This document shows, in pieces, positions 1-64,000 of a DNA stretch of 64,000 nucleotides; the stretch's first letter is position 1; each line of letters begins with the position of its first letter. The position numbers and the translations under genes were made by a program. Source of the DNA: Paenibacillus sp. FSL R5-0766 (GTDB taxonomy: Bacteria > Bacillota > Bacilli > Paenibacillales > Paenibacillaceae); NCBI RefSeq assembly GCF_037971845.1, contig NZ_CP150227.1:3658001-3722000 (forward strand). The letters run 5' to 3'. The notes below the pieces were generated by a model, which did not search any database, was not told the origin of the DNA, and saw nothing but the letters and a program-made list of their open reading frames with translations.

Positions 1-963
1 AGTTTGATGGCGTTAACAACGCGTAACAGTTACGAGCGTTCCTTAATGGGTATTATCCGTTCAAGCAGCGGGTATCTGGCAGGTATGGTTGTTGCCGTTG
101 CATTTGTTCCAATCGTTACAGCCATGGGCAATAGCAGAAGTGACTGGACGTTGCTCGCATCAATTTTTGCTGGTGTTGCAGCAATCGGGATTTTCATTTC
201 ATTCCTGTCCAATAGGGAAAAGTACAACAATGTTCAATTGGATGAGCTTGGCATGTTTCAGGATAAAACGCCGATTCGTGAAGGACTGAAATTGCTCTTT
301 GCCAATAAATACTGGGTATATATGTTCTTCGTAATGGCTCTCGCTAGCATTTTGTTTGCTCTGGGCGTGGCAGCAGGAAGTTATTATGCCAAATATATTT
401 GGGGCAATGTAAGCCTGATCGGCATTATGGGTGCTATTGGTTTGATTCCGGTTATTATCGGATTTGCCTTGTCCGGACCATTCATCAAACGTTATGGCAA
501 GCGAAATACAGCCCTCGGCGGTATATTAATCGGACTCCTCGGAGCAGCCGTTCGGTTAGTCGCTCCCGAGAGCATTACATTGGGTCTGATCTGTTCTATC
601 TTCCAAACGCTTGGTACAATTCCGCTAATGGCAGTAGGTGGAGCAATGGTCACAGACACGATTGAATACGGCGAATGGAAATTTAACAAAAGACTTGTTG
701 GTTTAACGAATAGTGTCATCGGTTTCGGTTCAAAAGTAGGCACAGCCATTGGCACAGCAATGATTGGATGGTTCCTCGCGCTAGGAGGATATGTCGAACA
801 AGCTACAACCCAAGGAGAAGGAGCAAAGCAGGCCATCATCGCGTTGAATATATACGTCCCCATTGTTGTATTCATTCTTCTTGTAGTATTCCTTTACAAA
901 AACAAGCTGGACAAGGAATATCCAACGATTATTAGAGAGCTTGAAGATAGAAGAAAGGCATAA
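1..963 (+). CDS. GPH-family sugar:cation symporter, C-terminal part
   Basis: The reading frame is already open at base 1, so the gene starts outside the window; about 320 C-terminal residues remain of a family usually 450-500 long. It is a membrane protein with at least six hydrophobic segments. The stretch VTDTIEYGEWKFNKR followed by GLTNSVIGFGSKVG matches the conserved cytoplasmic loop of the glycoside-pentoside-hexuronide:cation symporters, such as the XynP and YnaJ types. These import glycosides, often beta-xylosides or beta-glucosides, with Na+ or H+. A strong hairpin follows the stop. The substrate cannot be read from sequence, though nearby beta-glucoside and xylan genes suit a plant-glycoside transporter. 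The family call is firm. Confidence 0.85.
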   Translation, partial: SLMALTTRNSYERSLMGIIRSSSGYLAGMVVAVAFVPIVTAMGNSRSDWTLLASIFAGVAAIGIFISFLSNREKYNNVQLDELGMFQDKTPIREGLKLLFANKYWVYMFFVMALASILFALGVAAGSYYAKYIWGNVSLIGIMGAIGLIPVIIGFALSGPFIKRYGKRNTALGGILIGLLGAAVRLVAPESITLGLICSIFQTLGTIPLMAVGGAMVTDTIEYGEWKFNKRLVGLTNSVIGFGSKVGTAIGTAMIGWFLALGGYVEQATTQGEGAKQAIIALNIYVPIVVFILLVVFLYKNKLDKEYPTIIRELEDRRKA

Positions 964-971
964 CAAGATTT

Positions 972-1015
972 AAGTGTCCTTACACACAGCCAATCGCTTG
1001 TGTGTAAGGGCACTT
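972..1015. terminator. Hairpin terminator between convergent genes
   Basis: A 17-bp stem (AAGTGTCCTTACACACA and its complement, with one G-T pair) with a 10-base loop runs into TTTTAAT. It lies between the convergent symporter and P450 genes and probably serves both strands. Confidence 0.85.
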
Positions 1016-1034
1016 TTAATTTGATGAAATTAGT

Positions 1035-2255
1035 TCAAAAAAGCTTGGTTGTTACGATGGCTGGCAGGTTTTGAAGAGTCTGTGTACCCGGGTAGAGCTG
1101 GCTTGCCGCTTCAAATTTGATTTTTGCAGTAATATTGGAAAAGTGATTCGTGAACCCTCTCAGCACCAGTTGGCCCTCTAGCCTGGCTAATGGAGCGCCC
1201 AGACAAAAGTGAGGTCCTTTGCCAAACGAGAGATGACGATTGCTGTTGGGACGGTAGATATCAAAGCGGGAAGGTTCGGGAAAATGTCTAGGGTCATTGT
1301 TGGCTGCACCCAGCCAGGTTAATATAACATCTCCTTTTTTCATAGGCACGCCAAGGATGTCTGTATCCTCTACTACCACACGATCAAGTGTCGTGGGAAA
1401 ACGATACCTTAACGATTCTTCAACAGTATTCTCTATCAGTTCTGGATCTGCGGCAATATCCTGATAGATTCCGGGTTGATCATACATAAAACTGTAGAAC
1501 AGGCTGTTTATCATGTTAGTCGTTGTTTCGTTCCCAGCAGCAAGGAGGCCCAAGCTAAAGGTAACAACCTCTTCATCGGTTAGTTGATCCCCATCCAGCT
1601 CGGCAAGTGTGAGATCGGAAATAATGTCCTCGGCAGGATGCTTTCTCTTCTGCTGAACAATGGGGAGCAAAAATTCGTTAAATTCTTGCATAGCCGCATA
1701 CTTCGCATTCATCTGCTCCTTCTCATTACCTGTGGCATTGGGGAAAAATAACATGTCAGACCAGGCTTTGATCTGTGCCCGGTGTTGCCTCTCTACCCCA
1801 AGTAGATCGGCAATGACAGTAACAGGAAGTGGAACCCCTAGGTCTCGAACAATGTCCACATCATCTTTCGTCTTCATCTCAAGCATTAACTCATCAACGA
1901 TAGCCGCGATTTGAGGCTCCCAGGTTTTTAACTGACGTGGGGTGAAGGCACTAGAGACTAACTTTCTAATATCACGTTGAACAGGGGGATCAACAGAATT
2001 GATGTTCACTCGGGTAACTACCGGTGGAACCGGGGATACACTCCGTTTACGAACACTGGAGAACCGTTTCCAGTCTGTTAGAACGGAATTGACATCATCA
2101 TAACGATACAGATTCCATACTTGCTGCTTCTCGTCAAAATAGATGGGATGATTCTCCAGCATGTACTCATAATAAGCATATGGATTCCAAAGTTCTTCAG
2201 GTGTCTCTAAATTAGATACCTGATGAATAACGATCGATCTGTTATCAGTCTGCAT
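1035..2255 (-). CDS. Cytochrome P450
   Basis: This is a soluble bacterial class I-type cytochrome P450 of 406 residues. It shows the I-helix motif AGNETTT, the K-helix ExxR (ESLRYRF) and the haem loop FGKGPHFCLGAPLARLE with the cysteine ligand. Such enzymes hydroxylate or oxidise small hydrophobic substrates using electrons from ferredoxin or flavodoxin; no redox partner is encoded nearby. The frame stays open to a TTG at 2297, but the ATG at 2255 is the better start: it has GAGGAG and AAGGATGG just upstream, gives the usual length, and leaves the perfect inverted repeat at 2295-2325 in the promoter. The gene is monocistronic. The substrate is unknown. Confidence 0.9.
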   Translation of the reverse strand: MQTDNRSIVIHQVSNLETPEELWNPYAYYEYMLENHPIYFDEKQQVWNLYRYDDVNSVLTDWKRFSSVRKRSVSPVPPVVTRVNINSVDPPVQRDIRKLVSSAFTPRQLKTWEPQIAAIVDELMLEMKTKDDVDIVRDLGVPLPVTVIADLLGVERQHRAQIKAWSDMLFFPNATGNEKEQMNAKYAAMQEFNEFLLPIVQQKRKHPAEDIISDLTLAELDGDQLTDEEVVTFSLGLLAAGNETTTNMINSLFYSFMYDQPGIYQDIAADPELIENTVEESLRYRFPTTLDRVVVEDTDILGVPMKKGDVILTWLGAANNDPRHFPEPSRFDIYRPNSNRHLSFGKGPHFCLGAPLARLEGQLVLRGFTNHFSNITAKIKFEAASQLYPGTQTLQNLPAIVTTKLF

Positions 2256-2294
2256 GTCTCCTCGCCATCCTTTAATGTAGTTTGTGGAAATCTC

Positions 2295-2325
2295 CAAATA
2301 ATGATAGCCAACCTATCATTATTTG
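2295..2325. promoter_or_regulatory. 13-bp perfect inverted repeat before the P450 gene
   Basis: Two perfect arms, CAAATAATGATAG and its complement, flank a 5-base spacer (CCAAC) about 40 bp upstream of the P450 start. Symmetry, size and position are typical of a dimeric repressor operator such as a TetR-family site. No regulator gene adjoins it. Confidence 0.7.
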
Positions 2326-2500
2326 TTTTAAAGGTACCATAAATCACACTTATTTAGCAATTAAATGAAATGTTTTACTGAATATCAATTATTTAGAGAT
2401 ACTCTTAGGGTCACAGATGAAGAAACATTTTCATATCAAAATGCAGAAAAATGTCGAATAAAGTGATTGCTAACAAATTTATTGTGTGATATTATGATCC

Positions 2501-2514
2501 AGTAAACGTTTACA
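2501..2514 (+). promoter_or_regulatory. Catabolite-responsive element (cre) of the beta-glucoside operon
   Basis: AGTAAACGTTTACA matches the CcpA-binding consensus TGWAANCGNTNWCA at all but the first base and contains the palindrome GTAAACGTTTAC. It lies about 150 bp before the PTS gene, just upstream of the antiterminator site, so glucose repression of the operon is expected. Confidence 0.75.
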
Positions 2515-2544
2515 TCTACAACGAATTAAATATTAGCAGTGTTT

Positions 2545-2572
2545 GGCTGTTACTGGTAAAGCAGGCATGACC
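2545..2572 (+). promoter_or_regulatory. RAT site, target of the LicT/BglG antiterminator
   Basis: The 28-base segment reads GGCTGTTACTGGTA then AAGCAGGCATGACC. It closely follows the ribonucleic antiterminator sequence of bgl/lic operons (GGxTGTTACTG..., ...GCAGGCAxxACC). Its last four bases overlap the left arm of the following terminator, the geometry needed for mutually exclusive folding. The LicT-type protein encoded at 6139-6990 is the expected ligand. Confidence 0.9.
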
Positions 2573-2632
2573 AAAATGATTTGCATTTTCCTTATGTGAG
2601 TAGGGGAAGGCATATCGTTTTGGTCTTTTTTA
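2569..2632 (+). terminator. RAT-controlled terminator before the PTS gene
   Basis: GACCAAAATGAT (2569-2580) pairs with ATCGTTTTGGTC (2614-2625), with one G-T pair, and is followed by a T run at 2625-2632. It overlaps the RAT site, so the operon should be read through only when active antiterminator stabilises the RAT hairpin. Confidence 0.9.
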
Positions 2633-2660
2633 TATCCAAATTCAGAAATGAGGCAATGGT

Positions 2661-4619
2661 ATGGATTATCGCAAGTTGGGACAAGAGATTACGGAATTGG
2701 TTGGGAAGAAGGATAATATCGCTCGGCTTACGCACTGCGCAACCCGACTACGATTCGAACTGCACGATATCTCCAAAGCGGAGACAGAAAAACTCAAAGC
2801 ACTTCCAGGTGTCATTACCGTTGTGAACAATGGTGGACAATATCAGGTCGTTGTGGGCAATGAGGTGCAGCAGGTCTACCGAGTTATCACTCAGCAGATG
2901 GGTTCTGCTACCCGAAGTGCGGAATCCAAATCGGATTCTGGCAAAAATAACGGACCAAAACAAAAACAGAGCTGGATCTCCAGATTCATCAGTGTGATCT
3001 CAACAACATTTACTCCGGTAATACCGGCAATCATTGGCGCGGGTATGATCAAAGCGATATTAGCCGTACTTGTGCTGACAGGCCTTGTAACGACGGAAAG
3101 CCAAAACTACTATATTCTTAATACCATTGCGGACGCGGCTTTTTATTTCATGCCTATTCTGCTGGCTTATGGAGCTTCCATTAAATTTGAAACTAGTCCC
3201 ATTCTGGCGATGACAGTTGCCGGCGTGTTGTTACACCCGGGATGGAGCGCCCTGATGGCGGAAGGAAAAGACGTGTTTTTCATCGGTGTTCCAGTTCGAC
3301 TAACCGATTACGCGGGCTCCGTGCTGCCGATTATTATCGTCGTTTGGCTCATGTCCTATATTGAACGTTTCGCGGATCGGGTATCGCCCTCCATGATCAA
3401 ATTTTTCACGAAACCAATGATTGTACTATTGATTACAGCACCACTTGCATTGGTGGCGATTGGACCTTTCGGAACGTACCTGAATGATCTGGTTGCCATT
3501 GGTGCAGAAGCGATTAATGCCAGAGCCAGTTGGCTGATTCCTTTGTTAATGGGAACTTTGCAACCATTCCTGATCGTAACAGGCACTGCATGGGCGATGA
3601 CACCGATTGCAACTAGCCAACTAACCAAAAATGGATATGAAATGATCAACGGTCCGGGAATGCTCGCGTCCAATATTGCTCAAGGTGGGGCCACCCTTGC
3701 TGTAGCATTAAAAACAAAAAACAAAAAACTGAAACAGCTCGCTGCTTCATCCGGTTTCACCGCCGTACTGGGCATCACGGAACCATCCTTGTATGGTGTA
3801 ACTTTGAAACTGAAGAAACCCTTAATTGCCGCAATGATTGGTGGTGGTGTAGCAGGGATATATGCTGGTCTGACCGGATTAGTACGTTATGCCTTCGTGT
3901 CTCCAGGGCTTGCCGCGTTACCTGCATTCATTGGCAGCAATCCGATGAACATCGTTCATGCCATTGTGACTTGTCTGATCGCTTTTATCGTTACTTTTGC
4001 TCTGACATGGATCATTGGTTTTGAGGATCCAGTGGATGATGAAGAAGAAGGCAATACCAACGTTAACGATGACAAGACACTTTCCGGGCAGTCTGTTCAA
4101 GACAACACTCTAAGCACGCAGTCAGTTGCAACAACAAATGCAAATGGACCAACCCAAAATGAATTACGCCCACTTACGATCGCAAGTCCGATGCAAGGGG
4201 AATTAGTCCATCTAGACCGTGTACCAGACGATGTCTTCTCTTTGGGATTACTGGGTAAGGGCGCTGCTATCATTCCTGCCAAAGGAGAACTGTATGCTCC
4301 GATCGCAGGTGAAGTTACGGCTTTCATGGACTCCAAACATGCGGTGAAATTAAATGGTTACGATGGAGAAGAGGTGCTCATTCATATTGGAGTGGATACC
4401 GTAAACCTGAAGGGGCGACACTTCGACTCTTCCATTAAAGTAGGGGATCGCGTAAAACGGGGGGACTTGTTGATCCGCTTTGATATCGACGCCATCAAGG
4501 CAGAAGGCTACGAAGTCATAACCCCGATCATTATCGCCAATTCGGATCGTTTCCCGGACATTAAGCTGGAGAAGCAGAGTCCTGTGGAGGTTGGAGCGAC
4601 GATTATCCACCTTTCGTAA
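2661..4619 (+). CDS. bglP: Beta-glucoside PTS permease, EIIBCA
   Basis: This 652-residue membrane permease takes up and phosphorylates beta-glucosides such as salicin, arbutin or cellobiose, using phosphate from HPr. Domains run IIB (about 1-85, phospho-cysteine C26 in THCATRLRF), IIC (about 105-460, hydrophobic, with the ITEPSLYG motif) and IIA (about 500-652, phospho-histidine H575 in LIHIGVDTV). The order and length match BglP/BglF. The start at 2661 is preceded by a modest GAGG. It is the first gene of an operon with a GH1 hydrolase and its own antiterminator; enzymes of this type also phosphorylate and inactivate that antiterminator when substrate is absent. The function is well supported, the exact sugar is not. 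Confidence 0.95.
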   Translation: MDYRKLGQEITELVGKKDNIARLTHCATRLRFELHDISKAETEKLKALPGVITVVNNGGQYQVVVGNEVQQVYRVITQQMGSATRSAESKSDSGKNNGPKQKQSWISRFISVISTTFTPVIPAIIGAGMIKAILAVLVLTGLVTTESQNYYILNTIADAAFYFMPILLAYGASIKFETSPILAMTVAGVLLHPGWSALMAEGKDVFFIGVPVRLTDYAGSVLPIIIVVWLMSYIERFADRVSPSMIKFFTKPMIVLLITAPLALVAIGPFGTYLNDLVAIGAEAINARASWLIPLLMGTLQPFLIVTGTAWAMTPIATSQLTKNGYEMINGPGMLASNIAQGGATLAVALKTKNKKLKQLAASSGFTAVLGITEPSLYGVTLKLKKPLIAAMIGGGVAGIYAGLTGLVRYAFVSPGLAALPAFIGSNPMNIVHAIVTCLIAFIVTFALTWIIGFEDPVDDEEEGNTNVNDDKTLSGQSVQDNTLSTQSVATTNANGPTQNELRPLTIASPMQGELVHLDRVPDDVFSLGLLGKGAAIIPAKGELYAPIAGEVTAFMDSKHAVKLNGYDGEEVLIHIGVDTVNLKGRHFDSSIKVGDRVKRGDLLIRFDIDAIKAEGYEVITPIIIANSDRFPDIKLEKQSPVEVGATIIHLS

Positions 4620-4660
4620 CAAGCTTAATATGGTCCGTCATATATCTTAATCAACATTAA

Positions 4661-6121
<1,461 letters not shown>

Positions 6122-6138
6122 AGGATCGTGATGAATGC

Positions 6139-6990
6139 ATGAAAGTAATCAAAATATTAAATAACAGCTTGCTTCTGACCAAAGATGAACAGGGGCAAGA
6201 GATGATTGTCATGGGAAAAGGGTTGGCATTCAAAGGCAAAGTTGGCGAGCGACTCGATGAGGAGCATATCCAGAAACGATTTATTCTGCAAAATAATCCG
6301 TCTGCCCAGGCTTACGTACGAACCATCGAAAACATGCCAGAAAAACATGTGAATGTCATAAACAAACTGATTACCAATGCAAAAGAAAAGTTGTCTCTTG
6401 ACGACCAAATCTTCTTTACGCTTATGGATCACTTGTCGTTTGCCATTGAACGATGGAAAAAAGGTGTAGCATTACAGAATCGCATGTTATGGGAGATCCA
6501 GAGGTTTCACCCTGTTGAATTCGAACTTGGCCTTGAAGCCGTTCAGTTGCTGAATCTAGAACTGGGGGTTGAACTGCCGGAAGAAGAAGCAGGGAATATC
6601 GCTTTTCATTTCGTGAATGCCCAAACGCATGAGCAGAATATGGAGCGCACAATGCAATCCGTTAAGATGTTAAAAGATATTTTTAACCTGATACAATACA
6701 CCTTTGATATGCAATTGAACAAAAATTCCATTCATTATGTGAGACTTGTCACACATCTGCAATTCTTCATCCAGCGTTTACAAGAAGGGCGTCTGGGCAA
6801 TTCGGCGAAAGATTTTATATTTCAACACATGGTGAAGGAGCATCCGCTTGAATACAAATGCGCGGAGATGATCAAAACCTACGTGCAGAATATGCTGGAC
6901 ATCTCCATATCGAACGAGGAATTATTATATTTGATGATTCACATTGCTCGAATTGTCCAGGAGGAACAGGGTGATGATGGACGATTATAA
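6139..6990 (+). CDS. licT: Transcription antiterminator, LicT/BglG family
   Basis: This 283-residue RNA-binding antiterminator has a CAT domain (about 1-56: MKVIKILNNSLLLTKDEQGQ, and the VMGKGLAFKGK loop) and two PTS regulation domains. PRD histidines are seen in EKHVNVIN, MDHLSFAIERW, THLQFFIQ and LMIHIARI. Family members bind the RAT hairpin as dimers; EIIB-dependent phosphorylation of PRD1 inactivates them and HPr-dependent phosphorylation of PRD2 activates them. The start at 6139 gives the canonical N-terminus; AAGGA lies 13 bases upstream, a long spacing. It is the last gene of the operon whose leader carries its presumed target at 2545, so the circuit is self-contained. A terminator follows. 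Confidence 0.95.
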   Translation: MKVIKILNNSLLLTKDEQGQEMIVMGKGLAFKGKVGERLDEEHIQKRFILQNNPSAQAYVRTIENMPEKHVNVINKLITNAKEKLSLDDQIFFTLMDHLSFAIERWKKGVALQNRMLWEIQRFHPVEFELGLEAVQLLNLELGVELPEEEAGNIAFHFVNAQTHEQNMERTMQSVKMLKDIFNLIQYTFDMQLNKNSIHYVRLVTHLQFFIQRLQEGRLGNSAKDFIFQHMVKEHPLEYKCAEMIKTYVQNMLDISISNEELLYLMIHIARIVQEEQGDDGRL

Positions 6991-7047
6991 AGCAAAGTTA
7001 AAGTTGTATTCCCTTAACTCTTTTTCGGGAAGATATTTTCTAACTAT

Positions 7048-7090
7048 GACCGTTTTCTCGTATTTTATCGGGAAACGGTCTTTTATTTTT
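7048..7090 (+). terminator. Terminator of the beta-glucoside operon
   Basis: GACCGTTTTC (7048-7057) pairs with the segment ending GGAAACGGTC (7071-7080), followed by TTTTATTTTT. Confidence 0.9.
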
Positions 7091-7199
7091 GCAAATATGT
7101 AGCGGCTTTTTGATATTCCATGATTAACGAACTTCTGATTCCTAAAATCATAATTACCAATTGATAACTTTTTATTATAATTATTGGAAATTTATTATA

Positions 7200-7213
7200 T
7201 GTAAGCGCTATCT
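7200..7213 (+). promoter_or_regulatory. Candidate cre site before the xylanase gene
   Basis: TGTAAGCGCTATCT matches the CcpA cre consensus TGWAANCGNTNWCA except at the last base and lies 75 bp before the start codon, in a 297-bp AT-rich intergenic region with no other recognised gene. Confidence 0.6.
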
Positions 7214-7287
7214 AAACAACTATAATCTATTTATCTGGATGTTAATCCGTTCAGAAATACTTAGACCAAATCAAGAGGAGGAATTGT

Positions 7288-9960
7288 ATGAAACGGTTAG
7301 GTCAATGGAATATAACGGCCTTGGTTCTTGTGCTGGTACTCGCCATGCTTCCATTTTCGAATGTCTCACATGCAGCCAAGGCAGTTACGGAAGTGGAGGG
7401 AAGTCATTTGAGCACAAACTTTGAAGACGGTACACTTCAGGGATGGACTCCACGTACAGGTAACGAAAGGCTGACAGTGACACAGCAGGAAGCACACGAA
7501 GGTCAGTCCAGCATGCTGGTCGCCAACCGTGAGCGTTCCTATCATGGACCGATGTTTTCCATGAAGGATCTGCTTAAGCGTAACCAAGAGTACGAAATTG
7601 CAGCATATGTAAGACTTACTCAGGAGCCCACCACGGATCAAACACTACAGCTCACCACATATAAAAAAACAACTGCCGAAAGTTGGAACCCGATCGGCAG
7701 CGTGAAGATTGCCAAAGCAGAATGGAATACATGGCACAAGATCACCGGAAAATTTCAGTATAGCGATGATCCCACTGAATTGAATTTGTTCATCGAAACA
7801 CCCTACATCTCTGAAGATAGCGTAGATACGTTATCGTTCTATGTGGATGATGTATCATTTACTCTGGCCGAGCAACTGGAGATTGAAGAAGGTATTCGGT
7901 CTCTGGAGGACCTGTATCAAGATGATTTCCCCATTGGTGCAGCGGTGTATCGCTGGCAGTTGGAAGGCGCATATGGAAAACTGCTCACAAAGCACTTTAA
8001 CAGCTTGACCGCAACCTATGAGATGAAGCCGAAGTACATGTCTCCTTCCGAAGGTGTTTATGAGTTCGAGGCAGCCGATCAATATGTTCAGTTCGCCGAG
8101 GAGCATGGTATGGGCGTACGCGCACATGCGTTGTTGTGGCACATTGATGCAGCAGAGTGGATGTTCAAGGATCCTCAGGGTAACCCTGCGAGTCGAGAAT
8201 TACTACTTGCCCGGATTCAGGATTACGTTGAAACCGTCATGACCCGATACAAAGGTAAGATCTATGCCTGGGATGTGGTAAACGAGGCGATTGCGGATAG
8301 CAATGGTGATGCCAACGGTTTACGTAAAAGTCCCTTTTATGAACTAATCGGTCCGGATTACATTGAGAAAACCTATGAATTCGCTCGTGCAGCCGATCCG
8401 AATGCCAAATTATATTACAACGAATACTTCACGGAAATCCCTGAGAAAAGAGAGCATATGTATCAGTTGGTCAAACGACTGAAAGAGAAAGGGCTCATCG
8501 ATGGTGTGGGTTTGCAATCCCACTATAACCTGGAATCCCCGCCCATCAAGGAAATTGAAAAAACGATCAACATGTTCGCCGAACTTGGATTGGATATTCA
8601 GATCACGGAACTGGATGTGGATAGCGGAATTCCATTTGGTGAAGAGATGTCCGATGAAGTTGCAGTAAAGCAGGCGTATCGATATAAGGAACTGTTGGAT
8701 TTGTACAAAAAACACAAAGACCACATTTCTTCAGTTACCTTATGGGGACTCCAAGATGAGAAGTCTTACAACAACCAGGCTATGCTGTTTGATTCAGCCC
8801 TGAAGGCCAAAAAGGCATACTGGGGACTCGTGGATGAATCCAGTTTGCCTGTGTTGACGCAGAGAGCCGTCTCACTTTCGGGTAAACCGGATATCAAAAA
8901 ACAGTCACAAGATCCGCTCTGGAACAAAGCGGTGTCTACTCCACTGAAGGGTGACTCTTCGGGATCAGCCAGTTTCCGCACCTTATGGGATCATAGTAAC
9001 CTGTATATCCTCGTGGATGTTCAGGATGCGAAGGCAGATGTGAATGACAGAGTAGATATCTTTGTTGATCTCAATAATGGCAAGACCACTTCATATGAAG
9101 CAGATGACCGACACGTAATCATTAAGCGGTCGGGCAAAGTTGAGGGTGCGGAGCAACGTTCATATCGTGTACGTGAGACCAAAGCCGGATATCAGGTTGA
9201 ATTGTCCATTCCATGGAGTGGTATCCAAGTCGGTTCAGAATATGAAGTTGGCATGGATATTCGTGTGGCTGATGGCGCTACAAGTGGGACACAACCTTAT
9301 AATCCACTGTACTGGAATGATCGAACACAATCTCAGGAACAGGATACAAGCAAATACGGCGTGATTCAGCTTGCCCCTATGCCCAAATCTGCACAAGCTG
9401 TACAAGGGATTGTTCAGATTGATGGGAAGAAAGACACATCATGGAATAAGGCTGCACCATTTGAAGTTAAACGGTTGAACCAGAGCGAAGGTGCAGAGGC
9501 AGTGGCTCGCGCAATGTGGTCAGGTGAGTATCTATACCTGCTGATCGACGTCACTGATCCAAACATCATTACAGACAGCATCAACCCATGGGATCAGGAT
9601 TCGGTTGAGATTTTCCTGGACGAGAATCACCAGCGCACACCGTATTTTCAATATGATGATGCCCAGTTCAGAATCAGTGCAGACAATGTAGGAACCTTTG
9701 CAGGGGGTGCCTCACCTGGACGCCTTGTAAGTGCTGTGAAGAAAACAAATAAAGGATATCTCGTAGAAGCCAGAATTCATTTACAATCATTGACGCCCAA
9801 AACAGGAAATGTTCTCGGCTTCGAGCTTCAAATTAACGACAACCAGGGCGGAGGTAAGCAGAGCGTAGCTAAATGGAATGATACGACCAATGAGAGCTGG
9901 AGAAACACTTCCCAGTACGGAATACTCACTTTTGTCGGAAAGAACAAACTCGGGCATTAA
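7288..9960 (+). CDS. Secreted endo-1,4-beta-xylanase, CBM22-GH10-CBM9-CBM9
   Basis: This 890-residue exported enzyme cleaves internal beta-1,4 bonds of xylan. A signal peptide (about 1-30, ending near SHA-AKA) is followed by a CBM22-like xylan-binding module (about 40-200), a GH10 TIM barrel (about 205-540) and two CBM9 modules (about 545-700 and 705-885). The acid/base is E333 in WDVVNEAIAD and the nucleophile E441 in ITELDVD. The ATG at 7288 is preceded by AAGAGGAGGAATTGT. Relatives with this layout often end in S-layer homology repeats; here the protein stops after the second CBM9, so it is probably released rather than cell-anchored. A cre-like site suggests catabolite repression. Confidence 0.95.
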   Translation: MKRLGQWNITALVLVLVLAMLPFSNVSHAAKAVTEVEGSHLSTNFEDGTLQGWTPRTGNERLTVTQQEAHEGQSSMLVANRERSYHGPMFSMKDLLKRNQEYEIAAYVRLTQEPTTDQTLQLTTYKKTTAESWNPIGSVKIAKAEWNTWHKITGKFQYSDDPTELNLFIETPYISEDSVDTLSFYVDDVSFTLAEQLEIEEGIRSLEDLYQDDFPIGAAVYRWQLEGAYGKLLTKHFNSLTATYEMKPKYMSPSEGVYEFEAADQYVQFAEEHGMGVRAHALLWHIDAAEWMFKDPQGNPASRELLLARIQDYVETVMTRYKGKIYAWDVVNEAIADSNGDANGLRKSPFYELIGPDYIEKTYEFARAADPNAKLYYNEYFTEIPEKREHMYQLVKRLKEKGLIDGVGLQSHYNLESPPIKEIEKTINMFAELGLDIQITELDVDSGIPFGEEMSDEVAVKQAYRYKELLDLYKKHKDHISSVTLWGLQDEKSYNNQAMLFDSALKAKKAYWGLVDESSLPVLTQRAVSLSGKPDIKKQSQDPLWNKAVSTPLKGDSSGSASFRTLWDHSNLYILVDVQDAKADVNDRVDIFVDLNNGKTTSYEADDRHVIIKRSGKVEGAEQRSYRVRETKAGYQVELSIPWSGIQVGSEYEVGMDIRVADGATSGTQPYNPLYWNDRTQSQEQDTSKYGVIQLAPMPKSAQAVQGIVQIDGKKDTSWNKAAPFEVKRLNQSEGAEAVARAMWSGEYLYLLIDVTDPNIITDSINPWDQDSVEIFLDENHQRTPYFQYDDAQFRISADNVGTFAGGASPGRLVSAVKKTNKGYLVEARIHLQSLTPKTGNVLGFELQINDNQGGGKQSVAKWNDTTNESWRNTSQYGILTFVGKNKLGH

Positions 9961-9985
9961 ACCATCGGCAGTAGTTGCAAGAATA

Positions 9986-10034
9986 GAAACCATCATAACA
10001 GTGGCTATAACTCAACCATTGTTGCGATGGTTTC
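9986..10034. repeat. 19-bp imperfect hairpin after the xylanase gene
   Basis: GAAACCATCATAACAGTGG (9986-10004) pairs, with few mismatches, with CCATTGTTGCGATGGTTTC (10016-10034). There is no T run after it, so it may be an mRNA-stabilising hairpin or a weak terminator. Confidence 0.5.
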
Positions 10035-10171
10035 CATCGTTTACATACGTCACCGAAGGTGATGAGGGAGGATACAATCTGCCTTGACTATATTTAACAG
10101 CCCTTGATATACTAAATGGATATTATTTTTTCTTTTATGGGAATAAGAAAGTAATCAACTACATACAACCG

Positions 10172-10250
10172 TTTGCGAGGGAGCCTTAACCGGCTGAGAG
10201 GGTGTTAAACCGACCTTACCTGACTTGGATCATGCCAACGTAGGGATGCA
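10172..10250 (+). promoter_or_regulatory. TPP (THI-box) riboswitch
   Basis: The conserved thiamine pyrophosphate aptamer is readable: GGGAGCC, then GGCTGAGAGGGTG, then ACCTGACTTGGATCATGCC and AACGTAGGGA. It lies in the leader of tenA, upstream of a terminator, so TPP binding should end transcription before that gene. Confidence 0.95.
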
Positions 10251-10311
10251 ACGATGAAACGCTGTACTTGGGTAGCTCATGCGAACCCCCTTGTTTTAGT
10301 GTATTTGTCTG

Positions 10312-10341
10312 CGAAACATCCTATGGATGTTTCGTTTTTTT
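10312..10341 (+). terminator. Riboswitch-controlled terminator
   Basis: CGAAACATCC pairs with GGATGTTTCG across a 3-base loop, followed by seven Ts, 60 bases after the TPP aptamer and just before tenA. This is the expected expression platform. Confidence 0.9.
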
Positions 10342-10377
10342 GTTTTTAAATACGTACATTATGAATTGGAGGAACAC

Positions 10378-11064
10378 ATGTTGACTATTTCAGAGAGACT
10401 ATATCAGGCAGCACAGCCTGTGTGGAAGGAATGTCTTGAGCATCCTTTTGTTAAAGGGATCGGAGATGGTTCTTTACAGGTTGAACAATTTCGTTATTAT
10501 TTGCTGCAAGACTACTTGTACCTGTACGATTATGCCCGTGTATTTGCACTAGGTATTGTCAAGTCGCACGACCCCAAATTGATGCAGTTTTTTAGTAAAA
10601 ACGTAGATAACATCCTGAATGGTGAAATGAAAATTCATCGTTCTTATATGGAGAGATTAGGAATTACAGAGGATCATGTTTTCCAGGTAAAACCTGCACT
10701 GAAAAATGCAGCCTATACTAACTATATGCTCTCTGTTTCCCATGCGGGTGGCATAGCAGAAGTACTTGTATCCATTCTGGCCTGCTCATGGAGCTATGCG
10801 GAGATTGGTCAAGTCCTTGCCCAAAAGCCAGGCGCAGCTGATCATCCTTTTTACGGAGAGTGGATCACAGGATATGCTTCCTCTGAATACAACAGCAACA
10901 ATCAATCCCTAGTGACGTTAACGGATAAGCTATTAGAAGGCTGTAGCGAGGGCACGTACCAACGGATGGAAGATATTTTCGTGATGTGCAGTCGCTTTGA
11001 GCTTGATTTTTGGGAGATGTCATGGAGGCTGGAGCCTTATGTTCACTGTAGTCAATTAAAGTAG
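10378..11064 (+). CDS. tenA: Aminopyrimidine aminohydrolase (thiaminase II)
   Basis: This 228-residue cytoplasmic protein of the TenA/THI-4 family releases the hydroxymethyl-pyrimidine of thiamine from degraded thiamine (aminopyrimidine salvage) and can hydrolyse thiamine. The catalytic cysteine is C136 in LACSWSYAEIG, and the C-terminal FELDFWEMSW region is conserved. The frame opens at 10327, but the ATG at 10378 follows TTGGAGGA and gives the family length. It is alone behind the TPP riboswitch: no transporter or other thi gene follows, and a terminator sits about 100 bp downstream. TPP should repress it. Confidence 0.95.
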   Translation: MLTISERLYQAAQPVWKECLEHPFVKGIGDGSLQVEQFRYYLLQDYLYLYDYARVFALGIVKSHDPKLMQFFSKNVDNILNGEMKIHRSYMERLGITEDHVFQVKPALKNAAYTNYMLSVSHAGGIAEVLVSILACSWSYAEIGQVLAQKPGAADHPFYGEWITGYASSEYNSNNQSLVTLTDKLLEGCSEGTYQRMEDIFVMCSRFELDFWEMSWRLEPYVHCSQLK

Positions 11065-11111
11065 AGAGCAGCGGCCATAAACAGTCTCAGGATAGAAATA
11101 AGTAGAATACG

Positions 11112-11182
11112 TAAAGGAACGCTTGCAATAAGCGTGTTTCGTGACGATGCCAAAAAAAGGGCGGATAGTATCCGCCTTTTTT
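11112..11182. terminator. Terminator element after tenA, with a second copy at 39.7 kb
   Basis: GGCGGATA-G-TATCCGCC (11160-11176) is followed by TTTTTT and preceded by seven As, so it can serve both tenA and the converging coat operon. The upstream part, starting AAAGGAACGC, also occurs at 39664-39736 before a related hairpin. Confidence 0.85.
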
Positions 11183-11250
11183 CATTGTTGAAATTCTTGA
11201 CACAGGGACATTTTGTTCTCTGAAGTCTCTGGCTAAAATCAAAAAGGGTG

Positions 11251-11547
11251 TCAGGACGGAATGTTCATAGCAGTCTGAATGTTTTTCAGATCGAGCTGAA
11301 TTTGCTCTGCAATATGGTAAGGGTGGTATAAACCATGCTGCACCATGTAATTTGATATCTTTTCATGAGAATCTATGGCTTCATCGAGCTGTTTCATCAA
11401 AATTTGTTTGATTTCGGGGGTGGCACATTCGGTCACAGCCATGGCGTAGTTTCTGACACCGCTCTTGGCGTTCATCAAAAAATCCATTGCGATCACGTCA
11501 TCGGTCAGCGTATTAAGACCAGTCATGTGTTCTAATATTGGGTTCAT
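11251..11547 (-). CDS. CotF-family spore coat protein
   Basis: A 98-residue helical protein of the Coat F family: MDFLMNAKSGVRNYAMAVTE, then a second helix around ILMKQLDEAIDSHEKIS and a C-terminal LYHPYHIAEQIQLDL segment. It is the last gene of a five-gene operon with two long and two short coat-like proteins around an alcohol dehydrogenase. The start has AGGAG upstream. A role in the spore coat is inferred from the family, and the precise partner is unknown. Confidence 0.8.
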   Translation of the reverse strand: MNPILEHMTGLNTLTDDVIAMDFLMNAKSGVRNYAMAVTECATPEIKQILMKQLDEAIDSHEKISNYMVQHGLYHPYHIAEQIQLDLKNIQTAMNIPS

Positions 11548-11558
11548 TTTTTTATCTC

Positions 11559-11759
11559 CTATACAGTCGCTTTAGACAGCACTCCACCGAGCTCCTGAAG
11601 CTGCTGTTGTGATAAGATCGCATCTTGTTGCAAAATTTGCTTGAGCTCCGGGTCGGTTACCAGAGCTTGCATGGTCTTGGATTTAGTCATACAAACCGTC
11701 TTGAACGCAGCTATTTCATGTACCTCGAGCATCTCATGCAAAGCGTATGTGGAATCCAT
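11559..11759 (-). CDS. Short CotF-like spore coat protein
   Basis: A 66-residue protein rich in helix-forming residues (LHEMLEVHEIAAFKTVCMTKS, then DPELKQILQQDAILSQQQLQEL). It resembles the 80-residue protein at 13322-13564 (both have MELHE/MLEVHE, FKT-C and a Q-rich second helix) and corresponds to the N-terminal half of CotF-type proteins, while the 98- and 128-residue neighbours carry the other half. It is 11 bases from the next gene; GGGAGG precedes the start. Confidence 0.75.
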   Translation of the reverse strand: MDSTYALHEMLEVHEIAAFKTVCMTKSKTMQALVTDPELKQILQQDAILSQQQLQELGGVLSKATV

Positions 11760-11790
11760 TCAGATTGTCCTCCCATGTATCTATTCATAT

Positions 11791-12927
11791 TTAAGGCTTT
11801 AAGATGACTTTAATGCAATCGTCCGTTTTTGTATCGAACACTTCATAGCCCCGTTTGGCCTCGCTGAGCGGAATGACGTGCGTAACAATGTCGCCAGGGT
11901 CCACTTTGCCAGACGTAACCAACTCGTACATGTATGGCATGTAGTGAATGACCGGAGCTTGTCCGGAACGGATATTCACGTTTCGCTGCATGATATCACC
12001 GAGCGGGAATCCGTTATAACGTCCGCCGTATACCCCAGTGACTTGAATGGTGCCACCTTTGCGAACAGCCTGAGATGCAATGATAAATGCGCTCATGGTG
12101 CCGCCTTGCAGTTTCATACCGCTGGCTAGAAATTCAAGATCGCTCATCTTGCCGTCCATTCCTACCGCATCAATGACAACATCGGCGCCGCCTTTGGTCA
12201 TTTCCTTGAGAGTGTTCCCAATATTCTTATCCTGTTCGAAGTTTACTATTTCCACATTGTTTGTTCGCTTTGCATGCTTTAAGCGATAATCGACATAGTC
12301 GACGGCTATGACCCGCTTAGCTCCTTTCAGCCAGCAGAACTTCTGGGCCAGGAGTCCGACCGGGCCGCAGCCGAGCACGATGACCGTATCTCCATTCTTA
12401 ACGCCGGCGTTATCTACGCTCCAGAATGCCGTCGTCATGGCATCGGCGATCAAGCTTAGCTTTTCGTCCGGTTGTTCGCAGTTTTCAGGGATTTTAAAAT
12501 GGGTAAAATTGGCAAATGGGACCCGTAAATACTCGGCTTGCCCACCGGGATATCCGCCGGTCGTTCCGGAGTAGCCGAAATATGCGCCCATATCCCCGTG
12601 CTCGTTGGAATTGTCACATTGGCTTTCCAGCTGATTTTTGCAAAAAAAGCATTCTCCGCATGCGATGTTAAACGGGATGATTACGCGGTCGCCTTTTTTT
12701 ACCTTGGTCACGCCAGGGCCCACTTCTTCTACGATCCCCATCGGCTCATGTCCGATGACATAGTTTTCCTGAAGGTTAGGGATCATCCCGTGAATCAGAT
12801 GAAGGTCAGAACCGCAAATGGCGGTACTGGTGATCTTTACGATCATATCGTCCGGTTTCACAATCTTCGCATCCGGCACCTCTTTGACCACGACATTTTT
12901 AACCCCTTGATACGTTACCGCCTTCAT
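11791..12927 (-). CDS. Zinc-dependent alcohol dehydrogenase
   Basis: A 378-residue medium-chain dehydrogenase/reductase resembling formaldehyde/alcohol dehydrogenases. The catalytic zinc region ([18 protein letters not shown]), the structural-zinc cysteines ([15 protein letters not shown]) and the nucleotide fold [14 protein letters not shown] are all present. It oxidises an alcohol with NAD(P)+; the substrate is unknown. Its ATG overlaps the stop of the upstream coat gene by four bases (ATGA), so it is translationally coupled. The same order of coat genes around an alcohol dehydrogenase is known in Bacillus subtilis (yraG-yraF-adhB-yraE-yraD), which suggests expression during sporulation. 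Confidence 0.92.
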
Positions 12928-13310
12928 GCTTTATGTCCTCCAATATGCTCATCTGGGGTCCGATCAAACATCCCTTTACGTGACGTATCCCCCGGGAACA
13001 GATTCATCTGCCCGATCATCACCGTATTTTTCGCCGAAAGCTGATCGAGTTGGTACTGTTCGTTCAGCTCATAAGGATGAAACCATTTTTTGCGAATCAT
13101 GAGCTCCGAGATTTCTTGGTGCATTGCAATTCCCTGCTTAAGATGAGTATGCAGCAGGGCTCTTACATCCGGTGAAGCCGTTTCCGTCAGGGCGATGGAC
13201 AAATTACGTACACCCTCCTTGGCACGAAGAAGGAAGTCCATGGCAAAAGTCATATCTGCCATTTCCGGCATATTCAATGAATTAATCGGATCTAAATAAT
13301 CGGTATTCAT
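12924..13310 (-). CDS. CotF-family spore coat protein
   Basis: A 128-residue Coat F-family protein with the motif [24 protein letters not shown] shared with the 98-residue paralogue at 11251-11547, followed by helices around [20 protein letters not shown] and a [16 protein letters not shown] tail. It is the second gene of the coat/alcohol dehydrogenase operon and overlaps the dehydrogenase start. AAGGGG precedes the start codon. The two paralogue pairs suggest duplication of a coat gene pair around the dehydrogenase. Confidence 0.82.
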
Positions 13311-13321
13311 CTGAGTTCCCC

Positions 13322-13564
13322 TTAATGTGTTATAGGTGTCGGATTATTCGGAACGGTTGCTTTAAAAGGAGCTCTTGCGTAGATTGCTTGCAGCTCAGCG
13401 ATCTGTTGTATGGATTGAATTACGTCTTTCTGCATTAATGCTTTTAGCTCTTGGTCAAAGACCAGGCCTTGCATAAGTTTCGACTTAGCGATGCAGAGCG
13501 TTTTGAAGTTTAATGCTTCATGCAGTTCCATCGATTCGTGCGGCGCTAGCGTTGGATTAGCCAT
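13322..13564 (-). CDS. Short CotF-like spore coat protein, first gene of the operon
   Basis: An 80-residue protein ([20 protein letters not shown], then [19 protein letters not shown]), paralogous to the 66-residue protein at 11559-11759. AAAGGAGG lies about 12 bases before the ATG. It is the promoter-proximal gene of a minus-strand operon that diverges from the small gene at 13753. A role in the spore coat is inferred from family and neighbours. Confidence 0.75.
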
Positions 13565-13613
13565 TCAGAAATGTTCCCCTCCTTTTTCATCAAGATTAGA
13601 TTTTCCAATGCAT

Positions 13614-13655
13614 CGGATCTTATACTAATATGGATCACCGGAGAGATAAGATCCG
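13614..13655. repeat. 10-bp perfect inverted repeat between divergent genes
   Basis: CGGATCTTAT (13614-13623) and ATAAGATCCG (13646-13655) are exact complements 22 bases apart, in the leader or promoter of the coat operon. It could be a split operator or an RNA hairpin. Confidence 0.5.
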
Positions 13656-13752
13656 AATATTCCCATACAGTCGCAGGGATATAAACAAAATCTCAATCCC
13701 ATACTTATTTCTGTTTAAATGAATGATTTTACTGAAGGAAGGAGGAGTCACG

Positions 13753-14037
13753 GTGCCCAATAAAAACAAAATTGATCTAGCAACCGAAAACGCAAGAAAA
13801 CCGGCAGAAGATGCACTTAACTCGAGTGGTAGTAATACGCTGGAGCAGCATGCATCTAACGCGGTTTCTGAGGTGCAGACGGCTTTAAATCAGGCAATAA
13901 GCTCGTTAAGTGAATCTAATGCGGCAACAAATTCACAAGCGTTGGAGATTGCCAGGCAGCAATTGACCCGAGCAGAGGAATTTTTAGATCAAGCGATAAC
14001 TTCAGCCAATGCATTAGGTTTACCGGACCAACAATAA
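13753..14037 (+). CDS. Small helical protein of unknown function
   Basis: I do not recognise a family. From a GTG at 13753, placed after AAGGAAGGAGGAG with about six bases of spacing, it encodes 94 residues rich in Ala, Ser, Asn, Gln and Glu without Cys or Trp. No membrane segment or signal peptide is seen; the composition (SEVQTALNQAISSLSES, ARQQLTRAEEFLDQAI) suggests two or three amphipathic helices. It is transcribed away from the coat operon and ends in a good terminator. Location and composition would fit a spore-associated protein, but this is only inference. Confidence 0.65.
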   Translation: MPNKNKIDLATENARKPAEDALNSSGSNTLEQHASNAVSEVQTALNQAISSLSESNAATNSQALEIARQQLTRAEEFLDQAITSANALGLPDQQ

Positions 14038-14129
14038 AACGGTTTTGGTACTGATAAGCTTGGCAAAGTTTTGCGTTGACGATCGGAGGAAGCATTTTTC
14101 CTAGAACACATATAGTTACAGTCAACATG

Positions 14130-14153
14130 CTTCGGCTTACGCCGAAGTTTTTT
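14130..14153 (+). terminator. Terminator of the small gene
   Basis: CTTCGGC pairs with GCCGAAG across a TTAC loop, followed by six Ts. Confidence 0.9.
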
Positions 14154-14289
14154 GTATTTTTAGATCTATCGGACAATTTCAAAATGAAGGTTGAAAAAGA
14201 ATGATTAAGGGAGAGGCATTAGAATAAGTCTTGAACATAATTATAGGTAATATCTATTCAACCTTGTTGAGGAGGACATCATACTGCCT

Positions 14290-15375
14290 ATGTTACCTAT
14301 GGAAGAATATTTTGGTAAGTTAGAACTCGTTCATTCCTTTTACGGGGCTATGCCTACAGGCGTTAGTGTATCCGAAACCGGGCGTATCTTCATTTGCTTT
14401 CCGAAATGGGGAGATGACGTAAGATTTACGGTAGCGGAAATTGTTGAGGGTGAGATGCAACCTTATCCTAATGTAGAAACGAATTTGATCAACCCATTGA
14501 ATATCGTTATGTCCTTCATCAGTGTCCAAAGTGTTGTTGCAGATGGAAGAGGAACCTTGTGGGTACTGGACACAGCTGCACCAAATTTTTCTGAGCCAAT
14601 TAAAGGAGGTGCAAAATTAGTCGCGGTAGATTTAAAAACAAATACAATAAGAAAAGTATATACATTTGCAGATGATGTAGTCTTGCCAACAACGTATCTG
14701 AATGATGTCCGATTTGACTTTCGTGTAGGAAAAGCAGGTTACGCATATATAACGGATTCTTCTTCCAATGGGCCAGGCGCTATTATCGTCGTAAATTTAG
14801 AAAACGGAAATGCGTATAGACGGTTGCATGGAGCAAGCTCGACCTCACCCGATCCGTATTTTGTGCCAAAAGTGGAAGGTAAAATTTTGATGAATCGAAA
14901 CGCGGATGGTTCGACATCTCCGTTTCGATTGGCCTCTGATGGTATAGCGATTTCCCCTGATGGAAAAATGTTATTCTATTGTCCATTAACCAGTCGCCAG
15001 TTATTCTCTATCTCAACAGAATCGTTAAGAGACAGAACGATACCGGATTTTAAGTTAAGTGATCTTGTGCAGTATTGGGGAGAGAAGGGTGCATCTGATG
15101 GGATGATCACAGACGCTAAAGGAAACGTTTATGCTGGAGATTATGAAAACGATAGTATTCGAAAGATATTGCCAAATGGAATCATGGAAACCATCGCCCA
15201 TGATCCCCGAATTTTATGGCCGGATACTTTTTCGATTGGTCCGGATCAATACTTATATGTGATTGTGAACCAATTACATAGGCAGGCGAGATTTCATTAT
15301 GGAAGAGACCTGCGACAAAAACCGTATAGTTTACTACGCATGAAAATTGATGAATTACCCGCTCCTACCTTTTGA
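14290..15375 (+). CDS. Yellow/major royal jelly-like beta-propeller protein
   Basis: A 361-residue protein whose N-terminus (LELVHSFYGAMPTGVSVSETGRIF) and the stretch WVLDTAAPN, YLNDVRFD, YITDSSSNGPGAIIVV match the MRJP/Yellow beta-propeller family, which bacteria also carry. No signal peptide is seen; the function in bacteria is unknown, perhaps a lactonase-like or ligand-binding propeller. GAGGAGG ends 14 bases before the ATG, an unusually long gap; an in-frame CTG at 14284 would sit at the usual distance. The gene stands alone. Part of a second, deleted copy is at 39738-39829. Confidence 0.8.
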   Translation: MLPMEEYFGKLELVHSFYGAMPTGVSVSETGRIFICFPKWGDDVRFTVAEIVEGEMQPYPNVETNLINPLNIVMSFISVQSVVADGRGTLWVLDTAAPNFSEPIKGGAKLVAVDLKTNTIRKVYTFADDVVLPTTYLNDVRFDFRVGKAGYAYITDSSSNGPGAIIVVNLENGNAYRRLHGASSTSPDPYFVPKVEGKILMNRNADGSTSPFRLASDGIAISPDGKMLFYCPLTSRQLFSISTESLRDRTIPDFKLSDLVQYWGEKGASDGMITDAKGNVYAGDYENDSIRKILPNGIMETIAHDPRILWPDTFSIGPDQYLYVIVNQLHRQARFHYGRDLRQKPYSLLRMKIDELPAPTF

Positions 15376-15498
15376 TATACATCCCACTTTACGCGTTCAA
15401 TCGTGTCAGCCCCAAAAGACATAATTAAACAATTCAACAACAAGCCCTGATATAATAAGCGAATAGCAAACTATCTATTTTCTATGGAGGTGAGGCTA

Positions 15499-15615
15499 AT
15501 GAAAACAATCGGAGTAGGATTCTTACATGCACGGCTCTATGCAAAGCCAGTGAAGGATATGGCAATGCTTTGTATAGAGCCCGGGAATAATCACATTGCC
15601 AACGACGAATCGTAA
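15499..15615 (+). CDS. 38-residue leader-like ORF
   Basis: ATG at 15499, eight bases after GGAGGTGAG, opens a 38-codon frame starting MKTIGVGFLHARLYAKPV and ending with TAA at 15613. It is not hydrophobic and has no recognised domain. The coding sequence itself contains both arms of one hairpin and one arm of a competing hairpin, the second of which adjoins a stem over the next gene's ribosome binding site. That is the layout of a regulatory leader peptide, so I read it as a leader and not as an effector protein. Confidence 0.6.
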   Translation: MKTIGVGFLHARLYAKPVKDMAMLCIEPGNNHIANDES

Positions 15616-15660
15616 TATTCTACTAACTGGCTTTGCACCTTATTGATCTATTAAATAAGG
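15533..15660 (+). promoter_or_regulatory. Candidate translational attenuator with competing hairpins
   Basis: GGCTCTATGCAAAGC (15533-15547) can pair with GCTTTGTATAGAGCC (15567-15581). Alternatively GCAAAGCCAGT (15541-15551) can pair perfectly with ACTGGCTTTGC (15626-15636). Directly after that, CCTTATT (15638-15644) pairs with AATAAGG (15654-15660), hiding the AAGGAG of the CD3324-family gene. Ribosome stalling in the leader ORF could shift the fold, as in erm-type attenuators. This is inferred from base pairing only. Confidence 0.5.
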
Positions 15661-15670
15661 AGTGAGGCCC

Positions 15671-15937
15671 ATGAAATATTCAAAAGCCGAGTCTATTTTT
15701 CCGGAAGAATTGTTACGGATCATTCAAGAATACGTTCAAGGGGAATTGGTTTATATCCCAAAACCCAAAGAGGCGCACCTAAAATGGGGCGAGAAAACAG
15801 AGAGCAAGAGCAGGGTCTCTGCTCGAAACGCTGAGATTAAATCTTTATTCTGCAACGGAGTCAAGATAGAGGAGTTGGCGGGTCGATATTTCTTGTCCTG
15901 TGAAAGCATAAAGAAAATAGTCTATACAAAGAACTAA
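15671..15937 (+). CDS. CD3324-family small DNA-binding protein
   Basis: An 88-residue protein matching the CD3324 family: MKYSKAESIFPEELLRIIQ, then YVQGELVYIPKPKEAHLKWG, and a C-terminal helix-turn-helix (IKSLFCNGVKIEELAGRYF then LSCESIKKIVY). It probably binds DNA, and its targets are unknown. The ATG at 15671 follows AAGGAGTGAGG. The gene lies behind a leader ORF and a potential ribosome-binding-site hairpin, so regulated translation is plausible. A strong terminator begins two bases after the stop. Confidence 0.8.
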   Translation: MKYSKAESIFPEELLRIIQEYVQGELVYIPKPKEAHLKWGEKTESKSRVSARNAEIKSLFCNGVKIEELAGRYFLSCESIKKIVYTKN

Positions 15938-15938
15938 T

Positions 15939-15979
15939 AAAATCCGCTAACACGTCGTTTCGACGGTTTAGCGGATTTT
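15939..15979 (+). terminator. Terminator after the CD3324-family gene
   Basis: AAAATCCGCTAA pairs with TTAGCGGATTTT around an inner CGTCG/CGACG stem; it reads as a terminator in both directions. Confidence 0.9.
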
Positions 15980-16093
15980 GTGCAAAGATGACTTAAATCA
16001 ACTTATGCATAGTAACCGTACCTCTAAGTCGATAGACTCAAATTAAGGTTGTTGTGATGAAGGACGGCCGGATCATACAAAGAGGTGTAACGA

Positions 16094-17175
16094 ATGAACG
16101 AAATCATAAAGAAGAAGCTGCTGGACAATAATGAACTGCTCATTAACATGGTGATTGAACGCGTAAAAAGAGATTTTCTAGACGATATCGCCATTATTGG
16201 GCTTACTGGTTCATTTAGCACCGGTGACTTTCACGAGAAGAGCGATCTTGATTTAATTATCATTAATAATACAGAAAAGGGATGGGAAATATCCGACTGC
16301 TTCATCTTGGACGACGTTGGGTATGACATCTATTGCACGCCATGGGATTCAAGAATACAAGAGCAATCCACCTTGGAGAGTCCTAACGTATCGAGCCTAA
16401 CCGACCTCAAAATACTCTACTATGCTAAGCCTGAGGATTTGGAGAAATTGAACGACTTCCAGCAAAAAGCTCTTGATGCACTTGCAAACCCGATAGGAGA
16501 AGCATGCCTTAATCGAGCAAATAAATGGATCGATCTGGCTAAGCAAGCATACAGCGACACGATGCTGGGTGAAGATATCGGTTCAGTGCGATATGCATCT
16601 GCTGGCGTTCTGTACAATCTAGTCAATGCCTTGGTGAGTATGAATAACACGTGTATCAAACGAGGAATCAGGCGATATTTGGAAGAGATACGTTCGTTTC
16701 GGTATGTTCCGGATGATCTTGAATCCTTATACATGTCAATCATCGAAGCTCATACCATTGAAGATATTCGAATAACATCTTTTAATATGTTGAATAGCGT
16801 TATGAGGTTACATAACACGATGTGTGATAACTTCATTGTTAAACCGGCTCCAACCTTTGATAATCTGGGAGGAACATACGAAGACTGTGGTGCAACTACC
16901 GCAATAAAATTTTGAACAGTGTTATAACGAATGATGCTTCCTACGTCTTTCTTTCGGCCTTTGGAGCACATGGATATCTTGAAGAAATGACTATGGAGAA
17001 AGGAACCAAGAAATATGATCTTATGCAGTACTTTGATGCAAGTAATTTACCAGTTATGAAAGAGAAGCTCCTTGAAGTGATGCATGATTATCTAGAAGAG
17101 TATGATAAGGTCGGCAGAGAAGTCGAACATTTTACAACCTTCGAGCAACTATATGCCTATTATATGAATCATTGA
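16094..17175 (+). pseudogene. Nucleotidyltransferase-domain protein, frameshifted
   Basis: The first frame (16094-16915, 273 residues) has the nucleotidyltransferase signature GSFSTGDFHEKSDLDLIII, as in aminoglycoside adenylyltransferases and related enzymes. It ends in an unnatural tail, CGATTAIKF. The +1 frame continues the protein without a stop from 16885 (LWCNYRNKILNSV) to 17175 (FEQLYAYYMNH). Loss of one base near 16883-16885 explains both parts; the whole protein would be about 360 residues. It is either a recent pseudogene, a sequencing error or, less likely, a recoding site. AAGAGGTG precedes the start. The substrate is unknown. Confidence 0.85.
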
Positions 17176-17225
17176 CCTTACGTATCAGGTAGTCAACCAA
17201 ACATTGTGTTTACATTTGGATATCT

Positions 17226-17567
17226 TTAGAAAATGGAAAGTCTGACGATTTTATCGTCAACAATAACAAAATGATAATTCAATAATAGTGGATCGGGTAG
17301 ACCAGTCTTGTCGTAGGTACCATCCAGCTCGCATGTTAGTACAATTTCATCACCTATTTTTTTTGCTATTGTTGGCTTTAACGTTACATTTGCCGCGAAA
17401 TGGTTTTGATCACTCCATTCCCGAATCGCCTGTTTGCCATTTCGCTTTTTCCCTTCATCCAACACGACAGCATTTTCTGAGAAACAATCTACAAATACTA
17501 CCGGGTCTGGCTTGTTAGATGCAGTAATGTATTTGCCAATTACAGCTGGTAAATGATTGAGATCCAT
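17226..17567 (-). CDS. SnoaL-like (NTF2-fold) protein
   Basis: A 113-residue protein of the SnoaL-like/NTF2 superfamily: IGKYITASNKPDPVVFVDCFSENAVVLDEGKKRNG, then IREWSDQN, is the typical N-terminal pattern. Members are small cone-shaped hydrolases, isomerases or binding proteins; no specific activity can be assigned. AAAGGGAG precedes the start. It is 28 bases downstream of the SDR gene, same strand, and is likely co-transcribed, both divergent from a LysR regulator. Confidence 0.85.
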   Translation of the reverse strand: MDLNHLPAVIGKYITASNKPDPVVFVDCFSENAVVLDEGKKRNGKQAIREWSDQNHFAANVTLKPTIAKKIGDEIVLTCELDGTYDKTGLPDPLLLNYHFVIVDDKIVRLSIF

Positions 17568-17595
17568 ATTGTTCTCTCCCTTTATTAATTAATTT

Positions 17596-18390
17596 TTAGA
17601 CGGTAGGGATCGTTCCCCCATCTATGACATATTCACTACCTGTAATAGATGCTGCTCGGTCTGAGACCAGAAATGCGACCAGTTCAGCGACTTCTTCAGG
17701 AAATCCTGGCCGGCCAATTGGAATACCTCCGAGTGAAGTCATAAGTTGTTCGAGCGCACTTTCTCGACTTCCGGTTTCGGTTGCAATCCGATCAATTAAT
17801 GCGTCAGCCGCTTCAGTCTGAATAAACCCGGGAGACAATGTATTGATGCGAATTCCTTGAGGGGAAAATTCATTCGATAATCCCTTGCTATAATTAGTCA
17901 GCGCGGCTTTGGCAGATGCATAAGCCAGTGTAGTTTCATATAAAGGCAAACGTCTCTGGATGGAAGTGAAATGAAGAATAACGCCTGAATTATTTTCTAA
18001 CATAAGTGGAATTAAGCCACGATCAAGTCGAACTGCTGCGAGTAAATTCCAATTTAATGTATGAAGCCAATCCTCATCACTCAATACAAGTGCGCCTCCT
18101 GGTGGTGTCGTTGATCCACCTACGCAATGGACAATAATATCGATACCTCCAAGTTGCTCTTTTACTGCTGAAATTATTTGCTCTACACCTTCAGGTGTGG
18201 CGATATCTGCTTGCACAAATTTGACCGAATTGGGCAAGTCAGCAGATAGGGAACGGGCAGTAGTAAGGACTGTAGCTCCGCCATTTGCAAGTCTTTTTAC
18301 AACTGCTTGCCCCATTCCCTTTGTTCCTCCAGTTACAAGCACCTTTTTACCTTTAAATTCTGATACAGAGAACTCAAATTCTTTATGCAT
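17596..18390 (-). CDS. Short-chain dehydrogenase/reductase
   Basis: A 264-residue SDR-family NAD(P)H oxidoreductase. It carries the cofactor motif [10 protein letters not shown], the HCVGG motif in place of NNAG, a catalytic Ser in HFTSIQRR and YASAK with Tyr and Lys; the C-terminal [10 protein letters not shown] is standard. AGGAGG precedes the ATG. It is the first gene of a two-gene unit with a SnoaL-like protein, and a LysR-type regulator is divergently encoded. An SDR plus SnoaL pair under LysR control is common in small-molecule or detoxification functions; the substrate is unknown. Confidence 0.92.
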
Positions 18391-18455
18391 AACTATTCCT
18401 CCTAGTGATGGTATTCGATGATTAATTTAAAATTGCTCTGTCTCTAAACCTTAAT

Positions 18456-18490
18456 GTGTAGTTCGAGAGGAGCTAGAACTAATACTACAC
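18456..18490. promoter_or_regulatory. Interrupted inverted repeat between the SDR and LysR genes
   Basis: GTGTAG...CTACAC encloses AGTTC...GAACT (18460-18464 and 18476-18480). It lies in the divergent promoter region and is a candidate operator for the LysR-type protein. Confidence 0.5.
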
Positions 18491-18566
18491 TTGCTACTTT
18501 CATAACGTCCAATTTATTATAATAATAGAAATGATGAATATTATTAATATATGGAGGGATGTTTTA

Positions 18567-19448
18567 ATGGAACTTACACAATTGGAATACTTTATGACCG
18601 TTGCACAGCTTGAACATATGACCTTAGCTTCCAAAAAACTAGGTATCACTCAGCCCGCTTTAAGTCATGCAATCGCCAAGCTTGAAAACGAGATAGGAGC
18701 TCCTTTATTTGAGCGAAATGGACGAAATATTAAGCTGAACCGAAACGGTACTATGTTCTCTAAATGGATTGGTAGGGCCCTACATAATATTGAAAATGGT
18801 CTAAAGGAAATCGAAGAGTGGTCCAACCCGGATACTGGTGTGATTACGTTGTCTTATCTAAACATTCTCGGTGTTGAATTAATCCCTAGCCTAATTCGAA
18901 GTTATCAATTGAAGTATCCCAAAGTTCGATTCGAATTGACACAAGGGAACTTAGGAGATATTGATGAACATCTGGAGCAAGGATTTTCGGATATTATGAT
19001 TACATCGAGGGAATCTACTTTGAATAATCATCACTGGAAGACTATTCTAAATGTTCCTTTATACATTGTTGTTCCCTCCCAACATCGTTATGCAGATTGT
19101 AGCGCTCTTAGTTTGGCAGAGCTGTCTGGCGAGCCATTTATTGGATTGAAAAACAACTGCGGATTAAAAGCAACGATTTTATCCCGGTTCCAACATACCG
19201 GATTTTTTCTTGCTTCTGCTTATGAAGCGGAGGACCTGATCACTGTAGCCGGTTTTATAAAGTCGGGTCTAGGTGTATCAGTACTGCCTAAGACACTGGG
19301 GTTGATGTTAGATGAATTGGTTTGGATCCCTATCATTGATGAAGGATGGTACTGGGAAATAGGATTAAAGTGGAGAGATGATCATAATATTTCCCCCGCA
19401 GCGAAAAGGTTTATTGAATATGTGGATACTTTACATCAAGGAGAATGA
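18567..19448 (+). CDS. LysR-family transcriptional regulator
   Basis: A 293-residue regulator with an N-terminal winged helix (MELTQLEYFMTVAQLEHMTL, LGITQPALSHAIAKLE) and a periplasmic-binding-like effector domain (about 90-290). The frame opens at 18531, but the ATG at 18567 is preceded by GGAGGG and gives the canonical LysR start. It diverges from the SDR/SnoaL genes and probably controls them through the inverted repeat in between. The effector is unknown. Confidence 0.92.
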   Translation: MELTQLEYFMTVAQLEHMTLASKKLGITQPALSHAIAKLENEIGAPLFERNGRNIKLNRNGTMFSKWIGRALHNIENGLKEIEEWSNPDTGVITLSYLNILGVELIPSLIRSYQLKYPKVRFELTQGNLGDIDEHLEQGFSDIMITSRESTLNNHHWKTILNVPLYIVVPSQHRYADCSALSLAELSGEPFIGLKNNCGLKATILSRFQHTGFFLASAYEAEDLITVAGFIKSGLGVSVLPKTLGLMLDELVWIPIIDEGWYWEIGLKWRDDHNISPAAKRFIEYVDTLHQGE

Positions 19449-19527
19449 CCGCCAAATGTTTAGTTTTGAAAAGAAATTCTGAGAAAACAATCATACTTTA
19501 TTGTATTGAACACAAGGAAAAAATCCT

Positions 19528-19555
19528 TTTACAATGATTGGCAGTACGTTATAAT
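19528..19555 (+). promoter_or_regulatory. Sigma-A-type promoter of the small exported peptide
   Basis: TTTACA (19528-19533), a 16-base spacer and TATAAT (19550-19555). It predicts a leader of about 110 bases before the ATG at 19676. Confidence 0.65.
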
Positions 19556-19675
19556 ACAATCACCAGGTAGATCACCCAACAAAAAAGTGAAATATTGTAA
19601 TATCAAGTCACACTCGGCTCATCATAGTTCTTTGAGCTTGCTTACTTCAACATAATAGATATCGGAGGTATGATT

Positions 19676-19825
19676 ATGGTTAAGAAGAAAATTTCCACAG
19701 CTCTCAGCGCAGCTTTAATCGTTTCTATGCTGGCTACTGGTGTAATAGTCACTATCCAAGGTAACACAACGTTAGAGGTAGCGAAGTCAGCAGGGGATAA
19801 AAAGGTTGAAGTTGTTAAAGCATAA
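19676..19825 (+). CDS. 49-residue exported peptide precursor
   Basis: ATG at 19676 follows ATCGGAGGT with seven bases of spacing. The product has a classic Sec signal: a lysine-rich start (MVKKK), a hydrophobic core (ALSAALIVSMLATGVIVTI) and then a short polar tail, VAKSAGDKKVEVVKA. It has its own promoter and terminator. Size and layout resemble Phr-type signalling peptide precursors of bacilli, but no Rap/PlcR-type receptor gene adjoins it, so the role is unknown. Confidence 0.7.
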   Translation: MVKKKISTALSAALIVSMLATGVIVTIQGNTTLEVAKSAGDKKVEVVKA

Positions 19826-19878
19826 AAAGACGTTAATTTATTTAGAACATGTCAAGAACAAAAATATATTCCTATTGA

Positions 19879-19903
19879 AGTCGCTATTTTAGCGGCTTTT
19901 TTT
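19879..19903 (+). terminator. Terminator of the peptide gene
   Basis: AGTCGCTA and TAGCGGCT form a stem (one G-T pair) followed by a T run. A nearly identical 33-base terminator lies at 62796-62826. Confidence 0.85.
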
Positions 19904-20220
19904 GTATCGGTAAAATTGGGTTTAATACTAACGATATTTTGTTGAACAAGTAAAGAGAAGTTTAGAAGTCACCTTTTTTACATTTGTAAACCATTAGGTT
20001 TAAAGTAATAAAAAAATGATTAGATCGACTTAAGTAAAAATTGTTATTTTCTATAATCAGGCATAAAATGTGCAAATGTAAACTAAAAAAAAGACATATA
20101 CATAAAAAATAATGTTTATTTATATAAAAAATACTTTGACAAATGAAAACGGGTGGATTATTTTGTTAATAAGGAATGCATATATCTTCTTTTAGATTCT
20201 AAGTAGCTTAAGGGAGCGTG
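19904..20220 (+). other. AT-rich intergenic stretch with a promoter
   Basis: No gene is seen. A sigma-A-like promoter, TTGACA (20136-20141), 17-base spacer, TATTTT (20159-20164), points at the decayed GH32 gene that follows. Confidence 0.5.
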
Positions 20221-20248
20221 AATAAAATTAAAAAAGTACATCTATCAG

Positions 20249-21071
20249 GTGAAAACTTTATTCCCCACGGATACGCTAGACTTTCGAGACCCAAAAGTAT
20301 TCTGGCATGAAGAATCTTCAAACTGGGTAATGGTTCTTGCTGTAAGCGACCGTGTAGAATTTTACACATCTTCAAATCTTAAGGATTGGTCTTTTGCAAG
20401 CGCTTTCGGTTCTGGTATTCCGGGCATCCATCGTGGAATATTTGAATGTCCTGATGTTTTTAAAATCCAAGTGGATGAGGACCCTAATACCACTAAATGG
20501 ATTCTGACACTAAGTGTCGGACATAGAAATGGCGTAAATCCAAACGATTCAGAACCACCGCAGGCGGTTCTGGCATGATGTATTTTATAGGTCACTTTGA
20601 TGGTAAGGTTTTTACACTAGATGAAACATTTAACTGAGTTAAATCAACTTAGAAGATCAATCCTGTCTCTACAAGACATTACGATTAAACCAGATATGAA
20701 CGTTTTGTCTGCTGTTTCTGCTGCGAAAGTCTTCCTCTTCCAACCAGGAGACAGTCATCGGATATAATGTCTTGAATGAGGAGTTGTTTGTCGATCGGAC
20801 GAAGTCAAACACTGTTGATTTTCATCCCGATTTTGCTGCAAAACACAAGGCCTCCATGAAGCCAGAGCATAAACGGATACAGTTGAGCATCTATGTTGAT
20901 TGGTCAAGTGCAGAGATCTTTGGCAACAACGGGACAACTATCATTTCAGACACGATTTTCCCCGACTTGGAAAGTAGAGAACTGGAACTCTATGCCATTG
21001 GTGGAGAACTAAAGGTCATGTCGCTTCAAATCAATGATCTCGTAAGCATTTGGGAAAATCAACCGAACTGA
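20249..21071 (+). pseudogene. Decayed GH32 fructan hydrolase gene
   Basis: Fragments of a glycoside hydrolase family 32 enzyme. The first (20249-20578) has LDFRDPKVFW and IFECPDVF, including the RDP and ECPD motifs, but the N-terminal nucleophile region is missing. It ends by frameshift near 20560, and the next frame resumes as GGSGMMYFIGHFDGKVF to about 20636. A third part (about 20650-21071) is the C-terminal beta-sandwich: ELFVDRTKSNTVDF, SIYVDWSSAEIFGN, SDTIFPD. Most of the sequence between is lost. It is related to, but well diverged from, the intact GH32 gene immediately downstream. An apparent promoter remains upstream. No function is expected. Confidence 0.88.
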
Positions 21072-21136
21072 ACTGATTTCCAAAACCAATTAAATTTGAA
21101 CCGACTTTACAATCCTATTAGAAAAGAGGGTATGGA

Positions 21137-24100
21137 ATGAAAGATAAATCTAAATTCGCAATATGTCTTCTGATGGCAACGGGATTAACTCTGACTTCAA
21201 ACAGTATTTTTACATCTACATCAGTTGCGGCTAGTGCTGTACTTGCTGATCAGGAAACAAATAAACAGGCAAAGGAGGAGCTTGATATTTTTGAAAGCGC
21301 ATCCAAATCAAACACCAATCTGATAGGCTGGCAAGTGAAAGGAAAAGGTGGATTAGAGGATACTTCAGAAGGAATCTTGCTGACTTCGCAGCCTAAAGAA
21401 AATGTAATGGCCATCTCAGAGACAGTGTCAGGCGATTTTATCTATGAAGCTGATGTCATGATCAGGGATACGAAGGCAGACGCCACATTGTTGTTTCGTT
21501 CTAATGAAGATGGCCTTAGCTCGTACATGCTGCAAATCGTTCCGGACGCAGGTCTGATTCGGTTAAGAGATGCAAGAAATGGAGATGGGAGATTAAAGGA
21601 GGAGCGTAAAGTTTCTGTTGAAATGGGGCAAATCTATCATCTCAAAGTGAAGGCAGTGGGTTCCTCGCTAAAAGTATATTGGGGCAATCAATATAAACCA
21701 TTAATTGATGTTCAAGACATTTCGTATCAAAGCGGAAAGCTTGGACTCCATGTATGGGATGGATCCGCCTTGTTTTCGAACATCGTGGTGAGCGATCTGA
21801 AAGGTAATTTGGGTACGGTGCTTTCTAGCAAGGGAAAATGGCAGCCTGATATCAACGGCAAAAGAGGGACGGTAGAGCAGGAGAGCAAAGCACAGCAAAT
21901 CTATAATAAAGAGGCGGCTGATATGGTCTATGAAGGGAATATTACCCTTCGTCCTGATTCTATTGCAGCTCTCGCATTTCGATCTTCAACCGATGGAGCT
22001 GAAGGATATGAAGCTACTCTTACGAAGGAAGGAGATCAGGTCCGTGTAAGTTTGACGAATACAACAGGAACAGTAATTGCAAGTTCGCAACGTACTTATC
22101 CGAGTCAGACGGGAACCAAACATCATGTGGAAATCAAGGCAAAGGGAGACCGAATTCAGGTTTTCCTGGATGGGTACACTACGGCCGCGATTGACGTGAA
22201 AGATTCAACCTACAGGAGTGGAAGTACTGGAATCGTCGTAAAAAAAGGGACGGCTTACTTTCAGGATACTTATGTGACGGAACTGAGCCAATATTACAAT
22301 GAGATATATCGTCCACAATATCATTACACGCCAATACGTGGTTCAGCGAGTGATCCGAATGGACTTGTCTACTTCGAAGGAGAATATCATCTCTTCCATC
22401 AGGATGGAGGAACATGGGCGCATGCGGTAAGTAAAGATATGCTGAACTGGAAACGACTTCCGATTGCACTTCCCTGGAATGATCACGGACATGTCTGGTC
22501 TGGGTCGGCTGTTGCGGATATGACAAATGCATCTGGTTTATTCGGAGATTCAGGAGGCAAAGGCATTCTTGCATACTACACTTCCTTTAATCCGGATAGC
22601 CCGAATGGGAACCAGCGTATAGGTCTGGCTTACAGTAAAGACCAAGGTCGTACTTGGGAGTATTCGAAGGAGCGCCCGATTGTGATCGAGAACCCAGGTA
22701 AGAGCGGAAATGAAGCTGGGAATTGGGATTTCCGCGATCCGAAAGTGATCCGTGATGATGAGAATAACCGCTGGGTTATGGTTGTGTCCGGAGGAGATCA
22801 TATTCGTTTCTACACGTCAACGAATTTACTTGACTGGACATTGACGGATAATTGGGGATATGGGGATTACGTCCGCGGAGGAGTATGGGAATGCCCTGAT
22901 TTGTTCCAGCTTCCGGTAGACGGAACGTCACAGAAGAAGTGGGTTATGATGATCAGTACAGGAGCGAATCCCAAAACAGGTGGATCAGATGCCGAGTATT
23001 TTATCGGTCATTTAACAGCTGATGGTAAATTCGTGAACGATAATCCGGCGGGTAAGGTGCTAAGAACAGATTTTGGTAAAGAATTTTACGCTTCGATGTC
23101 TTTCGCTAACATGCCTGATCATCGCACAGTGATGATGGCGTGGATGACGAATTGGGATTATCCGTTCGCTTTCCCAACGTCCAATTGGAAAGGTGAACTA
23201 ACCATTCCGAGAGAAGTGTCATTGGTAACAACCAAAGATGGAATTCGGATGGTGCAAAGTCCAATCAAAGAATTGGAATCACTTCGTAAACCTTTGTATT
23301 CTGCTTCCAACAAGTCGGTGAGTCCTTCTTCCGGGAATCTGCTAAAAGGTATTATTTCAGGTGCTTACGAAATTGAAGCTGAAATTGAAATCCCTGAAAA
23401 TAGCACAGTGACCGAGTTTGGATTTAACATTCGTGAGGGTGCAAATCAGAAGACGGTCGTGGGTTATCAGGCAAGTGATAGTCGTATGTTTGTGGACCGA
23501 ACTGCATCCGGTGAAACGGATTTTTCTAACCTTTTCAGTAAGAAACATGAAGCGCCTACGCAAATGGAGAATAATCGGATCAAGATGCGTATTCTTGTGG
23601 ATGAGTCTTCTGTTGAAGCCTTTGGTAACGACGGCAAAGTCGTCTTTTCAGATGTAATATTTCCGGATCCTGCTAGTAGAGCGATGAGTTTTTACGTGAA
23701 AAATGGGAATGTGAACGTTGTTTCCTTGAAAGTGCATCAACTTCAATCGGTCTGGAATGCGGACATTCCTTCAAAAGCTCAAATAAAAATGGATACGAGC
23801 GTTCGGGAACTGGGGGTAGGCGAGTCGGATACACTGCAGGCGATGGTCGAGTATGGCCCAGGTCTAGGCGTTCAACCACTGAAGTGGAATTCCACTAATA
23901 ACGAAGTAATAGCCATAGATTTGGTAGACAATTCACACGCAGTTATTAAGGCAAAAAAAGAAGGGGAGTCCACAGTCACCGTATCTACTCCGAATGGCAA
24001 AACTTCCACTAGTGTACTCGTTAAAGTCTCAGGTGGCGAGTTCCGGACAAACCTGAGTGGATGGACTAAAGACCTGTCTGCTGCTTCATGGTTAGTTAGT

Positions 24101-24940
24101 GAATATGGGATTCGTGGTAAATATATTAGCGATGCGAATTATATTGCCAAAGAGAAGGCTGGGAATTTTACGTATGAAGCAGACATGATGCTCGGTGAAA
24201 CAGGAGGGGCAGGTTCTATTTTGTTCAGGGCTAGCGAGGATGGGCGCAGTGGTTATTATCTGAATCTAGACCATAACATGAAGGCAATCCGTCTGTTCTA
24301 CAAAATCAATGGAGGATTTGAAGAACGGCAGGTTCTTGCAAAAGTACCAACTTTCATTCAACCAGGTCAAACGTATAAGGTGAAAATAGAAGCGAATGGT
24401 CCGCATATTGTCGTTCACGTGGACAGTCAAAAAGTCATAGATATCATGGATGGTACTTTTGCAGAAGGCCAATTTGGACTGAATGTATTTGGCGGCTCCG
24501 CATCTTATCAGAACGTCAATGTGAGCAACGGTGAACCTGCAAACATCACCAAGTCCAGCCTTGTAAATGCCGCAACACAGAAATCCATTTATACAGTGAA
24601 CCTTGTCAACGGGGAGCCCGTTGCCTTGCAGGATGCAAGTGCAGCTTCCACCCAGAAGTGGGTATTTGTTCCGACAGGCGACGAAGCAGGTTCGTATTCG
24701 ATTCGTACTACGGCCGGTCAGACGCTTGATCTGGATATAGGGCAAAACAAACTTCAGCTATATCATTACTTAGGGTACAACAACCAGCGTTGGGTCCTTC
24801 ACCAGAACAAAGACGGATCAGTTCATATTACTTCAGCTCATCATCAAAAAGCATTAGGAGTATCGGAAGATGGGACCGAACTCTTCCTAAGTGAACTGAA
24901 TCCATCACTTGATCGACAAAAATGGATATTAACGAAATAA
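21137..24940 (+). CDS. Secreted multidomain GH32 fructan hydrolase (levanase/inulinase type)
   Basis: A 1267-residue exported enzyme. A signal peptide (about 1-32) is followed by two LamG/concanavalin-like modules (about 45-220 and 225-385). The GH32 five-blade propeller and sandwich (about 390-880) has nucleophile D406 in SASDPNG, the RDPK motif and acid/base E585 in WECPDLF. A bacterial Ig-like domain (about 890-970), a third LamG-like module (about 975-1130) and a C-terminal ricin-type beta-trefoil with QKWVF, QRWVL and QKWIL repeats (about 1135-1267) follow. GH32 enzymes cleave beta-fructosides such as levan, inulin or sucrose. The loop after LFHQ is shorter than in most relatives. GAGGG precedes the ATG. 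Endo or exo mode cannot be decided. Confidence 0.93.
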   Translation: MKDKSKFAICLLMATGLTLTSNSIFTSTSVAASAVLADQETNKQAKEELDIFESASKSNTNLIGWQVKGKGGLEDTSEGILLTSQPKENVMAISETVSGDFIYEADVMIRDTKADATLLFRSNEDGLSSYMLQIVPDAGLIRLRDARNGDGRLKEERKVSVEMGQIYHLKVKAVGSSLKVYWGNQYKPLIDVQDISYQSGKLGLHVWDGSALFSNIVVSDLKGNLGTVLSSKGKWQPDINGKRGTVEQESKAQQIYNKEAADMVYEGNITLRPDSIAALAFRSSTDGAEGYEATLTKEGDQVRVSLTNTTGTVIASSQRTYPSQTGTKHHVEIKAKGDRIQVFLDGYTTAAIDVKDSTYRSGSTGIVVKKGTAYFQDTYVTELSQYYNEIYRPQYHYTPIRGSASDPNGLVYFEGEYHLFHQDGGTWAHAVSKDMLNWKRLPIALPWNDHGHVWSGSAVADMTNASGLFGDSGGKGILAYYTSFNPDSPNGNQRIGLAYSKDQGRTWEYSKERPIVIENPGKSGNEAGNWDFRDPKVIRDDENNRWVMVVSGGDHIRFYTSTNLLDWTLTDNWGYGDYVRGGVWECPDLFQLPVDGTSQKKWVMMISTGANPKTGGSDAEYFIGHLTADGKFVNDNPAGKVLRTDFGKEFYASMSFANMPDHRTVMMAWMTNWDYPFAFPTSNWKGELTIPREVSLVTTKDGIRMVQSPIKELESLRKPLYSASNKSVSPSSGNLLKGIISGAYEIEAEIEIPENSTVTEFGFNIREGANQKTVVGYQASDSRMFVDRTASGETDFSNLFSKKHEAPTQMENNRIKMRILVDESSVEAFGNDGKVVFSDVIFPDPASRAMSFYVKNGNVNVVSLKVHQLQSVWNADIPSKAQIKMDTSVRELGVGESDTLQAMVEYGPGLGVQPLKWNSTNNEVIAIDLVDNSHAVIKAKKEGESTVTVSTPNGKTSTSVLVKVSGGEFRTNLSGWTKDLSAASWLVSEYGIRGKYISDANYIAKEKAGNFTYEADMMLGETGGAGSILFRASEDGRSGYYLNLDHNMKAIRLFYKINGGFEERQVLAKVPTFIQPGQTYKVKIEANGPHIVVHVDSQKVIDIMDGTFAEGQFGLNVFGGSASYQNVNVSNGEPANITKSSLVNAATQKSIYTVNLVNGEPVALQDASAASTQKWVFVPTGDEAGSYSIRTTAGQTLDLDIGQNKLQLYHYLGYNNQRWVLHQNKDGSVHITSAHHQKALGVSEDGTELFLSELNPSLDRQKWILTK

Positions 24941-25048
24941 TCAAGATATATCCCATGATGGCGTATCTCATAGATATTCCAATTATATTGGTTGGGATAG
25001 ACTCAAAGGGGACGACAACTGGAGGTTTTTTTATCAAAGCATATACAC

Positions 25049-25073
25049 GGCCATCCGACAAAGGATGGCCTTT
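25049..25073 (+). terminator. Hairpin after the GH32 gene
   Basis: GGCCATCC pairs with GGATGGCC across six bases, followed by only TTT; a probable but weak terminator. Confidence 0.7.
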
Positions 25074-25345
25074 CCCAATCTATACGTACAAAAAGATGTA
25101 CTATGTTCATTTTAATTGCCCTCTTTGCAAACGAAACGATTACGCTTAAGATTGGCTCAACAACCAACTATTTTCACTCTTATAGTTAGCAAGCTAAATA
25201 ATAAACTTAAGAGGGCAAGGAGTAACGGAGTGCTGACTTCTATCCAAATCAAGAGAGTCGGAAGAAAGGGCACAAGTTATCGGCTAAGGAATTAGGTGTT
25301 CTACAAGGAAAGTAAGTGAACTCGTGAAAAGGAGATCATTCTATT
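25074..25345 (+). other. Intergenic leader region without a recognised gene
   Basis: It contains an interrupted hairpin (CTCTTA at 25177 to TAAGAG at 25213, with inner TTAG/CTAA) and a possible 20-codon ORF from GTG 25231 with AAGGAG upstream. No known riboswitch pattern was found. Confidence 0.35.
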
Positions 25346-26473
25346 ATGGAAGAAAGAAAGCTTAAACTAGGAGGAATTATTGATGGCGTGGGTTGGAATT
25401 ACACGGGTTGGAGACACCCTCATATTCCAGCAGATGCCAGTGAAAATATTGAGTATTACGTACAGAAAGCCATACAACTTGAACAGGGAAAGTTCGATCT
25501 GATCTTTTTGGCAGACGTAAGTCATATCGGACCTGGCATGATCCCGCACTATCTAAGCATGTTTGAGGGTGTATCCATTCTATCTGCATTGAGTATGGTG
25601 ACTCATTCCATTGGTTTAACCGCAACGATAGCGACTTCATACGCTGATCCCTTTACGGTTGCTAGGCAAATCGCTTCCCTTGATAAGATTAGCAAAGGCA
25701 GAGCAGGGTGGAATGCAATTACCTCCAATCCTGGAGGATTAGCCAATTACAGTCGGTCCCATCTGAAGAAAGCAGATCTTTATCCCATGAAAAAAGAGTT
25801 TTTGGAGATTGTTGAAGGACTTTGGGACTCGTATGAAGATGATGCCTTTATACGTGATAAGGAACGTGGGATATTTTATGACCCGCTTAAAATGCATCCG
25901 CTAGATTATACCGGGAATTACTTTTCCGTGGAGGGTCCCTTAAACATCAGTCGATCGAGGCAAGGAAGACCAGTGGTCTTTCAAGCGGGCACCTCACCGG
26001 AGTTCATGGATATTGCTGCACAGCATGCCGAAGTCATCATGGCACCTGGACATGATTTGGAATATCTCAAGGCATTTACTAATGAACTTAAACGTAAAGT
26101 TCAAAATCAAGGGCGTTCACCATATGACCTGTTGATGATGCCTTCTCACAACCCGATCGTTGGTAGAACGGAACAAGAAGCCCTGGAAAAGCTAAGGGAA
26201 ATTGAATCATGGATGCCTAAAGGTTATCGAATGCCGAAACCTGGATTGATAGGATCGGCAGAGCAGGTAGCCGAACAAATCGAACATTGGTATCGAGAAG
26301 GCATCATGGATATTTTGCTGATTAGACAAGATCATCCGGCAGGATTTAAGGACTTTATCCAATTGGTTGTTCCTATCTTGCAAGATAGAGGCATATTCCG
26401 TAAGGAATATGAGGACGACACACTTCGGGGAAATTTGGGTCTACCTTACCCAGAAAATAAATACACGAAGTAA
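25346..26473 (+). CDS. LLM-class flavin-dependent monooxygenase (NtaA/DszA type)
   Basis: A 375-residue TIM-barrel protein of the luciferase-like FMNH2-dependent monooxygenases. WRHPHIPADASENIEYYV, KFDLIFLAD, GRAGWNAITS, GLWDSYEDDAF, GPLNISRSRQGRPV and the C-terminal RKEYEDDTLRGNLGLP are hallmarks of the NtaA/SnaA/DszA group, which oxidise sulfonates, sulfones or aminopolycarboxylates. It is about 60 residues shorter than usual members; the missing part lies between EALEKLREIESW and GLIGSAEQV, so an in-frame internal deletion is suspected. AAAAGGAG precedes the ATG. A broken nitronate monooxygenase follows at once. It may be inactive. Confidence 0.8.
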   Translation: MEERKLKLGGIIDGVGWNYTGWRHPHIPADASENIEYYVQKAIQLEQGKFDLIFLADVSHIGPGMIPHYLSMFEGVSILSALSMVTHSIGLTATIATSYADPFTVARQIASLDKISKGRAGWNAITSNPGGLANYSRSHLKKADLYPMKKEFLEIVEGLWDSYEDDAFIRDKERGIFYDPLKMHPLDYTGNYFSVEGPLNISRSRQGRPVVFQAGTSPEFMDIAAQHAEVIMAPGHDLEYLKAFTNELKRKVQNQGRSPYDLLMMPSHNPIVGRTEQEALEKLREIESWMPKGYRMPKPGLIGSAEQVAEQIEHWYREGIMDILLIRQDHPAGFKDFIQLVVPILQDRGIFRKEYEDDTLRGNLGLPYPENKYTK

Positions 26474-26477
26474 TAAT

Positions 26478-27152
26478 ATAGGTCCAAATGCCGGTCAGGT
26501 TGATATAACTCGCTCACCCGAAATAAGTGCGGAAAGAATGAGAACTGAAATACAAAAAACCAAATCCTTAACGAATAAGCCATTTGGCATTCCATTGATC
26601 GTGAATCGTGATTTAGCTTACACATGGCCACTTATAGAAACAGTTATTGACGAGAAAGTTCCTGTTGTTCTGGTGAATGATATACTGGATGAAAGAATCT
26701 TTAAACCATTAAAAGAAAACAATATTAAAATTGTATATAGACCCCTTACGCCTACTATTGAAAATGCAAAAGCTGCAGAACAATTTGGAATCGATGTTTA
26801 TGTAGCGACTGGATTTGATGAAGGGGGTACGGTTCCAGAACGAGTTATTGGAACATTTTCGATTGTTCCAATGATTGTAGATGCTACAGCAGAAGATTTA
26901 CTAATGTTCCGTACTTTACCAGCATACTATCGTTCTTTACCTACTAAATTGGCGTATAAACTAGTCGAAATGGATAAACAAGGTGCCAGTCGTGAAGAAA
27001 CAGCAAAATTGATGCGTGGAAGAATGCGTATCGGAATGCTAGAAGGCAATACAGACGATGGCTATATTACTGTCGGCACAGGAATTACACCAATTAAAGA
27101 GATTAGAACTGTAAAAGCAGTCATCGATGATTTAATGCAAGATTTTAAATAA
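26478..27152 (+). pseudogene. Nitronate monooxygenase, N-terminus and core deleted
   Basis: The 224 residues match the nitronate monooxygenase/2-nitropropane dioxygenase family (IGPNAGQVDITRSP, NKPFGIPLIV, GTFSIVPMIVDATAEDLL, RTLPAYYRSLPTKLA, KEIRTVKAVIDDLM). The first about 40 residues, with the FMN-binding start, are absent: the homology begins five bases after the monooxygenase stop with no start codon or ribosome binding site. The central segment after VPMIVDAT, where the family has the AGGIADGRG FMN loop and following strands, is also missing in frame. Two deletions therefore removed the cofactor site, and the gene should be dead. Confidence 0.82.
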
Positions 27153-27175
27153 TTGCCTTGATAGACTTACCCTCA

Positions 27176-27212
27176 CCAAGCAGCCGATCATATGATCGGC
27201 TGCTTGGTTTAT
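27176..27212. terminator. Perfect palindromic terminator
   Basis: A 32-base perfect palindrome (CCAAGCAGCCGATCAT and its complement) followed by TTTATT. A related stem is at 48922-48954. Confidence 0.9.
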
Positions 27213-27417
27213 TATTAGTTAGAAAAACTCGATATGAAATAACTCTGACCTACTACGAACCAATCGGACCCTCTCGATCCCATATAAAATGTTTCATTGA
27301 CTATTCAAAAAGAGAAGAGTAGATTTGGCTTTATGTAAACAGGGAAATTACAATATTAATCATATGTGAATTTCATCCATCATTATCAGAACTACATATA
27401 GGAAAGAGGCCCGTGCT

Positions 27418-29220
27418 ATGCGCTTTATCCGAATACTAAATGACATCAGACTTAAAAGTAAGCTATCATTGATCTTTATAACCGTGGCCGTACTCCCACT
27501 TTTAATAAGTGGTATCTATCTAACAAGCAAGCTGAAGGAAGTCATGATCCTGAATGCCGCTGAACAAGCAACCAATAACGTGGAGCGTGTACAGAAAAGG
27601 ACCGAGGAAGTTATCAATGTAGCTATTGATATTTCCTATCAACTCTCCAATGATAACCGAATGAAGTCCATAGCAAGCCGCAATTATGAAAGTTATAACG
27701 AAGTTATCCAAACCTATCGTCAATATACTGACATTCGGGATTATATGCGGCTGTATAAGGAAATAAAATCAATTCGGTTATATACGTCTAATTCAACGAT
27801 GCTCAATAATTGGGAATTTATGCAGCCAGAAGACCAAACGAAACAGTCTGAGTGGTATAGAGCCGCCTTGAGTCAAAAGGGGCTTGCAGGGTGGGACTAT
27901 ATTCAGGATGAGCGTGATCATAAACATTATCTAAGTCTGGTTCGAAAAATCAATCTGGATGAGTTGAAAAATGAAAGTGTTTTGGTGATTAATGTGAATT
28001 CTGATTTGCTAAACTCTATTCTATCCCAAGAGACTTTCTCAACGATGATCGTGGATGACAACAACAATATTGTGGCAGCCAACCGCCCTGATCTCTACGG
28101 TAAAAACCTTGCCTCTGTACATGCCGGGAGTAATATGTTGTCTCAAACGGAGGGCAGCTACGAAGCTGTTATGGATGGGAAAAATTCGAAGGTGGTTATA
28201 GCAAACATAACTCCACAGAATAGTTGGAATGGACTACGTATCATTTCCGTTTTTACCGTGTCTGAGATTCTACATGATGCAAACGCTATCATTCGCTTGG
28301 CTACATTTGTTATAGGTGGATGTCTAATCATCGCAGTTTTGCTTGTTTATGTTTCGGCATCATTTATTGCGAGAAGACTGCTTCGACTTAGTAAGCACAT
28401 GTCCCGAGTAGGTACGGTGTCCTGGGATACTTATCTTGACCTCGATGGAAAAGATGAAATCGGCCAACTCTCCAGACAATTCAATGATCTGGTTCATCGA
28501 ATCAGTGAACTAATGTTGGAAGTGGAGGAGAGTAACCAGCAGAAACAGACACTATTGCAAAAACAAAATGATATTAAATTTAAGATGTTAGCGAGTCAGG
28601 TCAATCCCCACTTCCTGTTTAATACACTTGAGTCCATTCGAATGGAAGCACATCTTCGCGGGGAAGAGGGTTTAGCCCAAGCTGTATGGCAGCTTAGTGT
28701 GTTGATCCGAAATAGTTTAGAGGTCGGAAGTCGCCAGATCCCACTTTCAGAAGAGTTAAACATGGTTCGGTGTTACTTGGAACTTCAAAAATTCCGGTAT
28801 GAAGACCGACTTCAATACATTATGGAAATCGACCCAACAAGCGAACACATTGAAATTCCCCCACTTATCATTCAACCTTTGGTTGAGAACTCGATACTCC
28901 ATGGGTTGGATCGCAAAGAGGGTCCAACGTTGATCACTGTTCGAACGAAGGTTAACGATCAGGGGGTGTTATTTGTAGAAATCCATGATGATGGTGCGGG
29001 TATTCCTCCAAAGAAAATGAATGAGATAAAAAAACAGTTAATAGACTCCGATGAAGCCGGGGATCGTATTGGGCTACGTAACGTGAACGACCGATTAGAA
29101 CTTACCTACGGTATACGTTCAAGGCTTTCAATTGAAAGCACAGAGGGCAGAGGCACCTGCATCACATTTTGTATTCCGAAGGAGGGAGGGGAACCTGATG
29201 TTCTCCGTGATCATTGTTGA
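27418..29220 (+). CDS. YesM-type sensor histidine kinase
   Basis: A 600-residue membrane kinase. TM1 (about 15-40) is followed by an extracellular dCache-like sensor (about 40-290), TM2 (about 293-317), HAMP (about 320-370), a coiled linker, the His_kinase domain with phospho-acceptor H398 in VNPHFLFNTLES, and an HATPase with VENSILHGLD and GIGLRNVNDRL. Kinases of this family sense sugars or sugar-binding proteins. It is followed with a 23-base overlap by its response regulator. Together they head the galactomannan locus, so mannan or mannooligosaccharide sensing is inferred from context. GAAAGAGG precedes the ATG. Confidence 0.93.
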   Translation: MRFIRILNDIRLKSKLSLIFITVAVLPLLISGIYLTSKLKEVMILNAAEQATNNVERVQKRTEEVINVAIDISYQLSNDNRMKSIASRNYESYNEVIQTYRQYTDIRDYMRLYKEIKSIRLYTSNSTMLNNWEFMQPEDQTKQSEWYRAALSQKGLAGWDYIQDERDHKHYLSLVRKINLDELKNESVLVINVNSDLLNSILSQETFSTMIVDDNNNIVAANRPDLYGKNLASVHAGSNMLSQTEGSYEAVMDGKNSKVVIANITPQNSWNGLRIISVFTVSEILHDANAIIRLATFVIGGCLIIAVLLVYVSASFIARRLLRLSKHMSRVGTVSWDTYLDLDGKDEIGQLSRQFNDLVHRISELMLEVEESNQQKQTLLQKQNDIKFKMLASQVNPHFLFNTLESIRMEAHLRGEEGLAQAVWQLSVLIRNSLEVGSRQIPLSEELNMVRCYLELQKFRYEDRLQYIMEIDPTSEHIEIPPLIIQPLVENSILHGLDRKEGPTLITVRTKVNDQGVLFVEIHDDGAGIPPKKMNEIKKQLIDSDEAGDRIGLRNVNDRLELTYGIRSRLSIESTEGRGTCITFCIPKEGGEPDVLRDHC

Positions 29221-30745
29221 TGATGAACCGAAACTACGTTTGGGGTTACAAACGTTAATACCTTGGAGGGAATTGGGATTTGAAGTGATTGGAACGGCAG
29301 CCGGTGGAAATGAGGCTCTCCGAATCTTCGAAGAAACGATTCCCGACGTATTGTTGGTTGATATACGTATGCCAGGCATGGACGGATTGGAACTCCTTCA
29401 GCAGATCCGTCACCGTGGCTGGATCAGTCATGTCATTATACTCAGTGGTTACGCCGATTTTGAGTACGCGCGGCAAGCTCTTCAATTCGGTGTTGAAGCA
29501 TATCTGCTCAAACCTGTAAACAAGGAAGAACTTTCAGCATCACTTCACAAGATTCATGAACAGCTCTCAAACGTGCAGAAAAAAAATATGTTACAAAAAA
29601 CGAATACACCGGAATGGATACTTTATTCTCTACTAACCGGTAATCATGCTTCAGAGGATTCCATTTTGAGTAAGTGGTCAGACTCATTTGAAATCAGCTG
29701 GACTACGTATCAGATCGTTCTAATCGGGTTCTCAGGTTCAGATCCAGAAGAAAGCGAACAAATTCAGAATTTCAAAAATGTAGTCAGCAGAACCTACGCT
29801 TCGGAACGTCAAGGGTTCGTTTTATATTTTCCACCATACATTGTTTTATTGCTAAGTAACTCTCCTGTTAGCGAATTGGGATGGACCGAGCTTCACAAGA
29901 ATCTCCAACTCTTATCAGGTGAGCTTCGATTTGAAATGGACGTAGCAGTAGGGCAGCCCGTGCGGTCTCTTGAGGAAGTTGTTCATTCGTTTAGAACAGC
30001 AAAATCCCTTTTGGAGCGTAGTTTTTTCTATGACAGAGGAAGGCTTCTCACTGAGGAAACACCAGAAAGCTATCGACAGGAAACTGTCCATTCTCCAGTA
30101 TTATCTATCTCAAATAAGGAGGAAGAAGCTTTCAGGTTGCATTATCTGGTCGATGTTGGGCATGCAAGTGCAATCTCGTCATTTTTGAACGAAATAGCAT
30201 TACAACAAGTAGCTAATCAGGCTGATGAAAAGGAGATCCGTGACCGTTTCTTCTATCTTGCTAATGAAACAGTTCGAAAAATTCATTCCCGTGTCTGGTC
30301 TTTAAGCGATTATCCAGGAGACCCGGCCCAATTCCTTGCTGAAGTATATCAATCCCGACATATTCAGGATCTCGTCGACCGTATTTCTGTTGTTATGGAG
30401 AGGCTCGCTCGATGCGCAGATTACAATAGTAAAGACAATGAAATGAAGCGATTGCTGGATTATATAGATCGGCACTATGGGGATAACCTGAGATTAGAAA
30501 CGCTTGCCATATTGTTTAACTACAGTAGTTCCTATCTGGGCCAACTCTTCAAAAGTTACACAGGGGAATATTTCAACGCCTATCTTGATCGGATACGGAT
30601 TCAGAAAGCGAAAGAGTTACTGGCTCAGGATATGAAGGTTTACGAAGTGGCTGAAAGGGTAGGATATTCAAACGTCAATTATTTCTACACCAAATTCAAG
30701 AAGCTAGAAGGGGAGTCACCTTCTTTTTATCAAAAAAAAGAATAA
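29198..30745 (+). CDS. YesN-type AraC-family response regulator
   Basis: A 515-residue response regulator. The receiver (about 1-120) has the acidic pair DDE near residue 10 and phospho-acceptor D55 in VDIRMPGMDG; a long middle region (about 130-400) and a C-terminal AraC double helix-turn-helix (about 415-515: LETLAILFNYSSSYLGQLFK, YEVAERVGYSNVNYFYTKFK) follow. The ATG at 29198 comes after GGAGGGAGGGG and overlaps the kinase gene. It probably activates the following mannanase, alpha-galactosidase and ABC genes; shared elements at 30808-30879 and 34838-34911 are candidate binding sites. Confidence 0.93.
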   Translation: MFSVIIVDDEPKLRLGLQTLIPWRELGFEVIGTAAGGNEALRIFEETIPDVLLVDIRMPGMDGLELLQQIRHRGWISHVIILSGYADFEYARQALQFGVEAYLLKPVNKEELSASLHKIHEQLSNVQKKNMLQKTNTPEWILYSLLTGNHASEDSILSKWSDSFEISWTTYQIVLIGFSGSDPEESEQIQNFKNVVSRTYASERQGFVLYFPPYIVLLLSNSPVSELGWTELHKNLQLLSGELRFEMDVAVGQPVRSLEEVVHSFRTAKSLLERSFFYDRGRLLTEETPESYRQETVHSPVLSISNKEEEAFRLHYLVDVGHASAISSFLNEIALQQVANQADEKEIRDRFFYLANETVRKIHSRVWSLSDYPGDPAQFLAEVYQSRHIQDLVDRISVVMERLARCADYNSKDNEMKRLLDYIDRHYGDNLRLETLAILFNYSSSYLGQLFKSYTGEYFNAYLDRIRIQKAKELLAQDMKVYEVAERVGYSNVNYFYTKFKKLEGESPSFYQKKE

Positions 30746-30757
30746 CCTTAAACCATG

Positions 30758-30799
30758 CTCCTCTACTAACGGAAGTAACGAACAGTAGGGGAGTTTTTT
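30758..30799 (+). terminator. Terminator after the two-component genes
   Basis: CTCCTCTACT pairs with AGTAGGGGAG (G-T pairs allowed), followed by TTTTTT. Confidence 0.85.
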
Positions 30800-30807
30800 A
30801 ATCTCCA

Positions 30808-30879
30808 TATGAAAATAAATGTATTTTCTGAAAATACAAAGGATTTTAGAATGAAAGGATTTAAGATTTGTGATATGTC
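30808..30879 (+). promoter_or_regulatory. Shared upstream element 1 with palindrome, before the mannanase
   Basis: A 72-base stretch running from TATGAAAATAAATG to GATATGTC is closely similar to 34838-34911. Its core TGTATTTTCTGAAAATACA (30820-30838) is a perfect 9-1-9 palindrome. It is a candidate response-regulator binding site. Confidence 0.6.
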
Positions 30880-30975
30880 CGAGAGCCTCCTCAGCCAATA
30901 TAGTTGATACGAAAGGAGGGACCATCACAATTGAAAGCGATAACAGGAATGTAATGAACGGAGGGGAGGCATAAA

Positions 30976-32547
30976 ATGAAGACTAAATCAGGTTCAATGA
31001 TAAGGTATGCAGCGTCAAATAAAACCTATTTCATGTTAGGATCGGCCTTTTTCTTTTTGGGCATCATCATGTCGAGTTTCACTCATTCCAGGGTGGAAGC
31101 AGCCATTACGGTACCCGGATTTGTTGTTGAACCTAATCAAACACAAGCATTAATAGTAACATTTAAAGATGCTCAGCTAGAAGGGTACGGGATTGAAAAA
31201 CGTGATGAGACAACTGCCAAAGCCAAGGACAAGTCATATGATGGCAAAGGTTACATTTCTTATTTTTTCGAAGAGGATAATTCAGCTAAAGGAAGCGCTG
31301 CGTTCAAGGTTGAAGCACCGGAAGATGGCCTGTATGAGTTGAGCTTGGGATATTACATTCCAGAAGGAAATGGGGACAAAACGACCTCTATTCAAGTGAA
31401 TGGTTCAGGAGCTGGTGAATTGACGCTTAATGCTCCCAACCCAGGGCAGGTCCGTGCTGAAAAAAAGGTGACCAAAGTGCTTCTGAACCAAGGCAGCAAC
31501 TCCATCCAAATCTTACGGGGGTGGGGATACTATGGTATTGAGTATATCAAGCTCAAACGTATAGATCCCAACATACCCAAACAGGTTATAAAGATGGATA
31601 CCTTAAGTAATTCCAAAGCAACTCCCCAAGCCAAAGCACTCTTGGATTTTATGACCAGCCAGTATGGAAAGAAGATAATTTCAGGACAGCAGACACTGGA
31701 AGATGCGAAGTGGATCTACAAGCAGACAGGAAAATCCCCTGCGCTGGTTTCCAGTGATTTGATGGATTATTCTCCATCCCGTGTTGAAAATGGAAGTACC
31801 TCAAACGAGGTGGAGAAGATGATTGAATGGTACGAACGCGGAGGAATAGTATCATTAAGCTGGCATTGGAATGCGCCGAAGGGAATAGGCGGCAACGAAC
31901 CGGGCCACGAATGGTGGCGAGGTTTTAATACCGAGTTTACAACCTTCGATGTAGAATATGCCCTGAATCATCCGGAATCGGAAGATTACAAGCTTTTAAT
32001 TCGAGACATTGATGCCATCGCTGTTCAGTTGAAGCGGCTACAGGATCATAACATTCCCGTACTTTGGAGACCACTGCACGAAGCAGAGGGCGGCTGGTTT
32101 TGGTGGGGAGCCAAAGGTCCTGAACCTGCCAAAAAATTATATAGACTAATGTACCAACGTTTAACCGATCACCATCAGTTAAACAATCTCATTTGGGTTT
32201 GGAACTCTGTGAAGGAGGAGTGGTACCCGGGCGATGATATGGTCGACATTGTAAGTATCGACGTTTACAATCCAGCGGGCGATCATAGCCCTAACATTGC
32301 CATGTATGATGAACTCTTGTTTTTGGGCAAGCACAAAAAGCTTGTAGCGCTTGCAGAAAACGGGCCTATTCCGGATCCTGATCTGCTCCAGACTTACGGC
32401 GCACATTGGAGTTTTTTCAATACCTGGACTGGAGATTATCTGCGCGACAGAAAAACGAATACAAAGGAACATTTGAAAAAGGTATACAATCATGACAACG
32501 TAATCACGCTAGATGAACTTCCCAAAGGATTGTATGGTAGTCCCTAA
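30976..32547 (+). CDS. Secreted beta-mannanase, CBM35-GH26
   Basis: A 523-residue exported endo-beta-1,4-mannanase. An atypically long signal region (hydrophobic about 17-35, cleavage near VEA-AIT) leads into a CBM35-like galactose/mannan-binding module (about 55-195), then GH26 (about 215-520). The acid/base is E369 in RPLHEAEGGWFWWG and the nucleophile E461 in ALAENGPI. It should cut galactomannan outside the cell into oligosaccharides for the ABC importer downstream. GGAGGGGAGG precedes the ATG. Expression is probably driven from the region carrying shared element 1. Confidence 0.93.
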   Translation: MKTKSGSMIRYAASNKTYFMLGSAFFFLGIIMSSFTHSRVEAAITVPGFVVEPNQTQALIVTFKDAQLEGYGIEKRDETTAKAKDKSYDGKGYISYFFEEDNSAKGSAAFKVEAPEDGLYELSLGYYIPEGNGDKTTSIQVNGSGAGELTLNAPNPGQVRAEKKVTKVLLNQGSNSIQILRGWGYYGIEYIKLKRIDPNIPKQVIKMDTLSNSKATPQAKALLDFMTSQYGKKIISGQQTLEDAKWIYKQTGKSPALVSSDLMDYSPSRVENGSTSNEVEKMIEWYERGGIVSLSWHWNAPKGIGGNEPGHEWWRGFNTEFTTFDVEYALNHPESEDYKLLIRDIDAIAVQLKRLQDHNIPVLWRPLHEAEGGWFWWGAKGPEPAKKLYRLMYQRLTDHHQLNNLIWVWNSVKEEWYPGDDMVDIVSIDVYNPAGDHSPNIAMYDELLFLGKHKKLVALAENGPIPDPDLLQTYGAHWSFFNTWTGDYLRDRKTNTKEHLKKVYNHDNVITLDELPKGLYGSP

Positions 32548-32612
32548 ATCGAAAAGGGATACATTTTATTATTGAGCAGGAACAATCTAGTTTAACAGGA
32601 GTGAATCATGTA

Positions 32613-34775
32613 ATGGCTATTTATATTAACAAGTCACAGCATATTTTTCATCTGCAATCCCGCGTAACCAGTTATGTTATTCAAATCATAGACGGCTATC
32701 CTTTACTGGTATATTGGGGACAAAGATTGTCCGAGAAAGGAAACCTTGAAAAACTTGTACCAGGTCTGGAAAAAACGGAGCTAGGCTCCATGCCTCATGA
32801 ATATCCGCAATATGGAACAGGTGACTTCAGATCGCCTGCCTATCAAGTTCTACTTGAAGACGGGAGCCGCATTACAGAGCTACGCTTCAAAGGGTACTCA
32901 ACCGGCGCTGGTAAACCAGCACTTGATGGTCTGCCGTATGTGTATACGGAAACAGACCATGAAGCAGATAACTTGGAGCTGGAACTGGAGGATGCGTACG
33001 CAGGAATCACCGTTCTTCTGAAATATTGCATCTTCAGGGATGGTGCTATTACCAGGTCAGTTCACTTTAAGAACAACGGTCACAGCACGATCAAACTTTT
33101 ACGTGCGCTTAGTGCCAATGTTGATTTGTATGGCAAGAGCCATTATGAATTGTTATACCTCGCGGGTCATTGGGCTCGAGAGGCGCATCTTCAACGCAGG
33201 CCTCTAGGCCCAGGAGGTACTAGTCTTGGGAGCAAACGTGGAATGAGCAGTCATCAGCACAATCCTTTTGCAGCTGTCGTTAGCCCGGGAGCCGATGAGG
33301 ATCATGGGGAGGTTTTTGCTGTAAATCTGGTGTATAGCGGTAATTTCCATGCCGAAGCGGAAGTGGATGCTTTTGGTGTCGTTCGTTTGGGCATTGGCCT
33401 GAATCCATTTGATTTTGGTTGGCTGCTTCCTCCTGGCGAATCCTTCCAAACTCCTGAGGCTGTATTGGTATATTCAAATGAAGGGATCGGAGGCATGTCC
33501 CGAATCTATCATCGACTCTACCGGAACCGTTTATGCCGCGGCGTGCATAGGGACAAGGAGCGACCGATTCTCGTGAACAATTGGGAGGCAACTTATTTTA
33601 ATTTCACTGCAGAAAAGATTGAAGCGATTGCCGAGACAGGCTCTCATCTGGGGATTGAACTGTTGGTGCTTGATGACGGCTGGTTCGGCAAACGTGACAG
33701 CGACAATAGTTCGCTTGGAGACTGGGTTGAAGATCGGAGAAAGCTTCCTAGCGGATTGCGTGATTTGGCAGAGCGGATTGAACGCCAAGGCTTGCAATTC
33801 GGATTATGGTTTGAACCTGAAATGATCTCACCCGAAAGTGATCTGTACCGGAAGCACCCCGACTGGTGCCTACACGTTGAAGGCCGTCGCCGGACGGAAG
33901 CCCGCTGGCAATTGGTATTGGATCTTTCACGGCCGGAAGTCCGTGATTATTTGTATGATGCACTGGCTGAAATCTTCACCAACGTACCTGTTTCTTACGT
34001 AAAATGGGACATGAACCGTGCGTTGACCGAAATTGGTTCCGCAACGGCTTTACCCGAGAATCAACAGGAGATTGCACATCGGTACGTGCTTGGGCTCTAT
34101 GAACTTTTAAATAAACTGACGACTGCATTTCCGGAAATTTTATTCGAAAGTTGTTCCAGCGGTGGAGGTCGGTTTGATCCCGGAATGCTGTACTACATGC
34201 CGCAGACTTGGACAAGTGACAACACGGATGCCGTGGAACGCTTAAAAATACAATACGGGACCAGTTTGGTATATCCGGTCAGTACCATCGGAGCTCATGT
34301 CTCCGCCGTGCCGAACCATCAAGTCCACCGCGATACCTCGCTTAAATTCAGAGGGGACGTTGCGATGTCGGGGAACTTTGGCTATGAACTTGATCTGACC
34401 AAATTCACGGATGCCGAAAAAATCCAGCTGAAAGAACAGGTTGCCATGTACAAAGAACATCGTTCTCTCATACAAAAAGGTGATTTGTTTAGACTACGGA
34501 GCCCATTTCAAGGCAATGAAACTTCTTGGATGTTCGTTTCGGACAATCGATTGGAAGCTATCGTATTCTACTTTCGAGTTTTAGCCAAGCCCAATCCTGC
34601 TGCTGATGTACTTCAGCTCAAAGGATTGGATCATTCGTATACTTATGAAGTGACTGGAGAGAGTGGATACATGGGAACTTTCGGCGGGGATCGTTTAATG
34701 CAAGCAGGCTTGATCATCCCTACCCTTACAGGAGATTATACCAGTGCATGGTTCAAGTTGAGCGCTACTCAATAA
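32613..34775 (+). CDS. Alpha-galactosidase, GH36
   Basis: A 720-residue cytoplasmic enzyme that removes alpha-1,6-galactose from galactomannan oligosaccharides or raffinose-type sugars. It has the N-terminal supersandwich and a catalytic barrel with nucleophile D466 in KWDMNRAL and acid/base D536 in WTSDNTDA; LLVLDDGWFG, LWFEPEMI and ESCSSGGGRFD are family motifs. No signal peptide is seen. The frame opens at GTG 32601, but the ATG at 32613 lies about nine bases after AGGAG and is preferred. It is 65 bases after the mannanase gene, likely the same transcript, and debranches imported substrate. Confidence 0.95.
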   Translation: MAIYINKSQHIFHLQSRVTSYVIQIIDGYPLLVYWGQRLSEKGNLEKLVPGLEKTELGSMPHEYPQYGTGDFRSPAYQVLLEDGSRITELRFKGYSTGAGKPALDGLPYVYTETDHEADNLELELEDAYAGITVLLKYCIFRDGAITRSVHFKNNGHSTIKLLRALSANVDLYGKSHYELLYLAGHWAREAHLQRRPLGPGGTSLGSKRGMSSHQHNPFAAVVSPGADEDHGEVFAVNLVYSGNFHAEAEVDAFGVVRLGIGLNPFDFGWLLPPGESFQTPEAVLVYSNEGIGGMSRIYHRLYRNRLCRGVHRDKERPILVNNWEATYFNFTAEKIEAIAETGSHLGIELLVLDDGWFGKRDSDNSSLGDWVEDRRKLPSGLRDLAERIERQGLQFGLWFEPEMISPESDLYRKHPDWCLHVEGRRRTEARWQLVLDLSRPEVRDYLYDALAEIFTNVPVSYVKWDMNRALTEIGSATALPENQQEIAHRYVLGLYELLNKLTTAFPEILFESCSSGGGRFDPGMLYYMPQTWTSDNTDAVERLKIQYGTSLVYPVSTIGAHVSAVPNHQVHRDTSLKFRGDVAMSGNFGYELDLTKFTDAEKIQLKEQVAMYKEHRSLIQKGDLFRLRSPFQGNETSWMFVSDNRLEAIVFYFRVLAKPNPAADVLQLKGLDHSYTYEVTGESGYMGTFGGDRLMQAGLIIPTLTGDYTSAWFKLSATQ

Positions 34776-34792
34776 ATATGGCGATTATAAAA

Positions 34793-34825
34793 ATTCTCTG
34801 CATTGGTTTAATGCAGGGGATTTTT
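34793..34825 (+). terminator. Terminator after the alpha-galactosidase gene
   Basis: The arm ending TCTCTGCAT pairs with ATGCAGGGGA (G-T pairs) across seven bases, followed by TTTTT. Confidence 0.8.
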
Positions 34826-34837
34826 ATTATACCAGCT

Positions 34838-34911
34838 TATGAAAACGAAATTGTTTTTTCTGAAAACAGTATGGATTATTGAATGAAATCCTACTAGATC
34901 TTCGATATGTC
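34838..34911 (+). promoter_or_regulatory. Shared upstream element 2, before the ABC transporter genes
   Basis: A 74-base stretch aligned end to end with 30808-30879 (TATGAAAA..., TTTTCTGAAAA, GAATGAAA, GATATGTC). Its core TGTTTTTTCTGAAAACA (34852-34868) is a near palindrome. It lies about 50 bp before the permease gene and is a candidate site for the YesN-type regulator. Confidence 0.6.
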
Positions 34912-34959
34912 GCCAAAATAATAATCGTTTTATGATGAGAGAGGAAAGGGGGGAATGAA

Positions 34960-35919
34960 ATGAAAGCGATAACAGAAGAGAGAAGGTTCCACACACGCAA
35001 ACAAAAAAATTCGCAAAAGTGGAAAGTCTTTAAGAATCAAAAATATCTGTACATGATGTCATTTCCGTTTGTGATTTGGGTGTTTGTATTTCAGTATTTG
35101 CCTCTGTGGGGATGGACGATGGCATTTCAAAACTACAGACCAGGCAAAGGTTTTTTCGATCAAAAATGGGTTGGATTCGATCATTTCCAAGCACTGTTTC
35201 AGGATGAGCATTTCTATTTGGTGCTAAGAAATACACTGGCAATGAGCCTTATGGGGCTTGTGGCTGGGTTCGTGTTTCCTGTATTGTTCGCAGTGGTTCT
35301 AAACGAGGTACGAGTTCAGTTTATGAAGCGTTTCGTACAGACTGTTTCTTACCTGCCTCACTTCGTGTCTTGGGTCGTGGCCGCCGGGATCGTCATCAAA
35401 ATGCTGTCAACCGACGGAGGCGCGATAAACGACTTGCTCTTGGGGCTGAATTTGATTGACCAACCGATACAATTTATGGCCAAGGGTCAACTGTTCTGGG
35501 GAATAGTGACCGGAGCCGATGTTTGGAAGGAGACAGGTTGGAACGCCATTATCTATTTGGCTGCCATTTCGGGGATTGGTCCTGAACTGTATGAGGCAGC
35601 AAGGGTAGACGGCGCCAGTCGTTTGAGACAAATATGGCATATTACACTCCCTGGCATCAGGCCAACAATCATCGTACTGTTTATTATGTCGATTGGCCAC
35701 CTCGTAGGAATCGGATTTGAAAAGCAATTCTTGCTTGGTAATCACATGGTTAGCGATTATTCCGAAGTGTTGGATCTGTATGCGTTGAACTACGGTTTAT
35801 CCATGGGGAGATATTCTTTCGGTACCGCTATTAGTATCTTTAACTCGGTCATCAGCGTGATTTTGCTGTTCGTCGTGAATGGACTCTTTAAAAAATTCGC
35901 TAACGAAAGCATTATGTAA
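34960..35919 (+). CDS. Sugar ABC transporter permease, LplB type
   Basis: A 319-residue inner-membrane permease with six transmembrane segments and the EAA loop (YEAARVDGASRLRQIWHITLPGI). The N-terminus YLYMMSFPFVIWVFVFQYLP is characteristic of LplB-type carbohydrate permeases. AAAGGGGGG precedes the ATG. It is followed 15 bases later by a YtcP-type permease and then a binding lipoprotein, making a complete importer except for the ATPase, which in these systems is usually a shared MsmX-type protein encoded elsewhere. The substrate is inferred to be mannooligosaccharides. Confidence 0.93.
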   Translation: MKAITEERRFHTRKQKNSQKWKVFKNQKYLYMMSFPFVIWVFVFQYLPLWGWTMAFQNYRPGKGFFDQKWVGFDHFQALFQDEHFYLVLRNTLAMSLMGLVAGFVFPVLFAVVLNEVRVQFMKRFVQTVSYLPHFVSWVVAAGIVIKMLSTDGGAINDLLLGLNLIDQPIQFMAKGQLFWGIVTGADVWKETGWNAIIYLAAISGIGPELYEAARVDGASRLRQIWHITLPGIRPTIIVLFIMSIGHLVGIGFEKQFLLGNHMVSDYSEVLDLYALNYGLSMGRYSFGTAISIFNSVISVILLFVVNGLFKKFANESIM

Positions 35920-35934
35920 GGAGGAGGAACAGAC

Positions 35935-36873
35935 ATGGAAGCATCCGAGCCGACAACTTCTTCCGTCACACCCAAACGACCGAAGATAGGCGCAAAATCT
36001 CCCCAAGACTTGATATTTGACACCTTTGTTTATGTTTTCATTGGAGTCGTTACGATTGCGACGCTATATCCCTTTTTGAATGTACTCGCCATTTCATTCA
36101 ACGATTCCGTAGATACTGTTCGAGGCGGTATTTCTATTTTCCCTAGACAATTCACTCTTGAAAATTATAAGCTCATCTTTAGTTATGAGGGGTTGATCAC
36201 GGGATTCAAAATATCGGTGCTTCGTACTCTAATAGGAACCCTGGCAGGTCTGGTTAGCGGTTCGATGGTTGCTTATACACTTGCTCGTAGAGAGTTTCAG
36301 GGAAGACGATTTGTTTCCGTATTTCTGGCGATCACAATGTATGTGTCGGGCGGTTTGATTCCTAGTTTTATCTTGATTAAGAATCTGGATCTGATCAATA
36401 CGTTCGCAGTGTATATTTTGCCAGGACTCGTAAGCGCCTTCAATATATTCATCATCCGTTCGTTCATTGATGGAATTCCTTATGCTCTGCAAGAATCGGC
36501 CAAGCTTGATGGGGCAAACGATTTCACCATTTACTGGCGTGTCATACTACCGCTCACCAAGCCTGCTCTTGCAACCGTAGCCTTGTTCCTTGCTGTCGGG
36601 CAATGGAATTCCTGGTTTGATACGTACCTTTATAATGGTTCCAATGACTCCCTGACCACCTTGCAGTATGAGCTCATGAAAGTGCTTCAGAGTACCACCA
36701 CAAACTCGAACAATATACGTGGGGAAAACATGTCTCAATTGATGTCGCAAGTGTCTCCTGACGCTGTCAAAATGGCGATTACCATCATCGCAACTGTGCC
36801 TATTCTCATTGTGTACCCATTCTTGCAAAAGTACTTTGTAAAAGGCATGACACTAGGTGCGGTCAAAAGCTGA
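35935..36873 (+). CDS. Sugar ABC transporter permease, YtcP type
   Basis: A 312-residue permease with six transmembrane segments, the EAA loop (ALQESAKLDGANDFTIYWRVILPLTKPALAT) and the typical C-terminus PFLQKYFVKGMTLGAVKS. It pairs with the LplB-type permease to form the membrane channel. TAAGGAGGAGG immediately after the preceding stop serves as its ribosome binding site. Same operon and role as its neighbour. Confidence 0.94.
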   Translation: MEASEPTTSSVTPKRPKIGAKSPQDLIFDTFVYVFIGVVTIATLYPFLNVLAISFNDSVDTVRGGISIFPRQFTLENYKLIFSYEGLITGFKISVLRTLIGTLAGLVSGSMVAYTLARREFQGRRFVSVFLAITMYVSGGLIPSFILIKNLDLINTFAVYILPGLVSAFNIFIIRSFIDGIPYALQESAKLDGANDFTIYWRVILPLTKPALATVALFLAVGQWNSWFDTYLYNGSNDSLTTLQYELMKVLQSTTTNSNNIRGENMSQLMSQVSPDAVKMAITIIATVPILIVYPFLQKYFVKGMTLGAVKS

Positions 36874-36938
36874 TGAGACTCTAACCGTAAATGACTTTGT
36901 ATCCTTAAATTATCTGAAACATGGGGAGTGTTGTTTTT

Positions 36939-38618
36939 ATGAGAAAGCGAACCCGAAAAACAGCAGTAACACTACTTTCAGCTGGTCTGTTGCTCAGTCA
37001 GCTCGCAGCCTGCAGTGGAAGTGGTGGTGGGGAATCAGCAAGTCAAGATGGCTCAAATCCTATCACACTTACTTATTTTTCAGAGGATGGAAGTCCTAAC
37101 TGGAACAATATGAATGACCGTATAGGAAAAGTCATCACAGAGAAAACAGGTGTCGTTTTGGATGCTGAATTCGCAGTGGGGGACCCTGTGCAAAAGGTAT
37201 CCATCATGGCTGCCACTGGTGAAGTTCCCGATCTCATAGCTGCTAAGGCTGATCTTGGCAAGCTAGTGGATGTAAGTGCAGTTCTCGATCTGACGGACTT
37301 GATTGAAGAACATGCGCCTAATATTAAAAAGATGCTTGGCGATAAGATTGTTCGTGCCAAATATAGTTTGGAGGATCAAGCCATCTATGCCATTCCGACT
37401 TGGTCTGCTATCGATGAACGTAAATTCAAAGCCGACGGTGGCTTCCAACTTCAACATCGTGTTGTAAAAGAAGCTGGTTATCCTGAAATTCGTACGGTAA
37501 AGGACTACGAGAAGGTCCTTACAGACTATATAGCTAAACACCCAACAGATGATAACGGTAACAAAAATATCGGACTAACCATTAATGCCGATGATTGGCA
37601 TATGTATCAGGTGACGAACATGGGATTTTTTACGACAGGTGCACCGGATGATGGAGAGTACTATGTGGACCAAGAAACTTTTGATGTAACTTATCATTTC
37701 CGCCGTCCAGAGGAAAGAGAATATTTCCGCTGGCTGAACCATATGAACGACATAGGTTTATTGGATAAGGAAAGTTTTGTCCAAAAGACGGATCAATTCA
37801 AATCCAAGGTTTCATCTGGGCGTGTGCTTGGCCTGATCGACCCTGCATGGGACTATGGTGATGCTCAACAGGCATTGAAGGCTGCAGGGAAATTTGACCA
37901 GACTTACGGTCATTATCCAGTAACGTTGTCTGAAGAGTATAAGGATACTAATTTCTGGTCCGCTGGGTTTGACGGAGGATATGGGATCGCGATTTCCAGC
38001 GAGTGCAAAGATCCTGTGGCTGCAATCAAATTTTTGGATTACCTGGCTTCGGAAGAAGGACAAATTCTGATGAACTGGGGGATCGAAGGACAAGATTACG
38101 TTGTAGAGAATGGAAAAAGAACTGTACCGAATGATGTTCAAGAAAAGATGGACAACGAAGGTAGTGCTTACATGAAGGAATCGGGTCTCGGCCTGTATTG
38201 GAACCTATCGGTTCATTATGGTGACGGAATTAAGGACTCTACAGGCAATTATTATACGAAAACGAACAGTGACCTTTTAACGGCGACCTACAGTGCACAC
38301 GAAAAAGATGCTTTGGCCGCTTACAAAGTCGAGCATTGGAGAGATCTTTTCCCAAAAGAAGAAGAGTTTCCTGAAAGAAAAGCCGGGGCGGTTTACAATA
38401 TTGCTTTGCCAAGCGATAGCCAGGCGACAATATTAATGGCCAAAATGAAGGATATCACATGGAAACGAATTCCCGAAGCAGTAATGGCCAAACCGGAAAA
38501 TTTTGATAAAGTCTGGGATGAGTACATGGCGGAATTGGAAAAGGCTGGAGTGGAAGAGATGGAAGAGGCTTTTGGTCAATATGTGAAAGACCGTGTTAAA
38601 CTGTGGAGCGGTCAATAA
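36939..38618 (+). CDS. Sugar ABC transporter substrate-binding lipoprotein, LplA type
   Basis: A 559-residue lipoprotein with signal and lipobox (LSQLAAC), so it is anchored to the outer face of the membrane. It is a family 1 solute-binding protein (LTYFSEDGSPNWNNMNDRIGK at the start of the mature part; WSAGFDGGYGIAISSECKDP in the second lobe). It captures oligosaccharides for the two upstream permeases. The frame opens earlier at 36921, but the ATG at 36939 follows GGGGAGTG at good distance and gives a proper signal peptide. The substrate is inferred from the surrounding mannanases. Confidence 0.93.
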   Translation: MRKRTRKTAVTLLSAGLLLSQLAACSGSGGGESASQDGSNPITLTYFSEDGSPNWNNMNDRIGKVITEKTGVVLDAEFAVGDPVQKVSIMAATGEVPDLIAAKADLGKLVDVSAVLDLTDLIEEHAPNIKKMLGDKIVRAKYSLEDQAIYAIPTWSAIDERKFKADGGFQLQHRVVKEAGYPEIRTVKDYEKVLTDYIAKHPTDDNGNKNIGLTINADDWHMYQVTNMGFFTTGAPDDGEYYVDQETFDVTYHFRRPEEREYFRWLNHMNDIGLLDKESFVQKTDQFKSKVSSGRVLGLIDPAWDYGDAQQALKAAGKFDQTYGHYPVTLSEEYKDTNFWSAGFDGGYGIAISSECKDPVAAIKFLDYLASEEGQILMNWGIEGQDYVVENGKRTVPNDVQEKMDNEGSAYMKESGLGLYWNLSVHYGDGIKDSTGNYYTKTNSDLLTATYSAHEKDALAAYKVEHWRDLFPKEEEFPERKAGAVYNIALPSDSQATILMAKMKDITWKRIPEAVMAKPENFDKVWDEYMAELEKAGVEEMEEAFGQYVKDRVKLWSGQ

Positions 38619-38651
38619 GTATTCAATTGAGAATAGACAGAAAGGCAGGAT

Positions 38652-39617
38652 ATGATGAGATCGATACCTTGCAATCCTAATGCATCGGAAGAAGTACGTT
38701 CTGTGCTCAACTATTTCCACGAGATTCAAGGGACTGGCATCATTACGGGACAGCACACCCAAACCATGGCGCAAGAGGAATTAAACTACATCTATCAAGT
38801 AACAGGGAAGTGGCCGGCACTATGCGGATTCGAGCTTCTTGGGTATTCTCCAAACATTAATTATGAAAATAGCGGCGAAGAGTGTTTGCTGGAAGTTGCT
38901 GAAAACCAGGATACGCTGCAAAAAGCTTGGGAGTGGACGGAGAACAACAGAGGCTTGCTTACGTTCACATGGCATTGGTTTTCACCGCTTGGTGGACGGG
39001 ATAAAAGCTTCTATTCGGAGCATACAAATTTTAACGTAAGTAAAGCGATTACGGAAGGAACCATAGAATATGAAGCCCTGTTGTCCGATATGGACCATAT
39101 GGCCAATATCCTCCGGGAATTTTGCGACAAACGTATTCCGATCTTGTGGAGACCATTTCATGAAGCGGAAGGCACTTGGTTCTGGTGGGGTAGTCAAGGC
39201 CCGGAAATCGCAAAACAATTGTACCGTATCATGTATGAGAGGTATACGCATTATCATAATCTAAATAATTTAATTTGGGTGTGGAACTCACCGTTGGTCG
39301 AAGGTTACGTTGGGGATGACGTGGTTGACATTATTTCCAGGGATATGTATCCCCCAGCTCACCAACATACGGATTTACGTAAGGAATTTGATGAACTGAT
39401 TGGTGTTACACGAACTCCAAAACTTGCTGCTATCGGGGAGATTGGCCCGATTCCGAGTATTAGAAGCTTGTCCACCTCGCGCATCCCGTGGCTGTGGTTT
39501 ATGACATGGTCTCAGGATTTTGGTAGGACGGAGAAGTTTACGACAAAAGAGGAGCTGCGCAGTGCATATCACTGTGACTATGCTATAACATTGGACAAAC
39601 TACCAAAGCTATATTAA
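38652..39617 (+). CDS. Cytoplasmic GH26 mannan-degrading enzyme
   Basis: A 321-residue GH26 enzyme without signal peptide or binding module. The acid/base is E171 in RPFHEAEGTWFWWG and the nucleophile E263 in IGEIGPI; GIITGQHTQTM and LTFTWHWFSP are family motifs. Lack of export and position directly after the importer genes imply that it cuts imported mannooligosaccharides inside the cell. AAAGGCAGGA precedes tandem ATGs at 38652 and 38655. It closes the mannan operon; no GH2, GH113 or GH130 partner is encoded here. Confidence 0.92.
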   Translation: MMRSIPCNPNASEEVRSVLNYFHEIQGTGIITGQHTQTMAQEELNYIYQVTGKWPALCGFELLGYSPNINYENSGEECLLEVAENQDTLQKAWEWTENNRGLLTFTWHWFSPLGGRDKSFYSEHTNFNVSKAITEGTIEYEALLSDMDHMANILREFCDKRIPILWRPFHEAEGTWFWWGSQGPEIAKQLYRIMYERYTHYHNLNNLIWVWNSPLVEGYVGDDVVDIISRDMYPPAHQHTDLRKEFDELIGVTRTPKLAAIGEIGPIPSIRSLSTSRIPWLWFMTWSQDFGRTEKFTTKEELRSAYHCDYAITLDKLPKLY

Positions 39618-39663
39618 ATATTCAAAAACACCTCTTGGCAGCCGAACAGGCGTGAAACGAAGG

Positions 39664-39736
39664 AAAAGGAACGCATGTTTGAGTGTGTGTCGTGATAAAA
39701 CGAAAAATAAGGGCGGAGTATATCCGTCCTTATTTT
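39664..39736 (+). terminator. Terminator of the mannan operon, repeat of the element at 11.1 kb
   Basis: AATAAGGGCGGA pairs with TCCGTCCTTATT (G-T pair), followed by TT. The segment from AAAGGAACGC onwards resembles 11112-11182. Confidence 0.8.
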
Positions 39737-39737
39737 A

Positions 39738-39829
39738 TTATCCAAATTTAGAAACGAAGTTGATCAAGCCTTTGAATAGCAGAAGATGTAGTCTTGCCGA
39801 CAACGTATCTGAATGATGTCCGATTTGAC
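39738..39829 (+). pseudogene. Relic of a Yellow/MRJP-like gene with internal deletion
   Basis: Bases 39738-39780 match 14463-14505 of the MRJP-like gene (about 37 of 43 identical), and 39779-39829 match 14668-14718 (49 of 51). The two parts abut, so about 160 bases of the original gene are missing between them. Everything else of the gene is gone. It lies between the mannan operon terminator and the 3' end of the PucR gene. Confidence 0.85.
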
Positions 39830-39845
39830 GATTTCTCACTTCGTC

Positions 39846-41504
39846 TTATTGAAGTAGCAGAGGTTCGATGGCTATCGCTATGCGGATTCGTAAGCTTTCA
39901 GTTGGATCTTTGAGTTTCACCCCCAGGAGTTTTTCACACTTTTCCAGTCGATACACCACCGTATTTCGATGAACGAAAAGTTGCTTGGATGTTTCGACAA
40001 GCTGGCATTGTGTATCGTAAAAAGCGTTCAGGGTGCGCAGCAACTCTTTTTTTTCATGTTCGTCTGTAATGTGCAGCAATCCGTTTAAGGTCGCGTCATA
40101 AAATTGTTTCAGTTCGTTATGGGGAAGCATGTGGAATAAATATCCGATGTCCTTGGCTTGGTAAGATTGGACAAATTGCTTGCGTTTTAGCCAGTAGCCG
40201 AATTGCAATGCATTAACCGCTTCTGTATAAGAATGACGAACGCCGAGTACATTTGTTGCAGGTTTGCCAATGCCGATCGACAGACTCAGTCCAGTCTCAT
40301 GATGCAGCTCTTTAAGCATTCCTGACAGCTGCTCGGTGATTTTTGCCTCATCCCACCCCGACTCAGGGATAGATAGCAGAAGGCAGTAGGTATCATGTTT
40401 GGTAAACATGACGAAGGAATGATCCAACCCACCAAAAAGACGTTTGATGTGCTCGTATTGCTCCTCTTGCTCCGTGATATTATCTCCTTTTGAAGGCGCC
40501 GAACCTTTGTAATTAGGAAATCTTTGATGCATGTGATGTGCCTCGTCATTACGCATGGTCAGCACAACGCTTGCACGCCCCTTAATAAGCCCACATCTCT
40601 TGCCGCGGTTCAGCGCCTCCTGCTCAGAAGTGATATATCCCTCAATCAGATCGGAAAAGAATTCGTTTTTGTGCCTGCGGGAGCGCTCTTTGACAGCCTG
40701 TGATTTGGTCAGCTCCATTCCAATGACGTTGGAGGCCTGCTCAAGCGTCAGACCAAAAAGGCCAGTCCATTGATCGGGCGAATGAAAGGATAACAAATAG
40801 CCTTCGTGGCGGTAAGTTTTTACTGGATATACCAGCATGCAGGAACGCTCTCGGACTGATGGGTTGATGAAGCACAACGAAGTGGGACTCGAAATATCGG
40901 ACAAGTCTTGAAGTGTATTTACAGCGGCTGCAGTGAGTTCAGCAACACTTGTATTCTGGTTGGAAGCAGAGATAGTTTGCCATTTGTAGTTTAACAGGAT
41001 GACTGGGGAGGAGAACAGTTTGGACAGGGAATCGATAATGCTGGAAATTCCTTTGCCGCGCATGATCATCTCGGAGAATTTTTTGTGGATGCTGAGTGCA
41101 TATTGCAGTTCGTCGCTCTTGTTATTCAGAATCACACTGGTCGATCGCTGCAAAATTTCGCCGAGGGATAGACGAACATCGGAAATTTCGATGATGGGAA
41201 ATTCGTTCTGGTCCGCTTCCCAAAGTATTTCATCAGGGATTGGCAGTTCAAAGCGCTTGGTTTTGATGGCCAACCCCGAGCAATGAAGCCGCTGCATGTC
41301 CCTGATTAGTTGAATAAACATCTCTGGCTGCTGCTTCATAAAAAAGCCGTTGGTCAGCAAGAGCTCGTTTGGCCTTAGAAACCGAATGATATCCGGACAG
41401 TCCATAATGTTGACCGTTTGAACCTCACGTACTAGACCCTTATGCCCCGTAATCACTCTGGCATCATCGTAAATGCCGTTTTTCAGCAAATCTGTCAGCA
41501 GCAC
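39846..41504 (-). CDS. PucR-family transcriptional regulator
   Basis: A 552-residue regulator with an N-terminal PucR domain (LLTDLLKNGIYDDARVITG; VNIMDCPDIIRFLRPNELLLTNG), a GGDEF-like middle region and a C-terminal PucR helix-turn-helix (TSKQLFVHRNTVVYRLEKCEKLLG). The frame is open to 41594, but the GTG at 41504 follows AAAGGGATGG and places the PucR domain at the N-terminus. Family members control purine, ureide, amino acid or polyamine catabolism. It is divergent from a cluster of amidohydrolases and an ABC importer and is the likely regulator of them. The effector is unknown. Confidence 0.9.
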   Translation of the reverse strand: MLLTDLLKNGIYDDARVITGHKGLVREVQTVNIMDCPDIIRFLRPNELLLTNGFFMKQQPEMFIQLIRDMQRLHCSGLAIKTKRFELPIPDEILWEADQNEFPIIEISDVRLSLGEILQRSTSVILNNKSDELQYALSIHKKFSEMIMRGKGISSIIDSLSKLFSSPVILLNYKWQTISASNQNTSVAELTAAAVNTLQDLSDISSPTSLCFINPSVRERSCMLVYPVKTYRHEGYLLSFHSPDQWTGLFGLTLEQASNVIGMELTKSQAVKERSRRHKNEFFSDLIEGYITSEQEALNRGKRCGLIKGRASVVLTMRNDEAHHMHQRFPNYKGSAPSKGDNITEQEEQYEHIKRLFGGLDHSFVMFTKHDTYCLLLSIPESGWDEAKITEQLSGMLKELHHETGLSLSIGIGKPATNVLGVRHSYTEAVNALQFGYWLKRKQFVQSYQAKDIGYLFHMLPHNELKQFYDATLNGLLHITDEHEKKELLRTLNAFYDTQCQLVETSKQLFVHRNTVVYRLEKCEKLLGVKLKDPTESLRIRIAIAIEPLLLQ

Positions 41505-41653
41505 ATCGACCCATCCCTTTCTGGAACAAGTTATTTTATTGTTAAGTAATATAACACTACGATCATGTGGAGTAAATATCTTTGGTTTGATCATCCAAGA
41601 TTGCTAATTATTTTTATCCTTTTCATCCAATGATTTCTCATAAGGAGTGAATT

Positions 41654-41707
41654 ATGCTTAAAGTGTTTCCTGCGTGTAATAAAAGCGTACATGAACGGAG
41701 GATGTAA
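41654..41707 (+). CDS. 17-residue mini-ORF overlapping the amidohydrolase start
   Basis: ATG at 41654 follows AAGGAGTGAATT. Its TAA shares one base with the ATG of the next gene (TAATG), so terminating ribosomes could restart there. The peptide is MLKVFPACNKSVHERRM. The following gene has its own CGGAGG. It may be a coupling leader or a chance ORF. Confidence 0.4.
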   Translation: MLKVFPACNKSVHERRM

Positions 41708-42966
41708 TGATTGATCTACTTATCACAGATACGGTGATTTCCGGGGATGAAAGGCGAATGGATGTCGGGATATCCTCAGGCAAGATTTCATTTGTCACGC
41801 CATGCGGGGAAAGGAAAACCGAAGCGTCTCGTGTAGTGCAGGGCAAAGGGGGCTTATTGCTGCCCGGATTCGTCGAGCCGCATATTCATTTGGAAAAAGC
41901 ATATTTGCTGGATTCCATGGATCGGGAGGCGGAGTCTCTCCAGGACGCGATTCAGATAACATCCAAACTGAAAAGTTCGTTCACAAGGGAGGACATGTAT
42001 CATCGCTCGCTGGTTGTCATTCGGGAAGCCGTCAGGAATGGTGTAACCCATATGCGTTGCCATGCAGAGGTTGATCCGGTTCTTGGACTCAGAGCTGTCG
42101 AATCTGCTCTACGTCTCAAACAATCCTTAAAACACCAACTGGATTTACAGGTTGTTGCCTTTCCTCAAGAAGGGGTGTTCAAGAGTCCGGGGACTGCTGA
42201 GTTGATGGAAGAGGCCGTTCGTATGGGAGCCGATGTGATCGGAGGAATCACGTATCAGGATGCAGACCTAGGGGCACACTTGGATTTTGCATTTGCTCTG
42301 GCAGGGAAGTACGGAAAACCACTGGATTTTCACGCGGATTTCTCGGTCGATTCCAACGACCGTGCCGTTGTGGAAATTGCAAGAAGGACCATTGCTGCAG
42401 GAATGCAGGGGCATGTAGCCGCCGGACATGTAACCTCGCTCGGTTCCCTCCCTGAACACGAAGCTTTGGCTATCGGAGAGCTTCTCTGTCTTGCCGGAAT
42501 CAGCGTCATTACGCTGCCGATGACGGACCTCTTTTTGAATGGAAGGGAAGGCTCCGAAGGACATCATAGAGGTCTGACTCCTGTGAAACTGCTGCAGGAT
42601 TGTGGAGTGAATGTGGCAATTGGCGTCAATAATGTGCGCAACCCATTCACGCCGTTTGGCAAAACAGACCCGATTGAGGCTGCCTGGTTATTGGCAATTA
42701 CTTCGTACATGGGCAGCAAACGGGATGCGCTCATCTTGACCAACATGCTGACGCATAACGCGGCACAGGCGTTAGGCATTGAAAACTATGGCATTAAGGT
42801 TGACGCTCCGGCTGATATGGTATTGTTCCGAGAGCGGTCGGAAAGGGAAGTTCTGCTTAATAAACCGGAGGCCCGCACGGTCTGGAAATCGGGATTACAG
42901 GTAGCTTGTACCGACTCAAAACTTTTGGAATTACCGTGGTTGTCGGATGAGATCGAAACAATCTAA
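41707..42966 (+). CDS. Cytosine-deaminase-like amidohydrolase 1
   Basis: A 419-residue amidohydrolase-superfamily TIM barrel close to the cytosine deaminase/AtzC group. Metal ligands HIH in VEPHIHLEKAYL and histidines in MRCHAEVDP, LDFHADFS and AAGHVTSLGSL are present. At the final metal/catalytic aspartate, where relatives have GxDN, it reads GVNNVRNPFTPFG: residue 308 is Asn. It may therefore be inactive, have altered chemistry or act with its neighbour. CGGAGG precedes the ATG. It is 23 bases from amidohydrolase 2 and divergent from the PucR regulator. The substrate is unknown, perhaps a cyclic amidine or amide. Confidence 0.88.
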   Translation: MIDLLITDTVISGDERRMDVGISSGKISFVTPCGERKTEASRVVQGKGGLLLPGFVEPHIHLEKAYLLDSMDREAESLQDAIQITSKLKSSFTREDMYHRSLVVIREAVRNGVTHMRCHAEVDPVLGLRAVESALRLKQSLKHQLDLQVVAFPQEGVFKSPGTAELMEEAVRMGADVIGGITYQDADLGAHLDFAFALAGKYGKPLDFHADFSVDSNDRAVVEIARRTIAAGMQGHVAAGHVTSLGSLPEHEALAIGELLCLAGISVITLPMTDLFLNGREGSEGHHRGLTPVKLLQDCGVNVAIGVNNVRNPFTPFGKTDPIEAAWLLAITSYMGSKRDALILTNMLTHNAAQALGIENYGIKVDAPADMVLFRERSEREVLLNKPEARTVWKSGLQVACTDSKLLELPWLSDEIETI

Positions 42967-42989
42967 TTATGAAGTAAGGGGATGGCGTT

Positions 42990-44210
42990 ATGGAGAAAGG
43001 GTTAACACTCGTAAAAAATGTCAAATGGTCGGAAAACCTGTTTGATCTAACGATTGATCAAACAACAGGACTTATTGTCAGCATTGAGACTGCCGGAACG
43101 GATGCGGATCTCACATCTGTAAATATTGCCGGTAGGGCGACAACCGTCATTGACGCGGACGGGCTCCACTATGTACCGCCAATGGCAGATATGCATACCC
43201 ATCTTGACAAGCATTTTATTGGGGAGCCTTGGAAGTCTTTGCAGCCGTTTGTCACGCTGCCCGGCCAGTTGGAATTTGAGAAAAACATGTTGGGAGAACT
43301 ACCGACCGGGGCGGGAGAACGTGCGAAACGAATGTTGGATTTAATGCTAGCCCAAGGTACAACGGCAATCCGCACACACGTTGACGTGGATCCGCAAATT
43401 GGCCTCTCTCATCTTGAGGAGGTCTTGGAAGTGCGTGAGATGTACCAGGGACGCATCGATATGGAAATTGTGGCGTTTCCCCAGCAAGGCCTGCTTCGAT
43501 CTGACTCCGTTACCGTCATGCGGCAAGCGCTTCGTGCTGGAGCTAACTATGTTGGTGGTGTGGATCCGGCCGGACTGGACCGCCGGGTGGATGCCAGTCT
43601 GGAAGCCATGTTCGAACTTGCGACAGAATTCTCTGCGGGCATCGACTTGCATCTTCATGACCCGAGTCATCTCGGAATATACACGATCAGCCGCTTCGCC
43701 GAACTGACAGAACAAGCCGGTATGTCCGGCCGTACCGCGGTAAGCCATGCCTACTGTTTGGGCCAGGTTGGGGAAACAGAGGTGCGCTCACTCGCGGAAA
43801 GGTTGTGTGCGGCCGGCGCAGCCATCATGACAAGCGTGCCCATTGACAGGCCTATGCCCCCCATCAAACTGTTGATGGAAACGGGAGTGTCCGTGCATAT
43901 CGGTTCCGATAACATTTTGGATTCGTGGAGCCCATTCGGAAATGGCGATATGCTCTCCCGTGGGTCACGTCTCGCTGAAGCATCCGGTTGGGTGGAAGAC
44001 TTCTGGCTGTTAGAAACGTACAAGCTTATATCCAATGCGCCATTAACTCCAAAAGTGGGTGAACGAGGTGCTTTCTCGTTGGTAAATGCCATAAATGCGA
44101 TGCATGCGTTGGCGGCGGCACCTCCACGCGAAGCTGTATTTTCGGGTGGTGTGCTTGTTGGTGGTCGAATGTTTCCGAACAGCAGACAGATGGCAGCCAT
44201 CCATTCGTAA
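42990..44210 (+). CDS. Cytosine-deaminase-like amidohydrolase 2
   Basis: A 406-residue paralogue of the preceding protein with an intact metal site: HTHLDKHFIG (HxH), IRTHVDVDP, IDLHLHDP, AVSHAYCLG and D307 in HIGSDNILDSWSPFG. The superfamily hydrolyses amide, amidine or exocyclic amino groups. AAGGGGATGG precedes the ATG. Co-transcribed with amidohydrolase 1; a terminator follows, before an ABC importer that completes the cluster. The pairing of one complete and one Asp-to-Asn copy suggests a heteromer or consecutive steps, which is inference. Confidence 0.88.
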   Translation: MEKGLTLVKNVKWSENLFDLTIDQTTGLIVSIETAGTDADLTSVNIAGRATTVIDADGLHYVPPMADMHTHLDKHFIGEPWKSLQPFVTLPGQLEFEKNMLGELPTGAGERAKRMLDLMLAQGTTAIRTHVDVDPQIGLSHLEEVLEVREMYQGRIDMEIVAFPQQGLLRSDSVTVMRQALRAGANYVGGVDPAGLDRRVDASLEAMFELATEFSAGIDLHLHDPSHLGIYTISRFAELTEQAGMSGRTAVSHAYCLGQVGETEVRSLAERLCAAGAAIMTSVPIDRPMPPIKLLMETGVSVHIGSDNILDSWSPFGNGDMLSRGSRLAEASGWVEDFWLLETYKLISNAPLTPKVGERGAFSLVNAINAMHALAAAPPREAVFSGGVLVGGRMFPNSRQMAAIHS

Positions 44211-44230
44211 CAATCTTTAATTAAACATGA

Positions 44231-44264
44231 AGCAGCGCATCCTTTTGCAGATGCGTTGCTTTTT
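44231..44264 (+). terminator. Terminator after the amidohydrolase pair
   Basis: AGCAGCGCATC pairs with GATGCGTTGCT across eight bases, followed by TTTT. Confidence 0.88.
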
Positions 44265-44543
44265 GGCATGAAAAGGCTGATCACAGGGCTTATAATACGT
44301 TGCTCAATGCAGTGAATGTTACAATACATAACATTTAAATTTAGACAGGCTTTTCTTTTGGTGTAATAATCCAAATGAAATCATTTTTTTTAGTGAATCA
44401 CACCAATGACTGAGGCTTACTTACATCGTATTATTCATATAAGAACAATTTTAAGTCACATAAACTGACATTAATAGAATAGGAGGGATATTGGAGGAGT
44501 TACACAAACCAAACATCATTGTTACGAACAGGGGGAGAGAGAC
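44265..44543 (+). other. Intergenic promoter region of the second ABC operon
   Basis: No gene is seen. TTGGTGT (44358-44364) and ACACCAA (44400-44406) form an inverted repeat 35 bases apart, a possible operator. Two ribosome-binding-site-like stretches (AGGAGGGAT at 44481 and GGGGGAGAG before 44544) precede the permease. Confidence 0.4.
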
Positions 44544-45476
44544 ATGCGTCGAGGTTTCCATGCAAACCGCATCCAAAACATCAGAAAGCATGGGCTGTTA
44601 TTGATCATGATTTTGCCAGGCATCGTCTATCTGTTCATCAACAATTACTTGCCCATGTTCGGCATTGTGATCGCGTTCAAAGATATCAATTTTGCAAAAG
44701 GAATCTGGGGAAGTGACTGGGTAGGCTTCGATAATTTCGCCTATCTGTTCCAAACACAGGATGCTTGGGTGATTACCCGAAACACGTTACTCTACAACGG
44801 CGCATTTATCGTGCTTGGAACAGTGCTCTCCATAGCTGTGGCCGTATTGTTGAACGAGGTAAAAAAGCGATTTGCCTCCCGACTGTACCAAAGCATCATT
44901 TTGCTGCCCTATCTGATCTCGATGGTCATTGTCGCTTACTTGGTTCTGGCATTGCTCAACGAGGAAAACGGATTCGTCAACCATTACGTGCTTCCTTTGC
45001 TGGGGATTGACCCCGTGTCGTGGTATGCGGATTCCGGTAAATGGCCCTTTATATTAAGTGTCGTATATCTGTGGAAAAACGTCGGTTATACCTGCATTGT
45101 TTATCTGGCCTCAATCGTAGGCATCAGCCAAGAATATTATGAATCCGCTACGCTGGACGGAGCATCCAAGTGGAGGCAAGTCTGGAGCATTACCCTTCCT
45201 CTGCTTAAACCCACGATGGTCATTATGGTACTTCTTGCAGTGGGACGCATCTTCAATTCCGATTTCGGATTGTTCTATCAGGTTCCGCTGAATTCGGGTG
45301 CACTGCAAACGACTACCGATGTCATTGACACATACGTTTATCGTGGTTTGATGACTTTCGGGGATTTCGGAATGTCATCCGCTGCCGGACTGTACCAGTC
45401 CATTGTCGGTTTTCTGTTAGTATTAACGACGAATGCGATCGTTCGTCGCAAAAACCGGGATTTGGCGCTGTTTTAG
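44544..45476 (+). CDS. ABC transporter permease, LplB type
   Basis: A 310-residue permease with six transmembrane segments and the EAA loop YYESATLDGASKWRQVWSITLPLLKP. The N-terminus GLLLIMILPGIVYLFINNYLPMFGIVIAFKDI is the LplB pattern. GGGGGAGAG precedes the ATG. It forms an importer with the next permease and lipoprotein. Family relatives carry oligosaccharides, but the operon context here is amidohydrolases rather than glycosidases, so the cargo is open. Confidence 0.92.
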   Translation: MRRGFHANRIQNIRKHGLLLIMILPGIVYLFINNYLPMFGIVIAFKDINFAKGIWGSDWVGFDNFAYLFQTQDAWVITRNTLLYNGAFIVLGTVLSIAVAVLLNEVKKRFASRLYQSIILLPYLISMVIVAYLVLALLNEENGFVNHYVLPLLGIDPVSWYADSGKWPFILSVVYLWKNVGYTCIVYLASIVGISQEYYESATLDGASKWRQVWSITLPLLKPTMVIMVLLAVGRIFNSDFGLFYQVPLNSGALQTTTDVIDTYVYRGLMTFGDFGMSSAAGLYQSIVGFLLVLTTNAIVRRKNRDLALF

Positions 45477-45493
45477 CTAAGGGGGAGGACAAC

Positions 45494-46375
45494 ATGTATT
45501 CAAATAGGATATATCAAATGGCTGTTCACCTCGTGCTCATCATGATGGGAATCGCTGCAGTGTTTCCGTTTATACTTCTGATCTCCGCTTCCCTAACCGA
45601 GGAACAAGCCATTATCAGGGATGGTTATCGTTTGTTTCCGGCTCAATTCAGCTTCGATGCTTATGTGTATCTGTTTAATCAGTATTCGTTGATTCTGCGG
45701 TCGTATGGAATTACGACGTTCATCACGGTCGTGGGCACGATCGTTGGATTGTTGATCACAACCCTGGTCGCTTATCCGCTATCCAGAAATGTGCTTCCAT
45801 TTCGTTCGTTCCTGTCATTCTTCGTATTTTTCACCCTGCTTTTCAATGGGGGGCTGGTGCCCATGTACTTGGTTTATACGGACCTCTTCCATTTGAAAGA
45901 TACCATCTGGTCGCTAATCATCCCGAATTTACTGACCAACGGGTTCTACATTTTGTTGATGCGCAGTTTCTTTTCCACATCAATTCCCGGCGAAGTCGTG
46001 GAGTCAGCCTATGTGGATGGAGCCAACGAATGGGTTATTTATTGCAAAATCGTTCTCCCGCTTGCTCTCCCAAGCCTGGCAACCATTGGTCTAATGCTCA
46101 TGATCTCGTATTGGAACGATTGGTTTAACGGTCTGATTTTCATCAATGACGGAAGCCTCTACAGCATTCAAAACCTGCTTAATCGAATGTTGTCTGATGT
46201 CCAGTACTTGCAGCAAAACAGTTTGTCTGGCCAGACGGCTGTTGTCTCATCCGTACCTCTTGGCAGTGTGAGAATGGCTATTGCCGTAATCGGCGTGTTG
46301 CCACTGATCGCAGCGTATCCGTTTTTCCAGAAGTTCTTCGTCAAGGGATTGACCATTGGTGCCGTAAAAGGTTAG
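45494..46375 (+). CDS. ABC transporter permease, YtcP type
   Basis: A 293-residue permease, six transmembrane segments, EAA loop (VVESAYVDGANEWVIYCKIVLPLALPSLAT) and C-terminus PFFQKFFVKGLTIGAVKG. AGGGGGAGG directly after the upstream stop serves as its ribosome binding site. Second half of the membrane channel. No ATPase is encoded in the cluster, as is usual for systems sharing an MsmX-type ATPase. Confidence 0.93.
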   Translation: MYSNRIYQMAVHLVLIMMGIAAVFPFILLISASLTEEQAIIRDGYRLFPAQFSFDAYVYLFNQYSLILRSYGITTFITVVGTIVGLLITTLVAYPLSRNVLPFRSFLSFFVFFTLLFNGGLVPMYLVYTDLFHLKDTIWSLIIPNLLTNGFYILLMRSFFSTSIPGEVVESAYVDGANEWVIYCKIVLPLALPSLATIGLMLMISYWNDWFNGLIFINDGSLYSIQNLLNRMLSDVQYLQQNSLSGQTAVVSSVPLGSVRMAIAVIGVLPLIAAYPFFQKFFVKGLTIGAVKG

Positions 46376-46431
46376 TCATGCTTCGTATCCAAGATGTCAC
46401 ATCCAAAAGCAAACATGGGGAGTGAATGAAG

Positions 46432-47925
46432 ATGTTCAGAAAAAGATTGCCTGCGGGTTTCATAAAGGTAATGTCCTTAATTTGCGCGGCCCCTCTATTG
46501 TTGACGGCATGCGGAAGTCCAGACAGTAAGGAGGGAGCAGAACTTGGGCAAGCTTCAGCTACAGACATGTATGAAGTGGTCATGACGTATCCGGCTTTTG
46601 GGGATGTAACAGATGTTAAGGAAATTCAGGAAGCCATCAGTGATATTACAGCAGAAAAGGTAGGCGCCACCGTGAAGCTCTTGCCTGTTAATGGATCGAA
46701 CTATGCCAATCAAATGAACTTGATGCTGGCGGGCAGCGAGAAACTGGATCTGGTGTATACCAGCGTTTGGTTCGGCCTTGAATCCCAAATCGGCAGGGGG
46801 CAGTTACTGCCCATGGACGAATCGTTGAATGAATTCGGTAAAAAGATACGGGAGGCTGTTCCGGAGGAAGCCGCAGAAGCCGGGAAGATGAATGGCGAAA
46901 CATATGGCGTTCCCAGCATTAAAGCTTGGGCACTTTCTCCCAGTTTTGTGATGGACAAAGAGCTTGCCGATAAGCATGATATTGACCTTAGCGCCATAAA
47001 AACCTGGAATGATATCTCTGCTGTATTACAGCGCATCAAGGACAATGAGCCGGGTGTCACGCCGATTGTCAGCTATACCTCGCAGGAAACACCTGGACAA
47101 GCCATGCTGAATTTTGATCCATTGGGAACAGCACCTGGCGTGCTGGATTTTAGCGGGGAGGACTTCACCGTGCAGAATCTTTTTGCGACTTCGCGGTTCT
47201 CCACAATGGCTGACCTGATGCGTGATTGGTACCAAAAAGGTTATTTCAGCAAAGACGTCGCAACGTCACAGGAAACGGGGTCCAATCTGATCAAGGCAGG
47301 CAAAGCCTTCTCGTATATCCGGAATATCAATGAGTGTTACTCGGAATCACTTGCGGCTGGGACTGAACTTGTATGCGTACCTCTTGAGGACTCGTACATG
47401 ACGCGTAATAGCGTAGCTTCCAACATGATGTCTTTGGCAAGGAACAGTGAGCAGCCGGATAAGGCGATTCAAGTATTGGAACTGTTTTACTCGGACGAAG
47501 CAGTCATTAATCTGTTTACCAATGGAATTGAGGGCAAGCATTATGTAAAGCGGGATAATGACCTGATTGGCAAGCCAGAAGGTGTTACTGCAACAGGATA
47601 CGATTCAAACCAATATGCCGTGGGGAACAATTTCCTGTCCTATATATGGGAAGGGAACGATCCTGACATGTGGGAGCAGTTGAGGGGCGAAAACGAGAGT
47701 GCCGTAAAATCAAGGGCGATGGGTTTCAGCTTCGACATCAATCCGGTCAAAACACAAATTACCTCGGTGGCCAACGTCCAAAACCAGTATGATGCAGGCT
47801 TTCAGACAGGAACTTTTGACCCGTCAGAACTGGGTGCTTATCTCGACAAACTAAAGAATGCAGGCGTAGAGAAAATATTGAAGGAAAAGCAAAACCAGTT
47901 AAACCAATGGCTTGAAAATAAATAG
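46432..47925 (+). CDS. ABC transporter substrate-binding lipoprotein
   Basis: A 497-residue lipoprotein with lipobox LLTAC; the mature protein begins with CGSPDSKEG. It is a family 1 extracellular solute-binding protein of the LplA type; the C-terminal FSFDINPVKTQITSVANVQNQY resembles the DUF3502 extension of that group. GGGGAG is nine bases before ATG 46432 and only three before ATG 46426, so the later start is preferred. It delivers the unknown substrate to the two permeases. The family usually binds oligosaccharides, so a sugar-linked heterocycle is one possible cargo, which is inference only. Confidence 0.9.
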   Translation: MFRKRLPAGFIKVMSLICAAPLLLTACGSPDSKEGAELGQASATDMYEVVMTYPAFGDVTDVKEIQEAISDITAEKVGATVKLLPVNGSNYANQMNLMLAGSEKLDLVYTSVWFGLESQIGRGQLLPMDESLNEFGKKIREAVPEEAAEAGKMNGETYGVPSIKAWALSPSFVMDKELADKHDIDLSAIKTWNDISAVLQRIKDNEPGVTPIVSYTSQETPGQAMLNFDPLGTAPGVLDFSGEDFTVQNLFATSRFSTMADLMRDWYQKGYFSKDVATSQETGSNLIKAGKAFSYIRNINECYSESLAAGTELVCVPLEDSYMTRNSVASNMMSLARNSEQPDKAIQVLELFYSDEAVINLFTNGIEGKHYVKRDNDLIGKPEGVTATGYDSNQYAVGNNFLSYIWEGNDPDMWEQLRGENESAVKSRAMGFSFDINPVKTQITSVANVQNQYDAGFQTGTFDPSELGAYLDKLKNAGVEKILKEKQNQLNQWLENK

Positions 47926-47941
47926 AAGGAGCTGATCACGT

Positions 47942-48904
47942 ATGTTTAATCCTGTCATTGATGTTCACCACCATATCATCTCTAAAGAAATGCAACGAAA
48001 GCAGCGGGAGCTGGGAATGGAGATTCCAAGTTTTATGCCAAAGTGGACGCCCGAGATCGGGATGCAAAAAATGGATGTATGTGACATCTCATTTTCATTT
48101 CTTTCAGCCCCGTCAGATCTGACGTTCATTGACCAATCGTCTGCCAACGCATTGGCACGTAAAATGAATGAAGAGCTTGCATCGTATGCTCAACTTCATC
48201 CTGAGCGGTATGGTGCGTTTGCAACGCTTCCACTCCCGGATCCCGCAGCAGCCATGGAAGAAACCTTGTATGCTCTTGATGTTCTCGGGATGGATGGTGT
48301 TGCAATACTAACAAGTTATCAGGGGAAATATTTAAGCCATCCAGATTACACCGAATTGTTAACCGAATTGGATCGACGCAGTGCTGTTGTGTTTCTACAT
48401 CCCATCCTCATACCGCAAAAAATCGCTGGGCTTAGTCCTGCACTACTTGAGGGCACATTCGATACGACGCGGGCCGTTACTACCATGGCTGTTCATCGCA
48501 TTTTCGACCAATACCCATCCATTACGTTCATTCTCCCCCATACAGGGGGCATGGTGCCGTATATCAAATGGAGAATTGCACTTGCCGCCATCGGGCAAGA
48601 TTCGATTCAGGTTGAAACAACACCGGAACAATTTCAAGCTGAAATAGCCAAATTGGACCACCTTTATTATGATTCCACGTTGAACCTCGGCACAATCCAA
48701 AAGTTGATTGCGCCTGATCGGATTCTGTTCGGAGCGGACATACCTTGGCCAGCGGACAGCGTCCTTCGTATACAGCGGGAGTCGGTATTCCATGAAGCAC
48801 AGCAGATCAGCGAAGAAAACGCGAAGGCGATCGCTTATGGCAATGCCTTTCGTCTATTTCCCCGCATTTCCAAGCTTTTTGATATAGAGAAAAAGTTAAT
48901 TTAA
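47942..48904 (+). CDS. Amidohydrolase-2 (ACMSD-like) enzyme
   Basis: A 320-residue TIM-barrel metal enzyme of the amidohydrolase-2 family, which holds decarboxylases such as ACMSD and lactone hydrolases. Metal ligands are seen in VIDVHHHIIS, VFLHPILIP and ILPHTGG, with the catalytic Asp in FGADIPWP. AGGAG lies about ten bases before the ATG. It ends the ABC operon and is followed by a terminator. It probably acts on a product of the two upstream amidohydrolases; the reaction, decarboxylation or ring hydrolysis, cannot be decided. Confidence 0.9.
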   Translation: MFNPVIDVHHHIISKEMQRKQRELGMEIPSFMPKWTPEIGMQKMDVCDISFSFLSAPSDLTFIDQSSANALARKMNEELASYAQLHPERYGAFATLPLPDPAAAMEETLYALDVLGMDGVAILTSYQGKYLSHPDYTELLTELDRRSAVVFLHPILIPQKIAGLSPALLEGTFDTTRAVTTMAVHRIFDQYPSITFILPHTGGMVPYIKWRIALAAIGQDSIQVETTPEQFQAEIAKLDHLYYDSTLNLGTIQKLIAPDRILFGADIPWPADSVLRIQRESVFHEAQQISEENAKAIAYGNAFRLFPRISKLFDIEKKLI

Positions 48905-48921
48905 AGTGACAGCAAACGATA

Positions 48922-48954
48922 AAAAGCAGCCGATCAGCGTGATCGGCTGCTTTT
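48922..48954. terminator. Terminator of the amidohydrolase/ABC cluster
   Basis: AAAAGCAGCCGATCA pairs with TGATCGGCTGCTTTT across three bases. The stem resembles the one at 27176-27207. Confidence 0.92.
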
Positions 48955-49167
48955 GTTTAACTAACGAGCAGGTTAAAAGATAATCCGTTCAAGGCAGGTC
49001 TCTGTCTTGGATTGTAGGGTGATGTTACAATTTCAGAGAATATAGTTGATAAGCATTATCATTCATGATATATTGTTCACCAGTAAACTAAATATAATAA
49101 TTCATTTAGAAAACCCTACTATTTAAATGATATTTTTGTTTACAAGTAAATAAGGAGCGATCAAAGA

Positions 49168-49650
49168 ATGATCTCAAAAGATCGAACAAAACAGTTGCTT
49201 TATGACCAATTTATACGTTTTTTACATGTGTATGAGAACCACAAGGATAAAGAAATCGAGCATTTCCTAAGTATCGCCCAGCGTGAAAGCATCGAGAAAA
49301 TCCCTCAGCATTTGACCGCGGTTCATATGATAGATTGCATAGGCAAGCATGAGCCTATTAACAACACGGGTATTGCTGAGGCGATGAATTTGTCCAAAGC
49401 AAGTATCACCAAAATTGGCAACAAACTGCTCGAGGAAGGATTCGTCAAACGTACAAAAATGAACGACAACAAAAAGGAAAGCTATTTCCGGTTGTCACCG
49501 CAAGGTAAAAAAATCTTTGAACTGCATGAACGTCTGCATATACATGAGGCTGAGCGCTTCTATCGTACTCTCGACAAATATTCGGAAGCGGAGCTAAAAG
49601 TAATCCATCAATTTCTTCAAGACAGCAGTATAAATATTGAATCCAGATAG
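49168..49650 (+). CDS. MarR-family transcriptional regulator
   Basis: A 160-residue regulator with a winged helix (LTAVHMIDCIGKHEPINNTGI, AEAMNLSKASITKIGNKLL; wing around KRTKMNDNKKESYFRLS) typical of MarR proteins. AAGGAG precedes the ATG. It heads an operon with two nitroreductase-like proteins and probably represses it in response to a redox-active or aromatic compound. The upstream region has GTAAAC (49083) and GTTTAC (49138) half-sites. Confidence 0.9.
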   Translation: MISKDRTKQLLYDQFIRFLHVYENHKDKEIEHFLSIAQRESIEKIPQHLTAVHMIDCIGKHEPINNTGIAEAMNLSKASITKIGNKLLEEGFVKRTKMNDNKKESYFRLSPQGKKIFELHERLHIHEAERFYRTLDKYSEAELKVIHQFLQDSSINIESR

Positions 49651-49670
49651 AACAAAGGAGAGTGAAGCAT

Positions 49671-50246
49671 TTGAGTCTGGCGGAATTGATCAGGGAGCGC
49701 AGGAGTATTCGTAAATGTAACTCTACGCCGGTGGACCAGGAGTTAATTGTAGCATTACTGCGTAAGGCTATGAGGCTTCAACCATTGGTTGAGTCTGGCT
49801 CGTGGCGTGTAGTATATGCCGGAACTCCAGAAGCTCGCAAACGGTTGGTGGACTGCATGCTGGAACAGATGTCACAAAGCAAGCTCGGCAAGTTGATTCC
49901 AGGGAAACTTCTGGATGTTTTTAAAAAGAGATTTACCGATATTCCTGCCCACGTCATTGTTATGTCCACTGTAGGACCGAATCGTCTGACCAATGATCGC
50001 AATTATGCGGCTGCCTGCGGGGTGATGCAGAGCTTCCAACTGTTGGGCTGGGAACGAGGGTTAGGAATGTTATGGGATACAGAGTCCATGATTCAGCATG
50101 AAGCATTCTTCAATGGAATTGGCTTACGTGAGGATGAAAGATTTGTTGGTATTCTTCATATAGGATATTACGACAAAGCGCCAAGAAGTCGGAAAAGAAC
50201 ACCAGCCGAGCAGAAATGGACCGTATTGCGAGGACAGTCTACATAG
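49671..50246 (+). CDS. Nitroreductase-family protein A
   Basis: A 191-residue protein of the FMN-dependent nitroreductase fold. The N-terminal RERRSIRKC motif, which contacts FMN phosphate in the family, is present. The usual PxxxNxQPW(R/K)F segment is replaced by LVESGSWRVV, lacking the Gln-Pro. A TTG at 49671, ten bases after AAAGGAG, is the likely start; a GTG at 49662 is too close to that site. Co-transcribed with the MarR gene (20 bases apart) and protein B (16 bases apart). It may need protein B to complete an active site. Confidence 0.78.
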   Translation: MSLAELIRERRSIRKCNSTPVDQELIVALLRKAMRLQPLVESGSWRVVYAGTPEARKRLVDCMLEQMSQSKLGKLIPGKLLDVFKKRFTDIPAHVIVMSTVGPNRLTNDRNYAAACGVMQSFQLLGWERGLGMLWDTESMIQHEAFFNGIGLREDERFVGILHIGYYDKAPRSRKRTPAEQKWTVLRGQST

Positions 50247-50262
50247 AAGAGGAGGATATAAA

Positions 50263-50748
50263 ATGAAATTGTCAGATCTGGAAGGAGTCATGGGCGGTCC
50301 GAGTGAGTTTTTGGAACAACCGGTATCGCACGACCTCATCCTTGAATTGCTTAATCATGCCGTATGGGCGCCAAATGATGGACTCCGAGAGCCGTGGCGA
50401 TTTATCTTTGCCGATAACCGGTATGGGGACATCATGCAGGGATTACAGGAGCCTGCCCCTGCATATCTTCTGGTCTTGGTGAAGGAAGAGGCGGATCAAT
50501 ATAAGCGAGAAGAGGACTTTGCAGCTGTCTGCTGCCTAATTCAGAATTTCCGCTTGCTGGCTCATGAGCAAAGTCTGGGTGTGCGCTGTACCTTGCATGA
50601 CTGGATGTACGATTCGAGCCGTACTGAAATGTTTGGTGTACTGAGTAACGAGCGCATTGCTGCGGTTCTGGAATTGGGATACGGTGCAAATCAGTGGAAA
50701 GGGAATACGGAGTTACCTGAGACTCAACTTCATTTTGAACTGCTGTAG
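50263..50748 (+). CDS. Nitroreductase-family protein B
   Basis: A 161-residue short nitroreductase-like protein. The segment HAVWAPNDGLREPWRFIFAD matches the family's APSxxNxQPWRF region, while the N-terminal RRSxR motif of protein A is missing (VMGGPSEFLEQPVS instead). The C-terminal half (AAVCCLIQNFRLLAHEQSLGVRC) aligns with the usual helix. AGAGGAGG precedes the ATG. A and B each keep the half that the other has lost, which suggests a heterodimer with one composite FMN site. Confidence 0.75.
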   Translation: MKLSDLEGVMGGPSEFLEQPVSHDLILELLNHAVWAPNDGLREPWRFIFADNRYGDIMQGLQEPAPAYLLVLVKEEADQYKREEDFAAVCCLIQNFRLLAHEQSLGVRCTLHDWMYDSSRTEMFGVLSNERIAAVLELGYGANQWKGNTELPETQLHFELL

Positions 50749-50779
50749 GGTGGCGATCAATTTTTATTGCACCAAAACA

Positions 50780-51557
50780 TCATAACTGATTGAGCTTGTT
50801 TTCAGGCTCCTCACCATTTTCTACACGTTTTATATTCTTTATAAAGAAATCATATCTTGTTTTATGAAATTTCCGACCATCAGGCATTCCCGCTGTATGG
50901 GGAGTAAGTATCACATTACCCAGATTCCGGAGTTCACTATCAATAGGAAGCGGTTCAGATTCAAACACATCCAGGCATGCGCCTGAAATATCCCCGTTTT
51001 TTAATGCATCAATCAAATCTCTTTCGTTGACAATGCCGCCGCGGGCTGTATTGATAAAAAGAGCGGTATTTTTCATTTTTTTGAATGTCGCTTTGTTAAT
51101 TAGCTGTTTAGTTTGTTCATTCAAGGGTACATGTACACTAACTATGTCCGATGTACTTACAAGAGTATCAAAATCCGTCTTTTTCACAAAATCGTCCGAT
51201 TGTACAGTGGCATTTCTTGCATACGCCAGCACATTCATATCAAAAACCCTGCAAAACGCAGCTACTTTTTTTCCAATTGCACCCAAACCGATAATCCCAA
51301 TCGTTTTTCCCTTTAACTCACTCCCTGTATAGTCCAATTGATTTTCATCCATCTTATTTTTCATGAAAGTATCAAGAAACGGTATGTTTTTATAATAAGA
51401 CAATATCAGTGCCATGACATGCTCGGCCACTGCCTGTGCATTCACTCCTGCAGCATTGGCCGGGCGGAACAATTACAACGTTCCAGTCTTGCGGAAAACT
51501 CCCTGCAATATTGGATTTTGAGGTCTCGCTAAAATTGCCAACCATGAGAATTTTCAT
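50780..51557 (-). pseudogene. D-2-hydroxyacid dehydrogenase, internally deleted
   Basis: The 230-residue downstream frame (50780-51472) has the NAD-binding domain of D-isomer-specific 2-hydroxyacid dehydrogenases: IGIIGLGAIGKKVAAF, the Arg in NTARGGIVNE, Glu in DVFESEPLP and His in LTPHTAG. The start codon and first 32 residues (MKILMVGNFSETSKSNIAG, ending NVVIVPP) lie at 51557-51460 in another frame, with AAGGTGG upstream. At about 51465-51475 the two halves join directly, and some 55-60 residues of the substrate domain are absent. A deletion with frameshift has inactivated the gene. Confidence 0.85.
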
Positions 51558-51734
51558 TGCTAAACCACCTTTCATAAGCTACCATTCTTCAAATAAAACC
51601 GTTGATGCTCGTCATTTTATCCTTTAATACAATTTTATCAAGAAGATTTCATTACGTTCTATTGAACCGGAATGGAAAAGAATCTCGATAAACAATATAC
51701 TAGCTATATAGTTTTTTGTTGAGGTGAATATCAA

Positions 51735-52295
51735 ATGGATGAAATCGATGAGTCAAAACAAATTGTATTACAAATCGGCGGTGCATTAAAAAAGTATAGA
51801 AAAGAAAAAAACATGACCTTAGACGACTTATCAGAATTAACGGGTGTAAGCAAACTTACTCTGGGGAATATCGAACGTGGTGAGACAAATCCAACTTTGG
51901 CCATCATATGGAAAATTTCAAAAGGAATATCTTTACCGCTATTGGCTTTGTTCACATCAGAGAAACCCGTTAGTTTGTATCGAGCAGGGGAGGGACTGCG
52001 GTTTTCTAATGATGAAAAAAATTGGGTCATTGAACCCGTCTTTAAAAGCAACGATATTGAAATGTGTCGGGCATACTTACAGCCTAATAGCTCGTATTAC
52101 CCTGAAGGTCATCATGTGAATACAACTGAAATTGCGACAGTAATGACGGGTTCCATCGAGTTACAAGTTAATGGAGAGATGTACACATTGAATCAATATG
52201 ATACGATCAGTTTTCGTGCAGATGATCCCCATGCTTATACCAATCATACGAATAACGAAACAGTGCTCCATATATCCTTAAAATATGGTTTCTAG
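51735..52295 (+). CDS. XRE-family regulator with cupin domain
   Basis: A 186-residue regulator: N-terminal HTH_3 (LKKYRKEKNMTLDDLSELTGV, LTLGNIERGETNPTLAIIWK, about 10-70) and C-terminal cupin (about 105-185; EGHHVNTTEIATVMTGSIEL, DTISFRADDPHAYTNH). This architecture is found in repressors of small-molecule efflux or catabolism. GAGGTGA precedes the ATG. It is followed by a terminator, an 11-bp inverted repeat and a CynX-type transporter gene, which it probably controls. Confidence 0.9.
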   Translation: MDEIDESKQIVLQIGGALKKYRKEKNMTLDDLSELTGVSKLTLGNIERGETNPTLAIIWKISKGISLPLLALFTSEKPVSLYRAGEGLRFSNDEKNWVIEPVFKSNDIEMCRAYLQPNSSYYPEGHHVNTTEIATVMTGSIELQVNGEMYTLNQYDTISFRADDPHAYTNHTNNETVLHISLKYGF

Positions 52296-52320
52296 TCGCC
52301 GAAAATCCACTTATTAAATG

Positions 52321-52362
52321 CAACTCCGAATTCCATGACGGGAATTCAGAGTTGTATTTTTT
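52321..52362 (+). terminator. Terminator of the XRE-cupin gene
   Basis: CAACTCCGAATTCC pairs with GGAATTCAGAGTTG (one mismatch) across six bases, followed by TATTTTTTT. Confidence 0.9.
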
Positions 52363-52399
52363 TATTCAATTTTAGTATATTATAAAATAATTATTGTTT

Positions 52400-52427
52400 A
52401 TAAAAGTATATTATACTATACTTTTAT
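52400..52427. promoter_or_regulatory. 11-bp perfect inverted repeat before the CynX-type gene
   Basis: ATAAAAGTATA and TATACTTTTAT are perfect complements separated by six bases, about 85 bp upstream of the transporter. It is a candidate operator for the upstream XRE-cupin regulator. Confidence 0.55.
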
Positions 52428-52511
52428 TATTCGCGCGGATGTTATAGCAAAGTTTTTAACGAATTAGGAAGCTAATATTATACGTAAGAATTCAGGAAGG
52501 AGAAATGAAAA

Positions 52512-53744
52512 ATGCCGAATAAACAAAATAAAAAATTCGTGCAATCCTCTGTAGCGTTGATCATTCTCGGCATTATTGTTATTGCAGCTAATTTACGTAC
52601 TCCCTTAACCTCAGTTGGTCCTTTAGTGGGTTTTATAAGGGATGACGTTCATATTTCAAATACATTAGCAGGCCTGATCACAACGGTACCCTTGCTTGCC
52701 TTTGCTTTATTATCGCCTCTCGTACCAAAATTAGGACGGAGGTATGGGGTTGAGCGTATCATTTTGATTGCCCTAATCTTTCTGACTGTTGGTATTGTAA
52801 TACGATCTTTATCTGGCGCAGTTCATCTGTTTATTGGAACAGCGGTTCTTGGATTCGCCATTGCCATATGTAATGTATTATTGCCAAGTATAATCAAAAG
52901 GGATTTTCCAAATAAAATTGGCTCCATGACAGGAGTTTACTCCATTTCAATGAATTTATGTGGAGCAATCGCATCGGGAATCAGTGTACCGCTAGCCATG
53001 AACGCAGGGCTAAAATGGCAGGGAGCATTGGGAATATGGGGGATTCTAAGCTTTGTATCGATCCTCTGTTGGTTACCCCAATTAAGAAATCAAACGAAAC
53101 AAACTGCAACGACGAGTCAACACATGGCAAGCAACGATGTGAATGTTTGGCGATCCCCGCTTGCTTGGCAAGTAACCTTGTTCATGGGTATACAGTCTAT
53201 GGTTTTCTATGTATTGATCGCATGGTTGCCTGAAATTTTAAAGCAGCAAGGAATTGATTCCAACCAATCTGGATGGTACCTCTCGATCATGCAGTTAGCG
53301 ATGCTTCCATTTACCTTTATTGTCCCTGTTATTGCAGGGCGTATGTCTAATCAACGTTTGTTAGTGGTCATCACATCCATTTTGCTTTTGACGGGGACGC
53401 TTGGACTTCTTTACGGAAGTTCTAATGTCATTCTGTTGTGGATCGTCATACTCGGAATTGGTGGAGGCTTCGCTTTTAGTTTGGCCATGATGTTTTTCGG
53501 GTTACGCACTGAAAATGCGCATCAAGCAGCAGAACTATCCGGCATGGCCCAATCGATCGGATATCTTCTTGCCGCAATCGGTCCAGCCCTTATAGGATAT
53601 CTGCACGATGCAACAAATAGTTGGCACCTGCCACTTTTCATTCTTCTTGGGGCTTCCGTGTTACTATTTATAGTTGGTATAGGAGCAGCAAGTAATCGTG
53701 TTGTAGGTAGTCGAAATGGTTACGAATTGCCACGGAAAGGATGA
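52512..53744 (+). CDS. MFS transporter, CynX/NimT type
   Basis: A 410-residue major facilitator with 12 predicted membrane segments. The start VIAANLRTPLTSVGPLVGFI is diagnostic for the CynX/NimT (cyanate, 2-nitroimidazole) group; GRRYGVERII is the loop 2-3 motif. Members export or import small organic anions or nitroimidazoles. AGGAAGGAG precedes the ATG at 52512; a five-codon out-of-frame ORF starts at 52505. Preceded by an XRE-cupin gene and a palindrome, so probably induced by its own substrate. Confidence 0.9.
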   Translation: MPNKQNKKFVQSSVALIILGIIVIAANLRTPLTSVGPLVGFIRDDVHISNTLAGLITTVPLLAFALLSPLVPKLGRRYGVERIILIALIFLTVGIVIRSLSGAVHLFIGTAVLGFAIAICNVLLPSIIKRDFPNKIGSMTGVYSISMNLCGAIASGISVPLAMNAGLKWQGALGIWGILSFVSILCWLPQLRNQTKQTATTSQHMASNDVNVWRSPLAWQVTLFMGIQSMVFYVLIAWLPEILKQQGIDSNQSGWYLSIMQLAMLPFTFIVPVIAGRMSNQRLLVVITSILLLTGTLGLLYGSSNVILLWIVILGIGGGFAFSLAMMFFGLRTENAHQAAELSGMAQSIGYLLAAIGPALIGYLHDATNSWHLPLFILLGASVLLFIVGIGAASNRVVGSRNGYELPRKG

Positions 53745-53748
53745 TACT

Positions 53749-53904
53749 ATGTTTGACAAAATTATGGTGGCCATTGATAAATCTGAAATAACGAACAAAC
53801 TCCTTGATGCAACCGTTGAAATAGCCCAAAATAAACAAACTCAAGTTGTCCAGTCCTCATTGTACATTAACTCCTTCGGGAACTGGGGAACGTTCATAGT
53901 ATAA
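53749..53904 (+). pseudogene. Truncated universal stress protein
   Basis: The first 33 residues (MFDKIMVAIDKSEITNKLLD, ATVEIAQNKQTQV) match the start of UspA-family proteins; the rest (VQSSLYINSFGNWGTFIV) does not, and the frame ends at 51 residues instead of about 140. AAAGGATG precedes the ATG, four bases after the transporter stop. A terminator follows after 70 bases, so the ATP-binding C-terminal half is lost. Probably non-functional. Confidence 0.72.
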
Positions 53905-53975
53905 ATAAGTGTTAGAAATCATTCTGCCTGGGATTCAAACAGAATTCATGACAGATCTCAAAAACTCAATACATG

Positions 53976-54018
53976 AAACAAACAAAAGCCCGCAACGACG
54001 CGGGCTTTTGTTTGTTTT
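53976..54018. terminator. Bidirectional terminator
   Basis: An 18-bp perfect stem (AAACAAACAAAAGCCCGC and its complement) with a 6-base loop lies between convergent genes and has A and T runs on both sides. Confidence 0.93.
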
Positions 54019-54033
54019 AACATCAAGTATACA

Positions 54034-55590
54034 TTACCTGCCGGGAATTTCATTCAGCGAGTGTTCTTGTTCCTCCAGCAGTCGTTTCAGTTTTTGGCGC
54101 TGCCGTTTTTCTTTCTGACGGCGCTCTCTGTCCTCAGCTTGCAGAGCCTTGAGCAGGGAGAAACACATACCAATAAGAACAACAGCGAACGGCAGTGCGG
54201 CAACAATGGAGGCCGTCTGGAGACCGTTCAACCCCCCGCTGATCAGTAGGACTATCGCGATGGCGGACTGCATGATTCCCCAGGTTAATTTCACTCTCGT
54301 ACTCGGGTCCAGCTTGCCATCTGAGGACAGCATACCTAGCACAAAGGTAGCCGAATCAGCCGACGTAATAAAGAAGGTCATGATCAGGAGTGTAGCAATG
54401 AATGCTATGATCGTACCCAAAGGAAGCTGCTCCAGTGTAAGGAATAAAGCGGTTGTCGTATCTTGTTTGACGGCCTCCGCCAAATGGGCGGCATTAAACA
54501 ATTCGAGGTGAAGTCCTGTTCCACCGAAAACGGAGAACCAGATAAATCCGAACAGGCTTGGAAAAACCATGACGTAAATTACAAACTCCTTTATGGTTCT
54601 TCCTCGGGATACCCTTGCGATAAACGTGCCAACAAAGGGAGCCCATGCGATCCACCATGCCCAGTAAAATAACGTCCATGCTCCAATCCAGGTTTCTCTT
54701 GAGAACGGTGTCAGTCTCAAACTCATGTTAATAATATTCTGCATGTAACTGCCCAATGTTGTCGTGAATGTGTCAAATATAAAAGAAGTCGGTCCAGTCA
54801 CCAATACAAACACCATCAATAGCACAGCTATAACTAGGTTGGTGTTGCTCAAAATCTTAATACCTTTATCCAGACCGGAGGTTGCCGAGATCAAAAACAG
54901 TACGGTAACAATTGAGATAATGACAATCTGGGACAGCGTCGAGTTTGGGATACCGAATAAGTAATTCAGACCCCCACCGATCTGAAGCGCACCCAATCCA
55001 AGAGAGGTTGCAACACCGAAGATCGTTGCAATGACTGCAAGAATATCAATGATCTTACCAAGCCAGCCTGCAGCAAGACGTTCACCGATCAGCGGAATAA
55101 AGGTGGAACTGATCAGTCCTTTGTAGCCTTTCCGGAACTGGAAGTAAGCGAGCGCCAAGCCGATGACGGTATAGATAGCCCAAGGATGAAGCCCCCAGTG
55201 GAAAAAGGAATAACGCATTGAAAGTCTTGCTGCTTGCGTTGTTTCGGGTACCGCGCCCTCCGGTGCAGATAAATAGTGGGACAGCGGTTCAGCAACTCCC
55301 CAGAAAACCAGCCCAATACCCATACCAGCGCTAAACAGCATGGACAGCCAGGAAACCGTAGAATATTCCGGCTCATCATCGTCATCCCCCAGCCTAATAC
55401 CGCCAAATCGGCTGAACGCCAGATAGAAAGCAAAGATCAGGAAGAACAGTGTCGCTAGCAAATAAAACCAGCCAAAATTCTGAATAGAGAAGTTGTAGGC
55501 AACATTAGCCACATCCGCCAGCTGAGCAGGAGCGACGGCTCCCCATATTGCAAACAGTACAACGATAATAATTGTGATTGTAAATACCAT
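54034..55590 (-). CDS. BCCT-family glycine betaine/choline transporter
   Basis: A 518-residue secondary transporter with about 12 membrane segments that imports betaine, choline or carnitine, mostly as osmoprotectants. The signature region WTLFYWAWWIAWAPFVG, FIARVSRGRTIKEF and the betaine-site tryptophans are present; GMGIGLVFWGVAEPL is the family's glycine-rich stretch. The charged C-terminal tail (about 475-518) is expected to sense osmotic stress. CGGAGGG precedes the ATG. Monocistronic; a hairpin lies about 100 bp upstream. Confidence 0.94.
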   Translation of the reverse strand: MVFTITIIIVVLFAIWGAVAPAQLADVANVAYNFSIQNFGWFYLLATLFFLIFAFYLAFSRFGGIRLGDDDDEPEYSTVSWLSMLFSAGMGIGLVFWGVAEPLSHYLSAPEGAVPETTQAARLSMRYSFFHWGLHPWAIYTVIGLALAYFQFRKGYKGLISSTFIPLIGERLAAGWLGKIIDILAVIATIFGVATSLGLGALQIGGGLNYLFGIPNSTLSQIVIISIVTVLFLISATSGLDKGIKILSNTNLVIAVLLMVFVLVTGPTSFIFDTFTTTLGSYMQNIINMSLRLTPFSRETWIGAWTLFYWAWWIAWAPFVGTFIARVSRGRTIKEFVIYVMVFPSLFGFIWFSVFGGTGLHLELFNAAHLAEAVKQDTTTALFLTLEQLPLGTIIAFIATLLIMTFFITSADSATFVLGMLSSDGKLDPSTRVKLTWGIMQSAIAIVLLISGGLNGLQTASIVAALPFAVVLIGMCFSLLKALQAEDRERRQKEKRQRQKLKRLLEEQEHSLNEIPGR

Positions 55591-55689
55591 GATGAGACCC
55601 TCCGTTATGTAAGCTTAGCCAACTGTTCCTTAGTATGTGCTAGTCCGACTTGTAATATTTCGGAAAGCTAGCTGTTGATAAATTAAAAC

Positions 55690-55722
55690 AAACCGCCGTG
55701 TAATGAAACACCCGTCGGTTTA
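55690..55722 (-). repeat. Hairpin upstream of the BCCT gene
   Basis: Read on the minus strand, AACCGACGGGTGT pairs imperfectly with ACACGGCGGTT and runs into TGTTTTAATTT, like a terminator. It may end upstream transcription or act as an attenuator for the transporter gene. Confidence 0.4.
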
Positions 55723-55865
55723 TTCGTTCCCTTTTCCGTTGCCCTTATGAAGTTTAGTTATGCTCATTTTAGAGTAAAATGAGAAGGCGATTCCAAAGAG
55801 AATTCAACTCCAAAATAAGGTTATTATAATGAAAAAGATTCCGAAGATATGATAGGGTGATAGGG

Positions 55866-56337
55866 ATGAGAAGACTTGAGTCTGGTATGTCAGTAAACAA
55901 CGAATTATTTTCTGATATTGTAATGTAGATTCAATGACCGGATTTTACAAGCGGCGAATATCGTCAATTGTTCCTTTACCGGCAAGCTAGTGGATATTAC
56001 GTTTGAGGGAATTGGCAACCAAAAGCTAATCGCCAATTTTGAAAACTGCAACCTTGACGGTGTTCGTTTTGTCAGTTGTGATCTGACGCAATGTATTCCG
56101 CCAAAATCCAAAAACCATGTGTATGTTGAACAGGTATCCGCACGTGTGAAAAATGCTCTGACGAAGATAGACGATGACCCTAATCTATCTGAAGATGATC
56201 GGAAAGTACTGGTACGGAGTCTGCGCAGGCTTGGGCCTATGGAACAATATATTTTTAACACAGCGCATATGAAGAAATTATATGGTGATGTTTTTGTTGA
56301 ACGATTTTTCAGTAGTCTGGATTGTAACATTGCGTAA
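55866..56337 (+). pseudogene. Remnant of a pentapeptide-repeat-like protein
   Basis: From about 55930 the frame reads AANIVNCSFTGKLVDITFEG, FENCNLDGVRFVSCDLTQCI, the five-residue periodicity of pentapeptide-repeat-like proteins, then a helical C-terminus up to 56337. No good start exists: the first GTG in frame is 55990, inside the repeat. A separate 20-codon ORF with a plausible ribosome binding site (55866, MRRLESGMSVNNELFSDIVM) ends just before it and may be the original N-terminus, separated by a small deletion. I call it a probable pseudogene; a shorter functional protein is possible. Confidence 0.55.
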
Positions 56338-56494
56338 ACCTAAACAACAGAAATTATATAGGATAACAACGGGAACAGTATATATGTATAGAGTAGCCTT
56401 TTCCTTGAATCTAGAAACTTGACGTAGAGTAGATGAAGTGTTGTATAAATTATCGCAATAAGGGGAGCGTAGAACAAAAAAAGGTGGAAGATAA

Positions 56495-57118
56495 ATGTAC
56501 CGATTATTCATTTTGATACCCTGTTTTTTTCTGTTGCTTGGAACAACTTTTAGTGCCTGGGGAGCAGAGATTAACCGTTCTTCTCTCATAAAAGATCTTC
56601 AAAAAGGCGGATACATCCTTTATATCCGACATGGAGATGCAACTGTAGGGGAAGATCAACAAAACTTTAGTTTAACAGATTGCACTACGCAGAGGAATTT
56701 AAGTGTTTTGGGAAAGGAACAAGCTGAAAAGTATGGCGATGCTATCCGTAAATTAAACATTCCCGTCCAAATACCTTTAGAAGCAAGTCCATTATGTAGA
56801 ACCCTCCAAACGGCTCAGATTGCTTTTGGTACACAACATATAAAAGTAAATGAATTCTGGTTAAACATATATAATCTCGGTCAAAACCCGAGCACTGAAA
56901 AAATAAATAGTACATTGCAAGCATTTACAAATGAAATTGAACAAATACCTCCAACTCATGTTAACAGAGTAATTATAGCTCACTCTTTTCCTCCCGGGAT
57001 AGGATTAGGAGAACTCGCGAGTATGGAGACCGTAATTCTAAAACCACTGGGAGATCAAAAAGGGTATGAGGTTATTGGGAAATTGACATTAGAAGATCTT
57101 TTACAACTAGCCGGATAG
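56495..57118 (+). CDS. Exported histidine phosphatase-family protein
   Basis: A 207-residue protein with a signal peptide (about 1-23, cleavage near WGA-EIN) and a histidine-phosphatase core: the RHG motif in LYIRHGDAT with the phospho-His, LEASPLCRTLQTAQIAFG with the Arg, and VIIAHSFPPG with the second His. It probably acts outside the membrane on a phosphate ester, substrate unknown. AAGGTGG lies before the ATG. The gene is alone; a terminator follows. Confidence 0.87.
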   Translation: MYRLFILIPCFFLLLGTTFSAWGAEINRSSLIKDLQKGGYILYIRHGDATVGEDQQNFSLTDCTTQRNLSVLGKEQAEKYGDAIRKLNIPVQIPLEASPLCRTLQTAQIAFGTQHIKVNEFWLNIYNLGQNPSTEKINSTLQAFTNEIEQIPPTHVNRVIIAHSFPPGIGLGELASMETVILKPLGDQKGYEVIGKLTLEDLLQLAG

Positions 57119-57191
57119 CCGGAATGTCAAACTAAATTGAAGATTGTAATTCATGAGGCAAAATTTAAAAAAATGGATTGAAGTGAAAGGA

Positions 57192-57227
57192 AGGGGGCCG
57201 CTTTTGGTGACAAAAGTTGCCCTCTTT
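57192..57227 (+). terminator. Terminator after the histidine phosphatase gene
   Basis: AGGGGGCCGCTTTTG pairs, with mismatches, with CAAAAGTTGCCCTCT across four bases, followed by TT. It may also act for the converging FAD monooxygenase. Confidence 0.7.
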
Positions 57228-57247
57228 AATTTCCTCTTGAATTAATC

Positions 57248-58840
57248 TTATTTCCCGCTGGCCTTATCCAAATCAGTTGCTCGATATATGGAATTCAAGT
57301 AATTCGAAATCGATGAAGTATCATCAATGGAGGTACGCATTGCAATGTAACCGTCGGGACGAATCAATATGAGTTCTTTATTTGTTACATCGTAAATTCG
57401 ATAGGCATTACCTGCTGTGTCTATTAAACCTTCCGCCGCCCCCTCCATGCTGGATGGCAGGATATAATGTATATGGAGTTCGTTGTTGGTGAAGTTCATT
57501 AGCGAAGGATCGATGCTGTTTGCAAAAGCCAAAAGCGTCCAGTGTGGGCCTCGCAATAGGTCAAAGAGACTTCCTGCAAATCCGGTGCCTTGCAGGCCCC
57601 TAGCATTAGGAGCACGATCCCCAGGAAATGAACGGGTAGCATTTGTTCGAGCAGGATGACGGGTAAGCGAACTTGAGCGATAGGAAATGAGTAGCCCACT
57701 CGTCAGATCGTCGGATATGCTGCTCAAAGTTTGGGACAACCCTCCGCCTTCAGTCGCCGTTCCTATGACCACGCCCATCTTCTTCGTGCTGTCCTCAAGA
57801 ACAGATTGAGCCACTGGGCGGCGCTCCTCATCGTACGTGTCGAGTAAGGCAGTGTCCGCTCCCCGCATCACAGCCGCCAGCTTCCAGCCGAGATTGTACG
57901 CGTCCTGCATCCCCGTATTCATGCCTTGACCACCGGCCGGCGAATGAACATGAGCAGCATCGCCGGCAAGGAAGACCCGGCCGTTACGGTAACATTCGAC
58001 CATACGAACGTTGACCCGATAGATGGACAGCCAGGAAGCATCCGTGAGTCGAACACGTCCAGCCCCGGCGCGACGGTCAAACATGGCTTGATACGCCTCT
58101 AGCGACGGCTGCTCTGGTTCTTCGATGTCTTCCGGAATTGTAGCCTGCAGTTGCCAAATATCGGATTTTGGCAGCGGCGTCACCCCGACCATCCCCTCCG
58201 AAGAAGTCCAGATATGGATATGGTCACGATCTAACCCTTCCAATCGTACATCGCCAAGATACCATCGCTCATGATCGTGTGTTTCCCCAACCAGCGGTAA
58301 GTGAATAAATTTGCGGATATTGCTTTTGCCTCCGTCAGCGCCGACTACATAACGAGCGCGAATTTGCTCTTCTCCTTGTGGTGAATTCACGGTTATCGTT
58401 ACACCATCCTCATCCTGAACAAGACTTATCGCTTCCATGCCCAACTCAACTTGACCATCAAGCACTGCATATCGGTCGCGCAATGCTTTTTCCACATCAT
58501 ATTGAGCAATCCAGACCGGATCACTATAGGGTGTTTCAAGTTCGGGGCTGGCTGCAACGGTAATAGCCGGCTTGTCCACACTCCTGCCATCTGCGGTATA
58601 ATAACGAACAGGCAAATCCACAACACCTGTGTCCATAATGTAACGAACGGCCTCCAAATCATCAACAACCTCAAGCGAGCGGGGCTGGATTGCTTTGGCG
58701 CGAGAAGCAACGTTAAATAAGGAGCTTCGTTCAATAATACGATGGTCCACGTTTCGACGGGCAAGGTCACAGGCAAGTGTAAGCCCTGTTGGTCCGGCCC
58801 CGACAATAAGAACATCAACAAAAGACGGCTTGCTATTCAT
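57248..58840 (-). CDS. FAD-dependent aromatic monooxygenase (PHBH fold)
   Basis: A 530-residue group A flavoprotein hydroxylase. GAGPTGLTLACDLARR binds ADP, VVGADGGKSNIRK is the DG motif and FLAGDAAHVHSPAGGQG the GD motif; the C-terminal thioredoxin-like domain (about 400-530) is typical of phenol or antibiotic hydroxylases such as the PheA, MhpA and TetX-like enzymes. It uses NAD(P)H and O2 to hydroxylate an aromatic or polyketide substrate. AAGGAGG precedes the ATG. Divergent from a TetR regulator with a palindrome between, so it is likely induced by substrate; resistance to an antibiotic is one possible role. Confidence 0.9.
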   Translation of the reverse strand: MNSKPSFVDVLIVGAGPTGLTLACDLARRNVDHRIIERSSLFNVASRAKAIQPRSLEVVDDLEAVRYIMDTGVVDLPVRYYTADGRSVDKPAITVAASPELETPYSDPVWIAQYDVEKALRDRYAVLDGQVELGMEAISLVQDEDGVTITVNSPQGEEQIRARYVVGADGGKSNIRKFIHLPLVGETHDHERWYLGDVRLEGLDRDHIHIWTSSEGMVGVTPLPKSDIWQLQATIPEDIEEPEQPSLEAYQAMFDRRAGAGRVRLTDASWLSIYRVNVRMVECYRNGRVFLAGDAAHVHSPAGGQGMNTGMQDAYNLGWKLAAVMRGADTALLDTYDEERRPVAQSVLEDSTKKMGVVIGTATEGGGLSQTLSSISDDLTSGLLISYRSSSLTRHPARTNATRSFPGDRAPNARGLQGTGFAGSLFDLLRGPHWTLLAFANSIDPSLMNFTNNELHIHYILPSSMEGAAEGLIDTAGNAYRIYDVTNKELILIRPDGYIAMRTSIDDTSSISNYLNSIYRATDLDKASGK

Positions 58841-58887
58841 GAATAGAATCCTCCTTGTTCATTGATTTGATATGCTACATTTGTTAT

Positions 58888-58907
58888 ACTACACCGTGCA
58901 GTGTAGT
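58888..58907. promoter_or_regulatory. Operator candidate between the monooxygenase and TetR genes
   Basis: ACTACAC and GTGTAGT are perfect inverted arms around CGTGCA, in the 130-bp divergent promoter region, 47 bp from the monooxygenase start. This is a typical TetR-family site. Confidence 0.75.
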
Positions 58908-58970
58908 TTGTAAACAGAACAGAACTCCAATCAATTTCTGATGGTATACCTATAAGGGGGCAACGTAAGA

Positions 58971-59606
58971 ATGGATCATACGGAAAACAAGAAAATACGC
59001 AAAGGCTCTTCAGACAAAAGAGCTAAAATTATGGCGGCAGCACGAGACCTGTTTCTTTCCGATGGGTTTGATCGATCCAGCGTCGATGCGGTCGCAGCTA
59101 AAGCGGGAGTTTCCAAACGGACAGTTTATGATTATTATGGCGACAAACAGAATCTACTGCTTGCCGTTGTTGAAGAATCCAGTTTGGCGGTTCTGGACAT
59201 GATTGAGCAAGGAATTTCAGATCACCTCTTGGAATTCGAGGATATGAAGCAGGCGCTCATCTTATTTTGCGAACAAATTGTAGCTTCTGCGAACGGTTCG
59301 TCCGATTACATGGCTTTGATCCGTCTGGTTACGGTGGAAGCCGCTAACCTGCCAGACTCTTTTTTTGAAAGGCTGGATAACGCAACTGAAAAGGGGATTA
59401 TCAGGAGGTTTACAGAGTTTGGACAAACCGGATTGCTCCATGTGCCCGATCCTGAAATGGCTACAAAGCACTTTGCTGCATTAACGTTTTTATTGGTATT
59501 TAATCAACCTGGAAAAACAGAGGCATTCGAAGAGGAACAAACCAAACGTATCATCACTGAAGGTGTACGCGTTTTTCTTTGTGCTTATGGACCTCGTACC
59601 GTTTAA
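58971..59606 (+). CDS. TetR-family regulator of the FAD monooxygenase
   Basis: A 211-residue TetR/AcrR regulator: N-terminal helix-turn-helix (AARDLFLSDGFDRSSVDAVA, AKAGVSKRTVYDYYGDKQNLL) and a helical ligand-binding C-terminus of the TetR_C_14-like kind. AAGGGGG precedes the ATG. It is divergent from the FAD monooxygenase, and the palindrome at 58888-58907 between them is its likely operator for autoregulation and monooxygenase repression. Confidence 0.92.
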   Translation: MDHTENKKIRKGSSDKRAKIMAAARDLFLSDGFDRSSVDAVAAKAGVSKRTVYDYYGDKQNLLLAVVEESSLAVLDMIEQGISDHLLEFEDMKQALILFCEQIVASANGSSDYMALIRLVTVEAANLPDSFFERLDNATEKGIIRRFTEFGQTGLLHVPDPEMATKHFAALTFLLVFNQPGKTEAFEEEQTKRIITEGVRVFLCAYGPRTV

Positions 59607-59805
59607 AACGAAAATCAACCATCATACTGATTGCGATTTTGTTCAAAAAATAAAACAGGAACCGATAAAACCCGCAATAATGTTCCCAAGTACACCGCCC
59701 GGTACGTCCCGCCCAATCAAGTCTCATCTTCCTGCTGGTGGAGGAATCTAAATCGCTTGTGCTAAGATGGGTGTGGCGAAAACAAGGCTAGATAGGGGTG
59801 TACAG

Positions 59806-60513
59806 TTGAAGAAAATCCTAGTCATTGATGATGAAATCGCAATTCGAGATTTAATTGAGCTGGTGCTAAGGCGAGAAAACTACGATGTGCAGACCGCAGA
59901 GGACGGCAAAACGGGTTTGCAGCTGCTCGACTCTTTTCAACCCGATATAGTGGTACTTGATCTGATGCTGCCTGACTGCTCCGGATATGACCTGTGCAAG
60001 GAAATTACCGGGAAACGTGCCGTTCCTGTGATCATGCTCTCAGCCAAAAACGAGGTAATCGACAAGGTGTTGGGACTAGAGATAGGGGCAGAAGATTACA
60101 TGACCAAACCTTTTGACAACCGTGAATTGCTCGCTCGGATCAAGGTGATTCTGAGAAGAAACGAGAGCAAGGAAGAATCAAGTGAAGGAACAGAAGTGAA
60201 ATCTACACGCATCATACATGAAGAGCTGACATTTGATCTGGAAAGCCGCAGGGTGTTGAAAAACGGTGAACCCGTGTCTTTAACGGCCAAAGAGTTCAAA
60301 ATTCTGGAAACGTTACTCAAGAGGCCAGACAAAATCTTTACCCGGGATGAGCTGCTGCAGATCGGATGGGGATATGACTTTATGGGAGACAGCCGCAGTG
60401 TGGATATGACCATCATGCGATTACGGAAGAAGTTGGAGGATAACGCGGACGAACCGAAGTATGTCAGGACGATTTATGGATTTGGCTATCAACTTGGAGG
60501 TGGCGAGGCCTGA
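59806..60513 (+). CDS. OmpR-family response regulator
   Basis: A 235-residue regulator: receiver domain (about 1-115; LVIDDE, phospho-acceptor D52 in VLDLMLPDCSG, Lys in MTKPFD) and winged-helix DNA-binding domain (about 135-233; LTAKEFKILETLLKRP, VDMTIMRLRKKLEDN). A TTG at 59806 behind AGGGGTG gives the canonical LKKILVIDDE start; the frame itself opens at 59767. Its stop overlaps the beginning of the kinase gene. The signal is unknown; the lipoprotein gene 125 bases after the kinase is a possible target. Confidence 0.93.
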   Translation: MKKILVIDDEIAIRDLIELVLRRENYDVQTAEDGKTGLQLLDSFQPDIVVLDLMLPDCSGYDLCKEITGKRAVPVIMLSAKNEVIDKVLGLEIGAEDYMTKPFDNRELLARIKVILRRNESKEESSEGTEVKSTRIIHEELTFDLESRRVLKNGEPVSLTAKEFKILETLLKRPDKIFTRDELLQIGWGYDFMGDSRSVDMTIMRLRKKLEDNADEPKYVRTIYGFGYQLGGGEA

Positions 60514-61937
60514 AGTATGCAACCCGGTTACTGCTGAATTATTTATTTTTCTCCGTGCTGTCCTTTGGCATTATCATTTTTGCGGTGAATAAAGCCATCG
60601 ATTACTACAGCTTCATTACCATTGAGAAACAGATGATGGAGAAAGCGGATCTGTCCGAGTTGTCCTTCCGTGAGGTGTTATCACAGCATAGGTCATCTTC
60701 AGGAGAGCCCCAGACCAAGGAAATTGTCAGACTTGCTCTGGAGAAGCTGAAAGCTTCAGGCAAGGAAGTACGTATCTATGACAGCTCCAAGCAGTTGCTG
60801 GGCTTGGCTGTGGATGGCATCATCATTAATGATGGCAAACCTCTTATTTTTGAAACAAATATTGAGAAAGCCCTGAGCGGCAGTTATGCCTACACCGTCA
60901 CGGAAGATCATCTGCTTTATTTTGCGACTCCCATTCAGGATCAATTCTACGAAAACGCTTATGTGTATGAGTTCGTGGAGGACATTTCCTACTTTTATGC
61001 GATTATGGATCAAATCCGTTATATCCTGTTTGTCGGCGCAGGCGGATTTATTATACTGATTACGTTATCCAGTCTGTGGATCGCCCGCAACACAACCAAG
61101 CCGATTAAACTGTTGCTTGGCGCTGCGCAAAGTTTCTCCAGACAGGAGTTTCGGAGAGTCCAACTTAACCGGAAGGATGAGCTGGGCATGCTGGCAGATG
61201 GATTGGATTCCATGGGGCGGCAGCTTCATGATTACATTCAGTACCAGAAACAATTTGTCTCCAACGTATCTCACGAGTTAAAAACACCCTTGGCAGCCAT
61301 TCGTGGTTTCTCTCAATACTTGGTTGAAGGGGAGAACGAGAACAAGGAGCTGCAAAAAATCTATGCCCATCTGCTGCAGGAATCGGATCGGCTGACGCGC
61401 TTGATTAATGAACTTTTATTGTTATCCCGATTCGACAAGGCTGGTTCTAACGAACTAGAAGTCGAGACAACGGAAATGAATGAACTGATTCAGCAAGTCG
61501 CAACGAGTATGGGTGCCAAGGCCAGAGATAAAGGAATCGAGATCATGGTTAGTAAAGTGGAGGGAGGATCAACAGATGGAGGTCTGACAAGAGTCTACGC
61601 CGATGTCAATCCAATGTTGATTTCCCATGCGATCGCGAACCTTGTGGACAATGCCATCAAATATTCAGGCAGTCCATCGCTAATCGAATTGAAGTTGGAA
61701 CATACACCAAGTGAGGTAGTTATACGGATACGTGATCAAGGGATCGGTATCGCGGGCGATGAGCTGGAGAGAGTGCAGGAACGTTTTTACCGGGCGAAAA
61801 ATGCAAGTACAGCGAACGGTTCAGGTCTTGGACTTTCCATTTGCAAAGAGATTGTAGAGCGGTTTAATGGATATATCGACATGGAAAGTCAAATCGGGGA
61901 AGGAACGACCGTTACGATTGTTTTGCCTCGTGCGTAG
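60510..61937 (+). CDS. Sensor histidine kinase with probable CTG start
   Basis: A membrane kinase of about 475 residues: TM1, an extracellular sensor (about 35-165), TM2 (about 168-190), HAMP, HisKA with H255 in VSHELKTPLAAI, and HATPase with DNAIKYS and GSGLGLSICKEIVE. The first ATG/GTG/TTG in frame is GTG 60555, which has no ribosome binding site and cuts TM1 in half. A CTG at 60510 is nine bases after GGAGG, restores YATRLLLNYLFFSVLSFG as the start of TM1 and overlaps the regulator stop as CTGA, the usual coupling geometry. I therefore place the start at CTG. Confidence 0.85.
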   Translation: MKYATRLLLNYLFFSVLSFGIIIFAVNKAIDYYSFITIEKQMMEKADLSELSFREVLSQHRSSSGEPQTKEIVRLALEKLKASGKEVRIYDSSKQLLGLAVDGIIINDGKPLIFETNIEKALSGSYAYTVTEDHLLYFATPIQDQFYENAYVYEFVEDISYFYAIMDQIRYILFVGAGGFIILITLSSLWIARNTTKPIKLLLGAAQSFSRQEFRRVQLNRKDELGMLADGLDSMGRQLHDYIQYQKQFVSNVSHELKTPLAAIRGFSQYLVEGENENKELQKIYAHLLQESDRLTRLINELLLLSRFDKAGSNELEVETTEMNELIQQVATSMGAKARDKGIEIMVSKVEGGSTDGGLTRVYADVNPMLISHAIANLVDNAIKYSGSPSLIELKLEHTPSEVVIRIRDQGIGIAGDELERVQERFYRAKNASTANGSGLGLSICKEIVERFNGYIDMESQIGEGTTVTIVLPRA

Positions 61938-62062
61938 ACCTGCATCTAAACCCAAGCCTAAATAATTAACGTTACAAGATTGGTACATTTCTGTTATGAG
62001 ACTAACAAATGTTTTATTTATAATCACTTCATAAGAACAAATCACACATTTATGGAGGGATC

Positions 62063-62767
62063 ATGATGAAATTGATAAACAAAGCAACAGGTGTTATCGT
62101 ACTAGGTGCTCTACTAACGGTGGCATTAGCGGGCTGTCAGTCCAGTGATGCTACATCTCCAGCAACCGGACAGAACACAGCGAATGAACAAAGCAAAGGC
62201 GAAGGAGCAACCAATTCTCCTGCGCCTGCTTCCGAAAGTTCGGAAGAAAAGGGTACTGAAGCTATTAAAGAAGGTTCGATGGAGAAGGAAGGCAATGTGG
62301 TGCTGAAGGAGCTTGCTTTTGTCTATAATGAGCACACCATCGCGATTTCGGATACAGCGAACGAAGATCAGATGGAACAGATGCTGGGCAAACCGGATAA
62401 CCTGAAATCTCATACGTACAGTGCCGACGATGGAACCAACATGGATACGTTAATCGGTTTTACAGAAAAGGTCTATACGTATCCTGGTCTGGAGATTAAA
62501 ACAATCAGTATACCGGAAGGAAAACAAGACTCCATCTTTCATATCGAAATCACAGATCCTAAGTACACGACAGTGCGAAACATTAAAACAGGAGATAGTC
62601 TGGATACACTCAAAGACGCCTACCCCGAGGGGAAACTGCTTGGTGATGGAGCCCCTAATGAGGAGGATGACTTCCGTTACGAGCCATCCAATTATGTGGA
62701 TGTAATGTCGTTTCATATCAAGGATGCCAAGGTGGAGAGCATTCAGATCTACAGCCTTTTGGACTAA
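62063..62767 (+). CDS. Lipoprotein of unknown function
   Basis: A 234-residue lipoprotein with lipobox ALAGC near residue 25, then a Ser/Thr/Pro/Glu-rich linker (about 27-75) and a folded domain (about 80-234) with ISDTANEDQMEQMLGKPD and GDSLDTLKDAYPEGKLL, two repeats of a pattern that recalls small secreted proteins such as DUF4309 members; the match is not certain. GGAGGG precedes tandem ATGs. It follows the two-component system and may be its target or sensor partner. Confidence 0.75.
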   Translation: MMKLINKATGVIVLGALLTVALAGCQSSDATSPATGQNTANEQSKGEGATNSPAPASESSEEKGTEAIKEGSMEKEGNVVLKELAFVYNEHTIAISDTANEDQMEQMLGKPDNLKSHTYSADDGTNMDTLIGFTEKVYTYPGLEIKTISIPEGKQDSIFHIEITDPKYTTVRNIKTGDSLDTLKDAYPEGKLLGDGAPNEEDDFRYEPSNYVDVMSFHIKDAKVESIQIYSLLD

Positions 62768-62801
62768 TATTAAGTCGAAGGACAAGAACATAGTCCTATT
62801 G

Positions 62802-62826
62802 AAGTCGCTAATTTAGCGGCTTTTTT
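62802..62826 (+). terminator. Terminator of the lipoprotein gene
   Basis: AAGTCGCTAATTTAGCGGCTT followed by TTTT nearly repeats the terminator at 19879-19903. Confidence 0.88.
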
Positions 62827-62873
62827 GCTGTAATCGCATCTTTATGGGACGTGATCTATGAATGAGCTTCATG

Positions 62874-63443
62874 CTAGTCTAACATGATTTTCTCGTTTAC
62901 CATTTGATAGTAATACTCATCCATCTGTTCCGCCGTAACATCTTCTTCAAGATGATATATCCACCACGTCACAAGTAAACTAATGACCCCTGAATGATAT
63001 TCGGCTAAGAGTTCTATGGGAGGTGAAAATGGTTTACCTCTTCTTTTTAGTTCCAGAAAATCTCTTCTGGATATATCTCCGATATAGTTTTTGAAAAAGT
63101 CAGTAAATCCCTTGTCATTCTTCTGGTTCTGAACAATCGGCTCCAGTAAATTCTCCAACATGAATCTAGATAGGCTTTGCAAGGGCTGCCGAAGCCGATC
63201 TTCTATACTCATTTGCAAATAATCCTGAAGAACCCACGTAAGGGTAGCGGATAACAGCGCAAATTTATCATCAAAATGTTTGTAAAACGTTGTACGGTGA
63301 ACCATCGCTTTGTCACATATCTCATTAATCGTGATATTGCTGAATAGTCTGCCTTGCTCAGATAACAGATCTTTAAAGGCCATAATTAATAATTTATGAG
63401 TCCGGGCAACTCTTAAATCAAGCTTTTTTTCATTGATTTTCAT
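62874..63443 (-). CDS. TetR-family transcriptional regulator
   Basis: A 189-residue TetR/AcrR protein: AFKDLLSEQGRLFSNITINE, ICDKAMVHRTTFYKHFDDKF is the helix-turn-helix, and the C-terminal half is of the TetR_C_7/dhaS-like type. Only a weak GGTG precedes the ATG. It is divergent from an FAD-dependent oxidoreductase at 63600, and ATACCAA/TTGGTAT half-sites lie between them. Confidence 0.9.
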   Translation of the reverse strand: MKINEKKLDLRVARTHKLLIMAFKDLLSEQGRLFSNITINEICDKAMVHRTTFYKHFDDKFALLSATLTWVLQDYLQMSIEDRLRQPLQSLSRFMLENLLEPIVQNQKNDKGFTDFFKNYIGDISRRDFLELKRRGKPFSPPIELLAEYHSGVISLLVTWWIYHLEEDVTAEQMDEYYYQMVNEKIMLD

Positions 63444-63474
63444 CTACACCACTTCCATATCGTAGTTTAACTAT

Positions 63475-63530
63475 ATACCAACGCTATATTGATTCTTACT
63501 ATAAAAGAAATTTTGATTATATATTGGTAT
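63475..63530. promoter_or_regulatory. Half-sites in the divergent TetR/FAD promoter
   Basis: ATACCAA (63475-63481) and TTGGTAT (63524-63530) are inverted 42 bases apart in an AT-rich region, a weak operator candidate. Confidence 0.35.
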
Positions 63531-63599
63531 TATAAGTAATATTTTGATTGATCTACAAGTGTAGATTAAAATCTAGTTTCTAGAAAGGATGAATCTCCG

Positions 63600-64000
63600 G
63601 TGTCTGACATGAAAAAAGCTGTGGTGATCGGAGCAGGGATTGCTGGATTAATTACTGCAAGAATGTTAGCTGATTATTATGAGGAAGTATGTGTGATTGA
63701 GAGGGATGAATTCCCTTCGGAGCCAAATAACCGGCAGGGTGTACCTCAATCTTTTCATCCACACCGTGTACAACCACGCGGCGCGCTGATTATGGAACAT
63801 TATTTCCCAGGTTACAATGACGAATTGATAGCATTGGGGGCAATCTCTTCACATGATGAGAAGCTTATAGTTACTAATCGATACGGTACATTAGTTAACA
63901 AGGAGGATCCTTCTTCATTTAAAATTGCATCGTGCAGCAGAGCTTTGCTGGAATGGGTGCTGCGCAAACGACTCCAGGACATTTCTCATGTAAGCATCTT
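63600..64000 (+). CDS. FAD-dependent oxidoreductase, N-terminal part
   Basis: About 133 residues are visible before the window ends. The start VVIGAGIAGLITARMLADYY, then CVIERDEFP, is the Rossmann FAD-binding motif of flavoprotein oxidoreductases and hydroxylases; RQGVPQSFHPHRVQPRGALI follows a pattern common in this group. A GTG at 63600 lies nine bases after AAAGGAT and is preferred; an ATG at 63609 is an alternative. Divergent from a TetR gene. The substrate is unknown. Confidence 0.85.
   Translation, partial: MSDMKKAVVIGAGIAGLITARMLADYYEEVCVIERDEFPSEPNNRQGVPQSFHPHRVQPRGALIMEHYFPGYNDELIALGAISSHDEKLIVTNRYGTLVNKEDPSSFKIASCSRALLEWVLRKRLQDISHVSI

Follow-up and report, generated by a model that had tools for sequence, protein, structure and literature searches.

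A conserved PucR-linked amidohydrolase and importer cluster of Paenibacillus, possibly serving to scavenge a ring compound of the imide or ureide type

Which compound is taken up and degraded by a gene cluster that combines a PucR-family regulator, three amidohydrolases and an importer resembling those for oligosaccharides? The question is raised by seven genes that exactly fill positions 39846–48904 of a 64,000-nucleotide stretch of DNA (the window; contig NZ_CP150227.1, 3,658,001 to 3,722,000) from the soil bacterium Paenibacillus sp. FSL R5-0766. In order, these are pucR (Pfam families PucR, GGDEF_2 and HTH_30), A1 and A2 (both Amidohydro_3), TM1 and TM2 (both BPD_transp_1), SBP (SBP_bac_1 and DUF3502) and A3 (Amidohydro_2). 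In a neighbourhood survey, the seven-gene order was retained in all nine other genomes with an A1 at least 77% identical, although several genes were fragmented in two of these syntenic loci (L035 and L036). A sequence-only reading had proposed that the genes form a unit, and the synteny as well as a shared candidate operator bear this out; the seven genes apparently constitute a conserved, co-regulated unit. The galactomannan genes on the left (GH36, GH26) adjoin it in one of the nine syntenic loci, the MarR and nitroreductase genes on the right in five (L031, L032, L033, L035, L036), and both groups were rejected as members. The unit is organized in two transcription units, A1-A2 and TM1-TM2-SBP-A3. 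A terminator-like hairpin lies 3′ of A2 (44229–44262, + strand; −21.9 kcal/mol, z −4.76; absent from the consensus-scan list) and another one, also present in the consensus scan, closes the second operon 3′ of A3 (48922–48954, + strand; −24.5 kcal/mol, z −6.53).

The expected PucR regulator is encoded divergently (39846–41594, − strand). Its N-terminal PucR domain, GGDEF-like domain and C-terminal HTH_30 domain all scored above the Pfam cut-offs (PF07905 96.4 bits, PF13556 69.7 bits, PF17853 50.8 bits). Translation probably starts at the GTG of codon 31 (about 41504), 30 codons past the first ATG, since this GTG matches the position where homologues begin. The B. subtilis PucR box was discarded as an operator because its best matches were not significant. 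Instead, the palindrome TTGGW-N7-WCCAA occurs twice in the window, once per promoter region (0.42 matches expected; 8 of 100 shuffles reached two): candidate operator O1, TTGGTTTGATCATCCAA, is located 125 bp before A1 (41582–41598, + strand) and O2, TTGGTGTAATAATCCAA, 186 bp before TM1 (44358–44374, + strand). Exact matches, to a pattern that was refined on these same loci, precede TM1 in nine and A1 in seven of the nine syntenic loci. A weaker second copy follows O1 at 32 bp (41614–41630, + strand), and this spacing is seen in relatives: among 20 loci examined, 14 (several of them near-identical relatives) have their two best matches at precisely this distance. Because the conserved palindrome precedes both A1 and the transporter, it suggests a local PucR regulon of two operons. 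As precedents in the PucR family, PMC7652997 describes two inverted repeats as the binding site of GabR and a 17-bp inverted repeat as that of PutR. No convincing site was detected in the three scanned NMT1-type loci (L080, L085, L086). The whole genome contains 46 sites versus 26 for the reversed control, and most of the 46 look like background; none falls within the examined stretch of the purine cluster described below. Twelve of the 44 sites outside the unit were read, and as 11 of these fall inside ORFs of at least 100 aa, the palindrome was rejected as a marker of further pathway genes.

The importer consists of an LplB-type permease (TM1, 44544–45476, + strand; PF00528 57.6 bits), a YtcP-type permease (TM2, 45494–46375, + strand; PF00528 52.1 bits) and a solute-binding lipoprotein with a DUF3502 domain (SBP, 46426–47925, + strand; PF12010 75.4 bits, PF01547 34.5 bits), for which 5swa, 5mlt and 5suo are the closest PDB entries. 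The nearest SBP paralogues in the genome adjoin similar permeases, one of them also a GH3-glycosidase-like protein (judged by eye). CUT1 importers of the LplB/YtcP type share an ATPase rather than having their own, and two BPD_transp_1 permeases plus a binding protein are what the unit holds. The importer had been called complete and oligosaccharide-type; the permease and binding-protein types stand, but no ATP-binding protein is encoded in the unit, and therefore one must be borrowed. Two UgpC/MsmX-like ATPases, 53% and 50% identical to rhizobial UgpC, are encoded elsewhere in the genome.

The same earlier reading considered a sugar-linked substrate, which would mean that an N-glycoside is imported and hydrolysed. 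The similarity of the permeases and the DUF3502 protein to oligosaccharide importers fits this idea, as does the context of the SBP paralogues, but a glycosidase is absent from the unit and the GH26/GH36 neighbours are shared with a single syntenic locus. Moreover, relatives of the A1/A2 pair accompany at least four importer types, NMT1, HAAT, Dpp and CUT1 (HAAT and Dpp named by eye), and since CUT1 importers of Rhizobium adjoin isochorismatase-family and allophanate hydrolase genes together with A1 and A2-like genes, a sugar-type importer is no evidence of a sugar. The suggestion is thus not supported as stated: the substrate may be linked to a sugar, but nothing requires it to be, and we regard the N-glycoside as quite unlikely.

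Pfam (Amidohydro_3), alignments and structure comparison place A1 (419 aa; 41707–42966, + strand) in an Asn-Asn subfamily of CodA/AtzC-fold amidohydrolases, with signature residues N308-N309 (42628–42633, + strand) and D274 (42526–42528, + strand). Its closest solved structures are CodA and 5-methylcytosine deaminase (2.5e-52). A1 shares with E. coli CodA (1k6w) the fold (TM-score about 0.91), the HxH motif, two further His and the equivalent of Gln156, whereas it has F212 for Glu217, N308 for Asp313, N309 for Asp314, Asp for the β7 Asn and Lys for Thr66. These exchanges characterize the subfamily: among the aligned proteins, the β8 Asp is replaced by Asn in 48 of 48 and the β7 Asn by Asp in 47 of 48, none has Glu at the position of CodA Glu217, and all (48/48) share the HxH motif, the two further His, the Lys and the Gln. 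The alignment comprises 48 of the 81 A1 genes (the window plus 80 named loci), chosen by us; among the 33 others are near-duplicates, fragments and ORFs whose starts are uncertain. In L077, L106, L109, L123 and L127 an A1 gene was found by tblastn but no A1 ORF was picked, and the residue comparison excludes L143 and L146. The tree resolved neither the deepest splits between the A1 clades and A2 nor the monophyly of the Asn-Asn A1 proteins.

Two cytosine-deaminase-like enzymes had been assumed, and both proteins are indeed Amidohydro_3 members; the label conceals that A1 is devoid of CodA Glu217, Asp313 and Asp314 and that A2 is AtzC-like. A1 as a plain cytosine deaminase was rejected on its residues, and such an activity appears unlikely because the subfamily has Asn at the β8 Asp and Asp at the β7 Asn. 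More broadly, A1 and A2 could be ordinary deaminases of cytosine, creatinine, a pterin or a related base, serving salvage or nitrogen scavenging by known chemistry. The nearest structures of A1 agree with this, but A1 reached no NCBIfam cut-off (the top model, amidohydrolase, gave 278.7 of 408, and those for cytosine deaminase 240.5 of 438 and 217.5 of 483), the reductive pyrimidine genes sit in another cluster of the genome and another A1 relative (31% identity) is encoded at 3484596. We judge ordinary deamination to be unlikely.

By way of A2, Lys64, Gln154 and Asn309 of A1 align with AtzC Lys65, Gln160 and Asn304, and His241 is equivalent to His249; unlike AtzC (2qt3, 4cqb) and 6nbo, A1 carries Asn in place of Asp303 and lacks an equivalent of His219. 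In PMC4577212, from which the AtzC-CodA residue correspondence and the AtzC residue roles were taken, Lys65, Gln160 and Asn304 contact the docked ring, the D303N variant stays active (kcat 90.4 versus 26.2 per s), H219A is active and H249A is dead. The activity of D303N and H219A argues against the view that A1 is a conserved pseudoenzyme or a regulatory partner of A2. The universal β8 Asn, the missing Glu and the frequent pairing with A2 (44 of 80 loci) would suit that view, yet the invariant His, Lys and Gln residues also speak against it, and 13 of the 15 A1 loci with AllFGH have no A2, so that it seems very unlikely.

A2 (406 aa; 42990–44210, + strand; Pfam Amidohydro_3) is an AtzC-like aminohydrolase, in which the alignment to 2qt3 revealed the equivalents of AtzC His60, His62, Lys65, Gln160, His217, His219, His249, Asp303 and Asn304, as well as Trp309. 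No s-triazine pathway is seen in the window unit, a difference from AtzC itself (N-isopropylammelide isopropylaminohydrolase; 2qt3, 4cqb). A3 (320 aa; 47942–48904, + strand) is the ACMSD-like enzyme that had been predicted, with 101.1 bits to PF04909 (cut-off 26.4) and a resemblance to both gamma-resorcylate decarboxylase and ACMSD; no NCBIfam model matched. The closest PDB entries are 2f6k, 2dvt and 2wm1. Its translation contains HxH and the His of FLHP, the His of LPHTGG and the Asp of FGADIPW, the residues expected in an ACMSD/PF04909 enzyme.

Altogether, uptake of an unusual nitrogen compound and its hydrolysis in several steps is still the best reading, and no matching existing pathway was found. 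We tentatively propose, at somewhat less than even confidence, that the unit is a local PucR regulon with which the bacterium scavenges a ring compound of the imide or ureide type, resembling a hydantoin, an oxidised purine or a triazinone. PucR would sense the compound or a product and act at O1 and O2, and binding protein, permeases and the borrowed ATPase would bring the compound in. A2 may strip an exocyclic amine to give a fully oxygenated ring, which A1 would open to an open-chain ureide, using a metal coordinated by three His, His241 as the essential base and an Asn where the β8 Asp would otherwise be; the order of A2 before A1 is a guess. A3 might decarboxylate or hydrolyse something peculiar to the window version of the unit. 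At the sequence level, the proposal is supported by the conservation of the unit and of the palindrome in its two promoter regions, by the signature of A1 and the residue set of A2, and by the ureide-related genes that lie near relatives. In Paenibacillus, the unit offers a clean system in which to identify a new nitrogen source obtained by scavenging.

Some candidate substrates appear to be served elsewhere in the genome. A canonical purine cluster at 3.99–4.00 Mb has its own PucR together with urate oxidase, allantoinase, an allantoate-amidohydrolase-like protein, an aminotransferase and a GGT; it resembles the window unit in having PucR and differs in its enzymes. As purine and pyrimidine clusters exist separately with their own PucR, allantoin and uracil are unlikely substrates. 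AllG of the oxalurate/oxamic transcarbamylase pathway had no match in this genome and was found in one of 14 control genomes (E. coli).

The neighbourhoods of more distant A1 relatives point to ureides. Among the 80 named A1 loci, 51 contain PucR, 15 AllFGH, 11 carbamate kinase, five an AtzF-like amidase, four a GGT and two AllD; A2 and AllFGH occur together in only two and are both absent in 23. Distant relatives thus lie in loci of the oxamic transcarbamylase pathway (AllFGH, AllK), often with PucR; A1 of Enterococcus faecalis (L141), for instance, is accompanied by FdrA, carbamate kinase and AllD (695.8 bits, cut-off 496.2). In L140 an 8-oxoguanine deaminase gene (624.5 over 532) sits between the A2-like gene and A1, and the R. 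lusitanum locus (L143) includes a gene whose product closely resembles the allantoin racemase 5lfd. A Rhizobium locus (L145) combines a CUT1 importer, two isochorismatase-family hydrolases, AtzF, an A2-like gene, a GGT and A1; L145 and L150 are likened by AtzF, these hydrolases, the CUT1 importer, A1 and the A2-like gene to the Rhizobium triuret/biuret operon (TrtA, BiuH, AtzF). The A2-like proteins of these two loci are without the Lys. In nitrifiers, AllFGHK and triuret/biuret genes cluster too, according to PMC12625717. The A1 proteins of the ureide-linked loci are only about 36–49% identical to that of the window, whose unit contains none of the ureide partner genes, and the substrates may differ.

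The Rhizobium loci also bear on a natural s-triazine (such as 5-azacytosine or allantoxanate) that A2 would deaminate to an oxo-triazine and A1 open towards biuret or allophanate. Their BiuH-like and AtzF genes next to A2-like and A1 genes, along with the AtzC residue set of A2, are in line with this route; however, the window unit has no biuret or allophanate hydrolase, nor any other hydrolase of the triuret/biuret operon, and the links to AllFGH, AllD and a 5hft-like GGT favour oxalurate over biuret. We consider a natural s-triazine as the substrate very unlikely.

A bolder, rather unlikely extension of the imide/ureide proposal is that A1 represents a novel catalytic type within the amidohydrolase superfamily, its acidic residue moved from β8 to β7, and provides the missing parabanate- or 5-hydroxyhydantoin-type ring-opening step, by which fermenting bacteria would supply oxamic transcarbamylase with oxalurate or ureidoglycolate, while A2 and exchangeable importers would adapt it to other imide rings, including that of the window bacterium. 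Oxamic transcarbamylase was linked to its genes as late as 2024 (PMC11326118), and the references of that paper include a title from 1965 according to which parabanic acid induces this enzyme in a Streptococcus. If A1 opens parabanate-like rings, it would supply a gene for this old physiological observation, and the labels ‘cytosine deaminase’ or ‘amidohydrolase’ of its relatives would need to be changed. The natural D-to-N family also makes it possible to probe directly which residues of the superfamily catalysis requires.

The GGTs adjoining A1 fall into two types, which counts against the imide/ureide proposal. The one of L145 matches both chains of 5hft, the oxamate amidohydrolase HpxW. 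Those of L097 and L099 share only about 36–38% identity with the L145 type but 60% with the GGT of the purine cluster in the window genome, which scores best with 2nlz and 2i3o rather than 5hft.

The seven genes at 39846-48904 are best read as a conserved, apparently locally regulated catabolic set for a ring compound. The gene families predicted there by the sequence-only reading are present, and Pfam agrees: one gene lies on the minus strand (39846-41594) and six on the plus strand (41707-48904), in the order PucR, two CodA/AtzC-type amidohydrolases (A1, A2), LplB- and YtcP-type permeases (TM1, TM2), binding protein (SBP) and ACMSD-like enzyme (A3). A2 is also overlapped by two extra minus-strand ORFs (133 and 207 aa), which were treated as chance occurrences. 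The importer had been described as complete, but no ATPase gene occurs in the unit. LplB/YtcP importers use a shared ATPase, and a rhizobial UgpC query gave 149 matches elsewhere in the genome, two of them at 53% and 50% identity; sharing of an ATPase with other systems is thus plausible.

An A1-like match was found in 152 of 197 related genomes searched, most of the matches listed having about 30-37% identity. A survey of neighbourhoods bore out the proposed unit, as the seven-gene order was identical in all nine other genomes having A1 at 77-97% identity. Several genes were in pieces in two of these syntenic loci (L035 and L036); in Paenibacillus sp. OVF10 (L060 / L035) many genes along the locus were fragmented, a pattern that resembles assembly error more than decay. 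The flanking genes were kept less often: GH26/GH36 genes on the left adjoined the unit in 1/9 syntenic loci, MarR and nitroreductase genes on the right in 5/9. In the window, 32601-39617 holds an ordinary galactomannan-type cluster (GH36 alpha-galactosidase, GH26, own CUT1 permeases and binding protein), and 49168-50748 a MarR regulator gene with two nitroreductase-family genes after it, of which the second encodes just 161 aa. The D-2-hydroxyacid dehydrogenase ORF at 50780-51472 (230 aa, TTG start) has a Pfam NAD-binding domain without a catalytic-domain match and may be truncated. One hairpin lies downstream of A2 (z -4.76) and another downstream of A3 (z -6.53), and the unit was taken as two operons; a consensus terminator scan reported the A3 but not the A2 hairpin, and its 8 terminators were no excess over the shuffle mean of 9.7.

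The palindrome TTGGW-N7-WCCAA, 125 bp upstream of A1 and 186 bp upstream of TM1, is a good candidate for an operator. These were the only two matches in the window (0.42 expected; two reached in 8 of 100 shuffles). For a stricter pattern 0.02 were expected, a circular figure since the pattern was derived from the same two sites. Genome-wide, 46 sites compared with 26 for the reversed control, so most are background; 11 of 12 other sites read lay within ORFs of 100 aa or longer. The exact palindrome preceded TM1 in 9/9 and A1 in 7/9 syntenic loci. When the regions upstream of A1 were scanned in 20 loci, the two best matches were exactly 32 bp apart in 14, CUT1-type and HAAT-type loci included, several of the 14 being close relatives of one another; the exceptions were L062, L063, L069, L080, L085 and L086. 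Chance values for single sites upstream of A1 ranged from 0.000 to 0.74 (window, 0.025). In PMC7652997, GabR is described as binding two inverted repeats, PutR a 17-bp repeat, and the B. subtilis PucR site as non-palindromic. Five genes of the genome (G000) encode a PucR domain over the cut-off, three of them adjoining different nitrogen-catabolism clusters (this unit, purine, pyrimidine).

A1 belongs to an uncharacterised amidohydrolase subfamily; searches of an open-access library listed no paper on it or on the seven-gene unit. Its closest solved structures are CodA, and the predicted model (mean pLDDT 92.7) superposed on 5-methylcytosine and cytosine deaminases with a TM-score of about 0.91. 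Compared with E. coli CodA (L139; numbers include the initiator Met), A1 has F212 at Glu217, N308 at Asp313, N309 at Asp314, D274 at a beta7 Asn, K64 at Thr66 and E121 at an Asp. N308 and N309 were invariant in the 48 A1 proteins aligned, with D274 in 47 and F212 in 46; the residue set was common to 7/7 A1-type proteins out of plasmid records, and the Asp was retained in six more distant relatives aligned. This pattern suggests that the Asp may have shifted from beta8 to beta7. By analogy with AtzC, Asn at the Asp303 place need not kill the enzyme, since PMC4577212 gives a kcat of 90.4 per s for D303N versus 26.2 for wild type (H249A is dead). The ring-contacting Lys65, Gln160 and Asn304 of AtzC correspond to K64, Q154 and N309 of A1, aligned by way of A2. 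A2 itself retained every residue compared with AtzC, and has one other relative above 150 bits in the genome. The nearest structures to A3 were 2f6k (named simply a metal-dependent hydrolase), gamma-resorcylate decarboxylase and ACMSD, with uracil-5-carboxylate decarboxylase also among the matches.

Species genomes scanned with a 12-protein A1 alignment gave 449 stretches, of which 406 were relatives; from these 406 the best 80 were kept with at most 10 kb on each side (5/80 under 15 kb), partners being assigned by best match to representative proteins. Within these 80 loci, PucR was found in 51, A2 in 44, AllFGH (oxamic transcarbamylase pathway) in 15, carbamate kinase in 11, AtzF-like amidase in 5, GGT in 4 and AllD in 2; SBP types were NMT1 (19), HAAT (11), Dpp (7) and CUT1 (6). 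A2 and AllFGH occurred together in 2, A2 only in 42, AllFGH only in 13 and neither in 23. Importers in the 44 A2 loci were NMT1 (19), HAAT (10), CUT1 (6) and Dpp (4), none being seen in 5. A3 was present in 6/6 CUT1-type loci and 0/74 others. AllG had no match in the window's genome and was present in 1 of 14 control genomes.

In the A1 tree, the window fell inside a 32-row clade (100/99) with L081, L097 and L099. Ten of 11 AllFGH-linked A1 lay within one 16-row clade (100/100), the eleventh being L116, and six alphaproteobacterial plasmid rows formed a single clade (100/100); the deeper order of clades and the position of A2 were poorly supported. The gene contexts given next thus come mostly from A1 clades separate from that of the window. 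In Enterococcus faecalis (L141), A1 is grouped with FdrA, a DUF2877 (AllH-type) protein, carbamate kinase, AllD and an HTH regulator. Rhizobium sp. L145 carries A1, GGT, an A2-like gene, AtzF (above cut-off), an annotated CUT1-type importer and two isochorismatase-family hydrolases, neither called BiuH (biuret hydrolase) because they scored 276.0 and 103.9 bits against a cut-off of 370; L150 has the same gene kinds inside about 20 kb, and the A2-like proteins of both lack the Lys. The L145 GGT matched both chains of 5hft, presumably oxamate amidohydrolase HpxW (160.3 and 173.4 bits; best single chain 200.6). GGTs adjoining A1 in L133, L142, L145, L146 and L150 share 51-68% identity, and the L097 and L099 GGTs show 60% identity to the purine-cluster GGT of the window's genome; this last GGT had its best PDB scores to 2nlz and 2i3o. 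In R. lusitanum (L143), A2-like and A1 genes are adjacent, and a racemase about 5 kb off has putative hydantoin racemases and the allantoin racemase 5lfd as its closest matches; in L140 an 8-oxoguanine deaminase gene stands between the A2-like gene and A1. Published work describes R. leguminosarum operons containing TrtA, BiuH and AtzF (PMC7948467) and clustered AllFGHK and biuret genes in nitrifiers (PMC12625717).

The unit is unlikely to act on allantoin or uracil, since the genome has separate purine (PucR, urate oxidase, allantoinase) and reductive pyrimidine clusters, each with a PucR. The ring compound is most likely of imide or ureide kind.

A second A1 type, accompanied by A2 and two more A2-like genes, was seen in L042, L044, L045, L051 and L053, where PucR had no match in the fetched 20 kb; it adjoins an importer of the Dpp type, as judged by eye in L042, and G026, G027 and G065 have both types. 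Cohnella loci (L115, L122, L124, L125) are another nitrogen-ring degradation set, in which PucR and TRZ/ATZ amidohydrolases with A1 adjoin RidA-like genes, along with XdhC (L122, L124, L125), a Rieske oxygenase (L115, L122) or a BMP lipoprotein (L115). A family of membrane-protein-like sequences, each about 450 aa long, occurs near A1 in L110, L112, L117, L118, L120, L126, L127, L129, L131, L132, L134, L135, L136 and L138; the L136 member had no match in Pfam or NCBIfam, and a similar-sized hypothetical protein without a Pfam match precedes A1 in L141. This family is perhaps a ureide transporter.
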